From positions 1-64,000 of the forward strand of contig JAJXUK010000006.1 of assembly GCA_021782915.1 (NCBI GenBank): a stretch of 64,000 bases of DNA, in the 5' to 3' direction. The position numbers and the translations under genes are program-made. Source of the DNA: Actinomycetes bacterium (GTDB taxonomy: Bacteria > Actinomycetota > Acidimicrobiia > Acidimicrobiales > RAAP-2). Below are positions 1 to 64,000 of the stretch, piece by piece. The notes below the pieces were generated by a model. That model saw nothing but the letters and a program-made list of their open reading frames with translations, ran no database searches and was not told the origin of the DNA. Position 1 is the first letter of the stretch. The number at the start of each line of letters is the position of its first letter.

Positions 1-84
1 ACGTCTCGCTTCCTGTTGATGTGTGCAACACCAATCAGACAAGAGAGACCTCTCGTCAGTCAATAACGGTCCTGGGAATTACAC
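1..84. other. Left-edge noncoding stretch
   Basis: These bases are visibly less GC-rich than the genes around them and carry no convincing reading frame. They lie downstream of the minus-strand ABC permease. A weak GAGAG/CTCTC inverted repeat near 43-54 could be part of a terminator, but the loop is too short to be sure. I cannot assign a function. Confidence 0.4.
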
Positions 85-816
85 CTAGTCGAAGCGAAAG
101 GTTCGCGCTGCCAGCAGTGGTGCCACCAGCGCCCAGAGCCCCAGGCTGAGCCAGTCCTGCGCGCGGGGCAGTGCGCCCGAGCCCAGCACGCGGTGCAGCC
201 CGTCGGCCAGGGCACCGGAGGGGATCCAGGTCATGACGCGGTCCAGGCCACTGGGCAGCGAGCTCGACGGCACCACGATGCCCGAGAGCAGCAGGAGCAC
301 GAGGTAGAGGCCGTTGCTCGCCGCCAGGTTGAGCTCGGCGCGCAGGTGCCCGGCCAGGGCGAGGCCGATGCCGGCCAGGCCCGCGCTGGCCAGCAGCACC
401 AGCCCGAGCACCAGCGCCGCTCCGGCGAGCCCACCGTGGGGACGCCAGTTAAGGCTCAGGGCGACGAGCACCAGCACGACGATCTGGATGGCCTCGGTGA
501 CCAGCACCCCGATCACCTTGGCACCGATGAGGCGTCGGCGCCCCAGTGGGGTCACGTGCAGGCGGCGCAGCACGCCGTAGGAGCGCTCGAAGCCGGTGGC
601 GATGGACAGGGCCACGAGCGAGGTGGACAGCACGCTCAGGGCGAGCACGCCCGGGGCGATGAAGTCGACGCGGTGCGCCGTGGGCGAGGCGACCACGTGC
701 GTGCGCGAGAAGAAGACCAGGATGAGCACCGGGATGCCCACGGTGAGCAGCAGCGTCTCGCCTCGACGCAGGGTCATGCGCACCTCGGCGGCGCTCTGGG
801 CGAGCAGGGCGTTCAC
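85..816 (-). CDS. ABC-2 type transporter permease (drug-export type)
   Basis: This is a 243-residue integral membrane protein with about six hydrophobic segments (roughly residues 20-35, 50-75, 100-125, 130-155, 165-185 and 220-238). It fits the ABC-2 permease family (DrrB/NodJ-like), which forms the membrane channel of exporters. The start codon overlaps the stop of the upstream ATPase gene by four bases, so the two are translationally coupled and surely work as one exporter. The substrate cannot be read from the sequence; drugs, lipids or polysaccharides are all exported by this family. Confidence 0.85.
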   Translation of the reverse strand: MNALLAQSAAEVRMTLRRGETLLLTVGIPVLILVFFSRTHVVASPTAHRVDFIAPGVLALSVLSTSLVALSIATGFERSYGVLRRLHVTPLGRRRLIGAKVIGVLVTEAIQIVVLVLVALSLNWRPHGGLAGAALVLGLVLLASAGLAGIGLALAGHLRAELNLAASNGLYLVLLLLSGIVVPSSSLPSGLDRVMTWIPSGALADGLHRVLGSGALPRAQDWLSLGLWALVAPLLAARTFRFD

Positions 817-1718
817 GAGCGGCTCCGCTCGGCGCCGATGAGGTCGAGGTAGCGCTGCTCCAGGCTGGCGCGCGTGCGCAGGGACACGACGCTCGCGCCC
901 AGGTCGGACAGGGCGGCCGTGATGGCGCTCACGAGCTCGGCACTGGCCGGTGCGGCCACGCGCAGCGTGCGGGCGGTGCCCGAGGTGACCGTCAGTCCCA
1001 GGGCGCGCCCGAGGTCCTCGGGCGTCACCGGCGCGCTGGGCTCGACCAGGACCTCAGGCTCGCCGGAGAGCTCGTCGAGGGTTCCCTCGGCGAGCACGGA
1101 GCCGTGGTGCAAGATGACCACGCGGTCGCTCACGCGCTCGGCCTCGTCGAGCTCGTGCGTGGTCAGCAGCAGCGCGCACCCACGCTCGGCTTCATGAGCG
1201 ATGAGCCGACGGATGACCTGGCGACCCTCGGGGTCCACGGCGGTGGTCGGCTCGTCGAGCACGAGCACGCGCGGCCGTCCGATTAGGGCCAGGCCCAGCA
1301 GGGTGCGCTGCTGCTCGCCGCCGGAGAGACGGCGCCACGGCGTGCGCGCGCACGCGGCCAGGTCCAGCAGCTCGATCAGCTCGCCCGGCTCACGCGGTGC
1401 GTGGTAGTAGGTGGCGGTCAGATCCAGGACCTGGGCTGGCGTCATCGGGAACCACACCCCACCGCGCTGCAGGAGCGCCCCCGTGCGCGCGACGACCTCG
1501 GCGTGGTCGCGCACGGGGTCCAGACCGTGCAGGCGCACCGTGCCGGCGCTGGGTCGGCGGAACCCGAGGAGCGTCTCGACCGCGGTGGTCTTGCCCGCTC
1601 CGTTGGGGCCCAGCACGGTCACGACCTCGCCGTAGCCCACCGTGAGGCTCACGTCGGTCACGGCGAGCAGCGGACCGAACGCGACGCGCAGGTGGCTCAT
1701 CTCGATTGCGTGGCTCAC
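813..1718 (-). CDS. ABC transporter ATP-binding protein, exporter type
   Basis: This is the ATPase partner of the downstream permease. It has a Walker A motif GPNGAGKTT, the signature LSGGEQQR, and a Walker B ending in LVLDEPTTAVDP. A C-terminal extension of about 90 residues resembles that of DrrA/CcmA-type exporters. The open frame runs further upstream to 1940, but that part would overlap serS and has no homology, so I place the start at GTG 1718. ATG 1700 is also possible. The gene is divergent from serS. A TAGGTT hexamer at 1727-1732 is a possible -10 box. Confidence 0.85.
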   Translation of the reverse strand: MSHAIEMSHLRVAFGPLLAVTDVSLTVGYGEVVTVLGPNGAGKTTAVETLLGFRRPSAGTVRLHGLDPVRDHAEVVARTGALLQRGGVWFPMTPAQVLDLTATYYHAPREPGELIELLDLAACARTPWRRLSGGEQQRTLLGLALIGRPRVLVLDEPTTAVDPEGRQVIRRLIAHEAERGCALLLTTHELDEAERVSDRVVILHHGSVLAEGTLDELSGEPEVLVEPSAPVTPEDLGRALGLTVTSGTARTLRVAAPASAELVSAITAALSDLGASVVSLRTRASLEQRYLDLIGAERSRS

Positions 1719-1770
1719 GGCTAGCCAACCTACTGGGAGGCGCTCGTCGGGGGCGCACCGGGCCCCTTTG

Positions 1771-1776
1771 TAGGCT
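1771..1776 (+). promoter_or_regulatory. -10 box of a probable leaderless serS transcript
   Basis: TAGGCT lies exactly six bases before the GTG start of serS. Transcription would begin at or next to the start codon, which explains why no Shine-Dalgarno sequence is visible. Confidence 0.55.
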
Positions 1777-1782
1777 GGGCAC

Positions 1783-3087
1783 GTGATCGACCTCGCCCAG
1801 CTGCGCCGAGAGCCCGACGTCGTGCAGGCCGCCCTGGCGCGCCGGGGCGTGTCGAGCGCGACCGTGCAGGAGATCCTGGCCCTGGACGTGGAGCACCGAC
1901 GCCTGTTGCAGGAGACCGAAGCCCTGCGCGCCGAGGTCAAGACCCTCTCGCGTCAGGTCGCCGAGGCGCACCGGGCCCGGGACGTCGAGCGGGCCGAGCT
2001 GCTCAGCGCACAGAGCCGGGCTCTGGGTGAGCGCGAGCGCGACGCGGGCGCGGCCACGGACGTGGTTGGGGCTCGCCTGCGCGAGCAGTTGCTCCAGCTG
2101 CCGAACCTGCCGGCGCCCGAGGCGCCGGACGGGCTGGACGAGACGGGCAACGTCGAGCTGCGTCGCTGGTGGCTCGGCATGGAGCGCGGTGCCTCGTTTC
2201 CCACCTTCGAGGATCACCAGCGCGTGCCGCACTGGGAGGTCGGCGTCGACCTGGGCATCCTGGACCTGGAGTCCGGGGCCAAGTTGGCCGGATCCATGTT
2301 CCCGCTCTTTCGCGGCGACGGCTCGCGGCTCATTCGAGCGCTCGGGGCCTTCGCCCTCGATCGGCACCGCGACGCCTACGAGGAGATCCGCCCGCCGACC
2401 TTCGCCTTGACCGAGACGATGACCTCGACGGGTCACCTGCCCAAGTCGGCCGACGACATGTACGCCATCGAGCGCGACGACCTGTGGGCGATTCCGACCG
2501 CCGAGGTCCCGCTGACCTCGATGCGGCGCGGAGAGATCCTCGCGCCCGAGGAGCTGCCGATTCGCCTCACGGCGCTGACCGCGTGCTTCCGGCGCGAGGC
2601 GGGCGCGGCCGGGCGCGACACGCGCGGCGTGCTGCGCGTGCACGAGTTCGACAAGGTCGAGCTGTTCAACTACCTGCTGCCGGAGCAGGCCGAGGGGGCA
2701 TTCCAGGACGTGCTGGCGCGCGCCGAGGGGCTGCTCCGGGAGCTCGGCCTGACCTACCGGGTCCTGGACCTGTGCGCGGGTGACCTGGGCACGTCCTCGG
2801 CGCGCACCTTCGACCTCGAGGTCTACGCGCCCGGGGTGGACCGCTGGCTCGAGGTCTCCTCCGTCAGCTGGTTCCGCGACTTCCAGGCTCGCCGGGCGAA
2901 CGTGCGCTATCGCACCGAGAGCGGCGAGACGGCCTTCGTGCACACGGTCAACGGCTCGGCGCTGGCCTGGCCGCGCATCTGGGCGGCCCTGGTGGAGACC
3001 GGGCGGCGCGCCGACGGCTCGGTCGAGCTGCCCGAGGTGCTGGCGCCCTACCTGGGCGGCCAGCGGGTGATCACTCGGCGTTCGTAG
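1783..3087 (+). CDS. serS: Serine--tRNA ligase
   Basis: This enzyme charges tRNA-Ser in the cytoplasm. At 434 residues it has the normal length. The N-terminal part (about residues 30-105) is the helical hairpin that grips the long variable arm of tRNA-Ser. The class II core follows, with motif 2 around FRREAGAAGRDTRG and motif 3 around NGSALAWPR near the C terminus. The start is GTG, preceded by a -10-like hexamer rather than a ribosome binding site. Its 3' end overlaps the convergent response-regulator gene by 17 bases. A matching tRNA-Ser gene lies at 52682-52769. Confidence 0.97.
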   Translation: MIDLAQLRREPDVVQAALARRGVSSATVQEILALDVEHRRLLQETEALRAEVKTLSRQVAEAHRARDVERAELLSAQSRALGERERDAGAATDVVGARLREQLLQLPNLPAPEAPDGLDETGNVELRRWWLGMERGASFPTFEDHQRVPHWEVGVDLGILDLESGAKLAGSMFPLFRGDGSRLIRALGAFALDRHRDAYEEIRPPTFALTETMTSTGHLPKSADDMYAIERDDLWAIPTAEVPLTSMRRGEILAPEELPIRLTALTACFRREAGAAGRDTRGVLRVHEFDKVELFNYLLPEQAEGAFQDVLARAEGLLRELGLTYRVLDLCAGDLGTSSARTFDLEVYAPGVDRWLEVSSVSWFRDFQARRANVRYRTESGETAFVHTVNGSALAWPRIWAALVETGRRADGSVELPEVLAPYLGGQRVITRRS

Positions 3088-3799
3088 CGCTCTCGAAGCG
3101 GTATCCCACGCCGCGCACGGTGGTGATGTGCACGGGGTTCTTGGGGTCCTCTTCGACGAGGCCGCGCAGGCGCTTGACGTGCACGTCGAGGGTCTTCGTG
3201 TCGCCCACGTAGTCGTGGCCCCAGACGCGATCGATGAGGACCTCGCGCGTCAGCACGCGTCCAGGGTTCTCCATCAGCAGGCGCAGCAGCGCGAACTCCT
3301 TCTTGCGCAGCTTGATCTCCTCGCCGCGCACGTAGCAGCGTCGGGCCTGGGCGTCCAGGCGCAGGTCGCCGCGCTGGATGATCTCCTCGTCGACGTCGTC
3401 GAGTTCGTCGCGCGCCTCGCGCCGGCGGCTGACGGCGCGGATGCGCGCGACGAGCTCACGCAGCCGGTACGGCTTCGTGACGTAGTCGTCGGCGCCCAGC
3501 TCGAGCATCAACACCATGTCGACCTCCTCGCCCTTGGCGCTGACGATGATGATCGGCACGTCGCTCTGGGCGCGGATGGCGCGGCACACGTCCAGGCCCG
3601 AGACCCGAGGCAGCATCAGGTCCAGCAGAATCACGTCGAATCGCTGGGGCGCGAAGAGCCCGAGCGCCTCGTCGCCGTCTCGGGCGACGCTGACCTCGAA
3701 GCCCTCGCGTCCGAGGCCGACCTTCAGCGCGTCGATGAAGGACTCCTCGTCCTCGACGACGAGCACTCGCGTGCGGGTCTCGGCGGCCTTCTTGCTCAT
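3071..3799 (-). CDS. OmpR/PhoB-family response regulator, RegX3-like
   Basis: This is a 242-residue DNA-binding regulator. The receiver domain (about residues 10-125) has the acidic pocket VVEDEE, the phosphoacceptor Asp60 in LLDLMLP, Ser87 and Lys110. A winged-helix domain (about 145-236) follows, ending in the usual TVRGVGYRF. It overlaps the upstream sensor kinase by four bases (ATGA), so the pair is cotranscribed and coupled. The pair resembles SenX3-RegX3, which senses phosphate limitation in actinobacteria. That role is inferred from the architecture, since no phosphate genes are adjacent. Confidence 0.9.
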   Translation of the reverse strand: MSKKAAETRTRVLVVEDEESFIDALKVGLGREGFEVSVARDGDEALGLFAPQRFDVILLDLMLPRVSGLDVCRAIRAQSDVPIIIVSAKGEEVDMVLMLELGADDYVTKPYRLRELVARIRAVSRRREARDELDDVDEEIIQRGDLRLDAQARRCYVRGEEIKLRKKEFALLRLLMENPGRVLTREVLIDRVWGHDYVGDTKTLDVHVKRLRGLVEEDPKNPVHITTVRGVGYRFESATNAE

Positions 3800-5088
3800 G
3801 GCGCGCTCGAGGGCAGCTCGAGCAGGAACGTCGAACCCTCACCCTCGCGCGACTCGACGACCACCGTGCCGCCGTGGTTGTGCGCGACGTGGCGCACGAT
3901 CGACAGGCCGAGTCCCGTCCCGCCGGTCTCGCGCGCCCGACCCGGGTCCACGCGGTAGAAGCGCTCAAAGATGCGCTCCAGGTCCTTGGCCGGGATGCCC
4001 ACGCCCTGGTCGGCGATGGCGATGCGCACGAGGGGCCCGACCCCCGGAGCCTCGGGCTCGACCCGCTCGAGCGACACCGTGACCGTGCCCCCGGGGGGCG
4101 AGTAGACGACCGCGTTCTCCAGTAGCGCGTGCACGGCAGACACCAGCTGGCGGCGATCGCCGGTGACCACGAGGTTGGACTCGGGTTCCTTGAAGAGAAT
4201 GGTCACCTGGTGCTGCTCGGCGGCGGTGCGGATGCGCTCGAGGGCCTCGGCCACGAAGAGGGCGGCTGGCACGAGCTCACGCACTGGGGAACCCTCACTC
4301 TCGATGCGCGACAGGTCCAGCAGGTCCTCGATGATGCGGTTCACGCGGAACGCCTCGGAGTTGATGCGTTCGGCCAGTCGGCTGGCCACCGCCGGCTCGC
4401 GCTCGAACTGCAGGGTCTCGGCGAGCAGGCCGAGCGCGCCCATGGGGGTCTTGAGCTCGTGACTGACGTTGGCGATGAAGTCGCGACGCACCTCTTCGAG
4501 GCGCCGGCGCTCGGAGACGTCCTCGATCACCGCGAGCACGCCCAGGGGGCGACGTCCGTCGTCGATGACGCTGGCGTGCACGGTCAGGGTGCGCCGCGGT
4601 GGGCCGTACAGGTCCACGGTCCGCTCGGCCGAGCCGGTGGTCCAGCCCTCGGCGAGGGTCTCGGTCACCGCCTGGGCCGCGATCGCGTCACCGTAGCGGC
4701 TCGCCATCAAGGTCTCGGCCTGAGTGTTGCGGAAGAGAACCGCCCCGGACTCGTCGACCAGCACGAGTCCCAGGGGCAGCGCGTCGAGGGAACGACGCAG
4801 GCGCACCGACTCCGCGCTGGACTCGCCGACCGCCGTGGTGGCGGCGCTGGTGACCTCCTCCAGGTAGGCCAGGGCGGACTCGAGGCGCCCGTCATCCCGG
4901 TTGGGCTCGACCCCGAGGCGGGTGCCGAGCGCGTTCAGGCGCTGCACGACGGCGCGATGGCCCCGCCAGCGCAGGTAGGCGAGGCCCACGAGGAAGCCCA
5001 CGACGGCCACGCCGGCGGTGGCGAGATACAGGACGATCGGCGACCAGGTGGCGGCGACGTTGCGGGTAGCGAGCAGCACGCCCGCCAT
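3796..5088 (-). CDS. Sensor histidine kinase, SenX3/PhoR-like
   Basis: This is a 430-residue kinase. It has one clear membrane segment (about residues 17-38), then a PAS-like sensory region (about 100-190). The HisKA domain has the phosphorylated His210 in NVSHELKTP, and the HATPase domain has the N box around LLENAVVYSPPGG and G boxes DQGVGIP and GTGLGLSIV. The start ATG 5088 is chosen because it gives the normal N-terminal membrane helix; the open frame further upstream is arginine-rich and unlike any domain. The start of the divergent secretion operon is only 66 bases away, so both promoters share that gap. Confidence 0.9.
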   Translation of the reverse strand: MAGVLLATRNVAATWSPIVLYLATAGVAVVGFLVGLAYLRWRGHRAVVQRLNALGTRLGVEPNRDDGRLESALAYLEEVTSAATTAVGESSAESVRLRRSLDALPLGLVLVDESGAVLFRNTQAETLMASRYGDAIAAQAVTETLAEGWTTGSAERTVDLYGPPRRTLTVHASVIDDGRRPLGVLAVIEDVSERRRLEEVRRDFIANVSHELKTPMGALGLLAETLQFEREPAVASRLAERINSEAFRVNRIIEDLLDLSRIESEGSPVRELVPAALFVAEALERIRTAAEQHQVTILFKEPESNLVVTGDRRQLVSAVHALLENAVVYSPPGGTVTVSLERVEPEAPGVGPLVRIAIADQGVGIPAKDLERIFERFYRVDPGRARETGGTGLGLSIVRHVAHNHGGTVVVESREGEGSTFLLELPSSAP

Positions 5089-5154
5089 TCTCGCAGACCC
5101 GTGCGGGCTCGTGGCGGTTGCGACCGTTGCGAGGTCCCTAGAGAAAGGCCCACC

Positions 5155-5439
5155 ATGTTCTTCGCCGGAGTCACCCTCACGCCCTCGCTGACCGCGCTGC
5201 CCGGTGGTGCGGCGCTGCAGTCCCTCGCCGACGGCGTGGCCGGCTGGGCCCTCCTGGGCAGCCTGGTGGCCCTCGTCATCGGGGCCGTGCTGTGGGCCTT
5301 CGGCAGCCACTCGCAGAACTACCACCAGTCCGCCGCCGGGCGGCGCGCCGTGATCACGTCGCTGCTCGCGGCCATCCTGATCGGTGCGGCCCCGCACCTG
5401 GTCAACTTCTTCTTCACCACGGGCACGTCGGTGCACTGA
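5155..5439 (+). CDS. Small membrane protein, first gene of type IV secretion-like operon (DUF6112-like)
   Basis: This 94-residue protein has two hydrophobic segments (about residues 28-52 and 66-85) separated by a short polar loop, plus a weakly hydrophobic N terminus. In size and topology it resembles the DUF6112/VirB2-VirB3-like proteins encoded next to TrbL-like genes in actinobacterial conjugative elements. That assignment rests mainly on context. The start ATG follows a purine-rich GAGAAAGG. Its stop overlaps the next start (TGATG). It begins a run of six genes in which every junction overlaps. Confidence 0.6.
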   Translation: MFFAGVTLTPSLTALPGGAALQSLADGVAGWALLGSLVALVIGAVLWAFGSHSQNYHQSAAGRRAVITSLLAAILIGAAPHLVNFFFTTGTSVH

Positions 5440-6542
5440 TGGGCGTGGGCTGCATCCTCTCGCCGGCCACCTGCCTCGCCGGGCCGATCGCGCACGCGAC
5501 CTTCTCTGACCTCTTCGGCGCGCTGACGAGCTGGATGGTCGACAGCGTGGGCTGGATGCTGCGCGCGAGTGGCGCCGCGCTGGCGAGCGCGAGCGAGCCC
5601 GCCACCGTGCTCGCCTCGGCCCAGGGGCTCTACCGCACGCTCGAAGCGCTCGCACCCGCGCTCATGATCCTGGGCCTCACGGTGGCGACCCTGCAGGCCG
5701 TGCGCCACGGGGACGCGGGCTCGCTCTGGCGGGTCTATTTCGGGGTGCTGCCGGCGAGCGTGGCGGGCATCGTCCTGGCCCCGCACGTGGCCGCCTTGGT
5801 GCTGCGCGCCGTGAATGAGCTCACGGGAACCGCGGCGGCCTCGGTGCAGGCGCGCACCGGCGAGCTGGCTGCGCGGGTCAGCTCCCTCGTGGGCACCGTG
5901 CCCGGCTTCGGCCTCTTCGTGCTCGCTGGCGCCCTGGTGATCGGGTCCTGGCTGCTGTGGTGCGAATTGATCGTGCGCGTGGTCGTGCTCACCGTGCTGC
6001 TCGTGCTCGTGCCCCTCGTGGCGGGCCTGGCCGTGCTGCCCGCACTGCGGCGCGCGCCGTGGCGCCTGGGTGAGACGTTCATCGCCGTGGCGCTGGCCAA
6101 GTTCCTGGTCGTGCTGGCCCTCGTGCTCGGACTGGACGAGCTGACGGGCACGTCGGCCACCCAGGTCGTCGTCGGCGTGGTGACGCTGGCCCTGGCGGCC
6201 GGCGCGCCGTTCGTGCTGCTGCGTCTGGTGCCGGTGCTCGAGCAGTCGGCCCTGCAGCACGCCGAGGGCGTGCGCCAGCGCCTGGCCTCTTCGAGCCGGC
6301 GCGGGATCGGCCAGGCCAGTCGCGTGCTCGGCGCGATGAGCCCGGAGTCCGCGATGGCTGCGCCGGAGTCACCGGAGGACCTCGGCCTGCCGCTGCTCGA
6401 GGGCGACGGGGAGCTGGAGTTGCCCTCCCAGGAGGGTCCACCTCCGAAGGCCCCGGTGGGCGAGGGCCGGCTGCGTCACGGGCACGTGGCCTACACACGC
6501 GACCACCTGGGCCCCGTTGTGACCTGGCACTGGGATGACTGA
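5439..6542 (+). CDS. TrbL/VirB6-like polytopic membrane protein
   Basis: This 367-residue protein has an N-terminal region with a possible signal or first membrane helix, then about six to seven strongly hydrophobic segments (about residues 60-260). A soluble charged tail follows (about 285-367). This is the layout of TrbL/VirB6 inner-membrane channel proteins of type IV secretion systems. It overlaps the small membrane protein upstream and the VirB4-N-like gene downstream. No catalytic motif is expected. The family call comes from topology and neighbours, because TrbL-type proteins have little sequence conservation. Confidence 0.6.
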   Translation: MGVGCILSPATCLAGPIAHATFSDLFGALTSWMVDSVGWMLRASGAALASASEPATVLASAQGLYRTLEALAPALMILGLTVATLQAVRHGDAGSLWRVYFGVLPASVAGIVLAPHVAALVLRAVNELTGTAAASVQARTGELAARVSSLVGTVPGFGLFVLAGALVIGSWLLWCELIVRVVVLTVLLVLVPLVAGLAVLPALRRAPWRLGETFIAVALAKFLVVLALVLGLDELTGTSATQVVVGVVTLALAAGAPFVLLRLVPVLEQSALQHAEGVRQRLASSSRRGIGQASRVLGAMSPESAMAAPESPEDLGLPLLEGDGELELPSQEGPPPKAPVGEGRLRHGHVAYTRDHLGPVVTWHWDD

Positions 6543-7578
6543 GCCGTCCCTGGGCGAGCCCGATGCGCCGACGCGCCTCGGCGGGCTGCGCGTGCACCAG
6601 CTGGGCCTGCTGGTGCTGGGTCTGGGACTCGGCGCCGACGCCCTGGTGCGCACGGGTCGTCTCGCCGAGGCAGTCGCGGCGGGCGTTGCCACGCTGCTGG
6701 CCGCGCCCCTCGGCCCGGATCAGAGCCTGGCCGAGAGCGCCGCGCTCGCGACGGCCTATCTGCTGCGGCGTCGAGTCTTTGGCGTGTGCGTCGAGTTCGG
6801 CGAGGACGTGAGCCTGCACACCCCGGCGCCGGCGCGCACGCGGGCCTACGTCCTCGAGCACCACGGGCGCCTCGACCTGAGCGGGGCCGACGTGCAACTG
6901 GCTCGCCAGCTCGCCTCGGTGCTCGACGCCCTGGCGACCTCGCCGAGCGGGCGGCACGCCTCGGTGCACGTGCGCAGCGACGGCGAGGAGACCGAGACCG
7001 TGCTCTGTCTGAGCGCCGGGCGCCCGGGCGCCCCCTGGCGACGCGACGACGCGCGCGTCGTCTCGTTGATCGGCCCGGAGCTGGCGGGGCAGCTCTGGCT
7101 GCTGGAGCGCCCGGGGCACCTGCGCTCGGCGCGCGGGCTGTGGCGCGTCGTGCGCGCTCGCGACCTGAGTGCGGCGCGCCCGCCCCTGCTCTGGGGCCTG
7201 CAGCGCGGCTCGAGCCAGGTGATCGCGCTGCACGTGGACGTGTTGGCGGATCAGTCCGCCCGGCGCCGTGCCGCGCGCGGGTCTCACGAGAGCACCAGCA
7301 ACGCGGCCACGGCCTCGTCCTTGGGCTTTCGCCAGAGCGCGCGCTCGAGCCGGCGCGTGTCACGCGTGCTGGGCCGCGAGGCGCGCGTCGCCGAGGGTCG
7401 GGCCCTCTTGCGCGTGGGCGTCTACGTCACGCTGTGGGCCGCGGATCGCGCCGACCTGGACGCGGTGACGCGTCGGCTGTACGAGCGCGCGCGCGAGGCG
7501 GGCATCCGGCTGGAGTCGGGGCGCCTGCGCCAGGCGCGCTGGTTTCGCCTGGCGCTGCCGGGGGGTCCGGGCTGGTGA
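6535..7578 (+). CDS. VirB4 N-terminal-domain-like protein (PrgI/SCO6880-like)
   Basis: This 347-residue protein begins with a short polar segment and two hydrophobic stretches (about residues 20-36 and 45-60), like PrgI-type membrane proteins. A soluble region follows that ends in a pattern typical of the N-terminal half of VirB4/TraC proteins, including the closing RLALPGG. It contains no nucleotide-binding motif. The ATPase half is the next gene, joined through a GTGA overlap, so the two together look like one VirB4 divided into two polypeptides. SCO6880-family proteins of Streptomyces elements have this role. This one appears shorter than those I recall. Confidence 0.6.
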   Translation: MTEPSLGEPDAPTRLGGLRVHQLGLLVLGLGLGADALVRTGRLAEAVAAGVATLLAAPLGPDQSLAESAALATAYLLRRRVFGVCVEFGEDVSLHTPAPARTRAYVLEHHGRLDLSGADVQLARQLASVLDALATSPSGRHASVHVRSDGEETETVLCLSAGRPGAPWRRDDARVVSLIGPELAGQLWLLERPGHLRSARGLWRVVRARDLSAARPPLLWGLQRGSSQVIALHVDVLADQSARRRAARGSHESTSNAATASSLGFRQSARSSRRVSRVLGREARVAEGRALLRVGVYVTLWAADRADLDAVTRRLYERAREAGIRLESGRLRQARWFRLALPGGPGW

Positions 7579-8720
7579 GGCCGTGGACCCACTGGGCCAC
7601 GACGGCCGATCTCGAGGACCTGCGCCTGCCGGCCCACGACGCGGGCACCGGGCTCGAGGGCCGGGCACTGGGTCGAGCCCTCGGCGGCGGGCCGTTCGTG
7701 CTCGATCCCTTCGACGCGTATCGGGCCAACCTGGTGGCCAACCCCAACGTCGTGGTGGCCGGCTCCATCGGTGCCGGCAAGTCAACCCTGGTCAAGATGC
7801 TCATCGATCGGGCCCTGCACCGCGGGCGTCGCGTCGTGGTCGTGGATCCGAAGGGTGAGTACGGGGCGCTGGCGGCCGACTACGGGGTCCGGCCCCTGGT
7901 GCTGGGTCGCGACGGGTGGTGCGACCCCTTCGGTGAGGACCCGCGCGCGCTGCTGCGCGCGCTGCTGGTGGGGGCCGCGGGTGCGCTGAGCGACGAGCGT
8001 CACTTCGCCCTGGACGAGGCCTGGCGGGCCCTGGGCAGCCGAGCGCCCCGGCGTCTGCTGAAAGCGCTGCTGGACGAGCTGCGCGCGGAGCTGAGCGGGC
8101 CGGCTAGCCCTCGTCGGGACCTGGCCCTGACCCTGCGCCGCTTCGTCGACGGTGACCTGGCCGGGCTCTTCGACGGCCCCGGCGAGGCGCTGAGCCTCGA
8201 GGGCGAGCTGGTCGTGCTCGATCTGTCGGCCCAGTGGGCCACGGCCTCGCTCGGGGTGGCCGCGCTGGCCGCGCTGGCCGCCGGGGCGCGCCTGGCCGAT
8301 CCGCACCGGCCGGGCTATCTGATCCTGGACGAGGCCTGGGCCCTGCTGAGCGACCCGGGGGCGCTCGGCTGGCTGCGCGGCTCGTGGAAGCTCGCGCGCT
8401 CACGGGGCATCGCGCACGTGCTCGTGCTGCATCGCTTCAGCGACGTCGGCGCGGCCGGCGACGAGGGCAGCGTGGGTCGCGAGAGCGCGGTGGGGCTCCT
8501 GCGCGAGTGTGAGACCGCGTGGCTCTTCCGCCAGGGTGCCGAGGAGGCCCGGCTGATCGAGACGAGTCTCGGACTTCACCCGCGCGAAGCGGCCCATCTG
8601 GGGGTCCTGGGCCGCGGCACGGCCCTCGTGCGCTACGGCGCTCACCGCTCCCTCGTGCGCGTGATGCCCGACGCGCGCGACCAGCGCTTCATCGACACCG
8701 ACGAGGCCATGCGCGCGTGA
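7575..8720 (+). CDS. VirB4/TraC-type secretion ATPase (C-terminal half)
   Basis: This 381-residue ATPase has a Walker A motif GSIGAGKST at residues 63-71, a following VVVVDPKGEY strand, and a Walker B GYLILDE at 247-253. The late arginine-rich and glutamine-containing segment is typical of VirB4-like motors. VirB4 powers assembly and transport in type IV secretion. The GTG start overlaps the stop of the previous gene (GTGA), and no plausible start lies further upstream. It lacks the usual N-terminal VirB4 domain, which is encoded by the preceding gene. Confidence 0.8.
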   Translation: MRPWTHWATTADLEDLRLPAHDAGTGLEGRALGRALGGGPFVLDPFDAYRANLVANPNVVVAGSIGAGKSTLVKMLIDRALHRGRRVVVVDPKGEYGALAADYGVRPLVLGRDGWCDPFGEDPRALLRALLVGAAGALSDERHFALDEAWRALGSRAPRRLLKALLDELRAELSGPASPRRDLALTLRRFVDGDLAGLFDGPGEALSLEGELVVLDLSAQWATASLGVAALAALAAGARLADPHRPGYLILDEAWALLSDPGALGWLRGSWKLARSRGIAHVLVLHRFSDVGAAGDEGSVGRESAVGLLRECETAWLFRQGAEEARLIETSLGLHPREAAHLGVLGRGTALVRYGAHRSLVRVMPDARDQRFIDTDEAMRA

Positions 8721-9862
8721 GGGGACTGGCGCTGGGCCGAGCGGCCCTCGGACCCCTGGGCTGGGGGCCCTGGCTGCGCCTCGAGGCGCGCGGCTCGCTG
8801 CTCGTGGTCGGACCCACCCAGGCGGGCAAGACCGCCTCGATCGTGGTGCCGGCCCTGCTCGACTGGGACGGCCCGGCGGTCGTCACGAGCGTCAAGAGTG
8901 ACGTCGTCCAGGTGACGCGGGCCTGGCGTGAGCGCCTCGGCCGGGTCCAGGTGCTCGAGCCCGGGCGCGAGCACGGGCTGAGCTGGGACCCGCTGGAGGC
9001 GGTCGACGGGCTGCGCAGCGCCCTGCGGGCCGCCTCCGAACTGACCAGTCGCGCCAGTGCCCACGCCGACTCGGAGTTCTGGAACGCCCTGGCGAGCAAG
9101 CTGGTCGGTGCGCTGTTCGTCCTCGTGCGTGAGCGAGGGGGTGGGATCCGTGACGTCGTGGCGGCGGTGGAGTCGCGCGATCTCGAGGTGCTGGCCCGAG
9201 GTGGCGGGCAGGCCGGGCGGATGCTGGAGGACTTCTTGGCCCACGAGGCGCGCACGCTCGACGGCGTGCTGACCACGGCCGAGACGATGCTGCTGCCGTG
9301 GCGCCTGGATCAGCCCCTGGCCCGGGTGCGCGACGTGCTCGAGGGGCCCAACACGCTCTTCCTGGTCGGCCCGCGCGGCCAGCAGCGCTCCTACGAGGGG
9401 CTCTTTCGCGGGGCCCTGGCCAGCGTGCTCGAGGCTCAGCAGTTGCGGGTGGAGTCCGGTCGGGGCCACCCCCTGCTGCTCGTGCTCGACGAGGCGGCGC
9501 TGGTGGCGCCCCTCGAGGACCTGGACGAGATGGCCGCGAGCCTCGCCGGCCTGGGGGTGACCCTGCTGAGCGTGGTGCAGGACTTCGCCCAGCTGCACGC
9601 GCGCTGGGGCCCGCGCGCGGCCACCATCGTCAACAACCACACGTCACGCCTCGTGCTCGGGGGCTTGGCCGACCCCCAGGTGTCCACGTTCCTGCCCGAG
9701 GCGCTGGGACCCGGGGCCACGTCGCTGCGACGCCTGGGGCGCGGGCGTGGCGTGCTGGTGTGCGGCTCGGCGCCGGTGCGTCGGCTGCGCCTCGTGCCCT
9801 GGTGGCGCCGGCACCGACTCCGGCGCCGGGGACAGCGGGCCCTGGCTACGATGCCGAGGTGA
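8717..9862 (+). CDS. VirD4/TraG-like coupling ATPase, lacking membrane domain
   Basis: This 381-residue protein has a Walker A motif GPTQAGKTA at residues 32-40, an early TSVKSD segment typical of VirD4/TraD proteins, and a Walker B LLLVLDEA at about 253-260. A VVQDFAQL stretch follows, like the TraM-recognition part of coupling proteins. The family delivers substrates to the type IV channel. Most members carry one or two N-terminal membrane helices; here Walker A comes almost at once and no such helix is present. The GTG start overlaps the preceding stop (GTGA). The C terminus is strongly basic. Confidence 0.75.
   Translation: MRGLALGRAALGPLGWGPWLRLEARGSLLVVGPTQAGKTASIVVPALLDWDGPAVVTSVKSDVVQVTRAWRERLGRVQVLEPGREHGLSWDPLEAVDGLRSALRAASELTSRASAHADSEFWNALASKLVGALFVLVRERGGGIRDVVAAVESRDLEVLARGGGQAGRMLEDFLAHEARTLDGVLTTAETMLLPWRLDQPLARVRDVLEGPNTLFLVGPRGQQRSYEGLFRGALASVLEAQQLRVESGRGHPLLLVLDEAALVAPLEDLDEMAASLAGLGVTLLSVVQDFAQLHARWGPRAATIVNNHTSRLVLGGLADPQVSTFLPEALGPGATSLRRLGRGRGVLVCGSAPVRRLRLVPWWRRHRLRRRGQRALATMPR
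9847..9852 (+). promoter_or_regulatory. -10-like hexamer before the glucokinase-like gene
   Basis: TACGAT lies inside the last codons of the coupling-ATPase gene, six bases before the GTG at 9859. The kinase could therefore be made from a leaderless transcript of its own as well as by coupling. Confidence 0.4.
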
Positions 9863-10623
9863 CGTCGAGCCCCGCCCTGAGCCTCGAGCGCGTCCTGGCC
9901 GTGGACGTGGGAGCCACCAACATCAAGTACTGCCTGGTCGACGCCGAGGGCGAGCTGCTGGAGTCGCCGCGGCGGCGCCCGACGCCCTATCCGTGCACGC
10001 CCGAGCGCCTGGTGGAGGTCATCGCGGATCGCATCGTGCGCGCGGAGGTCACGCGCGCCGGCGTGGGCTTTCCCGGCGAGTTCGCCGAGGGCCGCGTGGT
10101 CGGCTCGGGCAATCTGGCGCGTCCGGGCGGGGTGTCGACCCCGGTGGACCCCGAGCTGGACGCTCGCTGGCGCGGCTTCGGGCTGCAGGGCGCGCTCGTG
10201 GCCGCCACCGGGGTGGACGTGCGAGTGGTCAACGACGCGACGCTCGCGGCCCTGGGCGCGTGCACGGGGGTGGGCCGCGAGGTCGTCATCACCCTGGGTA
10301 CGGGATTCGGTCTGGCCCTCATCGTCAACGGCGAGCGCGTGCGCGTGCGCGACGTGGGCGCGGCACCCTTTGACCCACAGCGCACCTACGACCAGGCCCT
10401 CGGCGAGCGCGCACGGGCCGAGGACGAGGCGCGCTGGCACGATGACGCGGTGGCGGCGATCAGCGGCTTCGTCAGCGAGTTCGACGCGGACCGCGTGCAC
10501 CTGGCCGGGGGCAACGCGCGACGCGTGTCGCCCGAGATGTTCTCGCACTTCACGGTGCCCGTGTCCATCGAGGGCAACCTCGCACCGCTGCGCGGCGCGG
10601 CGCGGCTCTTCTACCCGATCTGA
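9859..10623 (+). CDS. ROK-type sugar kinase, polyphosphate-glucokinase-like
   Basis: This is a 254-residue kinase of the actin/hexokinase fold. It has the phosphate-1 loop DVGATNIKY (about residues 16-24), a GFPGEF loop, the sugar-site motif VVNDA, and the phosphate-2 loop LGTGFGLALI. It lacks the CxCGxxGC zinc cluster of classical ROK proteins, as polyphosphate glucokinases do, and its length matches that family (about 250). The likely reaction is phosphorylation of glucose using polyphosphate or ATP. The GTG start overlaps the coupling-ATPase stop. Its end overlaps the convergent amidohydrolase by 13 bases. Substrate and donor are inferred. Confidence 0.7.
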   Translation: MTSSPALSLERVLAVDVGATNIKYCLVDAEGELLESPRRRPTPYPCTPERLVEVIADRIVRAEVTRAGVGFPGEFAEGRVVGSGNLARPGGVSTPVDPELDARWRGFGLQGALVAATGVDVRVVNDATLAALGACTGVGREVVITLGTGFGLALIVNGERVRVRDVGAAPFDPQRTYDQALGERARAEDEARWHDDAVAAISGFVSEFDADRVHLAGGNARRVSPEMFSHFTVPVSIEGNLAPLRGAARLFYPI

Positions 10624-11789
10624 GCGAGCGCGAGCGCCCCGCTCAGCACGGCGCGAGCCACGCGGCGCAGGGCCTCGTCATCGATCGCGAAGTCGGGGGC
10701 GTGGTGCATCCCGGCCCCGCCCGGCGGGGCCCCGCCCACCAGCAGGTAGCAGCCGGGCACGCGGTTGAGGAACTCGGCGACGTCGTCGCTGGGCGTCACG
10801 GGGGGCGTCTCGAAGAACATCAACTCGGGTGCGTCCTCCAGCGCGGCGACGACGACGGCCTCGGTGGCCTCGTCGTTGATGACCGCGGGCGTCGATTCGT
10901 TCAGCTGGAGCGTCGCGCTCACCTCGAACTGGCCGGCGATCGCCTCCACGAGTGCGCCCAGACGCGCGAGTGCCTCGTCGGCCTGGGCGGCACTGAACGT
11001 GCGCAGCGTGCCGCGCACCACGCCCCGGCGCGGCACGACGTTGGGTGCGGTCCCGGCGGCCAGCACGCCGGCCGAGCACGCACAGGCCACCCCCGCGTGC
11101 TCGAGCCCGGCGACCACCTCGCCCAGGCGCGGTGCCAGGGCGCTGGCCGCCAGCACCACGTTGCCGGCGCTGGTGGCCATCGCACCGTGCCCGCCGGTGC
11201 CCGTCAACTCCACCGCGAAGGCGTGGGCCTGGCTCATCAGGACGCCGGGGCGCGTGGCAACGACGCCCACCGGGGCGAGGCTCGCGACGTGCGCGCCGAT
11301 GGCGACGTCGGGCCTCAGGGTCTCGAGCAGTCCGCCCTCGATCATCGCGCGCGCCCCGCCGAGGCCCTCCTCGGCCGGCTGGAAGACGAGGGTGTAGGAG
11401 CCGACAAGCTCGTCGGCCGCGCGCAGGCGGGCCAGCACGTCGGCCACACCCAGGGCCGCCGCCGTGTGCACGTCGTGTCCGCAGGCGTGCATCACCCCGG
11501 GCACGACGCTGGCGAAGTCGACGTCGCTCTCCTCCTGCACCGGCAGCGCGTCAATGTCGGCGCGCACCAGGACGTGGCGGCCCCCGCGCCCGGCCAGGTG
11601 CGCGACGGCGCCGGTCTCGGTGGGACACTCGAGCAGCGCCCAGCCCAGCTCGCGCAAGCGCTCGCAGATCACCGCGGTGGTGCGGTGCTCGGCGAAGGAG
11701 AGCTCGGGGTGTCGGTGCAGGTCGTGACGGATATCGCGCATGGGCCCCTCGGCCGCGTCCAAGTGCTCACCGAGCGCGTCAGTTGTCAT
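10611..11789 (-). CDS. M20-family amidohydrolase (hippurate/IAA-amino-acid hydrolase type)
   Basis: This 392-residue metal-dependent amidohydrolase has an early HRHPELSF motif, the metal-binding HACGHDVHTA (Cys and His ligands), and the catalytic/metal glutamates in FQPAEEG. A lid domain sits in the middle and a C-terminal HAPDF motif with a metal His follows. The family removes acyl groups from N-acyl amino acids or similar amides in the cytoplasm. The ATG at 11789 is chosen because a TAGCAT hexamer sits six bases upstream, suggesting a leaderless start. The true substrate cannot be told. Confidence 0.88.
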   Translation of the reverse strand: MTTDALGEHLDAAEGPMRDIRHDLHRHPELSFAEHRTTAVICERLRELGWALLECPTETGAVAHLAGRGGRHVLVRADIDALPVQEESDVDFASVVPGVMHACGHDVHTAAALGVADVLARLRAADELVGSYTLVFQPAEEGLGGARAMIEGGLLETLRPDVAIGAHVASLAPVGVVATRPGVLMSQAHAFAVELTGTGGHGAMATSAGNVVLAASALAPRLGEVVAGLEHAGVACACSAGVLAAGTAPNVVPRRGVVRGTLRTFSAAQADEALARLGALVEAIAGQFEVSATLQLNESTPAVINDEATEAVVVAALEDAPELMFFETPPVTPSDDVAEFLNRVPGCYLLVGGAPPGGAGMHHAPDFAIDDEALRRVARAVLSGALALAQIG

Positions 11790-11795
11790 GGGCTG

Positions 11796-11801
11796 ATGCT
11801 A
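11796..11801 (-). promoter_or_regulatory. -10 box of a probable leaderless transcript (M20 amidohydrolase)
   Basis: On the minus strand TAGCAT is followed by exactly six bases and then the ATG at 11789. No Shine-Dalgarno sequence is visible. Confidence 0.5.
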
Positions 11802-11847
11802 CGGGTCCACGGGGAGCCGCCTCAGTGCACCCCGCGAGGCGGACGAC

Positions 11848-12147
11848 TCAGCGCGCCGGCCCGTTCGCCACGTCCCGTCGCCGGTCGCGCGCGAGCAGTG
11901 TGCAGATGGCCCCGGCGAGCGTCGCGGCGCCCGCGAACCAGGCCCAGGCACTGCCGGAGGCGAACAGGGCCGCGGCGATCACGCCCAGCTCGAGGCTGAT
12001 CAGCCCCACCATGACCACGGCGTACGGGCCGTACTCGCGAGCGGCCTGGAGCACCTTGTCGGACTCGCTGGGCTTCCGTGACCAGAACGTGGCCAGCACC
12101 AGGCGCTTCTCGGCGGCGCTGCAGCTGCGGTAGGTCTCGAGCCCCAC
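11848..12147 (-). CDS. Hypothetical two-helix membrane protein
   Basis: This 99-residue protein has a polar N-terminal half with conserved-looking SxAEKRLVLATFWSR, then two membrane helices (about residues 43-62 and 66-86) and a basic tail. I do not recognise a family. The GTG start at 12147 is supported by TACGCT six bases upstream. It sits between two unrelated minus-strand genes with gaps of about 35-60 bases, so it may have its own promoter. Confidence 0.65.
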   Translation of the reverse strand: MGLETYRSCSAAEKRLVLATFWSRKPSESDKVLQAAREYGPYAVVMVGLISLELGVIAAALFASGSAWAWFAGAATLAGAICTLLARDRRRDVANGPAR

Positions 12148-12153
12148 GGGCCC

Positions 12154-12159
12154 AGCGTA
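12154..12159 (-). promoter_or_regulatory. -10 box of a probable leaderless transcript (99-residue membrane protein)
   Basis: On the minus strand TACGCT is followed by six bases and the GTG start at 12147. Confidence 0.5.
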
Positions 12160-12181
12160 CCGACGCCGCGTCGGCGAGTGT

Positions 12182-13153
12182 CTAGCGGCCGACCAGCAGC
12201 CCCTCCTCGTCCTCGGCGCTCAGCCACCAGTCGGGTGCAGGTCGTGAGCTCCACCAGGCCGCCACGTCGTCGACGCTCTCTTCGAGGGGGCGCAGACGCA
12301 GGCCGAGCGACTGGGCCCGCGCGGAGTTCAGTCGCATCAGCGTGGAGTCCTCCGGACCGTTCCAGAGGGGGAACTTCGCCGCGGCGTTCGCGCGCGCGAC
12401 GAGCTCGGGCTCGAGCTCGACGACGCGCGAGCCGGCGGGGCCGACGTGGGCCAGGATTCGCTCCAGCGTCTCGACGTAGCCCGGAGCCGGATGGGGACCG
12501 GCCACGTGGACCGCACCGCTCACGCCCGCTGCGGTCACCGTGACGGTGAAGGCGCCCAGGTCGCGCGCGTCGACGTACTGCAGCGCGTGGGCGCGAGGAC
12601 CCGGCACGGCCACGTCGCCGCCGCGCCGTGCCCGCGCGACCCAGTAGGGCAGGCGCAGGGTGGCGTCGCGCGCGCCGATGACGTAGGTCGGGCGCACGAC
12701 GAGGGTGCTGGGACCGAAGGCCGCGAGCGCGGCGCGCTCGCAGGCCGCCTTGAGCGGCCCGTAGGTGGCCCCGGTGATCGGCCCGGCGAGGTCGAGGCCG
12801 TCCTCGCCCCAGAGCTCGCAGTCCTCCTCGGTCGCCCCGGGCCGCGTGGGTGGGCGGTAGGCCGAGATGGAGGAGATCTGCACGTGGTGCCCACCACGGC
12901 CGTCGAGCGCCTCGGCCAGGCTGGTCACGTCGTGCGGTCGGTAGGCGATGGTGTCGATCGTCGCGTCGAAGGATCGCGCGCGCAGCGCCGAGAGGTCGCC
13001 CTGTCGGTCCCCCACGAGCTGCTCGATCGAGGAGGGCAGGTCGTGGGGCGTGCGCCCACGGTTGATGAGCGTGACCTCGTGCCCGGCCTCGAGCGCGGCT
13101 CGGGCGATGGCGTGTCCGACGAAGCTGGTGCCGCCGGCGATGAGAACCTTCAC
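12182..13153 (-). CDS. NAD(P)-dependent epimerase/dehydratase-family protein
   Basis: This is a 323-residue extended-SDR protein. The N-terminal nucleotide-binding motif reads GGTSFVG, and residues INRGRT follow the second strand. The middle resembles isoflavone-reductase-like or plastid stem-loop-binding-like epimerases, with an ISSISAY segment and a TYGPLKAACE segment that supplies the Tyr and Lys of the active site (YxxxK). The GTG start at 13153 is chosen because AGGAGG lies eight bases before it; an ATG at 13177 would place the ribosome site inside the gene. The substrate is unknown. It is divergent from tRNA-Arg. Confidence 0.8.
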   Translation of the reverse strand: MKVLIAGGTSFVGHAIARAALEAGHEVTLINRGRTPHDLPSSIEQLVGDRQGDLSALRARSFDATIDTIAYRPHDVTSLAEALDGRGGHHVQISSISAYRPPTRPGATEEDCELWGEDGLDLAGPITGATYGPLKAACERAALAAFGPSTLVVRPTYVIGARDATLRLPYWVARARRGGDVAVPGPRAHALQYVDARDLGAFTVTVTAAGVSGAVHVAGPHPAPGYVETLERILAHVGPAGSRVVELEPELVARANAAAKFPLWNGPEDSTLMRLNSARAQSLGLRLRPLEESVDDVAAWWSSRPAPDWWLSAEDEEGLLVGR

Positions 13154-13230
13154 GTGAAATCCCTCCTCACGAGCCACGGTAGGGGCTCTCGGCGGAGCCT
13201 CGGCCGTGGCGGGTCCTCAGGGTGGACGGC

Positions 13231-13236
13231 TAGGAT
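13231..13236 (+). promoter_or_regulatory. Probable -10 box of tRNA-Arg
   Basis: TAGGAT lies 16 bases before the tRNA 5' end, a sensible distance for a tRNA promoter. I see no clear -35 box. Confidence 0.4.
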
Positions 13237-13252
13237 GGGAGGCCTGGCGCAC

Positions 13253-13329
13253 GCGGCTGTAGCTCAGCGGATTAGAGCATCGGTCTACGGAACCGAGGGT
13301 CGGGGGTTCGAATCCCTCCAGCCGCACCA
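13253..13329 (+). tRNA. tRNA-Arg (anticodon ACG)
   Basis: A complete cloverleaf can be drawn. The acceptor arm is GCGGCTG paired with CAGCCGC, the D-arm is AGCTCAGC..., and the anticodon loop CTACGGA gives anticodon ACG. The T-arm contains GGTTCGAAT, and CCA is encoded at 13327-13329. With A34 edited to inosine by TadA (a tadA gene is at 52833), it would read CGU, CGC and CGA. Confidence 0.95.
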
Positions 13330-13367
13330 GTGCGCACTCTCGCGTCAGCCGAGCCCGAGGTGATCCC

Positions 13368-13586
13368 GTGAGCGCCGTGACGATCTATGGGGTCCTCGCC
13401 CTGAGCTTCATGATGCTCATGTACGCCCTCGAGGCCCGGCACCGTGGTTACGTGCTGGGTTTCGCGGTGGGCTGTGCGCTCTCGAGCCTCTACGGCTTCC
13501 TCGCGGGCGCCTGGCCCTTCGGGGTGGTCGAGCTCATCTGGTCGGGCGTGGCCCTGCGCCGATTCCTGGGCTCGGCGCGCACCTGA
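13368..13586 (+). CDS. Small conserved-looking membrane protein
   Basis: This 72-residue protein has two to three hydrophobic segments (about residues 4-22, 28-48 and 50-62) and the pattern WPFGVVELIWSGVALRRF at its end, which recurs in small uncharacterised membrane proteins of many bacteria. The GTG start at 13368 is preceded by GAGGTGATCCC, a fair ribosome site. It lies 38 bases after tRNA-Arg and may be cotranscribed with it. Function unknown. Confidence 0.7.
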   Translation: MSAVTIYGVLALSFMMLMYALEARHRGYVLGFAVGCALSSLYGFLAGAWPFGVVELIWSGVALRRFLGSART

Positions 13587-13627
13587 GCGTCACGGCCCGC
13601 GCGCGGCGGCTGGGCTGACGCGGTGAA

Positions 13628-14452
13628 CTAGATGACCGGGCGACCGAGGGCCAGTCGGCGACGCGTGTCGTGCAGCACCCAGTTCAGCGGGAAGTGACGC
13701 AGTGCGCGCGGCAGCGCCCCCCACCCGCTAGCCACGCCGCGCACGATCGCGCGCGCGAGGCGCTCGCGCCGGGCACTCCAGTTGAGCCCGAGGCCCTCGC
13801 GCAGCGGCGCGGGCAGGAAGACGCCCACGATCAGCCGGTGCAGCGGGCCGAGGAGCACGCCGAGGCGCCACGGCAGGAACCCCAGTCCCACGAAGGAGAC
13901 GAGGTAGTCGCGCGTGAGCGGGTCGAATCGGGCGTGCTCCAGGCCGTCGGACCAGTAGGCGTCGAAGGCCGCCCGATCCGGCGGCCACCAGCCCGCCGGC
14001 ACCTGGAGGGTGGTGCCGAGGCGCTCGGCGAGCCGGTAGAGCTCCTCGTCGAACTCGGTGAGCTCGAGGCCCGTCAGCTCGACGGCCTGGCGCGCGCCCT
14101 GGTAGAGACAGGCGGCCACCCAGCCCTGCAGCGACGGGTCGAGGGCGTCGTAGGCGACGGGATCTTCGGGCCCCGAGTGAACCCGGGCGTGCACGGCATC
14201 GATCTGGGCCCGCAGGTCGCGGCGCTCCTCGTCGGTGCCGAAGACCGCGATCCCCAGGAAGGCGAGCGTGGTGCGCGTGCGCTTGATGGGGTGCAGTGCG
14301 AGGGATCCCGAGAACACCTGGCTCGTGGCGACCGCGTGCCCGACCGGCAGCTGGGAGAGCTGCAGCACGACGTTGGCCCCCGCGGGCAGCAGGGCGACGC
14401 CGCTCATGAGGGCGTCGCTCAGGCGCGGGCTCGGGGTGCCGGGGCTGTGCAC
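13628..14452 (-). CDS. DUF2236 (MpaB/Lcp-like) oxygenase-family protein
   Basis: This 274-residue, mostly helical protein matches the DUF2236 family, which includes the rubber oxygenase Lcp and MpaB and binds a b-type haem. The family pattern is visible: an N-terminal AHPIKRT-like region (here LHPIKRT), then a mid-protein VAYDALDPSLQGWVAACLY (where Lcp has its haem-binding residues), then WPPDRAAFDAYW. It is shorter than Lcp and has no signal peptide. The GTG start has TACGCT six bases upstream. The substrate is unknown. Confidence 0.75.
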   Translation of the reverse strand: MHSPGTPSPRLSDALMSGVALLPAGANVVLQLSQLPVGHAVATSQVFSGSLALHPIKRTRTTLAFLGIAVFGTDEERRDLRAQIDAVHARVHSGPEDPVAYDALDPSLQGWVAACLYQGARQAVELTGLELTEFDEELYRLAERLGTTLQVPAGWWPPDRAAFDAYWSDGLEHARFDPLTRDYLVSFVGLGFLPWRLGVLLGPLHRLIVGVFLPAPLREGLGLNWSARRERLARAIVRGVASGWGALPRALRHFPLNWVLHDTRRRLALGRPVI

Positions 14453-14458
14453 CGCGTC

Positions 14459-14464
14459 AGCGTA
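14459..14464 (-). promoter_or_regulatory. -10 box of a probable leaderless transcript (DUF2236 gene)
   Basis: On the minus strand TACGCT is followed by six bases and the GTG start at 14452. It lies within the 25-base gap after oxyR. Confidence 0.5.
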
Positions 14465-14477
14465 GGGGCCCGAGCGC

Positions 14478-15401
14478 TCAGTCGCCCAGCGCGGGGCCCC
14501 GGCGCTCGAGGTACTCGGGCACGGTGCGAAAGACGCGGGCCAGGTCGCCGAGGAAGTCGGCCAGGGGATGGCTGCGGCGCCAGTACATGGCGATCTCGCG
14601 GCGCGGCGCGGGTGGGCGAAACGGCCGGATCACGATGTCCGCTGACGCGCTGACGGGTGCCTCGACGGCCAGGCGCGGCAGGAGGGTGATGCCGACGCGC
14701 GCGGCGACCATCTGGCGCAGGGTCTCCAGGCTGGTGGCCCGGAAGCCTCGTCGCTCGGTCGCGCCGGCCCCGGCGCACACCGACAGGGCCTGGTCGCGCA
14801 GGCAGTGGCCCTCGTCCAGCAGGAGCACGTCGTGGTGCGCCAGGACCCCCACGTCGACCGGTCCACTCTCGCCGGCGAGCTCGTGGCCCCTCGGCAGCGC
14901 CAGGACGAAGTCCTCGGCGAAGAGGGGCTCCTCGTGCAGCGAGTCGTCCCGCTGGGGCCGCGCGAGCAGCGCGGCGTCGAGGCGGCCCTCGCGCAGCTGC
15001 TCGAGGAGCACGGCGCTCTTCTCTTCGACCAGCAGCAGCTCCAGATGCGGGAAGCGCTCGCGCAGGGCTCCCACGACGTGGGGCAGCAGGTAGGGCGCCA
15101 GAGTGGGAAAGAGCCCGACGTGCACCGTGCCCGACTCCGGATCGCGCGCGGCGCGCGCCGAGTCGGTGATGCCCGCAACCTCTCGCAGCGCCGCGCGTGC
15201 GTGGGCCGCGATCAGCTCACCGACCGGGGTCAGCGTGGCCTGGCGCGGGGTGCGCTCGATCAGCGTCACGCCCAGCTGCTCCTCGAGCTTCTTGAGCTGC
15301 GTCGACAGGGTGGGCTGGCTGACGTTGCAGGCTGCCGCGGCGCGCCCGAAGTGCCCGTAGTCGCCCACGGCGACCAGGTACTCGAGCTCGCGCAGGTTCA
15401 C
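14478..15401 (-). CDS. oxyR: Peroxide-sensing LysR-family regulator OxyR
   Basis: This 307-residue LysR regulator has an N-terminal helix-turn-helix (about residues 1-60). The C-terminal sensor domain has GHCLRDQALSVC at residues 198-209, so Cys200 and Cys209 match the two redox cysteines of E. coli OxyR (199 and 208). Peroxide would form a disulfide there and switch on peroxide-defence genes. It is the last gene of the ahpC-ahpF-oxyR run and overlaps the ahpF stop by four bases, which gives feedback on its own operon. Confidence 0.93.
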   Translation of the reverse strand: MNLRELEYLVAVGDYGHFGRAAAACNVSQPTLSTQLKKLEEQLGVTLIERTPRQATLTPVGELIAAHARAALREVAGITDSARAARDPESGTVHVGLFPTLAPYLLPHVVGALRERFPHLELLLVEEKSAVLLEQLREGRLDAALLARPQRDDSLHEEPLFAEDFVLALPRGHELAGESGPVDVGVLAHHDVLLLDEGHCLRDQALSVCAGAGATERRGFRATSLETLRQMVAARVGITLLPRLAVEAPVSASADIVIRPFRPPAPRREIAMYWRRSHPLADFLGDLARVFRTVPEYLERRGPALGD

Positions 15402-16999
15402 CGGCTCACCGAGGCCACGCCCGCCACGGCGGCGTCCTCGGCGGGTGCCGACGAGCGGATCAGGTAGTCAAAGGCCGAGAGGGCCGCCGTCGAGCCGGCA
15501 CCCAGGGCCACGACGATCTGCTTGAAGGGAACGTTGGTGCAGTCGCCCGCGCCGAAGACGCCGGGCGCCGACGTGGCCCCGCGCTCGTCGATGAGCAGCT
15601 CGCCGCGCGCGGAGAGCGCGAGGGTGCCCTCGAGCCACTCGGTGTTGGGCACCAGCCCAATCTGCACGAAGACGCCCTCGACGTTGAGCTGATGGGTCTC
15701 ACTCTCGCCACGACGTCGATGGAGCAGACCGGTCATCGACGACTCACCGAGGATCTGGGTCGTCTCGGTGCCCAGCAGCACGTCCACGTTGGGCAGGCTG
15801 CGCAGCTTGCGCTGCAGGACCTCGTCGGCGCGCAGCTGGTCGTCGAACTCGATCAGGGTGACGTGGGCGACCACGTTGGCCAGGTCGATGGCCGCCTCGA
15901 CACCCGAGTTGCCGCCCCCGATGACCGCGACGCGGCGGGCCTTGAAGAGCGGGCCGTCGCAGTGCGGACAGAAGGTCACGCCGCGGTTGAGCAGCTCCTG
16001 CTCTCCCGGCACGCCCAGGCGGCGCCAGCGCGCGCCGGTGGCCACGACGACGCTGCGCGCGCGCAGGCTGGCGCCTCGTTCTAGCTCCACGCGCGCCTCG
16101 TCGCCCGGCACGTCGCCGGGCACGAGGCGCGCGGCGCGCTCACCCGTGATCACGTCTACGTCGTAGGAGGCGACGTGGGACTCGAGGTTGGCCGCCAGCG
16201 TCGGGCCCGTCGTCGCGACCACCGAGATCAGGTTCTCGATGGCGTCGGTGTCCAGGACCTGGCCACCGACGCGCTCGGCGAGCAGGCCGGTGCGCAGCCC
16301 CTTGCGCGCGCTGTAGATGGCCGCGGCGGCCCCGGCGGGTCCCGCGCCGACGACGAGGACGTCGTAGGGCGCGCGCGCGTCGAGCTCGGCGACGCGCGCC
16401 TCGTTAGAGGTGGTGCCGAGCTGGCGCAGGATCTGCTCGAGGTCCATGCGGCCCTGAGCGAAGGGCTCGCCGTTGAGGAAGACCGTCGGCACGGCGAGGA
16501 CCTCGCGAGAGCTCACCTCGTCGCGGAAGCTGCCGCCGTCGATCGCCACGTGGCTGACGTTCGGATTGAGCACGCTGAGCGCGTTGAGTGCCTGGACCAC
16601 GACAGGGCAGTTCTGACAGGACTGGGAGAAGAACGTCTCGAAGTTCAGCTCTCGCTCGATGGTGCGCGCCTGGGCGAGCAGGTCCTCGCTCAGAACGGGC
16701 GGATGGCCACCGACCTGGAGGATCGCCAGCACGAGGGAGCTGAACTCGTGCCCGAGGGGCAGGCCGGCGAAGCGCACGCGCTCGCCGGTCTCGGCGCTCA
16801 CGACGGCCACGCTCGGTCGGCGCTCGTCGGTCCCGTCGCGCTCGAGGTGGATCTGCTCGCACAGCCCGGCGACCTCCTCGAGCAGGCTCGCGAGCTCACG
16901 CGAGGCCTCGCTGGCGTCCAGGCTGGCCACGAGGCGCACGGGCCGGTCGATCTTGGTGAAGTGGCTGCGCAGCTGTTGAGTCATCGCGGCGTCGAGCAT
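15398..16999 (-). CDS. ahpF: Alkyl hydroperoxide reductase subunit F
   Basis: This 533-residue flavoprotein passes electrons from NAD(P)H to AhpC. The N-terminal tandem thioredoxin folds carry CQNC (Cys128 and Cys131). The thioredoxin-reductase part has the FAD motif GAGPAGAAAA (about residues 218-227), CPHC (Cys344 and Cys347) and the NAD motif GGGNSGVEAA. All redox cysteines match those of E. coli AhpF. The start ATG 16999 has GGAGG five bases upstream. It is followed by oxyR and preceded by ahpC about 60 bases away. Confidence 0.96.
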   Translation of the reverse strand: MLDAAMTQQLRSHFTKIDRPVRLVASLDASEASRELASLLEEVAGLCEQIHLERDGTDERRPSVAVVSAETGERVRFAGLPLGHEFSSLVLAILQVGGHPPVLSEDLLAQARTIERELNFETFFSQSCQNCPVVVQALNALSVLNPNVSHVAIDGGSFRDEVSSREVLAVPTVFLNGEPFAQGRMDLEQILRQLGTTSNEARVAELDARAPYDVLVVGAGPAGAAAAIYSARKGLRTGLLAERVGGQVLDTDAIENLISVVATTGPTLAANLESHVASYDVDVITGERAARLVPGDVPGDEARVELERGASLRARSVVVATGARWRRLGVPGEQELLNRGVTFCPHCDGPLFKARRVAVIGGGNSGVEAAIDLANVVAHVTLIEFDDQLRADEVLQRKLRSLPNVDVLLGTETTQILGESSMTGLLHRRRGESETHQLNVEGVFVQIGLVPNTEWLEGTLALSARGELLIDERGATSAPGVFGAGDCTNVPFKQIVVALGAGSTAALSAFDYLIRSSAPAEDAAVAGVASVSR

Positions 17000-17062
17000 G
17001 GGAGCCTCCAGAGTGATGAGGGGTGCCGCGGCGGCGGGACGCGCCCGCCGCCACGGCCAGGA

Positions 17063-17626
17063 TCAGATCTTGCCGACGAGCTCGAGGGACGGGGCCAGCG
17101 TGGCCTCACCCTCTTCCCACTTGGCCGGGCAGACCTGGCCGGGGTGCTCGCGCACGTACTGGGCGGCGTGGATCTTGCGGATCAGCTCGGTGGCGTTGCG
17201 CCCGACACCCTCGGCGGTCATCTCGATCACCTGGATGATGCCGTCCGGGTCGACCAGGAACGTGGCGCGATCGGCCAGGCCCTGGCCCTCGCGCATGACG
17301 CCGAAGTTGTGGGTGACCTGTCCCGTGGGGTCGCCGATCATCGGGTAGTCGATCTTGGCGATGGTCTCGGAGGTGTCGTGCCAGGCCTTGTGGGTGAAGT
17401 GCGTGTCGGTCGAGACGCTGTAGACCTCCACGCCGATGGCCTGCAGCTCGGAGTAGTGATCGGCCAGGTCGCCCAGCTCGGTGGGGCACACGAAGGTGAA
17501 GTCGGCGGGGTAGAAGAAGACCACGCTCCACTTGCCCATCAGGTCGGCGTCGGTGACCGGCGTGAACGCGCCACGATGGAACGCCGTGGCCTCGAACGGC
17601 AGAATCTTGGTGTTGATCAGGCTCAT
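17063..17626 (-). CDS. ahpC: Alkyl hydroperoxide reductase subunit C (2-Cys peroxiredoxin)
   Basis: This is a 187-residue peroxiredoxin with the peroxidatic Cys47 in FTFVCPTE and the resolving Cys166 in QVCPAKW, the same spacing as E. coli AhpC. It reduces hydrogen peroxide and organic peroxides and is recharged by AhpF next door. The start ATG 17626 gives the normal MSLINTK N terminus and follows AAGGA; the open frame extends 21 codons further without homology. It is the first gene of the ahpC-ahpF-oxyR operon. Confidence 0.97.
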
Positions 17627-17649
17627 CTCTTGTCCTTCTTGTCGGTGGG

Positions 17650-17720
17650 AGGGAATTGTTGATAGCCAGTGTAGATGGTAATTGCACAAATTGATATACC
17701 ACGTCGATTGATTCTCTCAA
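17650..17720 (-). promoter_or_regulatory. AT-rich ahpC promoter region, likely OxyR-controlled
   Basis: This is one of the few AT-rich stretches in the window and lies just upstream of ahpC. It holds GATAG and GATAT repeats about 30 bases apart, which could be parts of an OxyR site. The exact -35 and -10 boxes cannot be fixed by eye. OxyR control is inferred from the operon content. Confidence 0.4.
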
Positions 17721-17803
17721 TGGCGGCGATTCATGGCGCACCGGGCGACGCGTGTCGTGCCTGGTGCGCGGTACTACCGTGTGACTCGAGCAAGGGGGAT
17801 GAG

Positions 17804-18586
17804 ATGACCGAGAGCGCTGAGGGCGGCCTGCCAGAGTTCGCGGACCCGCAGGGCTCGGGCGTCGCGCACCGCATCCTGGGCACCACGATGCCCGTGCTCG
17901 AGGTGCAGCTGCAGCCGGGCCAGACGATCATCTCTCAGGGGGGCGAGCTGTCCTGGATGAGTCCGAACGTCGTGATGAGCACCGCGACCGCCGGGGCCGG
18001 GGGCAGCGGCGTGCTGGGCGTGCTCAAGCGCGCCGTCGCCGGGGGCACGATCTTCATGTCCCAGTTCACGACCCAGTCCGGCTCGGGCACCGTCGCCTTC
18101 GCCGCCAAGATGCCGGGTCGCATCATGGCGATTCCGGTCTCCGCGGGGCACGAGTACATGGTCTCGCGCCACGGCTTCCTCGCGGCGACCGCTGAGGTGA
18201 CGCTGAACCTAGGCATCCAGCAGAAGCTCGGCGCCGGCATCTTCTCGGGCAACGGGTTCATCCTCCAGCGCGTCGCCGGCCAGGGCACGGCGTGGATCGA
18301 GCTGTCCGGTGAACTGGTCACCTACGAGCTTGGCGCGGGCGAGAAGATCCTCGTGCACCCGGGACACGTGGGACTCTTCGAGGCGAGCGTCAACCTGGAC
18401 ATCACGATGGTGCGCGGGATCAAGAACATCTTCTTCGGCGCGGACACGCTCTTCCTGGCCCAGCTGACGGGCCCGGGCACGGTGCACCTGCAGAGCCTCA
18501 CCCTGCCGGGCATGGCCCACGCGATGATCCCCTACCTGCCCCTCAACGAGGGCGGTGGGGGCGGGGGCTTTCAGCTCAAGCTCTAG
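17804..18586 (+). CDS. AIM24/TIGR00266-family protein
   Basis: This 260-residue beta-rich protein has the AIM24-family features. There is an early LQPGQTIISQGGELSWM segment, glycine-rich linkers (GAGGSGVLG), then FFQ-type segments and a C-terminal glycine run GGGGGGFQLKL. The family forms trimeric barrels of unknown role and is named after a mitochondrial homologue. The start ATG 17804 follows AAGGGGGATGAG. An upstream in-frame ATG at 17675 is unlikely because it lies in the ahpC promoter. Its 3' end overlaps the convergent formamidase gene by 11 bases. Confidence 0.85.
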   Translation: MTESAEGGLPEFADPQGSGVAHRILGTTMPVLEVQLQPGQTIISQGGELSWMSPNVVMSTATAGAGGSGVLGVLKRAVAGGTIFMSQFTTQSGSGTVAFAAKMPGRIMAIPVSAGHEYMVSRHGFLAATAEVTLNLGIQQKLGAGIFSGNGFILQRVAGQGTAWIELSGELVTYELGAGEKILVHPGHVGLFEASVNLDITMVRGIKNIFFGADTLFLAQLTGPGTVHLQSLTLPGMAHAMIPYLPLNEGGGGGGFQLKL

Positions 18587-19502
18587 GATCCTCGCGGAAG
18601 GCCCGCGGCACCGCCTCGATGCGGGGAATGCGCATCTTGGCGATGACGCTGCCCGGGCACGGGTGGCAGTACTGCGCGATGCCCAGGTCGCCGGCGACCG
18701 AGAGGAACATGAAGGCGTCCTCCGGGCTGAAGCCCCACTGATCCACGAGGAGCCGCTCGGCCTCCTCGCAGGCCAGCTGCATGGCCTCGGAGATGTCCCC
18801 GTCGGACGTGCCGTGGGTGATGATGCTGTCGGGGGTCTCGGTGACCGGCCAGCGACCGGAGGTCGCCTTGATCAGCTCGACGCGCACCAGGCCCACACCG
18901 GCGATCTCGACCCCGGTGCCGCAGATCTCGCCGTCACCCATCGAGGCGTGCATGTCACCGATGCCCAGCATCGCCCCGGACTGGAAGACCGGCAGGTGGA
19001 CCGTGGCGCCGATGCCGTGGTCGTTGTTGTCCATGTTGCCCCCGTGCTGGCCGGCCTGCAGGGTGTGCACGGCGCCGCTCGCCGGGGACACCCCGATGAC
19101 GCCGAACATCGGCTGGGCGGCGAATCGCACGGAGTCGTTCATCGTGATGACGCCGTCCTCGACGTGGAAGATGCGCGTGGCGGGCTGCACGTGGTGCCCG
19201 AGCTGGCCCCAGCCGGGCTGGCACATGGCCGAGCCATGACTCTCGGGCCGGATGTCGAGCAGCGTGACCGAGAGCGAGTCGCCCGGCTCGGCACCGCGCA
19301 CCGCGATCGGACCGGTGGCCGGGTTGATGAACTCGAGGTCGATCATCTCGTGGGTGACGGCCTCGCTCGTGACCTGGCCCTGATAGCAGTCCCAGGTCTC
19401 TATCTCCAGCACGGTGCCGGGGTCCACCGTCAGCACCGGCTCCGCGTCGGAGCGGAAGTAGTACACGTGCTGGTCGCGCGTCAGGCGCATCGGGTCCATC
19501 AT
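18576..19502 (-). CDS. Acetamidase/formamidase-family amidase
   Basis: This protein of about 308 residues is of the FmdA/AmdA family, which hydrolyses formamide or acetamide to ammonia and the acid. Typical segments are present: ETWDCYQGQV near the N terminus, the metal-site region with GWGQLGHH, GDMHASMGDGE in the middle and a C-terminal GDLGIAQYCHP-like segment. Two adjacent ATGs (19502, 19499) follow AAGGAGG; the first overlaps the ABC ATPase stop. It is the last gene of the oligopeptide-type transporter operon, so the transported substrate is probably an amide or is processed to one. Confidence 0.88.
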   Translation of the reverse strand: MMDPMRLTRDQHVYYFRSDAEPVLTVDPGTVLEIETWDCYQGQVTSEAVTHEMIDLEFINPATGPIAVRGAEPGDSLSVTLLDIRPESHGSAMCQPGWGQLGHHVQPATRIFHVEDGVITMNDSVRFAAQPMFGVIGVSPASGAVHTLQAGQHGGNMDNNDHGIGATVHLPVFQSGAMLGIGDMHASMGDGEICGTGVEIAGVGLVRVELIKATSGRWPVTETPDSIITHGTSDGDISEAMQLACEEAERLLVDQWGFSPEDAFMFLSVAGDLGIAQYCHPCPGSVIAKMRIPRIEAVPRAFREDPRA

Positions 19503-20476
19503 CTCCTCCTTGGGAAGTGGCACGCCACCGCGCGCCCGTCGTCGGCGACCTCGAGGGTCGGCTTGACGCGCCGGCAGATGTCCTGGGCGACCGGGCAGCG
19601 TGGGTGAAAGGGACAGCCCTCGGGCTTGTCCGAGGGGTCGGGAACGTCTCCGGCCAGCACGATGCGCTCGCGGGTGCGCGCGCGCCCGTCGTCGAGCTCG
19701 GGTGCCACCGAGAGCAGCGCCTCGGTGTACGGGTGCGCCGGCGCCTGGTAGAGCGCCTCGGCGCTGGCCATCTCGACGAGCTCGCCGAGGTACATGACCC
19801 CGACGCGGTCCGAGACGTGGCGCACCACGCCCAGGTCGTGCGCGATGAACAGGTAAGTGAGCCCCAGCTCGTCCTGCAGGTCGGCCATCAGGTTCAGCAC
19901 CTGGGCCTGCACGCTGACGTCCAGGGCCGAGACGGGCTCGTCGGCGATGATGAGCTGCGGGTTGAGCGCGAGGGCCCGGGCGATGCCGATGCGCTGGCGC
20001 TGACCGCCGGAGAACTCGTGGGGGTAGCGCACCAGGGAGCTCACGTCGAGGCCGACCAGGCGGAACAGGTCGGCCACCCGGTCACGGATCTGCTCGGACG
20101 TGCCGCGGTGGTGCACGCGCATGGGCTCGGCCACGATGTCGCCCACGGTACGTCGGGGATTGAGCGAGGCGTAGGGATCCTGGAAGACGAGCTGCATCTC
20201 GCGCCGGTGGGATCGCAGCTGGCGGCGCGACAGGCCCGTGAGCGTCACGCCGTTGAAGGCGACCGATCCCGAGCTCACGGGCAGCAGCTGGGCGATGCAG
20301 CGTGCCAGAGTCGACTTGCCGCAGCCCGACTCGCCGACGATGCCCAGCGTCTCGCCCCGACGAATCTCGAAGGAGACGCCACCCACGGCCTGGATCCGTC
20401 CTCGGGCCCCGGCACCGCCGTGGCGCACGGTGAAGGTCTTGGTCACGTCCTGCACGTCCAGGATCACCTCGCTCAC
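19499..20476 (-). CDS. Oligopeptide/dipeptide-type ABC transporter ATPase, OppF/DppF-like
   Basis: This 325-residue ATPase has a Walker A motif GESGCGKST, the signature FSGGQRQR, and a Walker B ending in IIADEPVSALD. The C-terminal oligopeptide-transporter extension carries a cysteine cluster (CPFHPRCPVAQDIC) as in DppD/F proteins that bind an iron-sulfur cluster. It overlaps the upstream DppD-like gene by four bases and the amidase downstream. It pairs with the DppD-like ATPase to energise uptake. Confidence 0.93.
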   Translation of the reverse strand: MSEVILDVQDVTKTFTVRHGGAGARGRIQAVGGVSFEIRRGETLGIVGESGCGKSTLARCIAQLLPVSSGSVAFNGVTLTGLSRRQLRSHRREMQLVFQDPYASLNPRRTVGDIVAEPMRVHHRGTSEQIRDRVADLFRLVGLDVSSLVRYPHEFSGGQRQRIGIARALALNPQLIIADEPVSALDVSVQAQVLNLMADLQDELGLTYLFIAHDLGVVRHVSDRVGVMYLGELVEMASAEALYQAPAHPYTEALLSVAPELDDGRARTRERIVLAGDVPDPSDKPEGCPFHPRCPVAQDICRRVKPTLEVADDGRAVACHFPRRR

Positions 20477-21474
20477 GAGGCCTCCTCGATCGCGCGGCGC
20501 AGGCGCACCTTGTCGGGCTCCTCGAGCCAGCAGGCGTCCAGATGATCATCGCCGTGCAGCGCCGGGCGCTCCTCGCAGCGATCGAAACGGTAGGCGCAGC
20601 GCGGAGCGAATGCGCACCCCTCGGGCACGTCGAGCGGGGAGGCCGGGGTGCCCGGGATGGTGATCAGGCGCGTGCGCTTGGAGTCCAGGCGCGGCACGGC
20701 TCCCAGCAGGCCCCAGGTGTAGGGGTGGCGCGGCTCGCGCACCAGCTGCGTGCGCGTGCCGATCTCCGCCGGCCGGCCGGCGTACATGACCACCACGCGG
20801 TGCGCGACCTCGGAGATGACTCCCATGTCGTGCGTGATCATCACGATTGACGAGCCGCGCTTCTGCTGGAGCTGGCCCAGCAGCTCCAGGATCTGGGCCT
20901 GAGTGGTCACGTCGAGCGCGGTGGTGGGCTCGTCGGCGATGATCAGCGAGGGCTCGCAGGACAGGGCCATCGCGATCATCGCGCGCTGGCGCATCCCGCC
21001 CGAGAACTCGTGCGGGTACTGGTCCACGCGTCGGGCCGGGTCCGGGATGGCGACCTCGGCCAGCAGCTCGATGGCGCGCTTGCGGGCCTGCTTCTTGCTC
21101 GCGCCGGTGTGCTGGCGGATCTGCTCGGCGATCTGCCAGCCCACCGTGTACACGGGGGTCAGGGCCGTCATCGGGTCCTGGAAGATCATGGCGATGTCCT
21201 TGCCCCGAATCGCGCGCAGCTCGCTGTCGGGGCGCCCGAGGATCTCGCGGCCCTCGAAGAGCACGCTGCCCTCGATGGTCACGTTGGCGTCGCGCAGGAG
21301 CCCGAGGATGGAGTACATCGAGACCGACTTGCCGGAACCAGACTCGCCCACGATGCCGACGGTCTCGCCGCGCTCAACGCTCATGGAGAGCCCGTCGACC
21401 GCGCGAATGACACCCGCGCGGGTCGCGAAGGACACGTGCAGATCCCGTATCTGAAGCAGGGGGCTCTCAGACAA
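20473..21474 (-). CDS. Oligopeptide/dipeptide-type ABC transporter ATPase, OppD/DppD-like
   Basis: This 333-residue ATPase has a Walker A motif GESGSGKSV, the signature FSGGMRQR and a Walker B ending in [11 protein letters not shown]. The C-terminal extension also has the cysteine cluster ([15 protein letters not shown]). It overlaps the permease gene upstream by eight bases and the DppF-like gene downstream by four, as expected for a tight importer operon. Confidence 0.93.
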
Positions 21475-22435
21475 CTCGCACCCGCGGATCGAGGAAGGCG
21501 TAGGCGATGTCGACCACCGCGTTGGCCAGCACCACGAAGAAGGCGCCGTACATGACGCAGCCCATGATCACCGGCAGGTCGAGGTTCTGCAGCGACGTGT
21601 AGGTGAGCAGGCCCACTCCGGGCAGTCCGAAGACCACCTCGGTCAGCAGGGCCGCGCCGCCGACGAGGGCGCCGAAGTCGAGGCCGAAGAGAGAGACGAT
21701 GGGAATGAGCGAGCAGCGCAGCGCGTGGCGCAGCAGGATGCGCCGCTCGCTGAGGCCCTTGGCGCGCGCCGTGCGCACGTAGTCCTCGTTGAGGGCGTTG
21801 ACGAGCTCGGCGCGCAGCACACGCGCGTAGATGCCGGCGTAGAGGGCCGCGAGCGTCAGCCAGGGCATGATCAGGTGCAGCGCCCACTCACCGGGGCTCT
21901 GGGTGAGTGGGACGAAGCCCGACGGGGGCACCCACGAGAAGATCGAGTGGTGCAGTCCGCCCTGGGTGATCAGGTTGACGACCTCACCGAGCCAGTAGGC
22001 CGGAACCGAGACCGCGGCGATGCCCACGAACATGATGATCGGGTCGATGAATCGGCCCCGGTTGGCGGCGGCGATGACACCACCGGCGACGCCGAGGATC
22101 ATCCAGATCACGGCGGCCCCGATCACCAGGGAGAGGGTGACGGGAGCGGCCTGGGTGATCTGGGGAACGACGCGCGAGCCGATGTTCACGTAGCTCGAGA
22201 GGTCCTGCTTGATGAACAGGTGGTCCATCATCAGCGCCCAGCGGATCGGCAGGGGCCGGTCCAGTCCGAACGCGTGGCGCACCTGGGCGATGATCGCCGG
22301 CGTCGCGCTGCGTCCGGCGATGCGCGCGGCCGGGTCCACGCCCGGAGTGGCGAAGAAGATGAGGAAGACCAGCACCGAGATGGAGAACATCACGAGAATG
22401 GCCGAGGTGATGCGGCGCACGGCGAACCAGAGCAT
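21467..22435 (-). CDS. Peptide-type ABC transporter permease, OppB/DppB-like
   Basis: This 322-residue permease has an N-terminal membrane helix followed by a long extracytoplasmic loop and five more helices, the layout of DppB. The cytoplasmic EAA loop that docks the ATPase is visible as [16 protein letters not shown]. It overlaps the DppC-like gene by one base. It is DppB-like rather than NikB-like only by general similarity; the substrate is not defined. Confidence 0.92.
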
Positions 22436-23457
22436 CAGACGGAGCCCCGGAGTTTGGCCTTCGGGTCGAAGGCGTCGCGCGCGCCGTCACCGAGGATGTT
22501 GAGCGAGACCGCGGTGATGACGATCATGACGCCCGGGGCCAGCGCCACCCACGGGCGCGTGTAGAGCAGTCCCAATCCGTCATTGATGATCGTGCCCCAA
22601 CTGGCCGCGGGCGGCTGCACGCCGATGGAGAGGAACGACAGGGCCGACTCTGTGAGCATGTTGAAGGCCACCATGAGCGGGAAGAAGACGATCACCGACG
22701 GCATCGTGTTCGGCAGGACCTCCCGGGTCAGGATCCGCCAGTCCGAGGCGCCAGAGCTGATGGCCGCCTGGATGAACTCGCGCTCGCGTAGCGACATGGT
22801 GAGCCCGCGAATCGGGCGCGCGACGTAGGGGACGTAGACCGCCGCGATGATGAAGATCGGCAGCCAGAGAGAGCCCGGACCGATGTGCAGTGGTCCGAGG
22901 TTGAGCCCCGAGGTGAGCAGGACCACCGACAGCGAGATCGCGAGCAGGTACACGGGGAAGGCCCACACGATGTCGAAGATGCGCGAGAGCACCCAGTCGA
23001 TGACGCCGCCGAAGTAACCGGCCAGCATGCCCAGCACCGCGGCCACGGCACAGCACAACAGCGCCGACGTCGAGCCGATGAACAGCGAGTTGCGTCCGCC
23101 GTAGAGGAGCCGGGCGAAGACGTCGCGGCCCTGGTTGTCGGCGCCCAGGAAGTAGTGGTGCAGGTCCCACGTGGGTCCGATGGGCGTGACGCCGAGTCCC
23201 AGGCCCTGCGTGTTGGGCTGCAGGATGGGCACCTGGTGGCCCCCGACGAGCGTCGTGCCGTTGAGGTTCGAGGTGAAGGGGTTGGTGTGGGCGATGTCGT
23301 GGGCGTAGAAGGGCGCTAGCAGGGCCGACAGGATGACCAGGGTCAGCACCGCGAGCGCGATCATCGATGCGCGGTTGCGCCGCAGCTGGCGAAGCGACGA
23401 CCGCCAGGGGCTGTCGCCCCTGGCGGTCGTCCGTGCGGTCACTGCCGCGTCGCTCAC
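22435..23457 (-). CDS. Peptide-type ABC transporter permease, OppC/DppC-like
   Basis: This 340-residue permease has an N-terminal cytoplasmic stretch with the OppC_N pattern (WRSSLRQLRRNRASM) and six membrane helices. An unusually long first extracytoplasmic loop holds NPFTSNLNGTTLVGG, and an EAA loop lies around MSLREREFIQAAISSG. Its start is four bases after the binding-protein stop. A perfect 15-bp hairpin lies in the coding bases of residues about 10-20 (see 23397-23430) and may lower permease output relative to the binding protein. Confidence 0.92.
   Translation of the reverse strand: MSDAAVTARTTARGDSPWRSSLRQLRRNRASMIALAVLTLVILSALLAPFYAHDIAHTNPFTSNLNGTTLVGGHQVPILQPNTQGLGLGVTPIGPTWDLHHYFLGADNQGRDVFARLLYGGRNSLFIGSTSALLCCAVAAVLGMLAGYFGGVIDWVLSRIFDIVWAFPVYLLAISLSVVLLTSGLNLGPLHIGPGSLWLPIFIIAAVYVPYVARPIRGLTMSLREREFIQAAISSGASDWRILTREVLPNTMPSVIVFFPLMVAFNMLTESALSFLSIGVQPPAASWGTIINDGLGLLYTRPWVALAPGVMIVITAVSLNILGDGARDAFDPKAKLRGSV
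23397..23430. repeat. Perfect 15-bp inverted repeat inside the permease start
   Basis: ACGACCGCCAGGGGC and its exact complement are separated by four bases (TGTC). The stem begins about 27 bases after the permease start codon. In the mRNA it would form a very stable hairpin just downstream of the binding-protein gene. It has no following U-run, so it looks like an mRNA-stability or translation-control element rather than a terminator. Confidence 0.7.
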
Positions 23458-23461
23458 GTGG

Positions 23462-25171
23462 CTACTTGACCCAGAGTTGGTCGACCAGCATGTAGAACTG
23501 CTTGGAGAACTGGTAGTCGCCCGTCCCCTTGGACAGGAAGTCGATCAGCTTCGGGTTGAACTCCGGCACCCAGGGCGCGTACTTGGTCATGATCGTCTTG
23601 TCGATCTGTGCCCAGAGCGCGTTGCCCTGCGTCGGGTTCGTCAGCATCAGCGTCTCGGCCCGGGCCATCTGGGCGTCCACCGACTTGTTGCAGAAGCCCG
23701 CGATGTTGATCGAGTTGTCCGAGCCCGGGTGGAACTGCGAGCAGCTCAGCAGGATGTCGATGAAGTCCGAGGCCGCGGGGTAGTCCTGGTACCACTGGGT
23801 CTCGGCGATCTGGACCTTGTTCTTGGTGTTCTGGATGTAGGTGAACTGAATGTTGGGCGACAACGGCTTGAGGGTTGCCTTGTAGCCGATCGAGTTCAGC
23901 ACGGACTGCAGGTACTGGCCCAGGGCCAGGTCCACGGTGTCGGTCTGGGCCACCACGCCCACCGACATGCCCTTGGTGCCCGAGGCGGCGACCAGGGCCT
24001 TGGCCTTGGCCAGGTCCGGACCGACGTACGTCGAGCCATGGCCGGACTGGTATGCGCAGTAGGGCACGTAGCCAGGGAACCCGGGTGGCAGGATCTGGCA
24101 CGTCGGCGTCGCGAGCTTGGTGCCGCCGTAGAGCTTGACGGCCGAGTTCTTGTCGAACGCGTAGTTCACCGCCTGGCGCGCCTTCAGGTTGTTGAACGGT
24201 GGGATGTTCACGTTCATCGTGATGTACCAGGTTGAGGTGAGCGTGTTCACGTGCAACTGGGAGGCGTACTTGTCGGACAGCTGGGCGAGGCGGTCCGACG
24301 GGATCGGGTCGAACATCCAGTTCGCCTGGCCGTTCTCCACCATCGTGACCTCGGACTCAACGGTGTTCGAGAAGAGCTGGTCGATCTCGTTGGGGTAGCC
24401 CTGGGGCTGAGCGGCGGCGCTCCAGACCTTGAAGTACGGGTTGCGCACCATCACGAGCTTGGTGTTCGGGTTGTCTGACTTGAACATGTAGGCGCCGGTG
24501 CCCGGGATGGGAGTGGTGCCCATGTCGTGGCCCGGCGTGGAGGCGGGCAGGATCGATCCGAAGGGCACCGCCAGCTGGTCGAGGAACTCCGCGTCCGGCT
24601 TGACCAGGTTCACCACGATCGTGTTGGTGGACGGGTTCACCGTCACCCCGCCGCTCAAGGTGCAGGTGGCGGGCTTGCTCAGGCAGGCGCTGGCGCCCAC
24701 GATGCCGGCGTACCAGCTGCCCGCGTTGGGGTTCGCGACCTTGAAGAGGCGCTGGAACGAGGCCTGCACGTCCTTGACGGTGACGGTCTTGCCGTTGGAG
24801 AACTTGATCCCCTTGCGCAGCACGAAGGTGTACGTCTTGCCCCCGTTGGTCACCTTGGGCAGGGCGACGGCCAGGTCGGGCACGACGTCAAAGGAGCTCT
24901 CACCGCTGGTCTTGCGAAAGCTGACCAGCCCGTCGTAGGTGGCCTGGTACAGCTGCCAGTACTGCAGGGTGTAGTTGACCTGCGGGTCGAGGGTGCCGGC
25001 CGCGGAGGAGGCGAGGAGCTTGAGGGTCCCTCCGGCGTGCGAGGGCTGGTACGTGAGCGCCGGACCGGTGCCCGACGACGCCGCTTGAGCGCCGATCTGT
25101 CCCAGTGCCACTCCGGACACTGCAAGTGCGGCGGCGCAGGCCGCCCCCAGCCATCGAGAGCGCAGTCTCAT
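23462..25171 (-). CDS. Peptide-type ABC transporter substrate-binding protein (SBP_bac_5)
   Basis: This 569-residue secreted protein has a Sec signal peptide (about residues 1-31, positively charged start then AAALAVSGVA). The remainder matches the DppA/OppA family. It contains a typical early FRKTSGE...VPDLAVALPK segment, YTFVLRKGIKFSNGK, and a central NVNIPPFNNLKARQAVNYAFD segment. No standard lipobox is visible, so anchoring is unclear. The start ATG follows GGGGAGACACC. It is the first gene of a six-gene operon (binding protein, two permeases, two ATPases, amidase). Confidence 0.92.
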   Translation of the reverse strand: MRLRSRWLGAACAAALAVSGVALGQIGAQAASSGTGPALTYQPSHAGGTLKLLASSAAGTLDPQVNYTLQYWQLYQATYDGLVSFRKTSGESSFDVVPDLAVALPKVTNGGKTYTFVLRKGIKFSNGKTVTVKDVQASFQRLFKVANPNAGSWYAGIVGASACLSKPATCTLSGGVTVNPSTNTIVVNLVKPDAEFLDQLAVPFGSILPASTPGHDMGTTPIPGTGAYMFKSDNPNTKLVMVRNPYFKVWSAAAQPQGYPNEIDQLFSNTVESEVTMVENGQANWMFDPIPSDRLAQLSDKYASQLHVNTLTSTWYITMNVNIPPFNNLKARQAVNYAFDKNSAVKLYGGTKLATPTCQILPPGFPGYVPYCAYQSGHGSTYVGPDLAKAKALVAASGTKGMSVGVVAQTDTVDLALGQYLQSVLNSIGYKATLKPLSPNIQFTYIQNTKNKVQIAETQWYQDYPAASDFIDILLSCSQFHPGSDNSINIAGFCNKSVDAQMARAETLMLTNPTQGNALWAQIDKTIMTKYAPWVPEFNPKLIDFLSKGTGDYQFSKQFYMLVDQLWVK

Positions 25172-25343
25172 GGTGTCTCCCCAGTTCAGTACTTGACGGT
25201 AGCCCGCCTCGCGTGAGCATAGCCAAGGCGTCCGCGCCAGCGATAGTGCGCTCGAGGTGTTCGAACCCCAGGCTCACTGGCGCATCGGACGGTGTTTTGG
25301 CGGATCGTTGATGGCGCCCCGTGGCGAGTGGGAGAGTGAGTGC

Positions 25344-25646
25344 ATGATTCGACACATCGTGGTCCTGGAGTTGGTGAGCGAGGAGGCGGAGTTGCGCGCC
25401 ACCCAGACCCAGGAGCTCATCGAGCGCCTCGAGGCGTTGAGCGACCTGCCCGGAGTCATATCGATTCGAGTCCACGAGGATCTGGGCTTGGTGCCCGGGC
25501 ACTGGCCGCTCGTGCTCGTGTCCGCCTTCGAGGACAACGATGCGCTCGTGGCCTACCAGGCCCATCCGCGCCATCGCGAGGTCCTGGCGTGGATGAACTC
25601 CGGGGTGATCGGCGCGCGCGCCACGGTGGACTACGTCGACGAGTGA
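25344..25646 (+). CDS. Dabb-family (stress-responsive alpha/beta barrel) protein
   Basis: This 100-residue protein matches the Dabb domain. It begins MIRHIVVLEL, has a central helix, and ends with the YQAHPRHREVLAW motif typical of these dimeric ferredoxin-like folds. Dabb proteins include small cyclases and ligand-binding proteins, and the function here is unknown. The start ATG 25344 gives the standard N terminus. It is followed after 19 bases by the phosphatase-fold gene. Confidence 0.85.
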   Translation: MIRHIVVLELVSEEAELRATQTQELIERLEALSDLPGVISIRVHEDLGLVPGHWPLVLVSAFEDNDALVAYQAHPRHREVLAWMNSGVIGARATVDYVDE

Positions 25647-25665
25647 GTCCGCGGGTGCGCCCGGG

Positions 25666-26442
25666 CTGACGCGCATCGTCGTCTGGAACATCCGCAACGG
25701 TGGGGGCCGCCGAGTGACGGGCATCGCAGCGGTCCTCGACATGCTCGAGGCCGACGTGGTGGTCATCTGTGAGTACACGACACCGCTGGGGCCCACGCTG
25801 ATCCACGCTTTGTCCGAGGTCGGCTTCGATCACGTCGTGCACACTGATCCTCCGGGGGAACGCTCCGGCGTCTTGGTGGGCGCCCGCAGTGAACTCGTCC
25901 TGGGCGAGGTGCGAGGTGCTCCACGCCCGGAGCGCTTCCTGCACGTGATCGTGCCGCGCGCTCAACTCGAGATCGCGGCCGTTCACGTGCCCAGCGGCGC
26001 ACACGACACAGACGAGCACGTGCGCTTCTGGGATTGGCTCCGCGCGGCGGCCGCCGGTCTGGCCGCGCGCGACAGTCTCATTTGCGGTGACCTGAACAGC
26101 GCGGCGTGGGACTTTGACGATCGAGGCGAGGTCACCGCCGCCGACCCGGCGCTGACCCGACTGCTGGGCGCCGGCTGGCATGACGTGTGGCGCGAGGAGA
26201 ACCCCACGATGAGCAAGTCGAGTTGGTGGGCGCGCGACGGCGAGGGGTTCCGTCTCGATCACGCCCTGGCGAGTACCCGGCTTCTCGCGCGACTGAGCGA
26301 CGCGCACTACGTCACTCGCGTGGGCGGAGTGTGCCTCGCCCATCCGCACGAAGTCAGCGACGGGTGCGGGCGTCGAGCGTTGTCCGACCACGCCGCGCTC
26401 GTCGTGGAGGCACGCGACGAGCGCGGCGTGGTGGGTGCCTAG
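25666..26442 (+). CDS. Endonuclease/exonuclease/phosphatase-family protein with unclear start
   Basis: The protein core matches the EEP fold. It has RIVVWNIRNGG at the N terminus, a VVVICEY catalytic/metal Glu, the CGDLNS motif (metal Asp and Asn) and a C-terminal LSDHAAL with the catalytic Asp-His. The first strand with its conserved Asn begins at 25669, but no ATG, GTG or TTG lies between the upstream in-frame stop and that strand; only CTG 25666 is available. The GTG at 25714 would remove the Asn strand. So the start is a rare CTG, or there is a frameshift. It could act on phosphodiesters or nucleic acid. Confidence 0.7.
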   Translation: MTRIVVWNIRNGGGRRVTGIAAVLDMLEADVVVICEYTTPLGPTLIHALSEVGFDHVVHTDPPGERSGVLVGARSELVLGEVRGAPRPERFLHVIVPRAQLEIAAVHVPSGAHDTDEHVRFWDWLRAAAAGLAARDSLICGDLNSAAWDFDDRGEVTAADPALTRLLGAGWHDVWREENPTMSKSSWWARDGEGFRLDHALASTRLLARLSDAHYVTRVGGVCLAHPHEVSDGCGRRALSDHAALVVEARDERGVVGA

Positions 26443-27350
26443 TGGTGGTGCCCTTGTCCGAGCTTGTCGGCGACGTGCTCCCACTCACGACTGAAGCGAT
26501 AGGAGTGCTGCAGCGGCGGCTGGGGTGCCTGGTACTCGATCCAGCGCACCAGCCCGTCGCTGCGGTTCTCGAATCCGTGGTCGGCTCCGACCCCGGCCCA
26601 GAGCACGTCGCCCGGGTGCAGGACGAGCTCATCGCCGTCGACCAAGGCGTGGACCTCGCCCTCGACGAAGACGTAGGCCTCCTCGAAGGGATGGTCGTGC
26701 GGGTGGGCGATTGCCGTGGGCTGGTAGTCGACGATGAAGACCGTGTGCAGTTGGGCGCCCACGCGCTGGTCGATCAGCATGCGCACGCCGATCCCGCTGT
26801 AGGCGAGCAGGGCCGTGGCCATCGATGGAGACGCAGTCGGGTCGTTCACGCCCGAACCACGTGCCAGGCGCCCGAGGTCCATCGAGTGCCCGTCGAAGCG
26901 AACGGCGTGCTGGTTGCGCGGGTCACGCATGTCGGGCACCACCGGCGTGGACTCAACGAGTGACTCGCCCGTGAAGAACGTGTCCTGACGCCGAGAGTCG
27001 TCCAGGTCCCCGGGGGCGTGGACCTGCATGTATCGGGCCCCCTGGTCGAGCGCGCGCAACGAGTACGTGACGCCCACGGGGATCACGATGCAGTGATCGG
27101 GTCCGAGCCAGGTGGTCCCGCCCAACATCGTGATCGTGAGTGCGCCGGAGAGGACGTAGAGGCTCGATTCGAAGGAGTGCACGACGGTCCCGATCGCGCC
27201 GCCTGCCTCGAGGTGTCCGACGAAGAGGCCCATGTGGGGCGAACCCGTGGCGCGGCTGATCAGCGTCTGCTGGGTGAAGCCCGTCGAGCTCGCGGCGTAG
27301 GCCGCTGGCGTCGCCGCCGCCGCATCGTCGATCCTGGTCAGGTAGTACAT
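26439..27350 (-). CDS. Bicupin protein
   Basis: This 303-residue protein has two cupin domains. The first (about residues 45-115) has HSFESSLYVLSG and DHCIVIPVG. The second (about 205-280) has HPHDHPFEEAYVFVEGEV and HPGDVLWAG. The first has fewer metal-binding residues than the second, which keeps the His-rich set. This layout is like (S)-ureidoglycine aminohydrolase and other bicupins of nitrogen-compound breakdown. GAAAGG precedes the ATG by about eight bases. It is cotranscribed with the SDR gene upstream, 12 bases away. Confidence 0.78.
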   Translation of the reverse strand: MYYLTRIDDAAAATPAAYAASSTGFTQQTLISRATGSPHMGLFVGHLEAGGAIGTVVHSFESSLYVLSGALTITMLGGTTWLGPDHCIVIPVGVTYSLRALDQGARYMQVHAPGDLDDSRRQDTFFTGESLVESTPVVPDMRDPRNQHAVRFDGHSMDLGRLARGSGVNDPTASPSMATALLAYSGIGVRMLIDQRVGAQLHTVFIVDYQPTAIAHPHDHPFEEAYVFVEGEVHALVDGDELVLHPGDVLWAGVGADHGFENRSDGLVRWIEYQAPQPPLQHSYRFSREWEHVADKLGQGHHH

Positions 27351-27362
27351 GTCGCCCTTTCG

Positions 27363-28061
27363 CTACTTGAGGAGCCACCCGCCGTCCATGGCGAGGTTGA
27401 CGCCATTGACGCCGGTGTTGTCCAAGAGGAACTCCACTGAGTGCACAATCTCGGCCATCGTCACGAGGCGCCCCAGCGGCGTGCGGCTGACGATGTTGCT
27501 GTTGTCCTTGTTCTCCCAGTAGGGGCTGTCGCCGATGATGCCGGGGTGCACCGCGTTGATGCGTACCGGCGCGAGCTCGGTGGCGAGCGAGTGAACGATC
27601 CCGACGACGCCGCCGTTGACCGTTGACACGGTGGTCGAGCCCGGGTAGGGCCGCTCGAGGGCGAGACCACCGAAGAGGACGATGGAGGCCTGCGGGCTGA
27701 AGCGCTCGCGCAGCACGTGGATCGCCTCGGTGTAGCCCACGAGCTTCAGGGTGACGAGTCGCACGGCGCGCTCGACGCTGTAGTCAGCGATGGTGTTCGA
27801 GTCGCGCTCGATCGCGGAGATCACGAGGTCATCAACGCGCCCGACGCTCGAGAGCGCGTCCTTGATCGTCTCGGGTTCGGAGAGATCGAGCGCTAGGCCA
27901 GTGACCCCCATGCCGATGTCCGCCGCGGCAGCCGAGGCGCTCTCGGTGCTGCGTCCGGTGAGATAGACCGTCGCCCCGCTGGAGGCGAGCGACTTGACGA
28001 TTTCTCGGCCGATTCCCTGCGTTCCCCCCAGCACGATCGCCGTGCGTCCCGAACGATCCAT
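27363..28061 (-). CDS. SDR-family oxidoreductase-like protein lacking the YxxxK motif
   Basis: This 232-residue short-chain dehydrogenase-like protein has the cofactor motif GGTQGIGRE and typical SDR core strands, ending in INAVHPGIIGD. At the position of the catalytic Tyr and Lys it reads VSTVN, so both residues appear replaced. Some SDR subfamilies share this and may bind cofactor without classical catalysis. The start ATG 28061 follows GGGGAAGG; the longer frame to 28103 lies in the promoter. First gene of a two-gene operon with the bicupin, divergent from the amidohydrolase. Confidence 0.75.
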   Translation of the reverse strand: MDRSGRTAIVLGGTQGIGREIVKSLASSGATVYLTGRSTESASAAAADIGMGVTGLALDLSEPETIKDALSSVGRVDDLVISAIERDSNTIADYSVERAVRLVTLKLVGYTEAIHVLRERFSPQASIVLFGGLALERPYPGSTTVSTVNGGVVGIVHSLATELAPVRINAVHPGIIGDSPYWENKDNSNIVSRTPLGRLVTMAEIVHSVEFLLDNTGVNGVNLAMDGGWLLK

Positions 28062-28074
28062 TGTCACCTTCCCC

Positions 28075-28103
28075 CTGTTCAACTGTTCAGTGTTGTCGAA
28101 CAT
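28075..28103. promoter_or_regulatory. TGTTCAA-type operator element, SDR promoter side
   Basis: This stretch reads CTGTTCAACTGTTCAG, then TGTTGTCGAACA after an overlap. TGTTC at 28076-28080 and GAACA at 28098-28102 form an inverted repeat. It resembles elements at 28248-28279 and 29835-29878, so all three may bind one regulator. The XRE-cupin regulator at 35105 is the obvious candidate. Confidence 0.4.
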
Positions 28104-28247
28104 ACATGAATCGTCGCCGTCGTGCTCGGTTCGTGGCCGAAGGTGCCGTCGGCCGGGCCGCGGAGCCTTAGAGATCCATGTTTTGACGCCTCGTGACGAG
28201 CGAGTGACATCCCACGTCCGCTCGATGGCTGTCCCGCCTGTGGACGG

Positions 28248-28290
28248 CCTGTACAGCGACCCTGTACAAAATTGAACACGGTGCTACGCT
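28248..28290. promoter_or_regulatory. Amidohydrolase promoter with repeated TGTACA and TGAACAC elements
   Basis: CCTGTACA occurs at 28248-28255 and again at 28261-28268, 13 bases apart. TTGAACAC follows at 28272-28279, which on the other strand reads GTGTTCAA. A -10-like TACGCT lies at 28285-28290. The leader to the ATG at 28323 is about 25-30 bases and holds a purine-rich ribosome site (GAAAGGGAAA). Confidence 0.45.
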
Positions 28291-28322
28291 CAGCGCCAGT
28301 CAGAGGGGGAAAGGGAAACGCA

Positions 28323-29762
28323 ATGACTGAACTCAAGACTTCTACGGGCGAGTCGCTTGAACGCGGCCGTCCAGTCGTCTTCCGACGGGGCCTGGTCATC
28401 ACCATGGACGGCGCGCATCGGGTGATCAAGAACTGCGACGTTGTGGTGGTCGACGGTGTGATTAGGGAAATCGGACCGAACCTCGCGGCGCCGGACACGG
28501 CGTTGGAGATTGACGCGTCGGACGGGATCGTTATGCCGGGCATGATCGACACCCACCGTCACATGTGGCAGACCGCGATGCGGGCTTACGGCGCGGACTG
28601 GACGTTGTCGCAGTACTTCGTCTGGTACTACCTGCAGCACGGCAAGAGCTTCCGGCCCCAGGACGTCTACGCGGGAAACCTGCTCTCCGGCCTGGAGGCG
28701 ATCGACGCCGGCGTTACGACATCGGTGGATTGGTCGCACGGTCTGCAGACGACCGAGCACGCCGACGCCGCCGTCGACGCCCTCGAGGCGGTCAGTGGAC
28801 GCTTCGTGCTCGCCTACGGCAACATTCAGCGGGGCCCGTGGGAGTGGACCACCGAGCCGGCGTTCCGGGACTTCTATCGTCGTCGCTTTGACGGAAAGGG
28901 CGACCGCTTGGGCTTTCAGATCGCCTTTGACGTGACCGGCGACCCGAGCTTTCCTGAGAAGGCGGCCTTCGACGTAGCCCGCGAGCTGGGCGTGGGCGTC
29001 ACGACGCACGCGGGTGTGCGCGGGGCAACCGGAGACGACAGCATTCGCCTGATGCACGAGAACAACTGCATGGGACCGAACACCATCTTCGTGCACGCCT
29101 CGACGCTCTCGGACGATTCGTACCACCGCATCGCGGCCTCGGGGGGGCACGCGTCCGTGTCCACCGAGAGCGAGCAGAGCGCCGGGCAGGGCTATCCCTC
29201 GTCCTGGAAGCTGCGCCAGTTCGACATTCCGATCTCGCTCAGCCACGACACCAGCGTGTGGTGGAGCGCTGACCTGTTCACCGCGATGCGCACCACGATT
29301 GGCGCGGACCGTTCGCGCCAGCACTTCGAGGCGCACCTGAAGGACGAGACCGTCACGAACCTCGACCTGCGCTGCGAAGAGGTCCTGCACTGGGCGACGC
29401 GCGGTGGCGCGGCGGCGCTGGGCATGGAGTCCAGCGTCGGCAGCCTCGAGGTGGGCAAGCGCGCCGACATCGTGCTGCTGAAGAACGAGCACTCGCCCGC
29501 GATGTTCCCGATCATCAACCCGTACGGGCACGTCGTGATGCAGGCCCAGCGCAACGAGGTGCACACGGTGCTGGTCGACGGCAACGTGGTCAAGCACGAC
29601 GGACGTCTGGTGGGCGCGGACCTCAAGCGCGCTCGCCAGCTCACGGACGAGACGGTCTCGTACCTGGCGGACACGCTGGGCGAGGAGGCCTGGAACGGCG
29701 GGATGTTCCCGGAGGTCCCGGAGCGCCAGAAGCGCGAGAATCCGTACCAATACACGAAGTAG
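28323..29762 (+). CDS. Amidohydrolase/deaminase of the TRZ/ATZ (cytosine-deaminase-like) group
   Basis: This 479-residue protein of the amidohydrolase superfamily has metal-binding DTHRHMW (HxH) near residue 80, a central THAGV His, and a late SHDTS with the metal Asp. It ends with GSLEVGKRADIVLL, typical of guanine- and cytosine-deaminase and atrazine-chlorohydrolase relatives. The family hydrolyses or deaminates nitrogen rings. The ATG at 28323 is chosen over the earlier ATG at 28272 because it follows GAAAGGGAAA and lies after the promoter. It faces the SDR operon and is followed by a strong terminator. Confidence 0.85.
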   Translation: MTELKTSTGESLERGRPVVFRRGLVITMDGAHRVIKNCDVVVVDGVIREIGPNLAAPDTALEIDASDGIVMPGMIDTHRHMWQTAMRAYGADWTLSQYFVWYYLQHGKSFRPQDVYAGNLLSGLEAIDAGVTTSVDWSHGLQTTEHADAAVDALEAVSGRFVLAYGNIQRGPWEWTTEPAFRDFYRRRFDGKGDRLGFQIAFDVTGDPSFPEKAAFDVARELGVGVTTHAGVRGATGDDSIRLMHENNCMGPNTIFVHASTLSDDSYHRIAASGGHASVSTESEQSAGQGYPSSWKLRQFDIPISLSHDTSVWWSADLFTAMRTTIGADRSRQHFEAHLKDETVTNLDLRCEEVLHWATRGGAAALGMESSVGSLEVGKRADIVLLKNEHSPAMFPIINPYGHVVMQAQRNEVHTVLVDGNVVKHDGRLVGADLKRARQLTDETVSYLADTLGEEAWNGGMFPEVPERQKRENPYQYTK

Positions 29763-29790
29763 CGCCTCACCTTCCTGGTGAGTGGGCATC

Positions 29791-29819
29791 GAGGGCCGGC
29801 CGCGCTGCGGCCGGCCCTC
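29791..29819 (+). terminator. Terminator-like hairpin after the amidohydrolase
   Basis: GAGGGCCGGCCGC pairs perfectly with GCGGCCGGCCCTC across a three-base loop (GCT). It starts 29 bases after the stop. No U-run follows, as is common in GC-rich actinobacteria. Confidence 0.65.
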
Positions 29820-29834
29820 AGCGTTCACCGAGGG

Positions 29835-29887
29835 GTGTTCAAAAGTGTTCGGTATCACTTGACACGTTTAGTGAACATCGCTAGTGT
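29835..29887 (+). promoter_or_regulatory. Promoter of the sugar-type ABC operon with operator-like repeats
   Basis: TTGACA at 29859-29864 and TAGTGT at 29882-29887 are 17 bases apart, a good housekeeping promoter. Around it GTGTTCAA (29835-29842), GTGTTC (29845-29850) and GTGAACA (29871-29877, inside the spacer) form direct and inverted repeats. A protein bound there would block RNA polymerase. The first repeat matches the elements in the 28.0-28.3 kb divergent promoter. Confidence 0.6.
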
Positions 29888-29982
29888 CACCGCGTTGGCC
29901 GTGAATCGGCCCTCGAAGAGGGCGGCGGTTGACACCGGTCGTGCGTGAGGTGCGTTCGACGGAAAATGAGGGGGGAGCACCA

Positions 29983-30987
29983 ATGGTGAGATCCAGGATG
30001 CGCTGGCTGTCCACGACGGCCGTCGGCGCGCTGTGCCTGTCGACGGGACTCGTGAGTTTGAGCACGTCAGCCCAGGCAGCAGCGAAGAAGAAGGTGTACC
30101 ACGTTGCGTACATGTCGTACGCCGTGGCCAATAGCTACGACGCGCCGATGCTTGCCGCCGCCAAGGCAGTTGCGGCGGCTGACGGAGTGCAGGTCACCGT
30201 CTTTGACGCCAACAACAGCCCGACGACGCAGGTCTCGCAGTTGCAGGACGTCATGAGTTCGGGCAAGTACCAGGGCGTCGTGCTCCAGCCGATCTACGGC
30301 GCGGCGGAGATCAAGACGGTGCGCCAGGTGATCGCCCACCACATCAAGGTCGTGAACATCGACCAGATCCTCGGCCTCAAGTACACGACTGACAAGATCC
30401 AGGTGCCCGGCCTGTCGGGCAACGTGGTGTTCTTCCCGTCCAAGATCGGCACTCAGCTGGCCGTGCTGGCCAACAAGGCGTGCGCCGGGGCGAATCCGTG
30501 CAACATTGGCCTGGTCCACAACTACAAGGGCTACGAGCCTGACGCCGCGGTGAGCGCCGCGTTCGCCACACAACTGGTCAAGTATCCCAACGACAAGGTC
30601 GTGGACGAAGTGGACGGCCTGTACCAGGTCGGTGCCTCCACCACCCAGGTGCAGAACATGCTCCAGGCCAATCCGGGTCTCAACGTCATCGTCGGCTCGG
30701 ACCAGAACTGCGAGGGCGCACAGATTGCCCTGGGAACTGCCAAGACGACCAAGCTGGTCTGCTACGGCGCCAGCGCGGCGAGCGTTCCCGGGCTGAAGAG
30801 CGGTCTGTGGTTCGCCGACGTCGCCCAGATGCCGGCAACGGAGGGTCAGCTGGGAATGGAGATGGTCATCCGGGCCATGAGGACCGGCAAGCCGCAGGGT
30901 TCGAAGAACCCGGTCGCGGGTCTTCCCAACGGTGGCGTGATCACGGCTGCCAACCTGAGGACGTTCACGCCCGAGTGGCCGGGTTGA
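29983..30987 (+). CDS. Sugar/ribose-type ABC transporter substrate-binding protein
   Basis: This 334-residue secreted protein has a Sec signal peptide (about residues 1-33, ending near SAQAAA). It matches the Peripla_BP_4 (RbsB-like) family, with an early YMSYAVANSYDAPMLAAA segment and a mid VVLQPIYGAAEIKTVRQV segment. Such proteins carry sugars, autoinducers, or polyols and purines. The ATG at 29983 follows GGGGGGAGCACC. It is the first gene of the operon with ATPase, permease and the M24 protein, so the ligand is probably the M24 or amidohydrolase substrate rather than ribose. Confidence 0.88.
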   Translation: MVRSRMRWLSTTAVGALCLSTGLVSLSTSAQAAAKKKVYHVAYMSYAVANSYDAPMLAAAKAVAAADGVQVTVFDANNSPTTQVSQLQDVMSSGKYQGVVLQPIYGAAEIKTVRQVIAHHIKVVNIDQILGLKYTTDKIQVPGLSGNVVFFPSKIGTQLAVLANKACAGANPCNIGLVHNYKGYEPDAAVSAAFATQLVKYPNDKVVDEVDGLYQVGASTTQVQNMLQANPGLNVIVGSDQNCEGAQIALGTAKTTKLVCYGASAASVPGLKSGLWFADVAQMPATEGQLGMEMVIRAMRTGKPQGSKNPVAGLPNGGVITAANLRTFTPEWPG

Positions 30988-31047
30988 TCCCCGCGCCTCG
31001 CAGGTAGCACGACCGACGTCAGCCTGACTTCGCGGAACTGAGCTTCG

Positions 31048-32592
31048 ATGTCAGAGAGCGATTCCATGGACGGGGACCACCGGACCGCCGGCGCTCCCGG
31101 TGACGACCTAGTCGTCACCGGGGTGTCGAAGCGGTTCGGTGGTGTCCCGGCCCTGAGTCAGGTCTCGGTCACGATCAAGGCGGGCACCGTTCACGCACTC
31201 ATCGGAGAGAACGGAGCGGGCAAGTCCACCCTGGGCAAGATCATCTCGGGGGTGATCGAGCCCGACGAGGGCAGCGTGGTGCTGGGCGGTGCGCCACTTC
31301 ACATGCGCTCGCCCCGCGAGGCCATGGCGCACGGAATCGTCACGATTGCCCAGGAGCTGGCCATCGTGCCCAGTCTGAGCGTGGCCGAGAACGTGTACCT
31401 CGGGGCCGAGGTGGCGACCGGAGGATTCGTGCGCCGGCGTGAGGCGCGTCGTCGTTTTCGCGAGCTGGCTCAACGGGTCGGCTTCGATTTGCAGCCCGAC
31501 GTGCCCGCGGGTGCACTGTCCACCGCCGACAAGCAGAAGGTGGAGATCATGCGCGCTCTCTCGCGCAACGCCTCCTTCGTCGTCATGGACGAGCCGTCAG
31601 CGGCCCTCTCGAGTCACGAGACCGCGGCGCTGCACCACATCATTCGCTCCTTGACCGCGCAGGGTACGGCGGTCATCTTGATTTCACACTTCCTGTCCGA
31701 GGTGCTGTCGCTCTCGGACACGATCACCACCCTGCGCGACGGCCACTTGATCCGAACGGTGGAGGCGTCGGGGGCGACGGAGGACTCCTTGATCGAGGGC
31801 ATGCTGGGACGGTCGCTGTCCGCGGCGTTCCCCGACAAGACGCCGGCACCACCGGACGCTCCGGTCGTGCTGGACGTGAGTCACCTGTGTGCTCCCAAGG
31901 TGGAGGACTGCTCCTTCGTGCTCCATTGCGGCGAGATCCTGGGGATCGCCGGGCTGGTGGGTGCCGGCCGATCAGAGCTGGCGCGAGCGATCCTTCGCGA
32001 CGCGCGCTCGTCGGCTGGCTCGGTGCGTCTCGACGGTCAGGAGTTGGCCGGGCACAGCCCGCGCCGGGCCATTCGCCGGGGTCTCGTGCTCATACCCGAG
32101 TCGCGCAAGGAGATGGGCCTGCTGATGGGTCGCTCGGTGCGCGAGAACATCTCGCTGTCACGCCTTGACCTGGTGAGTCGCGCGGGCTGGGTCGCACGAC
32201 TCCGCGAGCGGCGCGAGGTGGCCGCTCTGATGAGCAAGACCACCGTGAAGGCGGCCGACATGGGGTTGCCCGCGACCATGCTCTCCGGCGGGAACCAGCA
32301 GAAGTTGCTGTTCGCTCGCTCGGTGATGTGCGCTCCCACGGTCCTCATCGCCGATGAGCCCACCCGTGGTGTCGACGTGGGATCCAAGCGCGCCATCTAT
32401 GACCTGTTGGTCCAGATGGCCCAGGACGGGATGGGGATCATCGTCATCTCGTCGGAACTGGAGGAGGTGCTCGGACTAGCCCACCGAGTACTCGTGATGC
32501 GCCACGGCCGAATCTCGGCCGAGCTGACGGGCCCGGACATGACTGAAGGCGCTGTCCTCGCGGCCGCCTTCGCCGAGACCAGTGCCAGCTGA
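31048..32592 (+). CDS. Sugar-type ABC transporter ATPase, RbsA/MglA-like (two modules)
   Basis: This 514-residue protein has two fused ATPase modules. The first has Walker A GENGAGKST, the degenerate signature LSTADKQK and Walker B VVMDEPSAAL. The second has the weak Walker A GLVGAGRSE typical of the second module of this family, then LSGGNQQK and LIADEPTRGVD. It energises the RbsC-like permease 9 bases downstream. The start ATG 31048 lies 60 bases after the binding protein; an ATG at 31066 is an alternative. Confidence 0.92.
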   Translation: MSESDSMDGDHRTAGAPGDDLVVTGVSKRFGGVPALSQVSVTIKAGTVHALIGENGAGKSTLGKIISGVIEPDEGSVVLGGAPLHMRSPREAMAHGIVTIAQELAIVPSLSVAENVYLGAEVATGGFVRRREARRRFRELAQRVGFDLQPDVPAGALSTADKQKVEIMRALSRNASFVVMDEPSAALSSHETAALHHIIRSLTAQGTAVILISHFLSEVLSLSDTITTLRDGHLIRTVEASGATEDSLIEGMLGRSLSAAFPDKTPAPPDAPVVLDVSHLCAPKVEDCSFVLHCGEILGIAGLVGAGRSELARAILRDARSSAGSVRLDGQELAGHSPRRAIRRGLVLIPESRKEMGLLMGRSVRENISLSRLDLVSRAGWVARLRERREVAALMSKTTVKAADMGLPATMLSGGNQQKLLFARSVMCAPTVLIADEPTRGVDVGSKRAIYDLLVQMAQDGMGIIVISSELEEVLGLAHRVLVMRHGRISAELTGPDMTEGAVLAAAFAETSAS

Positions 32593-32601
32593 GGAGACGA
32601 G

Positions 32602-33612
32602 ATGACCAGGCACACAATGAGCAACGTGGCCCCACCCACCGACCTCGAGGCCGTGGCGTCCGGAACGCGCGCGTCGCGACTCATGCAGTCGTGGCGCATG
32701 GCGGGGATCTTCATACCCTTTCTCATCCTCTTCATCGTCCTGTCGATCACCAGCTCGGCCTTCTTGCACACCGCGAACCTGATCAACATCCTTGATCAGC
32801 AGGCCTCGACTCTCTGCATCGCCGCGGCGGGCACTCTCGTGCTCGTGGCCGGGGGCATCGACCTCTCGGTGGGCTCGACCTACGCCCTAGCCGGAGTGAC
32901 GGCGGGCCAGATCGGCCAGCACCACTCCATCTTCATCGCGATCGCGGTGGCCCTCGCCATCGGCCTGCTGGTGGGCCTGGTCAACGGCGTGGTCGTCACC
33001 GTGTTCAAGATCAGCCCGTTGATCACCACGTTGGCAATGTCCTACGTCATCGAGGGGCTCGCCCTCAAGATCACCGCGGGCAACCTGATCCTGACCGGCA
33101 ATATCCCGGGCTTCACCACCTTCGCGACGGCGACGTTCCTGAGCGTGCCCAGTGCCGTGTGGATGACGGCCGTCTTCGTCGTCGTCCTCGCTCTGCTGCT
33201 GTCGCGCACGACCTTCGGACGCTACGTCGTGGCCGCCGGCGGCAACGCGGAGGCCGCGCGCTTGGCCGGCGTGCGAGTGGGTGGCATCAAGATCACCACC
33301 TTCGTTCTGAGTGGTCTCGCCGCCGCACTCGGCGGCGTCATCGACGCCTCGCGCCTCGGCAGCATCCTGGCCAACAGCGGCGGCGCCGGCCTGTCCTTCA
33401 CCGTGCTCGCGGGCATCGTCGTCGGTGGCACGTCGATCGCGGGTGGCGAGGGCTCCGGCTGGCGCACCGCGATCGGTGTTCTCTTCATCGCGCTGATCGG
33501 CAACGGGTTCGACCTGCTGGGAGTGGACCCCAACTGGCAGCAGATCGTCCTGGGGCTGATCCTGCTGGTGGCAGTGGGCTTGGACATGTGGACGCGCCGG
33601 GCGCGTCGGTAG
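32602..33612 (+). CDS. Sugar-type ABC transporter permease, RbsC-like
   Basis: This 336-residue membrane protein has about eight to ten helices. It contains the family pattern LVAGGIDLSVGS near residue 85 and GGNAEAARLAGV near 215, and ends with GFDLLGVDPNWQQIVLGLILL. It completes the importer with the preceding ATPase and binding protein. The start ATG 32602 follows GAGGAGACGAG. It is followed after about 36 bases by the M24 gene. Confidence 0.92.
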   Translation: MTRHTMSNVAPPTDLEAVASGTRASRLMQSWRMAGIFIPFLILFIVLSITSSAFLHTANLINILDQQASTLCIAAAGTLVLVAGGIDLSVGSTYALAGVTAGQIGQHHSIFIAIAVALAIGLLVGLVNGVVVTVFKISPLITTLAMSYVIEGLALKITAGNLILTGNIPGFTTFATATFLSVPSAVWMTAVFVVVLALLLSRTTFGRYVVAAGGNAEAARLAGVRVGGIKITTFVLSGLAAALGGVIDASRLGSILANSGGAGLSFTVLAGIVVGGTSIAGGEGSGWRTAIGVLFIALIGNGFDLLGVDPNWQQIVLGLILLVAVGLDMWTRRARR

Positions 33613-33648
33613 GTAGTGAGCGGCGGCGACGTCGAAAGAGGAGGAACC

Positions 33649-34995
33649 ATGGGAGTTCACACGCACGGCACGAACAACGTGGACTGGGAGGCGCGTGTCG
33701 ACATGCCGCGCCTGCGCGAGGCGCGCCTGGCGCGCCTGCAGGCTGAGCTCGAGCGCTCGGATATGGGCGCGCTGCTGACCTTCGACTTCCACAACATCCG
33801 CTACATGACCGGCACCCACATCGGCACGTGGGCGATGGACAAGCTGATCCGATTCGCGCTCCTGCCGCGCGGTGGCAAGCCGGTCGTGTGGGACTTCGGC
33901 TCGGCCGCTCGGCACCACCAGATGTACAACCCGTGGCTGAGCGGCGTGCAGGTCCTGCCCGATGGCTCCCAGGTTCCCTACGAGGGCGCGCGCGCGGGCA
34001 TCTCGACGCTGCGCGGGGCCATCCCTCCGGCGGCCGACCGGGCGGGCTCGGTGGCCGAGAAGGTCAAGGAGGTCCTGGCCCAGTACGGACTGGCGAACGA
34101 GCCCATCGGCGTGGACATCATCGAGATGCCGGTGTTGACGGCCTTCGCCAAGGAGGGCATGACCCTCGTCGACGGTCAGCAGGTCTTCCTCGCGGCGCGG
34201 CGCATCAAGACCGGCGACGAGATCACCCTGCTGACGCAGGCGGCCTCCATGGTCGACGCCGCCTACGAGGAGCTGTACACGTTCCTGCGCGCGGGCGTGC
34301 GCGAGAACGAGTGCGTGGCGCTGGTCAACAAGACGCTCTACGACCTGGGCAGCGAGCACGTCGAAGGCGTGAACGCGATCTCCGGTGAGCGCTGCAGCCC
34401 GCACCCGCACGTCTACTCGGACCGGCTGATCCGCCCCGGGGACCCGGCGTTCTTCGACATCCTGCACAGCTTCAACGGGTACCGCACGTGCTACTACCGC
34501 ACGTTCGCCGTGGGCAGCGCCTCCGTGGCCCAGCGCGACGCCTACACGAAGTGCCGCGAGCTCATCGACACGGCGATCGCCATGGTCAAGCCGGGCGTCA
34601 CGACGGCCGACGTCGTCGCGGTCTGGCCCCGGGCCCAGGACTTCGGGTTCCCGTCAGAGGAGGCCGCCTTCGGTCTGCAGTACGGCCATGGTGTGGGCCT
34701 GTCCATCTGGGAGCGGCCGATCTTCAGTCGCATGATCTCCTTTGAGCACCCCGAGGTCCTCGAGGAGGGCATGGTGTTCGCCCTCGAGACCTACTGGCCC
34801 GCCAAGGACGGCTGGTCGGCGGCGCGCATCGAGGAGGAGGTCGTGGTCACGGCCACGGGCTGCGAGGTCATCACCAAGTTCCCGGCGGAGGAGCTGCTGG
34901 TGGCCGGTCAGCGCTACTACTCCGCGGGCGGCTCTTTGAGCGAGTTGCGTGAGTCGCAGTCGAACCTGAACACCTCCTGGGGTCGGGGCGAGTGA
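33649..34995 (+). CDS. Creatinase-like M24-family protein with lost metal Asp
   Basis: This 448-residue protein has the creatinase N-terminal domain (about residues 20-180) and the C-terminal pita-bread fold (about 190-430). In M24 peptidases two Asp residues bind metals; here Asp270 is kept but the second position is Cys281 in GYRTCYYRTF. His347 (GHGVGLSIW), Glu380 (ALETYW) and the RIEEEV acidic group remain. This pattern is nearer to creatinase, which is metal-free, than to aminopeptidases. The likely role is hydrolysis of a guanidino or amide bond. The ATG follows GAGGAGGAACC. It closes the ABC operon. Confidence 0.78.
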   Translation: MGVHTHGTNNVDWEARVDMPRLREARLARLQAELERSDMGALLTFDFHNIRYMTGTHIGTWAMDKLIRFALLPRGGKPVVWDFGSAARHHQMYNPWLSGVQVLPDGSQVPYEGARAGISTLRGAIPPAADRAGSVAEKVKEVLAQYGLANEPIGVDIIEMPVLTAFAKEGMTLVDGQQVFLAARRIKTGDEITLLTQAASMVDAAYEELYTFLRAGVRENECVALVNKTLYDLGSEHVEGVNAISGERCSPHPHVYSDRLIRPGDPAFFDILHSFNGYRTCYYRTFAVGSASVAQRDAYTKCRELIDTAIAMVKPGVTTADVVAVWPRAQDFGFPSEEAAFGLQYGHGVGLSIWERPIFSRMISFEHPEVLEEGMVFALETYWPAKDGWSAARIEEEVVVTATGCEVITKFPAEELLVAGQRYYSAGGSLSELRESQSNLNTSWGRGE

Positions 34996-35029
34996 CACGT
35001 CGCCGGCCGGACTAGTTGAAGGCGCTCGG

Positions 35030-35035
35030 TATGAT
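35030..35035 (+). promoter_or_regulatory. Likely -10 box of the XRE-cupin regulator
   Basis: TATGAT is a near-consensus -10 hexamer about 70 bases before the regulator start. A matching -35 box is not obvious. Confidence 0.4.
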
Positions 35036-35104
35036 GCCGACATCGGATGCCCGTGGGTGTCGTGAACGGTTGGTCGCGTGCGGCACCGAGGGAGAGGCGG
35101 GCTG

Positions 35105-35821
35105 ATGTCGACCAGCGAGGCAGCGGGTGTCACAGCGCGAGGCGGCGTGGAGCGCGCCAGCGCCGACTCGGTCGGCGCGCGACTGCGCGCTCGCCGCGAG
35201 GCTCAGGGAGTCTCGTTGCGCCAGTTCGCGCGCCAGCTCGACGTGTCGGCCTCCTTCATCTCCCAGCTCGAGACGGGCAAGGCGCGACCCTCCGTGGCCA
35301 CGCTGTACTCGATCTGTGCGGCGTTGGACATGTCGATCGACGAGCTGTTCGCCAGCTCGGTGGGGGTCGATGGCGCCGCGCCGGACGCCGAGCGAACCGC
35401 GAGCGTGCTCACGGGCGGGGTTCGCGACGTCCTGCTGCGCTCCTGGGGCGCGTCGGGCGAGGAGCCGACGAGCTCGCCGCTCGTCTCACCGCGCGAGCGT
35501 CGGTCCCTGGTGCTCGACTCCGGTGTCGTGTGGCAGCGTCTGACGGCGAGCAATCACGCGTTGTCGGACTTCATGTTCGTTCGTTATGACGTGGGCGGCA
35601 GCTCAACCTCGGATGGACGCCTCATCCGTCACTCCGGCACCGAGTACGGCTACGTCATCTCCGGCGAGCTCGAGGTGACGCTGGGCTTTGAGACCTACCG
35701 AATGGGGGCGGGAGACTCGATCTCCTTTGACTCGGAGGTTCCCCATCGCCTAGTCAACGTGGGTGACGTGCCGGTCGAGGCGATCTGGTTCGACTTGCAC
35801 CAGGCGCACCGCAGCCCGTAG
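35105..35821 (+). CDS. XRE-family regulator with C-terminal cupin domain
   Basis: This 238-residue regulator has an N-terminal helix-turn-helix (about residues 22-80, with LRQFARQLDVSASFISQLE) and a C-terminal cupin (about 155-232, with HSGTEYGYVISGELEV and GAGDSISFDSEVPHRL). Such proteins sense small ligands and often repress nearby uptake and breakdown genes. The ATG at 35105 gives the usual short N-terminal arm. It lies right after the catabolic island, so it is the natural candidate to bind the repeated TGTTCAA-type elements. It converges on the HD-GYP gene. Confidence 0.85.
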   Translation: MSTSEAAGVTARGGVERASADSVGARLRARREAQGVSLRQFARQLDVSASFISQLETGKARPSVATLYSICAALDMSIDELFASSVGVDGAAPDAERTASVLTGGVRDVLLRSWGASGEEPTSSPLVSPRERRSLVLDSGVVWQRLTASNHALSDFMFVRYDVGGSSTSDGRLIRHSGTEYGYVISGELEVTLGFETYRMGAGDSISFDSEVPHRLVNVGDVPVEAIWFDLHQAHRSP

Positions 35822-35839
35822 GGCACTTCGGTCGCACGC

Positions 35840-37384
35840 CTAGTCGATCGCCGCGAGGCTCTCGGCCGTCACCTCGGCGTGCGCGCGCAAGTCGAAGCCC
35901 CCGGTGAAGAGCTCGCGGCACGCCGTGACCACGTCGGCGTCATAGAGCGTGCCCGCGCCGCGACTGATCTCATCTAGGGCCGCCTCGACGCCCAGCGAGC
36001 GTCGATAGGGTCGGTCCGAGGCCATGGCCTCGACGACGTCGGACACCGCGACGATGCGCGCGGGCAGACTGATCTCCTTGTCGCGCAGCCCGTGGGGGTA
36101 GCCGCTGCCGTCCAGGCGCTCGTGGTGCTGGAGGGCCACCTCGGCGATGGGCCACGGCAGCTGGGCCTGAGAGAGGATCTCGTGGCCCGCAGCGCAGTGC
36201 GTCTTGACGAGGTCGAACTCCACGTCAGAGATGGGCCCCGGCCTCGTCAAGATGTCCGCGGGTATGACCACCTTGCCCACGTCGCAGACCTCGGCGCTCT
36301 GGCGCACGAGCTCGATCGTGTTCGAATCCAGGCCCAGGCGCGTCGCGATGGCGTCGCTCAGGCGGGCCAGGCGGGCCTGGTGCCCCGCCGTGTGCGGGTC
36401 ACGCCGCTCAGTCAACTGACTGAGGGCGGCCAGTGTGCCGTTGAAGGCGGACGACAGCTGCTGGATGGAGTGCACGTGCTCCAGACCAAAGGCGATCTGG
36501 CGCGTGACGGCCTCCATCGCTGCGACGACCTCGTCGTCAAACCAGTAGCGGTCGGCGTCGTAGATGGTCAGGCACATCCGTTGGCCGTTGAAGGTGAACG
36601 GCAGGGCAATCGACGAGCCCAGACCGAACGTCGCCGCCCGTTGTCGCCACAGCTCGGTGTAGGCGTTCACCGGCAGGTTCAGACCGACGCGGGCCTGCCC
36701 GGTGCGCAGGGCGGTGCCGGTGGGGCCCATGCCGCTGTCCTTGTTGCCCCACCACGTGATCATGCCGTCTTCTAGGTAGTCGGTCGCCCCGGCGGCGGCG
36801 ACGATGTCGATGCCCTCGCCGTCGGACGCGGCGGCGCCGACCCAGGCCAGCGCGTACAGGCCGGGATCGATGATGGCCTCGCAGACGGCTCGCAGGCATT
36901 CTCGGTCGTTGCGTGCGCTGATCATTGCCTGGCCGATCGCGGTGCTCAGAGTGAGCGCCAGGTGTTCGCGAAAGCCGTGGGAGGCGTCAGTGAACGTGAC
37001 GACGACCCCGCGACGTGCCCCGGTCAGCTCGACGAAGTCGGTGTCCACGAGCAGCCACCGACGGGCCCGCTCTCGGTTGCTCGTGCCGATGAGCACGCCA
37101 CGCAACTCGCGTCCGGTGCGCAATGTCGTGTCGATCGGCAGCTCGCCGGGGCCCAGGGGGGTCCCGTCGGGGCGCACCACGTCCCACATCGCACCGCGCA
37201 GGCCGCTCTCGTCGTACTGCGCGGCGCCCACGCCGAGGATCTCGAGCGCTCGAGCGTTGGTGTCGATGACTCGACCGGTCTGGTCGGCCACGATGATGCC
37301 GACGGGCAGCGAGTCGGCGAGGCCCCGTGGATCCGCGAAGGTCTCATGAAGGGGTGGCGAATTCTCGCTCGACCGCTCGATCAT
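35840..37384 (-). CDS. PAS-GAF-HD-GYP protein with altered HD motif
   Basis: This 514-residue signalling protein has a PAS domain (about residues 20-140), a GAF domain (about 145-300) and an HD-GYP domain (about 315-500). HD-GYP enzymes break down cyclic di-GMP. The HHERLDGSGYP motif (420-430) and nearby His residues are intact. The central HD pair, usually HDIGK, reads Cys367-Asp368 in VCDVGK, so one metal ligand is missing. It may be inactive, less active, or sensory only. It has no membrane helix. Confidence 0.85.
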   Translation of the reverse strand: MIERSSENSPPLHETFADPRGLADSLPVGIIVADQTGRVIDTNARALEILGVGAAQYDESGLRGAMWDVVRPDGTPLGPGELPIDTTLRTGRELRGVLIGTSNRERARRWLLVDTDFVELTGARRGVVVTFTDASHGFREHLALTLSTAIGQAMISARNDRECLRAVCEAIIDPGLYALAWVGAAASDGEGIDIVAAAGATDYLEDGMITWWGNKDSGMGPTGTALRTGQARVGLNLPVNAYTELWRQRAATFGLGSSIALPFTFNGQRMCLTIYDADRYWFDDEVVAAMEAVTRQIAFGLEHVHSIQQLSSAFNGTLAALSQLTERRDPHTAGHQARLARLSDAIATRLGLDSNTIELVRQSAEVCDVGKVVIPADILTRPGPISDVEFDLVKTHCAAGHEILSQAQLPWPIAEVALQHHERLDGSGYPHGLRDKEISLPARIVAVSDVVEAMASDRPYRRSLGVEAALDEISRGAGTLYDADVVTACRELFTGGFDLRAHAEVTAESLAAID

Positions 37385-37497
37385 GACGACCCTCCGACAG
37401 TGGGCGAAGTTTATTTCCAGCTCCCCGGATCGTCAACGTCGGCGTCGGCGATAAGAATCGACGGGGGGCAGCATCGCGAGAGGTCAAAGGAGACCAG

Positions 37498-40400
37498 ATG
37501 CCCGAGAAGACGGATCCCGCCATCGACGAGCTCGCTCTGCGCTCGCGGGTGAGAGCGGTGTCCTTGATCGACGACGCGCAGCATCGTCGCACTCGTCACG
37601 AGCGGGTCGTTCAGCGTCGCTTCACCCGGCTCTTTCGCGACCCTGAGGCGGTCCAGGTGACGATCGAGCTCACCGATGACGTCATGCGCTTCACGTCGTC
37701 GCGCCCGGCGGCGCGCGCTCTGCGCGCCGGCGCCCGGCGCGCCAGCGTGCGCGGCTTCGGTCTGGCCAACGCGCTCGGACTGCGTGCCTTGAGTGCCCTG
37801 TCGCGTGTGGCTCCCGGCGTGGCCGTGGGCCTCGTGCACTGGCGGGTCCGTGGGCTCACGCGCGATCTGATCGGGGATGCGGCACCGAGCCGTCTCGGCG
37901 AGCTCATCGCGCGCCGACGCGACGCGGGGCTGGCGGTGAACGTGAACGTCCTCGGTGAGGCGGTGCTGGGAGAGCGCGAGGCCGCGCAGCGGCTGGAACG
38001 GGTCCTGGAGGTGATGGAGCGCTCTGACGTCGACTACGTCTCGGTGAAGCTGTCCTCGCTGGTCAGCCAGATCGTCACGTTCGACCATGACGGCTCGCGG
38101 GCGCGCGTCGCCGTGCGCCTGCGCGAGCTCTACCGCCGCGCCGCGCGTACCGGGGTCTTCGTGAATTTGGACATGGAGGAGTACCGGGACCTGCGCATGA
38201 CTCTCGAGGCGTTCACCCAGGTGCTCGGCGAGGAGGAGTTCCGCCAGCTGTCCGCCGGGATCGTGCTGCAGGCGTACCTGCCCGAGTCACACGGGGCCTT
38301 CGAGGAGTTGGTTGCCTGGGCTCGGGCGCGAGTCGGTGCGGGTGGGGCCGCGGTCAAAGTGCGCCTCGTCAAGGGGGCCAATCTCGCCATGGAGGCGACC
38401 GAGGCGGAGCTGCACGGCTGGCGTGCGGCGCCGTACGGGTCCAAGGTCGACGTGGACGCGAGCTACCTGCGTCTGCTGGACGTCGCCCTTCGACCCGAGG
38501 TCGCGCCCTTCGTGCGCGTCGGAGTCGCCAGTCACAACCTCTTCCATGTGGTCTACGCCCTCGACGTCGCGCGCTCACGCGGCGTCGAGGACCAACTCGA
38601 CGTGGAGATGCTCGAAGGCATGGCACCGGCCGAGGCGAGCGCGCTGGTCGCCGCGGGCCAGCGCGTTCTGCTCTACGCGCCGGTCACCCGACGAGAGGAC
38701 TTCGCCGCCGCGGTGGCCTACCTGGTGCGACGCCTGGACGAGAACACGTCGCCCGAGAACTACCTGCGAGCGGCTTTTCTCTTCGAGCGCGATCGTGCCA
38801 TCGTGGCCGAGCAGGGCGAGCGCTTCCTCGCCGCGGTGACGGCGCGCCACGCGGTTGACACCGCGCGGCGTCGTGACGCGCGCTCGCCCGAGGGGGAGTT
38901 CTTCAACGAGCCGGACGGGGATCCCACGAGCCCCGAGTACGTCGCGCGAGTGCGCGAGGCCGCGGCGCGCCTCGTGGAGTCTGCCGAGTTGGTCATCGGC
39001 GCGCCGAGTCAGGCTCACGAGTTCGAGCGGGGCGGCGATCCCAGCGACTCTGGCCGGGCCTGGTATCGCTACTACGTGGCGAGCGTGGAACAGGTGGACG
39101 CGGCGCTGGCCACGGCGACGGCTGCGCACGCACCGTGGGAGGCACGCGGCGCCCGAGCGCGCGCAGAGATCCTGGCGCGCGTGGCCGAGGTCATGGCGAG
39201 GCGTCGCCCGGAGTCCATCGCGCTGATGGGGCGCGACACCGGCAAGACCGTCGCGGAGGCCGACCCTGAAGTCAGCGAGGCCATCGATTTCGTGCGCTAC
39301 TACGCCGCGATGGCCCAGCAGCTGGGTGAGTCCTCGCCCCAGGGGGTCGTCCTGGTCGTGCCACCATGGAACTTCCCGTACTCCATCCCGACGGGCGGGG
39401 TCGCGGCGGCTCTGGCGGCCGGCAACGCGGTCATCCTCAAGCCGGCGCCCGAGGCGGTCGCCGTGGGCGCGGCCGTGGCCGAGCACTTCTGGGCCGGTGG
39501 GGTGCCGCGAGAGGTCCTGCAGCTGGTGTGCACGCGCGATGACGACGTGGGACGCCACCTGGTCAGTCACGACGCGCTGGACGCGCTCGTGCTGACCGGC
39601 TCGTACGAGACCGCGCGACTCTTCAGCGCCTGGCGGCCGGAGCTGACGCTGCTCGGCGAGACCAGCGGGAAGAACGCGATCCTGGTGACGGCCTGCGCGG
39701 ACGTCGACGTCGCCGTACGTGACCTGGTGCACTCGGCGTTCTCCAACGCGGGCCAGAAGTGCTCGGCCGCGAGCCTGGCCATCGTGGAGCGCTCGATCTG
39801 GGAGGAGTCGCGTTTCGTGGAGCAGTTGGTCGACGCGGTCACCAGCCTGGCCGTGGGAGCGGCGACGGCACCGGAGTGCGTGGTGGGTCCGGTGATTCGT
39901 CCTCCGGAGGCGGCGCTGCAGCGCGCCCTGACGAGCTGCGAGGGCGACGAGTACTGGCTGGTCGAACCGCGCCCGCTGGACGCGGCGCGACTGCTGTGGT
40001 CACCGGGGGTGAAGGTGGGAGTGGCGCCCGGTTCGTGGAGTCACCTCAACGAGTGGTTCGGTCCGGTGCTCGGCGTGATGATCGCGCCGGACTTCGAGAC
40101 GGGGCTGCGCTGGCAGAACATGACTCCGTACGGGCTGACCGCCGGGATCTGCTCGCTCGACGAGGACGAGTGCGAACTGTGGATCGAGCGGGTCGAGGCC
40201 GGCAACCTCTACGTGAATCGCGGCATCACGGGGGCGGTGGTGCGCCGCCAGCCCTTCGGTGGCTGGAAGAAGAGCGCCGTCGGCCCCACCGCCAAGGCGG
40301 GAGGTCCGCACTACGTCGAAGTCCTGCGGCGCTGGCCGGAGGTTCGCGACGCCGCCCGCGCGATGCGCGAGGCGCGCGAGTGGTGGAGCCAGGCCGGCTC

Positions 40401-40851
40401 TCTCGCGCGCGACGACAGCGCACTGAGCGTGGAGCGGAACCTGTTTCGCTATCGATCGGCCGGCAGCACGCTCGTGCGCGTGGACGAGACGTTCAGCGAC
40501 GTCGCGCGCGAGTATCTCCTGGGCTTGAGCGAGCTGCTCGGGCTCACGCTGGATGTCAGCGTGAGCCCTCGGGCACAGAGCGTGGTGGGTGTGAGCGCGC
40601 GCGTGGAGAGCGTGGAGGAGCTCGTGAGCCGCCTGACGGGCACGGAGCGAGTGCGATGGCTCTCACGTGAGGCGGCCCCGGTCAGCGAGATCCTCGAACG
40701 CGGCGCGAGCCTGGATCGACGTGCGCTGAGCCAGGACGGCGCCGTCGAGGCGCCACGGTGGCTACGCGAACAGAGCGTGGCGATCACGAATCACCGCTAC
40801 GGCGACGTGCACGCGGGGCCGCGGCCGAGTTGTCGAGGACTGGGCGAGTAG
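37498..40851 (+). CDS. putA: Bifunctional proline dehydrogenase / glutamate-semialdehyde dehydrogenase (PutA-type)
   Basis: This 1117-residue fusion oxidises proline to glutamate. The N-terminal half (about residues 90-440) is the flavin proline dehydrogenase barrel, with YVSVKLSSL and the late MLEGMA segment. The C-terminal aldehyde dehydrogenase (about 520-990) has the catalytic Glu in LGETSGKNA and Cys755 in NAGQKCSAA. The last 120 residues are a tail without a known motif. It lacks the DNA-binding ribbon-helix-helix of E. coli PutA. AAAGGAG lies before the ATG. It lies between two cyclic di-GMP-type genes. Confidence 0.93.
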   Translation: MPEKTDPAIDELALRSRVRAVSLIDDAQHRRTRHERVVQRRFTRLFRDPEAVQVTIELTDDVMRFTSSRPAARALRAGARRASVRGFGLANALGLRALSALSRVAPGVAVGLVHWRVRGLTRDLIGDAAPSRLGELIARRRDAGLAVNVNVLGEAVLGEREAAQRLERVLEVMERSDVDYVSVKLSSLVSQIVTFDHDGSRARVAVRLRELYRRAARTGVFVNLDMEEYRDLRMTLEAFTQVLGEEEFRQLSAGIVLQAYLPESHGAFEELVAWARARVGAGGAAVKVRLVKGANLAMEATEAELHGWRAAPYGSKVDVDASYLRLLDVALRPEVAPFVRVGVASHNLFHVVYALDVARSRGVEDQLDVEMLEGMAPAEASALVAAGQRVLLYAPVTRREDFAAAVAYLVRRLDENTSPENYLRAAFLFERDRAIVAEQGERFLAAVTARHAVDTARRRDARSPEGEFFNEPDGDPTSPEYVARVREAAARLVESAELVIGAPSQAHEFERGGDPSDSGRAWYRYYVASVEQVDAALATATAAHAPWEARGARARAEILARVAEVMARRRPESIALMGRDTGKTVAEADPEVSEAIDFVRYYAAMAQQLGESSPQGVVLVVPPWNFPYSIPTGGVAAALAAGNAVILKPAPEAVAVGAAVAEHFWAGGVPREVLQLVCTRDDDVGRHLVSHDALDALVLTGSYETARLFSAWRPELTLLGETSGKNAILVTACADVDVAVRDLVHSAFSNAGQKCSAASLAIVERSIWEESRFVEQLVDAVTSLAVGAATAPECVVGPVIRPPEAALQRALTSCEGDEYWLVEPRPLDAARLLWSPGVKVGVAPGSWSHLNEWFGPVLGVMIAPDFETGLRWQNMTPYGLTAGICSLDEDECELWIERVEAGNLYVNRGITGAVVRRQPFGGWKKSAVGPTAKAGGPHYVEVLRRWPEVRDAARAMREAREWWSQAGSLARDDSALSVERNLFRYRSAGSTLVRVDETFSDVAREYLLGLSELLGLTLDVSVSPRAQSVVGVSARVESVEELVSRLTGTERVRWLSREAAPVSEILERGASLDRRALSQDGAVEAPRWLREQSVAITNHRYGDVHAGPRPSCRGLGE

Positions 40852-40902
40852 TTGGCGCGGAGTTGAGCACCGCGACTCCCGGGTGCGAGAGAGCCTGAAC
40901 AT

Positions 40903-40908
40903 TACGAT
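40903..40908 (+). promoter_or_regulatory. -10 box of a probable leaderless transcript (GGDEF-EAL gene)
   Basis: TACGAT is followed by six bases and the ATG at 40915. It decides the start in favour of ATG 40915 over the nearby TTG at 40909. Confidence 0.5.
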
Positions 40909-40914
40909 TTGCCC

Positions 40915-43101
40915 ATGGGGCTCGACGGGCAGAGTGCGTCACTGGCTCTCGACGCATCGTCGAACGACCTAGCCGTGCGCGCCTCGGAGCAACCGAGCAG
41001 TGTGCGCCGTGCGGGCGCCGCGCGAGGATCGCCGTCGCTCGCTCTGCTGCTCAGCGCCGTGGTGACCCTGGGTCTCGCGAACCTGCTGGGCGACCTGCGC
41101 GCCCCCCGCGGACTCCTCGGGGCACCGAACTTCGTGTGGATTCTCCTCGACGTGGTGCCGGTGATCTACGCCGCGACGGGCTTCGGACTCGTCGGCTCGC
41201 TGAAGGTCAGCGCCGTTGCCGTGGCGCTCACGGGTCCCGTGACCCTGCTCCTGGTGGACGGGGGCGTCAATCGGTGGGGTGCGTGGACGAGCGTGGCCGT
41301 CGTGGTGAGCGCGGGCGTCCTGGTCGGGCGCCAGACAGACGCCGTGCGAGACGAGGCCCGTCAGCGTGCGATTGCCGATTCGCTCCTCGCGGGCGATCAG
41401 CGCTTCCAGCTGGCCTTCGACGACAACATGGCGGCAATGGCGGTCGTGGGCCTCGACGGCAAGATCGCTCGCGCCAACCACGCGCTGTGCGTATTCCTCG
41501 GACGCTCGAGTGAGTCTCTGGTGGGCACGAGCATGATCGACTACACCCATCCGGACGACGTGGAACGCTCGCGCGAGCTCAACCGACTCCTGGACAGCGG
41601 CGAAGTGGCTCAAGCCAGCATGATCAAGCGCTACGTGCGCTCCGACGGCTCGATCGCCGTGGCCGAACTGTCCAAGTCGGTGGCTAAGGGCGAGGGCGGA
41701 GAGGCGCTCTTTGCCGTGACGTCGATTCGCGACATCACCGAGCACGAGACGCTCACCTCGCAACTCGCGCATCAGGCGCTGCACGACTCTCTCACCGGCT
41801 TGGGGAATCGGACTCTGCTCAGCGACCGCATGACGCACTCGCTGGAGCGCTTGCGACGACGCGGCGGCCAGGTGGCCCTTCTGCTCATGGACCTGGACAA
41901 CTTCAAGGACGTCAATGACACCCTGGGCCATCTGGTGGGCGATCAGCTGCTCGCGGCCATCGCGGCGCGTCTGAGGACGCTGGTGCGCAGTTCGGACACC
42001 GTGGCACGCTTCGGTGGGGACGAGTTCGTCTACTTCGCCGAGGATCTTGCCGATGACGTCGACGCACGTCGCATGGCCAGTCGGCTGCAGGGAGCGTTCC
42101 AGGAGCCCTTCACGCTCGCCGGTCACGTCATCCGCCAGGGAGTCAGCATCGGCGTGGTGGTAAGTCGGGGCGAGCCAGGGGGTGACGCGGCCGAGCTGCT
42201 GCGTGGAGCCGACATCGCGCTGTACGAGGCCAAGCGCGCCGGGCGTGGACGAACGGTCGTCTTCAACCACGAGATGAGCCAGCGCTCGAGTCTGCACTTC
42301 ACGCTGTCCCAGGACCTGAAGCGCGCCGTGCGCGAGCGCTCGCTGGACATGCACTACCAGCCGATCATCGGCCTGGAGCGCGGCGAGATCCTGGGCTTCG
42401 AGGCGCTGATGCGCTGGGAGCACGCCACCGAAGGACTGATCTCGCCCGAGGTGTTCATTCCGCTGGCCGAGCGCAGCGACCTCATGCACGAGCTCGGTGA
42501 GTTCGCGCTGCAGACGGCGACCTTCGACGGCGTGCAGTGGCGCGACCTCACCCCGTCACTGGCGGGACCGTACATCTCGGTGAATCTGTCGGCGCGCCAG
42601 TTCCACGATCCTCGGCTCTTCGACGTGATCCAGCGCGTGCTCGCCGAGAGCGGCCTGGCGCCTGAGCGGCTCGCGCTCGAGGTGACCGAGAGCGTGGCCC
42701 TGTCCGACCTGGACGCCACCCTGGGAGTGCTCGAGCGCCTCAAGAGTCTCCGCATCGTGACCGCGCTGGATGACTTCGGCACGGGCTACTCCTCGCTGGC
42801 CTACCTGGCGCGCCTGCGGCCCGACGTGATCAAGATCGACCGGAGCTTCGTGGCCGCCTCCAGCGCGTCGACCTTCGACGAGCGCGTGCTGGAGGCGCTG
42901 ATTGCGATGTGTCATCGCCTCGACATGCTGGTCTTGGCTGAAGGGATCGAGACGCCGCGTCAGCTGGCCCTGCTGCGCGACATGGGCTGTGCCCTGGGCC
43001 AGGGATTCCTGTTCTGCCCGGCTGTTCCCGCCGATCAGGTGCGCAGTGCGACCCAGCGCGCGCGCGAACGCTGGGCCGTGACCCCGTTGAGCACGGAGTA
43101 G
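40915..43101 (+). CDS. Membrane PAS-GGDEF-EAL cyclic di-GMP signalling protein
   Basis: This 728-residue protein has an N-terminal membrane region (about residues 35-140, around four helices), a PAS domain (about 155-275), a GGDEF domain (about 285-445) and an EAL domain (about 460-715). The GGDEF active site reads RFGGDEF and the EAL reads FEALMRWEH with later conserved LDDFGTGYSSL, so both synthesis and breakdown of cyclic di-GMP look possible. A classical RxxD inhibitory site is not obvious by eye. It follows putA in the same direction. Confidence 0.92.
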   Translation: MGLDGQSASLALDASSNDLAVRASEQPSSVRRAGAARGSPSLALLLSAVVTLGLANLLGDLRAPRGLLGAPNFVWILLDVVPVIYAATGFGLVGSLKVSAVAVALTGPVTLLLVDGGVNRWGAWTSVAVVVSAGVLVGRQTDAVRDEARQRAIADSLLAGDQRFQLAFDDNMAAMAVVGLDGKIARANHALCVFLGRSSESLVGTSMIDYTHPDDVERSRELNRLLDSGEVAQASMIKRYVRSDGSIAVAELSKSVAKGEGGEALFAVTSIRDITEHETLTSQLAHQALHDSLTGLGNRTLLSDRMTHSLERLRRRGGQVALLLMDLDNFKDVNDTLGHLVGDQLLAAIAARLRTLVRSSDTVARFGGDEFVYFAEDLADDVDARRMASRLQGAFQEPFTLAGHVIRQGVSIGVVVSRGEPGGDAAELLRGADIALYEAKRAGRGRTVVFNHEMSQRSSLHFTLSQDLKRAVRERSLDMHYQPIIGLERGEILGFEALMRWEHATEGLISPEVFIPLAERSDLMHELGEFALQTATFDGVQWRDLTPSLAGPYISVNLSARQFHDPRLFDVIQRVLAESGLAPERLALEVTESVALSDLDATLGVLERLKSLRIVTALDDFGTGYSSLAYLARLRPDVIKIDRSFVAASSASTFDERVLEALIAMCHRLDMLVLAEGIETPRQLALLRDMGCALGQGFLFCPAVPADQVRSATQRARERWAVTPLSTE

Positions 43102-43200
43102 GGCACTTCGGCTCTCGGGTTCCGGGACGGGTTTTGGTAGGGTGGCAGGCGACCAATCGCGCCACCGCCCGCGGCCCGCGCCCCTGTCGAAGGAGTTGAA

Positions 43201-44394
43201 GTGAAGGTTCTCGTTCTCGGGGGAGACGGTTTCTGCGGCTGGCCCACCTCGCTGCACCTGTCCGACGTCGGCCACGACGTGACGATCGTGGACAACCTGA
43301 GCCGGCGCGCCATCGACCTGGAGCTCGAGGTCGACTCGCTCACACCGATCCGTCCGATCGGTGAGCGCACTCGTGTCTGGAAGGAGATCTCCGGCCAGCA
43401 GATCGGCTTCATCAATCTCAATCTGGCCACGGAGTACGACCGTTTCGAGAACTTGCTGCGTGAGCTGCGCCCGGACGCCATCGTGCACTTCGGCGAGCAG
43501 CGCAGTGCGCCGTACTCGATGCGCTCCATCGCGGCCAAGCGCTACACCGTGGACAACAACGTGCGTGGCACGCACAACGTTCTCGCCGCCATCGTGGCCT
43601 CGGGCCTCGATGTCGCCCTGGTGCACCTGGGCACGATGGGCGTCTACGGCTACGGCTGGTCGGGCTCGGCCCCGATCCCCGAGGGCTACCTCACGGTCAA
43701 GGTGCCCACGCCTGACGGCGACCTGGAGCGTGAGATCCTGCACCCGGCCAATCCCGGCTCGATCTACCACATGACCAAGACGCTGGATCAGCTGCTCTTC
43801 GGCTTCTACGCCAACAACGACCAGGTCCGCATCACCGACCTGCACCAGGGCATCGTCTGGGGCACGCAGACGCCCCAGACCATCAAGGACGAGCGGCTCA
43901 TCAATCGCTTCGACTACGACGGCGACTACGGCACGGTGCTGAACCGCTTCCTGATGCAGGCGGCCATCGGGCACCCGCTGACCGTGCACGGCACTGGAGG
44001 CCAGACTCGCGCCTTCATCCACATTCGCGACACCGTGCGCTGCATCCAGATCGCCCTGGAGAACCCGCCGAGCCGTGGTGAGAAGCCGATGGTCTTCAAC
44101 CAGGTGACCGAGACCTATCGCGTGCGCGACTTGGCCGAGCTGATCTCGCACCTCACCGGAGTGGAGATCGCGTACCTGCCCAATCCGCGACGTGAGGCGG
44201 CCGAGAACGACCTCAACGTGAGCCGGGACCGGTTCCTGGCCCTTGGCCTGAACCCGACGTACCTGTCCGAGGGCCTGCTCGAGGAGGTGCGCGACGTGGC
44301 CGAGAAGTATCGGGACCGCGCCGACTCGTCCAAGATCATCGCGCGCTCGGTGTGGCGTGCGGGCATGGAGACCTCACCCGACTTGATGAAGTAG
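43201..44394 (+). CDS. UDP-sulfoquinovose synthase-like NAD-dependent epimerase
   Basis: This 397-residue extended SDR is closely like SQD1/SqdB and archaeal Agl3, which convert UDP-glucose and sulfite to UDP-sulfoquinovose. Matches include GGDGFCGW at the cofactor loop, IVHFGEQRSAPYSM, the active-site Thr145, Tyr189 and Lys193 (YHMTK), and HGTGGQTRAFIHIRDTV near residue 270. The GTG start follows AAGGAG. No sulfoquinovosyltransferase is adjacent, so it may serve sulfolipid or a sulfonated glycan made elsewhere. Confidence 0.87.
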   Translation: MKVLVLGGDGFCGWPTSLHLSDVGHDVTIVDNLSRRAIDLELEVDSLTPIRPIGERTRVWKEISGQQIGFINLNLATEYDRFENLLRELRPDAIVHFGEQRSAPYSMRSIAAKRYTVDNNVRGTHNVLAAIVASGLDVALVHLGTMGVYGYGWSGSAPIPEGYLTVKVPTPDGDLEREILHPANPGSIYHMTKTLDQLLFGFYANNDQVRITDLHQGIVWGTQTPQTIKDERLINRFDYDGDYGTVLNRFLMQAAIGHPLTVHGTGGQTRAFIHIRDTVRCIQIALENPPSRGEKPMVFNQVTETYRVRDLAELISHLTGVEIAYLPNPRREAAENDLNVSRDRFLALGLNPTYLSEGLLEEVRDVAEKYRDRADSSKIIARSVWRAGMETSPDLMK

Positions 44395-44423
44395 GCATAC
44401 GCGCCCCGCTACGGGGTCCGTGT

Positions 44424-44429
44424 GAGAAT
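44424..44429 (+). promoter_or_regulatory. Possible leaderless -10 box (GAGAAT) of the DUF1003-like gene
   Basis: GAGAAT is followed by six bases and the ATG at 44436. It fits the relaxed NANNNT pattern only. Confidence 0.35.
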
Positions 44430-44435
44430 CGGCCC

Positions 44436-44912
44436 ATGGCCAAGATCTACGAGTACCATCGACACCCACGCGCGCAGGAGCTGCACGAGGGTCGTCCCAT
44501 CAAGTCGCTGGACATCCGCCGCCTGGACCGCGGCAGCTTCATCACCCGGCTCAACGCCCGGGTGGGTCTGCGCGTGACCGTGGTGGTCGGCACGATGTGG
44601 ACGGCCTACCTGTTCACGCTGCTGGCCCTGCTGGCGCTGCCCTCCGCGGTGCACCAGGGCACCTACTACGTGGTGGTGTGGCTCTCGTCGAGCTTCCTGC
44701 AGCTCGTGCTCCTGCCGATCATCATCGTGGGCCAGAACATCCAGGCGGCCACCGCGGACAAGCGCGCTGAGGAGACCTACAAGGACGCCGAGGCGGTGCT
44801 GAAGGAGTCCGAGGAGATTCAGAAGCACCTCATAGCCCAGGACCAGGCGATCACCGACATCATGGAGCGCCTGAGCGGCTTCGCGACACCCCCGGCACCC
44901 AGCGCGACCTAG
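44436..44912 (+). CDS. DUF1003-like membrane protein
   Basis: This 158-residue protein has a polar N-terminal stretch, two membrane helices (about residues 48-72 and 77-100), then QNIQAATADKRAEETYKDAEAVL and a charged helix likely to form a coiled coil. That fits the DUF1003 family of small membrane proteins of unknown role. Its TAG stop lies inside the -10 hexamer of the following 43-residue gene, so the two are tightly packed. Confidence 0.75.
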   Translation: MAKIYEYHRHPRAQELHEGRPIKSLDIRRLDRGSFITRLNARVGLRVTVVVGTMWTAYLFTLLALLALPSAVHQGTYYVVVWLSSSFLQLVLLPIIIVGQNIQAATADKRAEETYKDAEAVLKESEEIQKHLIAQDQAITDIMERLSGFATPPAPSAT

Positions 44913-44915
44913 CCT
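44910..44915 (+). promoter_or_regulatory. -10 box of a probable leaderless transcript overlapping a stop codon
   Basis: TAGCCT is followed by six bases and GTG 44922. Its first three bases are also the stop codon of the DUF1003-like gene. Confidence 0.5.
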
Positions 44916-44921
44916 GGAGCG

Positions 44922-45053
44922 GTGCTCCTGGCTACTCTGAGCCCGGTCGTGAACCCGCACCAGGGAGTGCCTCTCCCGATCGCGCGCGTCGTGGTGATCG
45001 CGGTGCCCTTCGTGCTGCTGTCGATCTTCGTCTGGCTGCGGAGTCGTCGGTGA
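44922..45053 (+). CDS. 43-residue single-helix membrane protein
   Basis: This small protein starts with GTG and contains one membrane helix (about residues 22-39) followed by the basic end RSRR, like a small anchored peptide. It is supported by the -10 hexamer six bases upstream and by a GTGA overlap with the DUF3445-like gene, so the two should be coupled. It has no known family and may stabilise, insert or regulate a neighbour. It is easy to miss in automatic annotation. Confidence 0.55.
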   Translation: MLLATLSPVVNPHQGVPLPIARVVVIAVPFVLLSIFVWLRSRR

Positions 45054-45850
45054 GCTACCTGCCCCTCGACGGACGGGGCTGGCGCCTGGCCATGGGGCTT
45101 CGCCCGCTCAAGGAGGGCGACTGGCTCGAGGTTGATGAGCGTCGCGACGACGAGCTCGCGCTCAAGGCCGAGCTCCTGGATCGGCACTACGCACGCGTCG
45201 TCGGCCTGCGCCCCGCCGCCGAAGCGGCGAGTAACGAGCTGCTGGAGATGATCGGTGACTTCCTCGCAGCTCACTACCCCGAACGGGCCACGTCCGTGAA
45301 TCGGTCCGAGCCCGCGCTGGTGGCGGCGGCCCGCCTGGTCCAGGAGGACCTGTGCGTCATGGTGCGCGAGGATGAGTGGCGCCTCTTGGCCGCGGTCGTC
45401 TGCTTTCCGTCGCGCTGGCAGCTCGCCGAGAAGATCGGCGCGAGCCTCGACGAGATCCACGATCCGGTGCCCGGCTACGAGGACGCGCTGGGATCTTCCA
45501 CGCGCGCGGTCTTCGATCGCCTGACGCCCGCCCGTGCGTTCTGGCGCCTGAACTGGACGCTGCTGGACTCGCCCGAGCTGTTCCAGCCCGTCGGCGCGCG
45601 TCACGCAGGTGCGACGCCGATCAGCGAGTGGCACTTTCGCGTAGAGCGCCAGACGATCCGGCGACTGCCCCGCAGCGGCGCGGTCGTCTTCACGATTCGC
45701 ACCTACGTCACGCCGCTTAGCCAGATACTGGCACGTCCGGGGGCGGGGGCCGACCTGCTGCACGCGATCGAGACGGCCCCGCCGGCGACGCGGGCCTACA
45801 AGGGTTGGAACGGCGTGGCCGAGCGCCTCGCGGACCTCGTGCGAGCCTGA
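45050..45850 (+). CDS. DUF3445 (haem-dependent oxidative N-demethylase-like) protein
   Basis: This 266-residue protein matches DUF3445, whose characterised members bind haem and oxidatively demethylate amines. The family segments are present: FPSRWQLAEKIG, then IHDPVPGY, and RLNWTLLDSPELF. The GTG start at 45050 overlaps the preceding 43-residue gene. Substrate unknown; dimethylamine-type amines are used by known relatives. It converges on the acyl-CoA dehydrogenase. Confidence 0.82.
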   Translation: MSYLPLDGRGWRLAMGLRPLKEGDWLEVDERRDDELALKAELLDRHYARVVGLRPAAEAASNELLEMIGDFLAAHYPERATSVNRSEPALVAAARLVQEDLCVMVREDEWRLLAAVVCFPSRWQLAEKIGASLDEIHDPVPGYEDALGSSTRAVFDRLTPARAFWRLNWTLLDSPELFQPVGARHAGATPISEWHFRVERQTIRRLPRSGAVVFTIRTYVTPLSQILARPGAGADLLHAIETAPPATRAYKGWNGVAERLADLVRA

Positions 45851-45864
45851 GGCCGCACGTGCTG

Positions 45865-47082
45865 CTACTGCGGGCGTGACAGCAGGTCCTTGGCGATGGC
45901 CAGGACCTGCATCTCGTCGGTGCCGGCGTAGATGCGCAGCACGCGCGCGTCACGGCTGAGCTGTTCTACGCGGTACTCGGCGATGTAGCCGTTGCCGCCG
46001 AAGACCTGGATCGCGTGGTCGGCCACCTCGCAGGCGGCCTGGGCGGCGTAGAGCTTCATGGCGGAGGCCTCGGCGAAGCTCGTCGGTGCACCGTTCGCGC
46101 TGCGCTCCAGGTGGGTGAAGACGAGGTTGCGCACGTTCACCCGGGCCACCTCCATGGCGGCGAGCTTGAGCTGGATGAGCTGGAAGTCGGCGATGGGCGT
46201 GCCCCACAGGCGACGCTCGCGCGCGTAGTCCACGCTGAGGCGCAGGCACTCCTCGATGATGCCCAGCGACATGGCCGCGATCCCGGCGCGCTCGGTGACG
46301 AAGTTGTCGCGCGCGCTCTGGCGGCCTCCGCCCACCGGCTCCTCGCTCTCACCCAGCAGTCGGTCCCGCCCGACGCGCACGTCGGCGAGGAACAGCTCCC
46401 CGGTGGGCGAGGCGTGCTGGCCCATCTTGCGCAGCGGCCGGGACTGGCTCAGGCCCTCCATCCCGCGGTCGAGCACGAAGGTCAGCACCTTGCGCTGACG
46501 CGGCTCGGTCCCGGACCCGTCGTCGAGCTTGGCGTAGAGAACGATCGTGTCGGCGTAGGGGCCGTTGGTGATCCACGTCTTCTGTCCATTGAGCACGTAG
46601 CCGTCCGCGTCGCGCACGGCGCTGGTGCGCATGCCGCCGAGGGCGTCGGAGCCCGAGTCGGGTTCGGTCAGAGCCCACGCGCCGATCTTGTCCAGGGTGA
46701 GCAGGTCGAGTCCCCAGCGCTCCATCTGCGCGGGCGTGCCCAGCTTGTTGATCGTCCCGGCGGCCAGCCCGGTCGAGACACCGAGGGAGGTGACCAGGCC
46801 CGGACTGACGCGGCAGAGCTCGATGGTCGAGATGATGGTCGCGCCGCCATCGGAGCCTCGCTCGCCCTCTGGCGCCCGGCCGGTGCGCCTGGCCTCGAGC
46901 TGGCGCGCGAAGGACGCGCGCGCCGCCTCGACGAGCCCGAACGCGCCGTACATGCGCCGCAGCACCTCGTAGGGTGGCTCGCCCTCGTGCTCGAGGGCGT
47001 CCAGACGTGGGCGGATCTCCGTGTCGACGAATCGGCGCACAACCTGGGCGATCGCTTGGTGCTCCTCGGACCACTCGTACAC
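45865..47082 (-). CDS. Acyl-CoA dehydrogenase
   Basis: This 405-residue flavoprotein has the acyl-CoA dehydrogenase segments: ALTEPDSGSDALGG and WITNG for FAD binding, a C-terminal QVFGGNGYIAEY, and ARVLRIYAGTDEMQ with the typical RIYAGT FAD-site end. It oxidises an acyl-CoA to the enoyl-CoA in fatty acid or amino acid breakdown. An AGGAGG lies six bases before the GTG start. It has no adjacent beta-oxidation partner, so the chain specificity cannot be told. Confidence 0.9.
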   Translation of the reverse strand: MYEWSEEHQAIAQVVRRFVDTEIRPRLDALEHEGEPPYEVLRRMYGAFGLVEAARASFARQLEARRTGRAPEGERGSDGGATIISTIELCRVSPGLVTSLGVSTGLAAGTINKLGTPAQMERWGLDLLTLDKIGAWALTEPDSGSDALGGMRTSAVRDADGYVLNGQKTWITNGPYADTIVLYAKLDDGSGTEPRQRKVLTFVLDRGMEGLSQSRPLRKMGQHASPTGELFLADVRVGRDRLLGESEEPVGGGRQSARDNFVTERAGIAAMSLGIIEECLRLSVDYARERRLWGTPIADFQLIQLKLAAMEVARVNVRNLVFTHLERSANGAPTSFAEASAMKLYAAQAACEVADHAIQVFGGNGYIAEYRVEQLSRDARVLRIYAGTDEMQVLAIAKDLLSRPQ

Positions 47083-47348
47083 GAGACCTCCTGGGTTCGA
47101 GTCGAACTCTACTGAGAGCGCCGGTCCGGCACTTCGCGACGCCGCGCGAGGCCGTGCCGTCCGACACGTGGGCGTCGTGGCCGGCGGACCCCCGAGCTCG
47201 AGCTCCTTTGCACGTGGGCAGCGCCCACGCGCGGTAGCGAGCTCGAGGCCGAGCGACGCGCCGTCGCCTAGCCCGGCGTGGGCGCGCCGCGTAGCTGCTC
47301 TGAGCGGTCCGGGGCTCGCTGCGGGGCCTGCGGCGCCGCGACTCGCCG
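47083..47348. other. Noncoding gap between two minus-strand genes
   Basis: No supported gene is seen in these 266 bases. TAGAGT near 47110 on the minus strand could be a -10 box of the acyl-CoA dehydrogenase gene, with a short leader. The rest is GC-rich with no strong hairpin. Confidence 0.4.
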
Positions 47349-47915
47349 CTAGGCCTCCCAGCTCAGTCGGCGCAACGTGTTGCGGTCGGTGTGCAGCAGC
47401 ACGGTGGGCAGCTTCTGGTGCTCGATGACGGTGGTCTCGTCATAGGAGAAGGTGTCACCGTCCATCGTGATCGTCACGTCGAAGCGCGTCGTGTGCGCGA
47501 CCCGGTCGAGGTAGGGATTGGACAGGATGCCGTAGACCGTGGATCCCAGCACCGATTCCAGGCGCAGGCTGCTTGCCGTGGGCTCGGCGGTGCCACCGGC
47601 GATCAGCACCTGGGCGCGAGGGATCACGAAGCAGCGCATCACCTGCTGCTCAGCGGCGTCCCACATCCAGTAGCCGACCTCGGTGTGAAAGGGGGCGTCC
47701 TCTGCCTCGCGGTAGGCCGCCATGCGGTAGTCGAGTCCGTAGAGGCACTGCTCGCCGTTGTCCACTGGGCCGAACTGCTTGAAGGTCGTGTGCTCGCGGT
47801 ACGGGGTCTCCTCGACCTTGCCGTCCTCGTTGTGGTACGAGACGTCGAGCCCGTCGTAGCCCGACTCCCAGGTTCCGATGAGACCCGCCAGGGGTCCCCA
47901 CTCCTCGAAGGCCAT
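47349..47915 (-). CDS. Nitrobindin-like haem-binding beta-barrel protein
   Basis: This 188-residue protein has the nitrobindin/DUF1794 pattern, with an early LIGTWESGYDGL and a late LHTDRNTLRRL carrying a likely haem-ligand His, and mostly beta strands between. Such proteins bind haem b and can react with peroxynitrite or nitric oxide. The start ATG follows GGAGATCGAC. It is alone between the acyl-CoA dehydrogenase and aldehyde dehydrogenase genes. Confidence 0.75.
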   Translation of the reverse strand: MAFEEWGPLAGLIGTWESGYDGLDVSYHNEDGKVEETPYREHTTFKQFGPVDNGEQCLYGLDYRMAAYREAEDAPFHTEVGYWMWDAAEQQVMRCFVIPRAQVLIAGGTAEPTASSLRLESVLGSTVYGILSNPYLDRVAHTTRFDVTITMDGDTFSYDETTVIEHQKLPTVLLHTDRNTLRRLSWEA

Positions 47916-48077
47916 GTCGATCTCCTTGAACCGGGCGCAGCGCCCGCTCTCATCCTAGATAGCCAGCTCGAGGGCTCCGGATCCGTCGGGACCCTGGCAG
48001 CGGGCAGCCGCACGAGGGTCGTGCCCTGAGTACCGTGAAGGCAGGGTGCCAGGTGCGCCCGGGCCCAGGAGGTGGCG

Positions 48078-49820
48078 ATGAGCAGGGTACGCGGGGCGGC
48101 GGCGCCCACATCGGGCACACAGGATCACGTCTCACTCGACGTCGAGCGACTCGACGCCGCCCTGGCGCGCGCGGCCGAGCGCGCTCCGACGTGGGCCGAG
48201 GTCGGCGCGTTGCAGCGAGCCGACATCCTGGCGCGCGTCGTCGCGGACACCATGTCCGTGGCCGAGGCGTGGAACGACGCCGCGTGTGAGGCCAAGGGTC
48301 TCGATCCGCGGGGCCCGCAGGGTGGCGAGGAGCTCTTCAGCGGGGTGGGGACCTTCGTGCGCATGGCCCAGGCCTTCCGCACGAGCATGCTCGACCTGGC
48401 CCGCGTGGGCCGGCCCAGATATCCGGGACCGGTCCGGCATCGTCCGGGTGATCGGATCTCGGTGCAGGTCCTGCCGGCCAACGCCTTCGATCGCATCCTC
48501 TACGGGGGCGTCACCGCCGAGGTGTGGATGCAGCCGGGCCAGAGCGAGGCGGACGTGCGCGAGTCTCAGGCGGGTGCCTATCGGGAACCTCACGCGGCCG
48601 CGGGCGTCGCCCTCGTCCTGGCCGCGGGCAACGTGGCCAGCCTCGGGCCGCGCGACGCGCTGAGCAAGCTCTTCGCGGAGGGCAAGGTCGTCGTCCTGAA
48701 GGCCAACCCCGTCAACGACTACCTGGTGCCGTACTGGGAGCGGGCCCTGGGTGCACTCATCGAGCCTGGGTACCTGCAGATCGTCTCGGGCGGGGCCCAG
48801 GTGGGGGCCTACCTCACGGCGCACGACCTCGTCGACGAGATCCACGTGACGGGCTCGGACAAGACCCATGACGCCATCGTCTTCGGCGTCGGCGAGGAGG
48901 GCGCGCGGCGCAAGGCCGCCAATGAGCCGCTCGTCACCAAACCCGTCAGCTGCGAGCTGGGCAACGTCTCACCCATCGTGATCGTGCCCGGCCAGTGGAG
49001 CGCCGCGGAGATCGCGTACCAGGCCGCTCACGTGGCGACCATGCTCATCAACAACGCCGGCTTCAACTGTTTGAGCCCCCGCGTGCTGGTCACGCACGCG
49101 GGCTGGTCCCAGCGCGAGGAGTTCCTCGACGCCCTGGAGAGCGCCTTTGACGCGGTGCCGACTCGGCGTGCCTACTATCCGGGCGCTCACGAGCGATGGG
49201 GCTCCTTCATCGAGGCCTATCCCCACGCGCGACGAATCGGCGAGACGCCCCCGGGGCACCTGCCGTGGACCCTCATCCGCGATGTCGATTCGACCAACCC
49301 GCACGAGATGTGCCTGAACGTCGAGGCCTTCTGCTCGCTGACCAGTGAGACCGCTCTGGCGGCGTCCTCGCCCGCTGAGTTCGTGCAGCGGGCCGTCGCG
49401 TTCTGCAACGACGTGGTCTGGGGGAGTCTCTCGATGACCCTCATTGCCGACCCGCGTACGGTGGCCGACCCGATCACCGGCCCGGCGATCGAGCAGGCGG
49501 TCGCCGATCTGCGCTACGGCACGATCGGGGTGAACCTGTGGCACGCGCTGGGCTTCGCCTTCGCCACCACGACGTGGGGCGCGTACCCGGGCCATGAGAT
49601 CACGGACATTCAGTCGGGCGCGGGAGTGGTGGGCAACGCGCTGCTCTTCGCCGCGCCCGAGAAGTCGGTGGTCCGCGGCCCGTTTGTCGCCCGTCCCGCT
49701 CCGGCGTGGTTCGCCACCAACGCCCAGGGTGGCGTCGTGATGCGCAAGCTCCTCGCCTTCGAGGCGGCGCCGTCGTGGAGGAAGATACCGGGTCTGCTCG
49801 TGGCGGCGCTGCGTCACTAG
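48078..49820 (+). CDS. Aldehyde dehydrogenase-family protein
   Basis: This 580-residue member of the aldehyde dehydrogenase superfamily has the catalytic Cys331 in NNAGFNCLSPR and Glu in ELGNVSP, with LKANPV for the cofactor. It is longer than the usual 480-500 residues, with an extended C-terminal region and a divergent body, so it is a distant subfamily; coenzyme A-acylating members are possible. AGGAGG lies five bases before ATG 48078. The GTG at 48072 is an alternative. Confidence 0.82.
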   Translation: MSRVRGAAAPTSGTQDHVSLDVERLDAALARAAERAPTWAEVGALQRADILARVVADTMSVAEAWNDAACEAKGLDPRGPQGGEELFSGVGTFVRMAQAFRTSMLDLARVGRPRYPGPVRHRPGDRISVQVLPANAFDRILYGGVTAEVWMQPGQSEADVRESQAGAYREPHAAAGVALVLAAGNVASLGPRDALSKLFAEGKVVVLKANPVNDYLVPYWERALGALIEPGYLQIVSGGAQVGAYLTAHDLVDEIHVTGSDKTHDAIVFGVGEEGARRKAANEPLVTKPVSCELGNVSPIVIVPGQWSAAEIAYQAAHVATMLINNAGFNCLSPRVLVTHAGWSQREEFLDALESAFDAVPTRRAYYPGAHERWGSFIEAYPHARRIGETPPGHLPWTLIRDVDSTNPHEMCLNVEAFCSLTSETALAASSPAEFVQRAVAFCNDVVWGSLSMTLIADPRTVADPITGPAIEQAVADLRYGTIGVNLWHALGFAFATTTWGAYPGHEITDIQSGAGVVGNALLFAAPEKSVVRGPFVARPAPAWFATNAQGGVVMRKLLAFEAAPSWRKIPGLLVAALRH

Positions 49821-50076
49821 GCGCCGACGCCGCGCGGCACTCGCGGGGCCCGGGCGAGGCCGGCCGGGCGTGGCGAGGCCGGCGTGGCGGATCCTCCCGA
49901 GGGGCCACCAGCGTCTCGGACCCGCGTGACGGTGGTTCCAGGCTGGTGCTGGGCTCATCCAGCGCCGCGGGCATCGGCTATCCGAGCGACCCCGTGGCCC
50001 TCGTGCGCCCCACGCCCCGACGCCGTCAACTCATCAGTTGAAGTTCGCGGGCTCCCTGGGAGCGGAGGCGAGGGCG
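49821..50076. other. GC-rich intergenic gap
   Basis: I see no supported gene or strong hairpin in this gap between the aldehyde dehydrogenase and the protease. It contains imperfect CGAGGCCGGC-like repeats. Confidence 0.35.
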
Positions 50077-50082
50077 TAGCCT
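50077..50082 (+). promoter_or_regulatory. -10 box of a probable leaderless transcript (MarP-like protease)
   Basis: TAGCCT is followed by six bases and ATG 50089. There is no ribosome binding site at the usual distance. Confidence 0.55.
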
Positions 50083-50088
50083 GGTCCA

Positions 50089-51231
50089 ATGAGTTGGGTC
50101 GACCTGGCCATCGTGCTCGTCGTGGCCGCGGCGGGCCTGCGGGGCTTCTTCGCCGGGGCGCTGCGCCAGATCGGTGGATTCGGCGGACTGGTGTTGGGCC
50201 TGCTGCTGGGACTGCAGATCGCGCCGTGGCTCGCCACGCGCATCACCCAGTCGAACTGGCGTCCGGCCCTGGCCTTCGGACTCGTGCTCGCGTGCGCTCT
50301 CGTGGTGTCCTCCGTGGGCACGATGGCCGGCGGCGCCGCCGCGTCGGCGCTGCGGGCCGTGAAGCTCGGACTGCCGGACCGGGTGGCGGGGGTGCTCGTG
50401 GGCGCCCTGGGCGCACTCGCGGCGTGCTGGCTGCTGGCCGGTCTGCTGGCGGCCACCTCGTTTGCCTCCCTGGCGCCCGGGATCCAGAACTCGGCCATCC
50501 TGCGGGGCCTGGACGCCGTGCTGCCACCCGTGCCGGCGGTGGAGGCCCGGGCCCAGGCGATCCTTCGCGGAGCCGACTTCCCGAACCCCTTCGCCACCCT
50601 GATCGCGCCGAATCCATCCGCCGGCGCGCCGAGCCACCTCGGCCCCCTGCAGAGTGATCTGTCCAGTCCCCGAGCGGTGGTCAAGATCATCGCGACGGGA
50701 TGCGCCAGTGGTCGGGAGGGCACCGGCTTCTACGTGCGAGCCCACGACGTCGTCACGAACGCCCACGTGGTGGCCGGTGCACGACGCGTGACGGTGGGCG
50801 GGCTCGCGGCTCAGGTCGTCCTGTTCGATCCCCTGCAGGACGTGGCCGTCTTGCACACCGACTCGGTCCAGGGCACGCTCAGCCTCGCTCGAGCTGCACC
50901 GGCGCCCGGGACCGCGGCACGGGTGGTGGGCTTCCCGCTCAATGGCACGCGCACGGCCGCGCCCGCCCAGGTCCGTGGTGAGGTGTCGGGACTGTCGCGC
51001 GACATCTACAACCGTCAGGTGTTCACGCGCACGCTGGAGGTGCTCAGCGCCGATGTGCAGCCCGGCAACTCGGGCAGCCCGGTGCTGGTGCACGGCGACG
51101 TGGTCGGCGTCGTCGTCTCGAAGTCGCTGAGTGAGGCGCTGACCGCGTACGCCATACCGCTCAGCGTCCTTCGCGCCGATCTCGCCCAGGTCGGAACCGG
51201 CGCGGTGTCGACGCAGTCCTGCGTCTCCTAG
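50089..51231 (+). CDS. MarP-like membrane serine protease (CvpA region plus trypsin-like domain)
   Basis: This 380-residue protein has a CvpA-like N-terminal membrane region (about residues 1-125, four helices) and a periplasmic trypsin-like domain. Catalytic residues are visible as His226 in TNAHVV, Asp251 in QDVAVL and Ser328 in PGNSGSP. Cys205 and Cys378 lie at both ends of the protease domain, as do the disulfide cysteines of Mycobacterium MarP (Rv3671c), which protects against acid and oxidative stress. The start is supported by the leaderless -10 box. Confidence 0.88.
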   Translation: MSWVDLAIVLVVAAAGLRGFFAGALRQIGGFGGLVLGLLLGLQIAPWLATRITQSNWRPALAFGLVLACALVVSSVGTMAGGAAASALRAVKLGLPDRVAGVLVGALGALAACWLLAGLLAATSFASLAPGIQNSAILRGLDAVLPPVPAVEARAQAILRGADFPNPFATLIAPNPSAGAPSHLGPLQSDLSSPRAVVKIIATGCASGREGTGFYVRAHDVVTNAHVVAGARRVTVGGLAAQVVLFDPLQDVAVLHTDSVQGTLSLARAAPAPGTAARVVGFPLNGTRTAAPAQVRGEVSGLSRDIYNRQVFTRTLEVLSADVQPGNSGSPVLVHGDVVGVVVSKSLSEALTAYAIPLSVLRADLAQVGTGAVSTQSCVS

Positions 51232-52565
51232 CCGGCGGCGGCGACCGCGTCGCTCAGAACGTCGAGTCCGTCGGCGAGCTGGGCGTCGCTGATGATCAGT
51301 GGGGGCAGCAGGCGGATGACGTTGCCGTAGGTGCCGCAGGTCAGGGCGATCACGCCCTGGGCGTTGCAGTGCGCGACGATCGCCTTGGCCGCGGCGGCGT
51401 TCGGCGTCGTGGTCCCGGGCTGAACCAGCTCAAAGGCGATCATGGCGCCGCGTCCGCGCACGTCGCCGATGATCGCGTGCTGCGAGGCCAGTGCGTGCAG
51501 GCGCTCGAGCATCGTGGCGCCCAGCTCGCGGGCCCGTCCGGCCAGGTTGCGAGTCTCCATGGTGCGGATCGTGGCGATCGCCGCCGCGGCAGCGACCGGA
51601 TTGCCTCCGTAGGTGCCACCGAGACCCCCTTCGTGCACCGCGTTCATCAGCTCGGCGCGTCCGGTCACGCCGGCCAGCGGCATGCCGCCGGCGAGGCCCT
51701 TGGCGGTGGTGACGATGTCGGGCACGACGCCCTCGTGATTGACCGCGAACCAGTCACCGGTGCGACAGAAGCCGCTCTGGATCTCGTCGGCGATGAAGAC
51801 GACGCCGTTCTTCTTGGCCCACTCGGCCAGCGCCGGCAGGAAGCCGTCGGCCGGCACGATGAAGCCGCCCTCGCCCTGGATGGGCTCGATGAGCAGACCC
51901 GCGACGTTGTGCGCGCCCACCTGGGACTCGATCATCGCGATCGCGCGCTGCGCGGCCTCGGGCCCACTCAGCCCGTCGCGGAAGGGGTAGCTCATGGGGG
52001 CGCGGTAGATCTCCGGCGCGAAGGGCCCGAAGCGGTCCTTGTAGGGCATGTTCTTGGCCGTGAGGGCCATGGTCAGGTTCGTGCGACCGTGATAGGCGTG
52101 CTCGAAGACGACGATCGCCGCGCGGCCCGTGGCCAGGCGGGCCACCTTGACCGCGTTCTCGACGGCCTCGGCGCCGGAGTTGAACAGGGCGGTCGTCTTC
52201 TGGTGGTCCCCCGGGGTGAGGCGGGCGAGCTCCTCGCAGACCTCGACGTACTCCTCGTAGGGCGTCACCATGAAGCAGGTGTGGGTGAATGCAGCGACCT
52301 GGTTGCTCACCGCCTCGATCACCTCCGGCACGCCGTGGCCGATGGAGGTCACCGCGATTCCCGAGCCGAGGTCGAGCAGGAGGTTGCCGTCGACGTCCTC
52401 GAGGATCGCACCCTCGGCGCGCTCGATGTAGACGGGAAAGCCCTGGGTGAGCCCAGCGCTGACGGAGCGCTGACGGCGCTCGTGCAGGGCGCGCGACTTG
52501 GGTCCGGGGACCTCGGTGAGCAACTTGCGCTCGGTGCCGAGCGACGACGACAGGGACGTGACCAC
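51228..52565 (-). CDS. gabT: 4-aminobutyrate aminotransferase-like class III enzyme
   Basis: This 445-residue PLP enzyme has an early LLDLGSGIAVTSIGHG, a cofactor FNSGAEAVENAVK segment, the HAYHGRTNLTM segment and the cofactor Lys in TTAKGLAGGMPL. It matches GabT, which moves the amino group of 4-aminobutyrate to 2-oxoglutarate, though other omega-amino substrates are possible. GAGGAG lies five bases before the GTG start at 52565. It ends with a four-base overlap with the convergent protease gene. Confidence 0.88.
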   Translation of the reverse strand: MVTSLSSSLGTERKLLTEVPGPKSRALHERRQRSVSAGLTQGFPVYIERAEGAILEDVDGNLLLDLGSGIAVTSIGHGVPEVIEAVSNQVAAFTHTCFMVTPYEEYVEVCEELARLTPGDHQKTTALFNSGAEAVENAVKVARLATGRAAIVVFEHAYHGRTNLTMALTAKNMPYKDRFGPFAPEIYRAPMSYPFRDGLSGPEAAQRAIAMIESQVGAHNVAGLLIEPIQGEGGFIVPADGFLPALAEWAKKNGVVFIADEIQSGFCRTGDWFAVNHEGVVPDIVTTAKGLAGGMPLAGVTGRAELMNAVHEGGLGGTYGGNPVAAAAAIATIRTMETRNLAGRARELGATMLERLHALASQHAIIGDVRGRGAMIAFELVQPGTTTPNAAAAKAIVAHCNAQGVIALTCGTYGNVIRLLPPLIISDAQLADGLDVLSDAVAAAG

Positions 52566-52647
52566 GCTGACTCCTCAAAGATCAGTCTGGGGCTCCAGAC
52601 GCTGCCAGCGTAGTTCGGCGTCTTCGGGCCGACTACGGCGCAAAACG

Positions 52648-52680
52648 CACACAACGGGTGGCGAAGCCACCCGTTGTGTG
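52648..52680 (-). terminator. Perfect hairpin terminator after tRNA-Ser
   Basis: CACACAACGGGTGGC and its exact complement are separated by GAA only: 15 perfect pairs and a three-base loop. It lies directly downstream of the tRNA on the minus strand and is followed there by GCGTTTTG, a short T-run. It is the clearest intrinsic terminator of the window. Confidence 0.85.
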
Positions 52681-52681
52681 C

Positions 52682-52769
52682 TGGCGGAGGAGGTGGGATT
52701 TGAACCCACGGTGCCCGTAGACACAGCAGTTTTCGAGACTGCCCGATTCGGCCGCTCTCGCACCCCTCC
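52682..52769 (-). tRNA. tRNA-Ser (anticodon CGA)
   Basis: On the minus strand the 5' end reads GGAGGGGTGC and the 3' end CTCCTCCGCCA; the seven acceptor pairs include one G-U pair and CCA is encoded. The anticodon loop CTCGAAA gives CGA, which reads UCG. The long variable arm is typical of tRNA-Ser. The T-arm contains GGTTCAAAT. Confidence 0.95.
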
Positions 52770-52820
52770 GTTGTCAAGTCTATCTTGCGGGCTCGCGGGG
52801 CCCCGGGCCCCGACGTTCTC

Positions 52821-52826
52821 TAGTCT
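52821..52826 (+). promoter_or_regulatory. -10 box of a probable leaderless tadA transcript
   Basis: TAGTCT is followed by six bases and the GTG at 52833. This spacing favours GTG 52833 over the adjacent GTG at 52830. Confidence 0.5.
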
Positions 52827-52832
52827 GGCGTG

Positions 52833-53303
52833 GTGGCGGGTCAGGCCGAACGTGATGAGCGGTTCATGGGCGCGGCCCTCGAGATGGCCCGACTCGCCGC
52901 CAGTCACGACGACGTGCCTATCGGATGCGTCGTCGTCGTCGGCCCGGACGTGCTGGGCGCGGGAGAGAACCGCCGCGAAGTCGACGCTGATCCCACCGCG
53001 CACGCCGAGATCATCGCGCTGCGCGCCGCGGCTGGTCGGCGAGGACGGTGGCGACTCGAGGACGCCGTCGTCTACGTGACCCTGGAGCCGTGCGTCATGT
53101 GCGCCGGGGCCCTGCTCAACGCTCGCGTGGCCCGACTGGTGATCGGGGCGCCCGACGAGAAGGCCGGGGCCGTGGGCTCTCGCTACAACGTCTTGGCCGA
53201 TCCGCGCCTGCTGCACGAGGTGCCCACGACCTACGACGTGCGCGCCGAGGAGTCCGCCGCGCTGCTGCGAGAGTTCTTCAGCACGCGCCGGCCCGGATCC
53301 TGA
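52833..53303 (+). CDS. tadA: tRNA-specific adenosine deaminase
   Basis: This 156-residue zinc deaminase has the HAE motif (in PTAHAEIIAL) and PCVMC, giving the His-Glu-Cys-Cys set that binds zinc and activates water. TadA changes A34 to inosine in tRNA-Arg(ACG), and that tRNA is encoded at 13253. The start is one of two adjacent GTG codons, chosen by the leaderless spacing. Length and motif order fit TadA. Confidence 0.92.
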   Translation: MAGQAERDERFMGAALEMARLAASHDDVPIGCVVVVGPDVLGAGENRREVDADPTAHAEIIALRAAAGRRGRWRLEDAVVYVTLEPCVMCAGALLNARVARLVIGAPDEKAGAVGSRYNVLADPRLLHEVPTTYDVRAEESAALLREFFSTRRPGS

Positions 53304-53363
53304 GGCGTGGGCGTCGGGGTGGGCCCGCGACGATCGGCGCGGCGAGTGACAGAATCGTCCGTG

Positions 53364-53810
53364 ATGACTGAGTCACGCGCCACCGCGGGGTCCCTCGAGG
53401 ACATGGTTCGCCTGCGTGACGTGCGAGACCGAATCGACCGGGACTTCGCCCAGCACCTGACGGTCTCGGAGCTGGCACGTGACGCTGGCATGTCGAGTGC
53501 CCATCTCAGTCGCCTCTTTCGTGGTGCCTACGGCGAGCCGCCGTATCGCTACCTGATGACGCGGCGCGTCGAGCGAGCGATGATGCTGCTGCGACGCGGA
53601 GATCTGAGCGTGACTCAGGTCTGCTTCGACGTGGGATTCAGTTCGCTGGGCACCTTCAGTTCGCGCTTTCGCGAGCTGGTGGGCCTGTCGCCACGCTCGT
53701 ATCGTGCGCGCGTCGAGGTGCCGGCGGGTCTGGCGCCGTGCGTCACGCGCAGCGTCACGAGACCGATCAGGAATCGAGAAGTGTCCCGGGCGCGGACCTC
53801 TCTATCGTGA
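53364..53810 (+). CDS. AraC-family DNA-binding regulator, single domain
   Basis: This 148-residue regulator consists of an AraC-type pair of helix-turn-helix motifs (about residues 15-110), with LARDAGMSSAHLSRLF and VCFDVGFSSLGTFSSRF. It has no ligand-binding domain. The C-terminal 40 residues are arginine- and serine-rich. The ATG at 53364 is chosen; GTG 53361 is adjacent. It lies six bases before the glyoxalase-fold gene and probably regulates it. Confidence 0.85.
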   Translation: MTESRATAGSLEDMVRLRDVRDRIDRDFAQHLTVSELARDAGMSSAHLSRLFRGAYGEPPYRYLMTRRVERAMMLLRRGDLSVTQVCFDVGFSSLGTFSSRFRELVGLSPRSYRARVEVPAGLAPCVTRSVTRPIRNREVSRARTSLS

Positions 53811-53815
53811 CGGTC

Positions 53816-54235
53816 ATGGAAATCCGCCTGCACAACTGCTTTCTCGCCCACCTGGACCCCGAGGCCACCCTGGGCTTCTATCGCGACGTCCTCGGCTTCG
53901 AGGTGCGCAATGACGTCGGCTACAACGGGATGCGCTGGATCACCGTGGGCCCACCCGAGCAGCCGGACGTCTCCCTCGTCCTCGCGCCGCCGGCGGTGGA
54001 CCCAGCCATCAGTGAGGACGAGCGGCGCGTGATCAGCGAGATGATGGCCAAGGGCACCTACGGGCACATCATCCTGGCCACGCCCGAGCTGGACGCCGTG
54101 TACGCCCATCTCGTGGATCGCGGCGTCACGGTGGTCCAGGAGCCCACGCAGCAGCCCTACGGAGTGCGTGACTGCGTGGTGCGCGATCCGGCGGGCAATC
54201 TCGTTCGCTTCAACGAGGTCCCCGCGACGCACTGA
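53816..54235 (+). CDS. Glyoxalase/VOC-superfamily protein
   Basis: This 139-residue protein of the vicinal oxygen chelate fold has two beta-alpha-beta-beta-beta repeats. It shows an early HLDPEATLGFYRDVLGFEV, a central GHIILATPELD and a C-terminal DPAGNLVRFNE with the usual metal Glu. It could be a glyoxalase, a dioxygenase or a resistance protein; the substrate is unknown. TATCGT lies seven bases upstream, close to the leaderless pattern. Confidence 0.85.
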   Translation: MEIRLHNCFLAHLDPEATLGFYRDVLGFEVRNDVGYNGMRWITVGPPEQPDVSLVLAPPAVDPAISEDERRVISEMMAKGTYGHIILATPELDAVYAHLVDRGVTVVQEPTQQPYGVRDCVVRDPAGNLVRFNEVPATH

Positions 54236-54272
54236 GGCCTCCCGGGGCCGGCACACTCCAACGAACGACGAA

Positions 54273-54319
54273 CCAGCCCCACCGCAGCGCGGTCCTGGGA
54301 CGCGCAGTGGTGGGGCTGG
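54273..54319. terminator. Hairpin between convergent genes
   Basis: CCAGCCCCACC and GGTGGGGCTGG pair perfectly over 11 bases, with more partial pairing in the loop. It lies between the convergent glyoxalase-fold gene and the ferritin-like gene and could end both transcripts. Confidence 0.6.
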
Positions 54320-54327
54320 CGAGGCAG

Positions 54328-55089
54328 TTAACTGCAGCGCAGGAACGCCGGCAGGTGCGAGTACTGCGAGGCGTCGAGCAGGTTCGAGAACGCCCGCACC
54401 ACGTCCGGGTAGGCCCGCACGAGCGTCAGGTCACGCTGGTACAGCGCGATGATCGCCGTCTCCGTGCTCACGCCCAGCTGGCAGGCAGCGGTGCGCGTCG
54501 CCGGTGCCGCCGCACCCGTTCCCGGGGCCGTCGGCACCGTCACGTTGTGCGCGCTCATCAGGCCGATGAGTGTCGCCACGTGCTGCTGCTCGGACGAGAC
54601 GATCAACCGGAACGGTGGGTAGTTGCCGAGCTTGGCCACGACATTCTGGTACGTCACGAGCGCGTAGCGCTCCTGGGCGAGGACCTCGGTGAGGGCACTG
54701 GAGAGGACGCTGGAGGCAGGCAGCGTGGACACGCTCGTCGTGGTCGTGGGCATCTGCTGCAGGGCCACCCTCACGGCCACCCGGTAGCGGGCGCGGAAGA
54801 GCCCCGTGGTGCGAACGCTCAGCCCGGCGCGCAGTGCCGTGAACGTCACCTGTCGCTGGTTGAGGGTGTAGCGAGTCTGGGACGTCGTGAAGATCGTGTA
54901 GCGCGTGGCGCCGCTGAGCACGACGAACTGATGGTTCAGCGCGCTGGCGCTCAGCACGTAGCCGTTGACGACGAATGTCTTGGGCGGCGGCCCGCCGGCC
55001 GAGGCCACCGAGGCCACTGCGCCCACGCTGATGCCGGAGACGCCGAGAGTCACCGCGAGTAGAGCCGCGGCCAATGATCTTCGTGCCAT
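54328..55089 (-). CDS. Secreted protein with a ferritin-like (DUF2202-like) C-terminal domain
   Basis: This 253-residue protein has a signal peptide (about residues 1-31, ending near ASAGG) and a beta-rich middle (about 35-115). A C-terminal helical region with LAQERYALVTYQNV and SSEQQHVATLIGL is like the DUF2202 ferritin-like four-helix family, though only some of the metal-binding Glu and His residues are evident. Function unknown; metal or oxidant handling at the cell surface is a guess. The start ATG follows AAGGAGGATGAG. Confidence 0.75.
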   Translation of the reverse strand: MARRSLAAALLAVTLGVSGISVGAVASVASAGGPPPKTFVVNGYVLSASALNHQFVVLSGATRYTIFTTSQTRYTLNQRQVTFTALRAGLSVRTTGLFRARYRVAVRVALQQMPTTTTSVSTLPASSVLSSALTEVLAQERYALVTYQNVVAKLGNYPPFRLIVSSEQQHVATLIGLMSAHNVTVPTAPGTGAAAPATRTAACQLGVSTETAIIALYQRDLTLVRAYPDVVRAFSNLLDASQYSHLPAFLRCS

Positions 55090-55409
55090 CTCATCCTCCT
55101 TATGATGGGTCACTCCCGACGCTAGGAAGACCTATGGACCCGGCCCCAGGGCCCTAGGGCAGAGGCCGCGGTGCCGGCGGGCCGCCGGCGTCGCGTCGCG
55201 CGCGGACCGCCTGGCCAGGGACGTCGCGATCGTCGGGTGGAGTAATCTATTATTTCAATAGATCTAATAGTTTACCAACGCAACCTCTCACGCACTTTCG
55301 CATCAAAGTACCTGGTCAGCGGCGGGTGTCGAAGGACGCGGCGCGGAGGCGACTCTCGGCAGTCGGAGCAGTTCATCTCTACTCTGGTGGTGTAGGGGCG
55401 TGAGGTGAA
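55090..55409. other. Intergenic region with AT-rich island
   Basis: These 320 bases separate two secreted-protein genes that run away from each other. They hold the AT-rich palindrome described at 55245-55275 and TACTCT near 55379 as a possible -10 box of the large secreted protein. I see no gene in them. Confidence 0.45.
55245..55275. repeat. AT-rich palindromic element
   Basis: CTATT, five bases, then AATAG, followed at once by another CTAATAG copy. It is about 80% A/T in a very GC-rich region. It could be a regulator site, a promoter or a recombination site. Confidence 0.5.
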
Positions 55410-58400
55410 ATGAGGTGGGCGGTGGTACACCCAGATATTCTCCTTCTTCAATGGAAGAACATTAGTAAGCGGTGGCTCGTGGGGGCCTCCACCGTGGCGG
55501 TCTGCCTGTCGGGCCAGAGCTTGCTGAGCGCCTCGGCGGCTCACGCGGCCACCACGCAGTTGTCCTGGACGACCGTGGCTAACAGCGCCACGTACGCGCC
55601 GGGCACGCTCAAGACCTTCAACAGTTTCAATCAGCCCTCGGTCAACAGCAGCGGGAACGTCGTCTTCCGGGCTCGCACGGCGGGTGAGAGCTCGCCCGTT
55701 CGGGGGGTCTTCGTTCGCCACATGTCAGGTTCGCCCTCGGACATCTCAGTTGTAGCTCAGGTCGGCAGCGTGGTGCCCGATCCCAACAACGCATCACCGG
55801 ACCTGGCCACGTTCACCGAGTTCCCGTCGTTCCCCCGGATCTCTCAGACTGGCAACACCGTTGTCACGCGCGGCCAGAGCAAGCCCGTGTGGTCCTACAC
55901 CGTCAACGACGTGAAGACCACCCTGGGTACCACCGGTCTCTACGCCACCCCCGGGGACGTGCTGAGCACGACTGCCTCCATGCTGGGGGTCGTGCCCGGC
56001 TATGAGATCTACTCGGTGCCGGGCACACCGGCGGGCACCCGCTTCGATCAGTTCCCGGGCGCGCCGGGCATCGACGGCACCACGGTGGTCTTCAAGGGCA
56101 ACTACACCGTTGACAATGTCGGCTACACGGGAATCTTCTATCGTGACGCCGCGAAGCCCGCCGATACCACTCACCTGATCGCCAACGCCACCACACTGAT
56201 CCCCGGTCAGGCCGCAGACGCCACGACGACCTTCGGCTCCACGGCGCCCCCGAGCGCGGCGGGCGGTGAGGTCGTCTTCACCGGTTGGGACAACGAGGAG
56301 TCCCCGAGCGTCGGCGGCATCTACCTGGCGCCGCTGCAGGACGCGCCGACTCTGACGCCCCTGGTGAAGATCGGCGACGCTGTCCCGGGTCAAGCACCGG
56401 GCGCGAGCTTCACGAACTTCAGCGAGGGCCTCAGCTTCGATGGTCGCTACGTCGGGTTCTGGGGATCGTGGGGATCAGCGACTGACGTCACCCATCTGAC
56501 CCTGATGTGCCCAAGCGAGGGCAACAAGTCCCTGCGCGACTACTGCAACAGCACGTATCCGAACGGCTATGACACGACGGTTCCGACGTACCAAGGGATC
56601 TTCGTCTACGACACCTCGGATGAGCATCTGTACCCGCTAGCCCAGACGGACAGTCGCTTCGCCGGCTTCCAGTTCTGGACTTTCTCGGGCAGCCCTCCGG
56701 TCACCGGTAGTGGCACGAGCGGTGGCAGTGGCACGGGTTCTGGCACTGGCGGCGCCAGTGGCAGTGGCAGTGGCAGTGGCAGTGGCACGGGTTCGGGCTC
56801 CGGCAGTGGCGGAGGCACGGACTCGGGCGGCAGCACGGACACGACCCGAGAGCCGCCGCGCTGGCGCGCCTCGAGCTTCGTCGCGGTGTCGGGCAGCGCG
56901 AGCGGATTCCAGGTGGCCTTCAAGGCCGCGGCCCAGGACGGTGACAGTGGCATCTTCATCGCTCAGAGTCCGAGCGCTACGCCCTTCGTGATCGGCGCGC
57001 TCAAGACACTTGATCCCGGCACCACGGTTGACGCCGGCGCCCCCAGTGCCTCGGTGGTCAGTGGTGTGGCGATCGAGCGTGATGGCTTCCGCGGCCATTG
57101 GCTGGCCATCTCCGTCTCGATGCTGGACGCGGCCACGTCGGAGAGCTGGACCGGTATCTACGTCACCCAGGTGCCAGGCAGTCTGGCCCAGGAGTCTCAG
57201 GACATCTCCGCGTTGATGCCGTCCTCGGCGCTGGTGCAGGACACGATTGCGCTGAACGCGACGAGCAGTTCCGCGCTGCCCGTGGCGTACGCCCTAGACC
57301 CGTCGAGCGGAACGGGCGTCTGTGTGTTGAAGCAGTCGATGCTGGCCCCGTACTCGGTCCCGGTGCTGACCTCAAGTCTGGAGCTGACCGGTGCGGGCAC
57401 CTGCGTCCTCGCCCTCTCCCAGGCGGGTGACGCCGCGTATCTGGCGGCGCCCACGCAGCTCGTGAGCATCGAGGTGGCCCTGCGCCCGCAGAGCATCACA
57501 CCGAACACGTCGCCGTCGGCCTTCGTGGGCGATCAGGTCACCCTGTCGGCCACGGCGGACTCCCAGCTGGCCGTGACGTACTCCCTCGCGGGGTCCACGC
57601 CGAGTGGGCTCTGCACCCTCGAGGGTTCGACTCTGACGATGAACGCCGCGGGAACCTGCGTGGTCAATGCGGATCAGGCGGGCAGTTCCGTGTACGAGCC
57701 CGCCCCCACCCTGCCAATCAGCATCGATGTCGTGCGTCGTGCCCAGAGCATCACGCCCCACGCACCGACCTGGGCCTACGCGGGCGAGCAGGTGACGCTC
57801 TCGGCGACCTCGGATTCGAAGTTGCCCGTCAACTACACCATGGACCCGTCCACGCTCAGCGGGGTCTGCACCCTGGACGGCTCAACGGTGACGCTCTCGA
57901 ACCCGGGAACGTGCGTCGTGGACATCGATCAGTCCGGTGACGCCACGTACGCCGCCGCGCCGACGCTGGCGGTGTCGATCCGGGTCTTTGTGCGCGTCGT
58001 GTACGTCCCCCCGGCCCCCCAGCCCCAGAGCATCTCCGTGAGCGCCCCGTCGGGCGCTGAGGTTGGCGCGAGCTATACGTTGGCCGCCAGCGCGGGCTCG
58101 GGTCTGCCGGTCAGCTACAGCGTCGCGGGCTCCTCGTCGAGTGTGTGCAGCCTGAGCGGGGCGACACTGCAGTTCCTGAGCAGCGGCACCTGTGAGGTCA
58201 CTCTGGACCAGGCGGGCAACGCGACCTACGCCGCCGCGGCGCCGGTGCACGAGTCCATCACGGTCTCGGCCGCGTCGGTTTCGGTGACCGTGTCGCCCAG
58301 TGCCGCGACGGCCGTCTTCGGCCAGCGCAGCGTGGCCACGGCCGCGCTCACCTCCAGCCTCGGAGCCGTCGCGGGCAGCGTGCAGTTCTACGTGAACGGC

Positions 58401-58838
58401 GTGGCCCTCGGATCCGCGCAGCCGGTGAAGAGCGGGATGGCCACGAGTCCGGATCTGCGGGGCACTCCGGGCGGGCTGCCGCCGGGATCTCACGTGATAA
58501 GCGCGTCCTTCGTGCCGGCCGATCCCTCGCGCTTGATCAGCGCGCAGGGCGCGGGCGTGCAGGTGGTGAAGAAGGCGTCGTCGCGGGTGACGATGGCGCT
58601 GAGCCGTGCGCAGGTGCGCGCCAGCGTGAGCGTGCGCTCGCCGGGCAGCGGGACGGCGACGGGCACCCTGCGGGTGCGCGTCAATGGTCGACTGGTGGGC
58701 ACGACAAGCCTCAGGTCCCACACTGGGGTGGTGCGCTACGGCTTCCGCGTGGGCACGCGCGTCACGGTGTCGGTCACCTACTCCGGTGACCGGCACGTCG
58801 CGGCGTCCTCGCTGACACGCACGTACCTGGTTCGCTAG
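55410..58838 (+). CDS. Large secreted protein with Ig-like (MBG-type) repeats
   Basis: This 1142-residue exported protein has a long signal peptide (about residues 17-46, ending in AAHA). An N-terminal region (about 50-425) made of repeated NVVFRA/GGEVVFTG-type strands looks like a beta-propeller-like domain. A glycine/serine/threonine linker (about 431-477) and a second short domain follow. Then come about four Ig-like repeats of about 88 residues, each with a pair of Cys likely to form a disulfide, and two more Ig-like domains. No LPXTG or other anchor is evident. Adhesion or a cell-surface matrix role is inferred. Confidence 0.85.
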   Translation: MRWAVVHPDILLLQWKNISKRWLVGASTVAVCLSGQSLLSASAAHAATTQLSWTTVANSATYAPGTLKTFNSFNQPSVNSSGNVVFRARTAGESSPVRGVFVRHMSGSPSDISVVAQVGSVVPDPNNASPDLATFTEFPSFPRISQTGNTVVTRGQSKPVWSYTVNDVKTTLGTTGLYATPGDVLSTTASMLGVVPGYEIYSVPGTPAGTRFDQFPGAPGIDGTTVVFKGNYTVDNVGYTGIFYRDAAKPADTTHLIANATTLIPGQAADATTTFGSTAPPSAAGGEVVFTGWDNEESPSVGGIYLAPLQDAPTLTPLVKIGDAVPGQAPGASFTNFSEGLSFDGRYVGFWGSWGSATDVTHLTLMCPSEGNKSLRDYCNSTYPNGYDTTVPTYQGIFVYDTSDEHLYPLAQTDSRFAGFQFWTFSGSPPVTGSGTSGGSGTGSGTGGASGSGSGSGSGTGSGSGSGGGTDSGGSTDTTREPPRWRASSFVAVSGSASGFQVAFKAAAQDGDSGIFIAQSPSATPFVIGALKTLDPGTTVDAGAPSASVVSGVAIERDGFRGHWLAISVSMLDAATSESWTGIYVTQVPGSLAQESQDISALMPSSALVQDTIALNATSSSALPVAYALDPSSGTGVCVLKQSMLAPYSVPVLTSSLELTGAGTCVLALSQAGDAAYLAAPTQLVSIEVALRPQSITPNTSPSAFVGDQVTLSATADSQLAVTYSLAGSTPSGLCTLEGSTLTMNAAGTCVVNADQAGSSVYEPAPTLPISIDVVRRAQSITPHAPTWAYAGEQVTLSATSDSKLPVNYTMDPSTLSGVCTLDGSTVTLSNPGTCVVDIDQSGDATYAAAPTLAVSIRVFVRVVYVPPAPQPQSISVSAPSGAEVGASYTLAASAGSGLPVSYSVAGSSSSVCSLSGATLQFLSSGTCEVTLDQAGNATYAAAAPVHESITVSAASVSVTVSPSAATAVFGQRSVATAALTSSLGAVAGSVQFYVNGVALGSAQPVKSGMATSPDLRGTPGGLPPGSHVISASFVPADPSRLISAQGAGVQVVKKASSRVTMALSRAQVRASVSVRSPGSGTATGTLRVRVNGRLVGTTSLRSHTGVVRYGFRVGTRVTVSVTYSGDRHVAASSLTRTYLVR
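56700..56846 (+). repeat. Low-complexity Gly/Ser/Thr linker-coding repeat
   Basis: Repeats of a 6-12 base unit such as GGCAGTGGC encode the Gly-Ser-Thr linker of the large secreted protein. Such tracts can change length by slippage. Confidence 0.75.
57170..58270 (+). repeat. Tandem Ig-like domain repeats in the secreted protein
   Basis: Four units of about 88 codons share the pattern SITP...VTLSAT...GVCTL...GTCVV...QAG..TYAAAP. The units differ enough that they have diverged in place, rather than being a recent expansion. Confidence 0.75.
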
Positions 58839-58848
58839 TTGGGTCCGT

Positions 58849-58889
58849 CCGGTCCCGCGACCCCGCGTCACGCTGGGTCGCGGGACCGG
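58849..58889. terminator. Perfect 15-bp hairpin between convergent genes
   Basis: CCGGTCCCGCGACCC and GGGTCGCGGGACCGG are exact complements with an 11-base loop. It lies after the large secreted protein and before the end of the convergent exporter operon, so it can end both. Confidence 0.75.
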
Positions 58890-58947
58890 CGCGTTGACCC
58901 GGCGAGCCCACCGATGCCCGAGGCTTCAGAGCCTCGCGTGGTAGCGC

Positions 58948-59808
58948 TCAGCGCGCGGGCGCCGAGCGAGCGACGAGGCTGACGAAGGCCTCCTCCAGAC
59001 TCGCCGGCACGACGTCGATCGACGCGTCGACGCCGGCGCCGAGCAGGCACTCGCGCACCGTTGACGCGTCGCTGGGCACGCGCAGGAGTCGCCCGTGAAG
59101 TTGGACCGCTAGGCCCGCTGCGTCGAGCGAGGCGGCCGCGCGTCGCCACTGCTCACTGCGCACCTGGCTCACGTGGCGCCCCCCGACGATCTCAGCCCGA
59201 GTCCCTCGGGCCGCCACCCGGCCGTCGACGAGCACCAGCAGGCGATCGCACTGCTCGGCCTCTTCCATGTCGTGGGTCGTCACCAGCACGCCCGCGCCGG
59301 CCTCGGCACGCTCGCGAATGCGCTCCCAGAGCCGGGCGCGGCCCAGGGGGCTCACCCCGCTGGTGGGCTCGTCGAGCACGAGCAGGTCCGGGTCGTGGCC
59401 GAGGGCTTGGGCGAAGGCGGCCTGACGCTGGGCTCCGAGGGGCAGTTCGGCGACGAGGAGCTCGGCCCAGGCCTCGAGCTCGGCTGGCAGGCTCGACGTG
59501 GTGCCGTACGCCGCGCGCGCGAACCGCCAGTTCTCGGCCACGGTGAGGTCCTGGTAGAGACCGAGGGTCTGGGCAACGTAGCCCACGCGCAGGCGCGCGT
59601 GGCGCGTGGGGGCGGCGCCGAAGAGGCCCACGCGACCCGCGCTGGGGCCCAGCAGGCCGAGCAGGGCGCGGATCAGCGTCGTCTTGCCCGCGCCGTTCGC
59701 GCCCAGCAGACCGAGGACCTCACCCTGGGCGACCTCGAGATCCACCCCGTCCAGCGCGACGACGTCGCCGAAGCGCACGACGAGGCCCCGCACCGTCGCC
59801 AGAGTCAT
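58948..59808 (-). CDS. ABC exporter ATPase, second of two (YbhF-like C-terminal module)
   Basis: This 286-residue ATPase has a Walker A motif GANGAGKTT and a Walker B ending in LLVLDEPTSGVSP; the signature region around PLGAQRQAAFAQAL is divergent. It is the last gene of a three-gene exporter operon with two ATPases and one permease. Its ATG start overlaps the previous stop (ATGA). The two ATPases correspond to the two halves of YbhF-type proteins, here made as separate chains. Confidence 0.88.
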   Translation of the reverse strand: MTLATVRGLVVRFGDVVALDGVDLEVAQGEVLGLLGANGAGKTTLIRALLGLLGPSAGRVGLFGAAPTRHARLRVGYVAQTLGLYQDLTVAENWRFARAAYGTTSSLPAELEAWAELLVAELPLGAQRQAAFAQALGHDPDLLVLDEPTSGVSPLGRARLWERIRERAEAGAGVLVTTHDMEEAEQCDRLLVLVDGRVAARGTRAEIVGGRHVSQVRSEQWRRAAASLDAAGLAVQLHGRLLRVPSDASTVRECLLGAGVDASIDVVPASLEEAFVSLVARSAPAR

Positions 59809-60623
59809 CGTTCCAGCTCCTGGGCCAGCTCGGCGATGACGACGGCGTCTTCGAAGTCTGGCTCCACCCGCTCGCACGTGGGCGTCGTGACGTCCTGGTC
59901 CGACCAGACCCGCCAGGCGCTTCCCCGTCGCCACGCGCTCACCGGGCCCTCCGGGCGCCTCGGGCACGTGCGCAGCGTGCCGGGCACCGTCGCGAGGATG
60001 TCCTCGGGTGCTCCCGCGGTGAGGACCCGCGCATCGCTGAGCAGGACCGCCGAGGTCCCTCGCGCGGCCTCGTTGACGTAGGTGGTCGCCACGACGATCG
60101 CCACGCCACTCGCGGCCGTGGTCGAGAGCAGGCGCCAGATCTCCACGCGACTGAGCGGGTCGATTCCCGTTGTCGGCTCGTCCAGCACGAGCAGGCGCGG
60201 CTCACTGAGCAGCGCCAGCACGACCGCGAGCTTGCGCTGCATGCCACCCGAGAGCGCACCCGCGAGGCGCCGTCGCGCACTCGTGAGGCCCATTCGCTCG
60301 AGGAGGGTGTCCGCTCGCGCGTCTCGCTGGGACGCGGGAACGCCGTAGGCGCTCGCGACGAAGGCGATGTTCTCCTCCACGCTGAGATCGACGTAGAGGC
60401 CGGCGGAGGCCGGAACGTAGCCCAGGTCCGACTTCGGGGGTCGGCTGACGCGGCCGGTCTCGGGCCTGAGGAGGCCGACGAGCGCCGCGAGCGCGCTGGA
60501 CTTGCCCGCGCCGTCGCCGCCGACCACTACCGTGACCTCGCCCGGGTCCACGGTGAGACTCACGCGATCGAGCGCCATCCGTGGGCCGAATCGCACGCTG
60601 ACCTCGTGCAGCCCGAAGCTCAC
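59805..60623 (-). CDS. ABC exporter ATPase, first of two (YbhF-like N-terminal module)
   Basis: This 272-residue ATPase has a Walker A motif reading GGDGAGKSS, which has Gly-Asp where most have Asn-Gly, the signature LSGGMQRK, and a Walker B ending in LVLDEPTTGIDP. The GTG start at 60623 overlaps the permease stop and follows GAGGAG by eight bases; the open frame continues upstream antisense to nothing recognisable. It pairs with the next ATPase as a heterodimer. Confidence 0.88.
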   Translation of the reverse strand: MSFGLHEVSVRFGPRMALDRVSLTVDPGEVTVVVGGDGAGKSSALAALVGLLRPETGRVSRPPKSDLGYVPASAGLYVDLSVEENIAFVASAYGVPASQRDARADTLLERMGLTSARRRLAGALSGGMQRKLAVVLALLSEPRLLVLDEPTTGIDPLSRVEIWRLLSTTAASGVAIVVATTYVNEAARGTSAVLLSDARVLTAGAPEDILATVPGTLRTCPRRPEGPVSAWRRGSAWRVWSDQDVTTPTCERVEPDFEDAVVIAELAQELER

Positions 60624-61690
60624 GGGGACGTCTCCTCGGCGGGCTCGTCGTGCGCGGCGCGCACGTCGGGTGCCAGATCCGACCGGAAGCGGGTGATCGC
60701 CAGGCCCAGCACCACCAGCGCGAGCAGGCCCAGCATGCCCAGGGGCACGAGCAGGGTCGAGAACGGCGCGTTCTTGAGCATGACACCCCGGCTGATGTCG
60801 ATGAAGTACGTCAGGGGCAGCACGTAGGAGATCCAGCGGACCCCCGGGGCCATGGAGGACACCGGGAAGATGAGCCCGGAGAGCAGCACCTGGGGCAGCA
60901 TGAGCATGAATGACAGCTGGATCGCCTGGCCCTGGTTCTGCGAGAGCGTGGAGATGAGGATGCCGATGCCCAGGGTCACGAGGAGGAAGAGCGCCGAGCC
61001 GAGGGCGAAGGTGCCGACGTTGCCGACGAAGGGCACATGGAACAGTCCGATGCCGACGCCGAGCACCAGGAGCAGATCGAGCGCCGCGACGAGCAAGTAG
61101 GGCGCGATCTTGCCGACGATGACCTGCGAGGCGCGAAAGGGCATCACGGCCAGCTGCTCGAGGGTGCCGTTCTGGCGCTCCTTGACCACGCCGAGACTCG
61201 TGATCAGGGTGCCGATGAAGACCAGGATGAGTCCGGCCAGGCCCGGGACCATGACCCACGACGTGCTCAGGCTCGGGTTGAAGAGGACCTGGATCTGCAC
61301 GGTGCCGCCGGGCGAGTTCGCGGCGATGGCCTGGCGGCTCAGAGCCCGCTCGGCCGTCTGCACCGAGAACAGCTGGGTGCCGTCCATGAGAATGGCGACG
61401 TCTCCAGAGGTTGCGAGCACCGCGACCACGGCGGTGCCGTTGCGCAGCTGCTCGCGCGCACCGGCGAGGCCGATGGCGGGGTCCACGCGCGTCACCTCGA
61501 AGGGAGCCGAGAGTCGCGACGCCGCCTGGCGGGCCAGCGGGCCGTCCACCACGGTCGGGATGTTGTGAACGTCGAAGCTCGCGGCGTAGCCGAAGACCAC
61601 GAGGAGCAGCACGGGCAACAGGATCATCATGGCGAGCGTGCGCCGGTCCCGACGAAGCTGGCGAAACTCCTTGGCCACGATCGCCCACAC
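60620..61690 (-). CDS. ABC-2 exporter permease, YhhJ/YbhR-like
   Basis: This 356-residue membrane protein has one N-terminal helix, a large extracytoplasmic domain (about residues 45-165) and five C-terminal helices, as in YhhJ/YbhR. It contains the typical VKERQNGTLEQL segment. The GTG start at 61690 follows GGAAGGGAG. YbhFSR systems have two permeases; only one is found here, so it probably acts as a homodimer. The substrate is unknown; drugs or ions have been proposed for relatives. Confidence 0.88.
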   Translation of the reverse strand: MWAIVAKEFRQLRRDRRTLAMMILLPVLLLVVFGYAASFDVHNIPTVVDGPLARQAASRLSAPFEVTRVDPAIGLAGAREQLRNGTAVVAVLATSGDVAILMDGTQLFSVQTAERALSRQAIAANSPGGTVQIQVLFNPSLSTSWVMVPGLAGLILVFIGTLITSLGVVKERQNGTLEQLAVMPFRASQVIVGKIAPYLLVAALDLLLVLGVGIGLFHVPFVGNVGTFALGSALFLLVTLGIGILISTLSQNQGQAIQLSFMLMLPQVLLSGLIFPVSSMAPGVRWISYVLPLTYFIDISRGVMLKNAPFSTLLVPLGMLGLLALVVLGLAITRFRSDLAPDVRAAHDEPAEETSP

Positions 61691-61827
61691 GACGATCTCC
61701 CTTCCTCAGCCGACAGCTGCATCGTAGGCAGCGATGGCGCGCGCGCTGGTACCCCACGGCGTGGACTTGGCCTCGGCGCGGGGGCGTAGCACACTAGGAC
61801 GAGGAGGTCGAGCGTGGAGACAGCCCG

Positions 61828-62742
61828 ATGAGTACCCCCGACGCCGACGCGCCGATCGCGACCACGGGCCTGACGAAGCGCTACGGCGCCACGGTGGCGC
61901 TGGACTCGCTGGATCTGAGCGTGCGCGCCGGAGAGGTGTACGGGTATCTCGGGCCCAACGGGGCGGGCAAGACGACGACGATACGGCTCCTGCTCGGCCT
62001 GCACCGCGCGAGCGCCGGGCAGGCCCGCCTCTTCGGCCTCGACGCGTTTGCCGACGCGCTGAGCGCGCACCGTCGCGTGGCCTACGTCGCGGGCGAGCCG
62101 TATCTCTGGCCGTCACTGAGCGCCGAGGACACGCTGCGCTACCTGGGACGCCTGCATGGCTCGATCGACGTGGCCTATCGCGATCAGCTGGTGCGGCGCT
62201 TCGAGCTCGACGTCGCCAAGAAGGTCCGATCGCTGTCCAAGGGAAACCGCCAGAAGGTCCAGCTGGTCGCGGCGCTGGCCACCCGCGCTGATCTGCTGCT
62301 GCTCGATGAGCCGACGGCCGGTCTGGATCCACTGATGGAGATGGAGTTTCGCGCGTGCGTGCAGGAGGCGCGTGAGCGCGGCCAGACGGTCTTTCTCTCC
62401 TCGCACATCCTCTCCGAGGTCGAGGCCCTCTGCGATCGCGTCGGGATCCTACGGCGGGGACGTCTGGTGGAGGAGGGAACCCTGGCCGAGATGCGCCATC
62501 TGGCGGCCGTGAGCGTGGAGGTGACCTTCGCGGGCCCGGCCCCAATGATCCCGGCCCTGGCGGGCGTGACGGCCTCGTCCGTCGGGCCGAACGCCGCGCG
62601 ATTCGAAGTCCACGGGCCGGTTGGGCCGCTCATCGCGGCGCTCGGGGGACACGAGATCGTGAGCCTCACGAGCCGTGAGCCCTCGCTGGAGGAGATCTTC
62701 CTCAACCAGTACGACGACGAGACGCGTCGGCGTGATGGGTGA
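61828..62742 (+). CDS. ABC exporter ATPase (divergent from the YbhF-like operon)
   Basis: This 304-residue ATPase has a Walker A motif GPNGAGKTT, a signature region LSKGNRQK (divergent from LSGGQ), a Walker B ending in LLLDEPTAGLDP and a following SSHILSEVEALCDR. The C-terminal 80 residues form a regulatory domain. It overlaps the permease gene downstream by eight bases. The pair resembles antibiotic or polyketide exporters. Confidence 0.9.
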   Translation: MSTPDADAPIATTGLTKRYGATVALDSLDLSVRAGEVYGYLGPNGAGKTTTIRLLLGLHRASAGQARLFGLDAFADALSAHRRVAYVAGEPYLWPSLSAEDTLRYLGRLHGSIDVAYRDQLVRRFELDVAKKVRSLSKGNRQKVQLVAALATRADLLLLDEPTAGLDPLMEMEFRACVQEARERGQTVFLSSHILSEVEALCDRVGILRRGRLVEEGTLAEMRHLAAVSVEVTFAGPAPMIPALAGVTASSVGPNAARFEVHGPVGPLIAALGGHEIVSLTSREPSLEEIFLNQYDDETRRRDG

Positions 62743-64000
62743 GACGCTCCGGGCGCGCGAGCGCCCGTGGAGCCTCGGCGTCGTCATGGCCCGACGGGCG
62801 ACCCGCGACGGCGCGGTGCGCACGCTTGTCTTTGCGGTGGTGTTCGGCCTCTACGCGTGGCTGCAGGCCTTCGGGTATCGGGGGGCCTATCCGAGCCTCG
62901 CCGATCGGCTCGCCTTCGCGGGCGCCTTCGCCCACAACGACGCACTGCGCCTCTTCTACGGGTACCCCTACGACGTCGTCACCGTGGGCGGCTACTGCGC
63001 CTGGCGCGTGGGCGGAACGCTGAGCATCGCCGCGGCCGTCTTCGGCGTGATGTCGGCGGTGCGCGCGCTGCGCGCCGAGGAGGACGCGGGGCGTGCCGAG
63101 CTCGTGCTCGCGGGTGCGGTGCGGCGCTCGCACTACTTCCTCGCCGCGGTGCTCTCCGTACTCCTCGGTGCCCTCGCCCTCGGCGCCGGTGAGCTCGGGG
63201 GCTACCTGGCCGGCGGTCTGGCGCTCGGCCCGTCGATGTACGCCGCGCTCGCCACGGCGCTGGTCGTGCCGGTGTTCGCGGGCCTCGGCGCGCTGGCCAG
63301 CCAGCTCGCTCCCACCCGTCGCGGGGCGCTGGCCCTCTCCCTGGGCGGCGTCGGCACGTTCTGGCTCGCGCGGATGGTCGCGGACACCTGGGCCCCGGCC
63401 GCGTGGCTGCGGACGATCACGCCACTCGGCTGGGCTGAGTCGATGCGGCCCTTCGCGGGCTCCCGGGCGGACTTCGCGCTGCCCTCCCTCGCGCTGAGCG
63501 GCCTGACGCTTCTCGGCGCGGGAGTGGTGGCCCGTACCCGCGACGTCGGGGTCGGCCTGGCCGCGCCGCGGGACCGCGCGCGGAGCCACCGCGGCTGGCT
63601 GGGCGGCCCGACACGCCAGTACGTCCTGGTCGCCCGGGGATCTCTGGCGGCGTGGGCCACCGGCTTCGGCGTCTTCGCCTTTGTCCTGGGCATGGTCTCC
63701 ACGTCGATCTCCTCCGCCGGGGTCTCACCCGAGCTTCGTCGGCAGCTCCAGAGCCTCGGACTGGGATCCGTGTTCACGCCGGGCGGCTACCTGGCCTTCG
63801 TCTTCGTGGTCTTCATCGTGGCGCTGACGTACTTCGTGAGTGCCCAGATGGCCGCGGCTCGCCAGGAGGAGGCGGACCAGGCCCTCGAGACCCTGCTCGC
63901 TCAGCCCGTTGATCGGCGCCGCTGGCTGCTCGGGCGCCAGCTCGTCGCCGCGCTCGGCTCGCTCGGCCTGGCCGGCGAGGTCGGCCTGCTGGCGTGGCTC
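62735..64000 (+). CDS. ABC exporter permease, antibiotic-exporter type (cut off by window edge)
   Basis: At least 422 residues are seen and the frame is open to the last base of the window, so the C terminus is missing. It has about ten hydrophobic segments and a charged loop around RAEEDAGRAELVLAGAVRR, typical of the "exporter of polyketide antibiotics" permease group, with a second similar loop around EEADQALETLLAQP. The ATG at 62735 overlaps the end of the ATPase gene. It forms an exporter with that ATPase. Confidence 0.88.
   Translation, partial: MGETLRARERPWSLGVVMARRATRDGAVRTLVFAVVFGLYAWLQAFGYRGAYPSLADRLAFAGAFAHNDALRLFYGYPYDVVTVGGYCAWRVGGTLSIAAAVFGVMSAVRALRAEEDAGRAELVLAGAVRRSHYFLAAVLSVLLGALALGAGELGGYLAGGLALGPSMYAALATALVVPVFAGLGALASQLAPTRRGALALSLGGVGTFWLARMVADTWAPAAWLRTITPLGWAESMRPFAGSRADFALPSLALSGLTLLGAGVVARTRDVGVGLAAPRDRARSHRGWLGGPTRQYVLVARGSLAAWATGFGVFAFVLGMVSTSISSAGVSPELRRQLQSLGLGSVFTPGGYLAFVFVVFIVALTYFVSAQMAAARQEEADQALETLLAQPVDRRRWLLGRQLVAALGSLGLAGEVGLLAWL

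Follow-up and report, generated by a model that had tools for sequence, protein, structure and literature searches.

What a chromosome keeps a conjugation-like gene set for is the question raised by a cassette at positions 5155–9862 of a 64,000-nucleotide stretch of DNA (the window), where five genes of type IV secretion character stand beside housekeeping genes. A preliminary description of this DNA left the choice between a domesticated secretion or DNA-uptake machine and the remnant of a mobile element. The first of these readings survives in part: the domestication stands, but the bare device does not, since a relaxase and a second coupling ATPase are found in another locus.

All five genes of the cassette (T1–T5) lie on one strand, and their junctions overlap by 1, 8, 4 and 4 bases (Table 1). 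This confirms the overlapping five-gene operon recognised earlier, but the end then placed at 10623 takes in a sixth gene, for a ROK-family kinase, which is a frequent right-hand neighbour outside the secretion set. The left-hand neighbours had been named serS, regX3 and senX3, the last two resting on NCBIfam matches below the cut-offs. By synteny, both the senX3-like gene, which is divergent from the cassette, and the regX3-like gene are conserved left neighbours. In several other loci, one more gene separates T5 from the ROK gene; it was rejected as a secretion part, as the copy at L102, the one copy that was family-scanned, encodes a cytochrome P450 (PF00067, 3.7e-25). The gene in this place at L110 reads differently from the P450 of L102.

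Table 1. Features of the cassette and its surroundings (positions in the window)
Feature	Positions	Strand	Remarks
serS, housekeeping neighbour	1783-3087	+	TIGR00414 1.3e-118
regX3-like (PhoB-type) response regulator	3071-3799	-	NCBIfam YycF/MtrA/PhoB, below cut-offs
senX3-like (PhoR-type) histidine kinase	3796-5088	-	NCBIfam best PnpS/PhoR, below cut-offs
GCGACCGTTG element	5120-5129	+	25 nt before T1 start
T1	5155-5439	+	94-aa VirB2/CedA1-like pilin candidate (DUF6112)
T2	5439-6542	+	367-aa VirB6-like polytopic membrane protein (candidate)
T3	6535-7578	+	347 aa, SCO6880-type N-terminal VirB4 part
T4	7575-8720	+	381-aa ATPase part of VirB4
T5	8717-9862	+	381-aa coupling ATPase VirD4A
ROK-family kinase	9859-10623	+	PF00480 7.7e-15; 4-base overlap with T5

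The component types are those of the core of actinobacterial conjugative elements, as had been proposed. T4 matches PF12846 (1.5e-10) and carries a Walker A (GSIGAGKS) and a Walker B (LILDEA) motif, while the match of T3 is to the C-terminal portion of SCO6880-type proteins (NF042935, 2.9e-14, under the curated cut-off), and T3 has one hydrophobic segment by hydropathy, at residues 20–38. The earlier picture of a VirB4 in two pieces is true of this locus; a single open reading frame (ORF) of 732–744 amino acids replaces the pair in at least six of the 24 loci compared within the genus, a count in which T3 was unmatched in four of the 24. The Walker A motif of T4 is present in 30/31 ORFs of the genus, 14/14 of family f1 and 30/30 of other families, and the intact Walker motifs that the preliminary description expected of a domesticated system are thus kept. 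The coupling ATPase T5 matches PF02534 (8.5e-24) and PF12696 (5.8e-14) with the Walker A motif GPTQAGKT; no hydrophobic segment was found in it by hydropathy. A strict Walker A pattern missed 15 of 30 VirD4A ORFs from other families and two of 14 from f1. Under a relaxed pattern, all 24 ORFs that were re-read (the 17 missed ones and seven others, mobile sets included) give GP[TS]Q[ST]xKT.

T1 is predicted to be a VirB2/CedA1-like pilin, which makes the earlier remark that no pilin is visible doubtful for this small membrane protein. Pfam assigns it to PF19607 (DUF6112, 7.9e-8), with T4SS_pilin and TrbC matching only under the cut-off, its predicted structure is a two-helix hairpin (pLDDT 76), and the search of its profile against solved chains gave a single weak row, the TrbC/VirB2 chain 9vf4 (E 0.75). 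The top VIA-align row, 8dfu, is the A. pernix conjugation pilus (rmsd 2.1, 79 aligned), with a Z of 9.0 that falls in the tool's noise range for helical hairpins; the pilin call therefore rests on all of these lines together. T2 matched no sequence family in profile searches. Its AF2 model (pLDDT 83) appears to resemble VirB6 by fold, as R388 TrwI/VirB6 chains take ranks 1, 3, 4, 5 and 8 in the Foldseek list (probability 0.99–1.00, E 0.013–0.13). The best of these matches has a probability of 1.00, yet an E of 0.013, with TM at 0.29–0.35, and a designed helical protein ranks second in the same list and first by Z in another structural comparison. Under E 0.001, Foldseek returned nothing for T1 or T2. 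Gene calling and tblastn recognised no VirB8-like or cell-wall hydrolase gene at the cassette, in agreement with the preliminary description.

The cassette stands beside the same senX3/regX3-like genes in 94 genomes from 14 families of one order, G026 among them with a remnant only. The gene order is thus conserved in relatives, nearly all of the genomes compared being fragmented assemblies. Patristic distances of T4 and serS are correlated (Spearman 0.76 in 47 loci and 0.63 in 26 same-genus loci), and none of 2000 permutations gave a correlation as high. The dN/dS ratios of T1–T5 (0.02–0.34, five pairs) and those of VirD4B (0.09) and RelaxB (0.17) from the second locus, locus B (one pair), indicate that the genes of both loci are under purifying selection. 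The T4 tree splits family f1, with at least three changes forced by the starred branches, and therefore replacement at the site or an error of the tree may be involved; the other senX3-linked families require at least three changes too, and f1 is also split in the relaxase tree (at least two changes). No integrase or recombinase was recognised by Pfam among the ten flanking genes (85–1718 and 10611–17626; two of the ten unmatched), and no repeat pair of at least 20 nt brackets the cassette within window positions 1–16000, as the preliminary description had noted on both counts. Neither the sporadic distribution at varying sites nor the integrase with flanking att repeats that mark an ICE was found for the cassette. 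The fixed site, the synteny over 14 families, the purifying selection and the intact Walker motifs strongly support a domesticated machine.

The absence of a relaxase, also remarked earlier, holds within the window and fails genome-wide. A TrwC/MobF-type relaxase match is present in 52/52 genomes searched, which rules out a relaxase-free reading. In the genome under study and 16 family relatives, the relaxase (RelaxB) lies in locus B, a second fixed locus, where a pafBC-like regulator gene immediately precedes it; the cassette is termed locus A. RelaxB adjoins pafBC on the same strand in 18 of 21 loci, and in 18 of the 21 the gene of VirD4B, a second VirD4 paralogue with PF02534 and PF12696 matches, is convergent. 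RelaxB matches PF08751 with 93 bits against a cut-off of 25, scores below the cut-off of the NCBIfam MobF model (83.5 against 100) and lacks the helicase domain found in mobile relatives. Its PHxHxH motif is kept in 36/36 locus-B rows and its first N-terminal Tyr in 35, the remaining row being unaligned; we take the HxH and Tyr residues to be catalytic. The relaxase lies away from pafBC in families f49 (G147) and f32 (G130), and the matches in G009 and G088 contain in-frame stops.

A single DNA element, as judged by its placement, ties locus A to locus B. In the form [GC]CGACCGTT[GA], it has one copy in the window, the one before T1. With at most one mismatch, CGACCGTTG stands before T1 in 30/30 same-genus loci (25 exact), before RelaxB in 16/17 and before VirD4B in 7/10, so that 53 of the 57 target starts carry it, against 2 of 295 control gene starts. 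Genome-wide, GCGACCGTTG gave 7 matches in G040 and 14 in G075, against 1 and 0 in the reversed controls; in the genome under study, the element search gave 15 against 11, barely above control. Each genome has few matches, and three species show them upstream of the same genes. The element also precedes dnaB in three species and was found before a MoxR-like ATPase gene. Searches with HCGACCGTTGNG gave 3, 5 and 6 matches against 4, 3 and 2 in the reversed controls; one relevant site was gained, at VirD4B of G040, and 12 of 14 matches lie inside called genes. A by-eye comparison of the upstream regions with the PafBC promoter consensus gave no convincing match.

Because the relaxase–VirD4B locus shares this element with the cassette, a split, domesticated conjugation system is favoured over a device for secretion or uptake alone. 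The cassette is probably one of two loci in a system of this kind, which is passed on mostly by vertical descent and would nick and export chromosomal DNA. The parts, their kept motifs, the fixed sites, the inheritance with the chromosome and the shared element are read from the sequences; from them we infer the joint action of the loci, the direction of export, the DNA cargo and a damage control by PafBC, whose mycobacterial relative senses single-stranded DNA. In this scenario, RelaxB would nick a chromosomal origin and remain strand-bound, and DnaB, whose gene has the same promoter-proximal element, possibly supplies the unwinding. VirD4B and/or VirD4A would then pass the relaxase-bound DNA to the VirB3/4–VirB6 channel, which VirB4 (T3/T4) would energise, with T1 as the pilus or contact subunit, and single-stranded chromosomal DNA could enter a neighbour cell for recombination or repair. 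The chances are about even for a wider reading, in which conjugation is a core inherited trait of a large, ComEC-less, Acidimicrobiales-like clade of actinobacteria, where a two-locus regulon plus dnaB serves to mobilise the chromosome of the cell itself, perhaps in response to DNA damage. That this regulon consists of a pilin–VirB6–VirB4–VirD4 set by phosphate-type two-component genes and a relaxase–VirD4 set by a PafBC-like regulator is a proposition just as finely balanced.

A Ced-like DNA importer, whose pilin–VirB6–VirB4 core takes DNA in and replaces ComEC while the relaxase and the VirD4 proteins are accessory or serve another role, seems unlikely, although the putative core would match the CedA1, CedA and CedB set described in PMC9905601. 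That source reports the archaea to be without a recognisable relaxase, whereas the motif-intact relaxase and two VirD4 proteins found here, under purifying selection and with a shared element, fit donor functions. The importer would suit the top structural row of T1, 8dfu, and G066 and G075, which keep T1–T4 without VirD4A. It would also suit the finding of ComEC in 0 of 51 cassette genomes against 171 of 247 others, but this contrast is one between large clades rather than independent events; ComEC occurs in 7 of 87 genomes of the order with a T4 match, none of the seven shown to be senX3-linked.

Release of relaxase-bound DNA to the medium, or delivery of proteins to other cells, is a poor prospect. 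VirD4 proteins can recruit protein cargo, and two paralogues exist here, but no effector-like gene was recognised by eye at either locus, and the presence of the element before the relaxase and dnaB genes suggests that the cargo is DNA. It is very improbable that the two loci are separate systems, in which case the element would belong to promoters in general and RelaxB would have been taken over for a role in regulation or chromosome repair. Locus B persists where locus A is lost or unseen, with a 38-aa T1 remnant in G026 and no T1 match in G084, which retains the relaxase and VirD4B, so the loci are not strictly co-inherited; the element count in the genome under study, barely above control, also speaks for separate loci. 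The enrichment at the target starts, the recurrence of the few matches at shared genes of three species, and family f16, in which a MobF-type relaxase stands divergent beside T1 in seven genomes (six within 0.25 kb, one at 1.4 kb), all weigh against such a separation. A decaying or recent mobile element, suggested by the component types and by a conjugative-element fragment on contig C15 of the same genome, is already contradicted and may be dismissed, given the fixed site over 14 families, the occurrence in more than one strain, the inheritance signal, the dN/dS ratios, the lack of bracketing repeats and of an integrase among the ten flanking genes, and a best plasmid match of T4 at 32% identity.

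The favoured system, split and domesticated, can be set beside several known ones. Helicobacter ComB and the gonococcal island are type IV systems repurposed for cellular DNA traffic, but ComB works with ComEC, which was not found in the cassette genomes, and the gonococcal genes form an island that was acquired. Actinobacterial T4SS-type conjugative elements (e.g., L178; survey in PMC3218068) have in common with the present set a DUF6112-type protein, VirB4 and VirD4 proteins and a MobF relaxase, and their VirB6-like protein has a candidate equivalent in T2, whereas here the genes are divided between two fixed sites. L178 has in addition an SLT transglycosylase, a helicase-fused relaxase and, between T1 and T2, a 204-aa gene without a Pfam match, for which VirB8-like is a guess from place and size; at the present loci, these appear to be missing or shortened. 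The chromosomal T4SS of Patescibacteria are also widespread and of a reduced, monoderm type, with VirD4 often distant from virB4, but PMC12102498 reports the relaxase absent from most of their clusters; here it was matched in every one of the 52 genomes searched.

No published account of the present system was recognised in the literature searched, which covers subscription journals thinly. If the two-locus reading is true, a relaxase-containing conjugation set is inherited with the chromosome across many families of one bacterial order and gives bacteria without ComEC a route for homologous exchange. Two loci with one shared element, together with genomes that have naturally lost VirD4A or the cassette, would form a genetic system for asking why cells keep conjugation for their own use. 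The archaeal Ced/Ted systems are likewise chromosomal and domesticated, with a VirB2-like pilin, VirB6 and VirB4, as described in PMC9905601; here VirB4 is clear, and the other two are suggested by weak fold or family evidence. The ced genes are UV-induced according to the same source, which may be compared with the pafBC linkage found here. Unlike these archaeal sets, described there as lacking a recognisable relaxase, the present set is bacterial and has a MobF-type relaxase and two VirD4 proteins, and on the wider reading it would be a relaxase-bearing counterpart, in bacteria, of the Ced system.

The five genes of the cassette (T1 to T5; see the table) are best read, from their sequences and surroundings, as part of a domesticated conjugation system. 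The preliminary description had pointed to overlapping junctions throughout, and these are seen at every step; T5 in turn overlaps the ROK kinase gene by 4 bases. The cassette has a third-position GC of 0.90-0.95 and lies in a genome of 2.15 Mb (84 contigs, 97% complete), whose C37:1-64000 is the window. In at least 6 of 24 loci of the genus, T3 and T4 are fused into one ORF. The VirB6-like assignment of T2 is based on the predicted structure (pLDDT 83). R388 TrwI/VirB6 chains take Foldseek ranks 1, 3, 4, 5 and 8 (prob 0.99-1.00, E 0.013-0.13, TM to query 0.29-0.35), no Foldseek row has an E under 0.001, and VIA-align places a designed helical protein first (Z 10.4) and VirB6 next (Z 9.9). The predicted fold of T1 is a two-helix hairpin (pLDDT 76), with the Aeropyrum pernix conjugation pilus 8dfu as its top VIA-align row (Z 9.0, rmsd 2.1, 79 residues). 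This likeness is suggestive only, since two-helix hairpins can reach such Z by chance.

Features of the cassette and of the compared loci
Feature	Location	Family match or content
Cassette T1-T5	window, 5155-9862, plus strand	successive overlaps 1, 8, 4, 4 bases
T1 (pilin candidate)		DUF6112, E 7.9e-8
T2 (VirB6-like)		no family match
T3 (VirB4, first piece)		SCO6880 C-terminal part, E 2.9e-14, below cut-off
T4 (VirB4, second piece)		AAA_10, E 1.5e-10
T5 (VirD4A)		T4SS-DNA_transf, E 8.5e-24; TraG-D_C, E 5.8e-14
Cassette, family f16	L172:12404-14500	
FlgK gene, G130	L165:12169-13557	PF22638, 4.5e-42
VirD4, DprA, phosphoribosyltransferase-like genes	L012:5946-9429	DprA PF02481, 1.1e-58; PF00156, 4.4e-4, below cut-off
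Relaxase match, G088	G088:C32:675-1325	two in-frame stops
Relaxase match, G009	G009:C1:67109-67753	one in-frame stop
MoxR-like AAA ATPase gene	L314:2-1479 (also L333)	PF07728
Words upstream of VirD4B	L097:11475-11558	AAAGTTCACTC, TGTCAAGCATTTCG

The cassette occupies a fixed chromosomal site. T5 is matched (E <= 1e-40) in 65 of 100 genomes of the same family, and the T1 profile (E <= 1e-8) in 121/394 genomes of the class and 37/298 of the phylum, in searches that also took in mobile-type homologues at weaker E. In the locus comparison, built on regions around most strong matches, a senX3-like gene lies divergently upstream of T1 in 98 of 119 T1-bearing loci. Five of these (L007-L011, from another genome collection) were excluded from the genome count because they may duplicate species of the main set (L009 and L072, for example, have contigs of equal length). 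The site is thus counted in 93 genomes and the window, 94 in all, with G026 retaining a 38-residue T1 remnant only and contig ends interrupting some loci. They belong to 14 families: f1 (which holds the window's genus), f21, f31, f32, f33, f39, f43, f45, f47, f48, f49, f50, f60 and f61. Among the remaining 21 loci, a MobF-type relaxase gene takes the upstream place in 8 (seven f16 loci plus the mobile set L178). The other 13 are of several kinds: mobile-type or unclassified sets (L174-L177, L179-L182, L234), contig edges (L219, L233) and loci with non-adjacent senX3 (G014, G544). Within the genus, T1 is found in 31 genomes; the genome search gave no T1 match in one (G084), whose cassette site itself was not seen. 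The f1 loci carry the ROK gene downstream, often preceded by a P450. Besides this gene order, the proposed check on Walker motifs also came out in favor of domestication: T4 keeps Walker A in 30/31 genus, 14/14 f1 and 30/30 other-family ORFs.

Several observations were made in passing. In G130, a single-contig genome, a FlgK flagellar hook-associated gene lies shortly downstream of the cassette. The own genome also holds, on C15 (L096, 7.6 kb), a fragment of a separate mobile-type set with an ArdC-like protein (PF08401), VirD4 (598 aa), VirB4 (555 aa) and an SCO6880-like protein (481 aa). In the mobile-type set of MAG nzgw85 (L012), VirD4 is followed by DprA and a gene that reads like ComF; DprA and ComF are both connected with incoming single-stranded DNA. 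The VirD4 Walker A is GPTQ[ST]xKT in many proteins of fixed and mobile sets alike (L105, L107, L111, L167, L173, L174-L178, L012 and others), with a residue such as H, M, F or R where the second glycine is usual.

The earlier statement that no relaxase is visible holds at the cassette but not for the genome. A PF08751 match is present in 147/298 genomes of the order and in 52/52 genomes selected mostly for T1 carriage (32 from the genus, 15 from the rest of f1 and 5 from outside f1; the matches of G009 and G088 carry in-frame stops). These stops, and a G088 T4 in which the Walker A pattern finds no match, reflect either decay or assembly error. In the own genome, RelaxB (347 aa, contig C1) is encoded directly 3' of a pafBC-like gene with a WYL domain, both on one strand, and the gene of a second VirD4 (VirD4B) faces it in convergent orientation; rnhB, cofC, moaC, two tldD/pmbA genes and, by reading of the sequence, dxs surround them. 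Of 21 such locus-B regions, 18 have relaxase and pafBC adjacent on one strand (17/17 f1, plus f45) and 18 have VirD4B convergent (17/17 f1, plus f60); the arrangement deviates in f49 and f32. All 36 locus-B rows keep the PHxHxH motif, and 35 of them keep the first N-terminal Tyr, the remaining row being unaligned; we take these to be the catalytic residues. The family scan found no helicase domain (PF13604) in RelaxB, whereas the mobile relaxase of L178 is fused to one. Seven f16 genomes have a MobF-type relaxase gene next to T1 in divergent orientation (no more than 0.25 kb away in six, 1.4 kb away in the seventh; TrwC identity confirmed for L172), and this adjacency supports a functional pairing of relaxase and cassette. 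These f16 cassettes (L171, L172, L228-L232) have no gene between T1 and T2 and adjoin the relaxase, not senX3; the set is either re-assembled or ancestral.

One DNA element ties the two loci together at the sequence level. The window has a single copy of GCGACCGTTG, 25 nt ahead of T1; the 20 kb examined at locus B also has a single copy, 6 nt ahead of VirD4B. Within 55 nt before gene starts, CGACCGTTG (<= 1 mismatch) is found at 30/30 T1, 16/17 RelaxB and 7/10 VirD4B starts, the last count omitting 7 more VirD4B, mostly with too little upstream DNA; control starts from sixteen gene sets give 2/295. Genome-wide, GSGACCGTTG has 15 matches in the own genome against 11 for the reversed pattern, and for GCGACCGTTG the corresponding counts are 7 and 1 in G040, and 14 and 0 in G075. 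In all three species the element precedes T1 at 25 nt, RelaxB at 16-23 nt, dnaB at 7 nt (the G040 site read from sequence) and VirD4B, counting TCGACCGTTG of G040; in two it precedes a MoxR-like AAA ATPase gene, and other matches fall within genes or before genes seen once. In our reading it is an imperfect palindrome, GCRAC-S-GTYGC. In the own genome the MoxR-like gene is followed by one with a HELMH motif and no Pfam match. Upstream of VirD4B, the words AAAGTTCACTC and TGTCAAGCATTTCG recur in most genus locus-B regions (L283-L291) and partly in L292-L295 and L301, TGTCAAGCATTTCG being partly retained even in f60; they are candidate promoter or origin-of-transfer parts.

Inheritance appears largely vertical. 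Patristic distances of T4 rise with those of serS (Spearman 0.76 for 47 loci, 0.63 for 26 genus loci; 0/2000 permutations equally high). The T4 tree (87 rows, quick method, midpoint root) places the genus (SH-aLRT 100) and f16 (95) in single clades. The mobile rows need 2 changes, only 1 of them forced by starred branches, so that the tree may be compatible with a single domestication. Against a simple history stand the other f1 genera (3 changes, 3 forced), the other senX3-linked families (6 changes, 3 forced), several long branches and the position of f16 among senX3-linked rows. The relaxase tree also unites the genus (100), but the remaining f1 rows are divided there as in the T4 tree (3 changes, 2 of them forced). 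The cassette is under purifying selection: in five close pairs, dN/dS is 0.02-0.10 for T1, 0.10-0.16 for T2, 0.04-0.16 for T4 and 0.05-0.13 for T5; T3 gives 0.16-0.34 (four pairs), and one pair gives 0.17 for RelaxB and 0.09 for VirD4B. Before Walker A, VirD4A of the genus is without a strongly hydrophobic stretch in 28/29 rows (maximum 1.1; exception L093, 1.8), against 1.5-2.8 in 12 f1 and 1.3-3.1 in 15 other-family rows; some evaluated stretches are very short and 17 rows were not evaluated.

The main rival is DNA import, as in Ced. It would account for the pilin-VirB6-VirB4 core and for a dispensable VirD4A: in G066 and G075, T1-T4 are followed at once by the ROK gene, VirD4A being absent and VirD4B kept. 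It would also fit the missing ComEC. PF03772 is present in 171/298 order genomes: in none of the 51 senX3-linked ones and in 171 of the other 247, with none in 7 f16 genomes. The Fisher p of 1e-22 treats the genomes as independent, an assumption that does not hold. This split falls between large clades, and ComEC occurs in 7/87 order genomes with any T4 match. The conserved relaxase argues against import. In a domesticated conjugation system, the DNA would be nicked, coupled, exported and recombined in a neighboring cell, and DnaB could supply the unwinding absent from the shortened relaxase. Mycobacterial PafBC is activated by single-stranded DNA, according to PMC11804915; the tie of a pafBC-like gene to the relaxase suggests damage-linked control.
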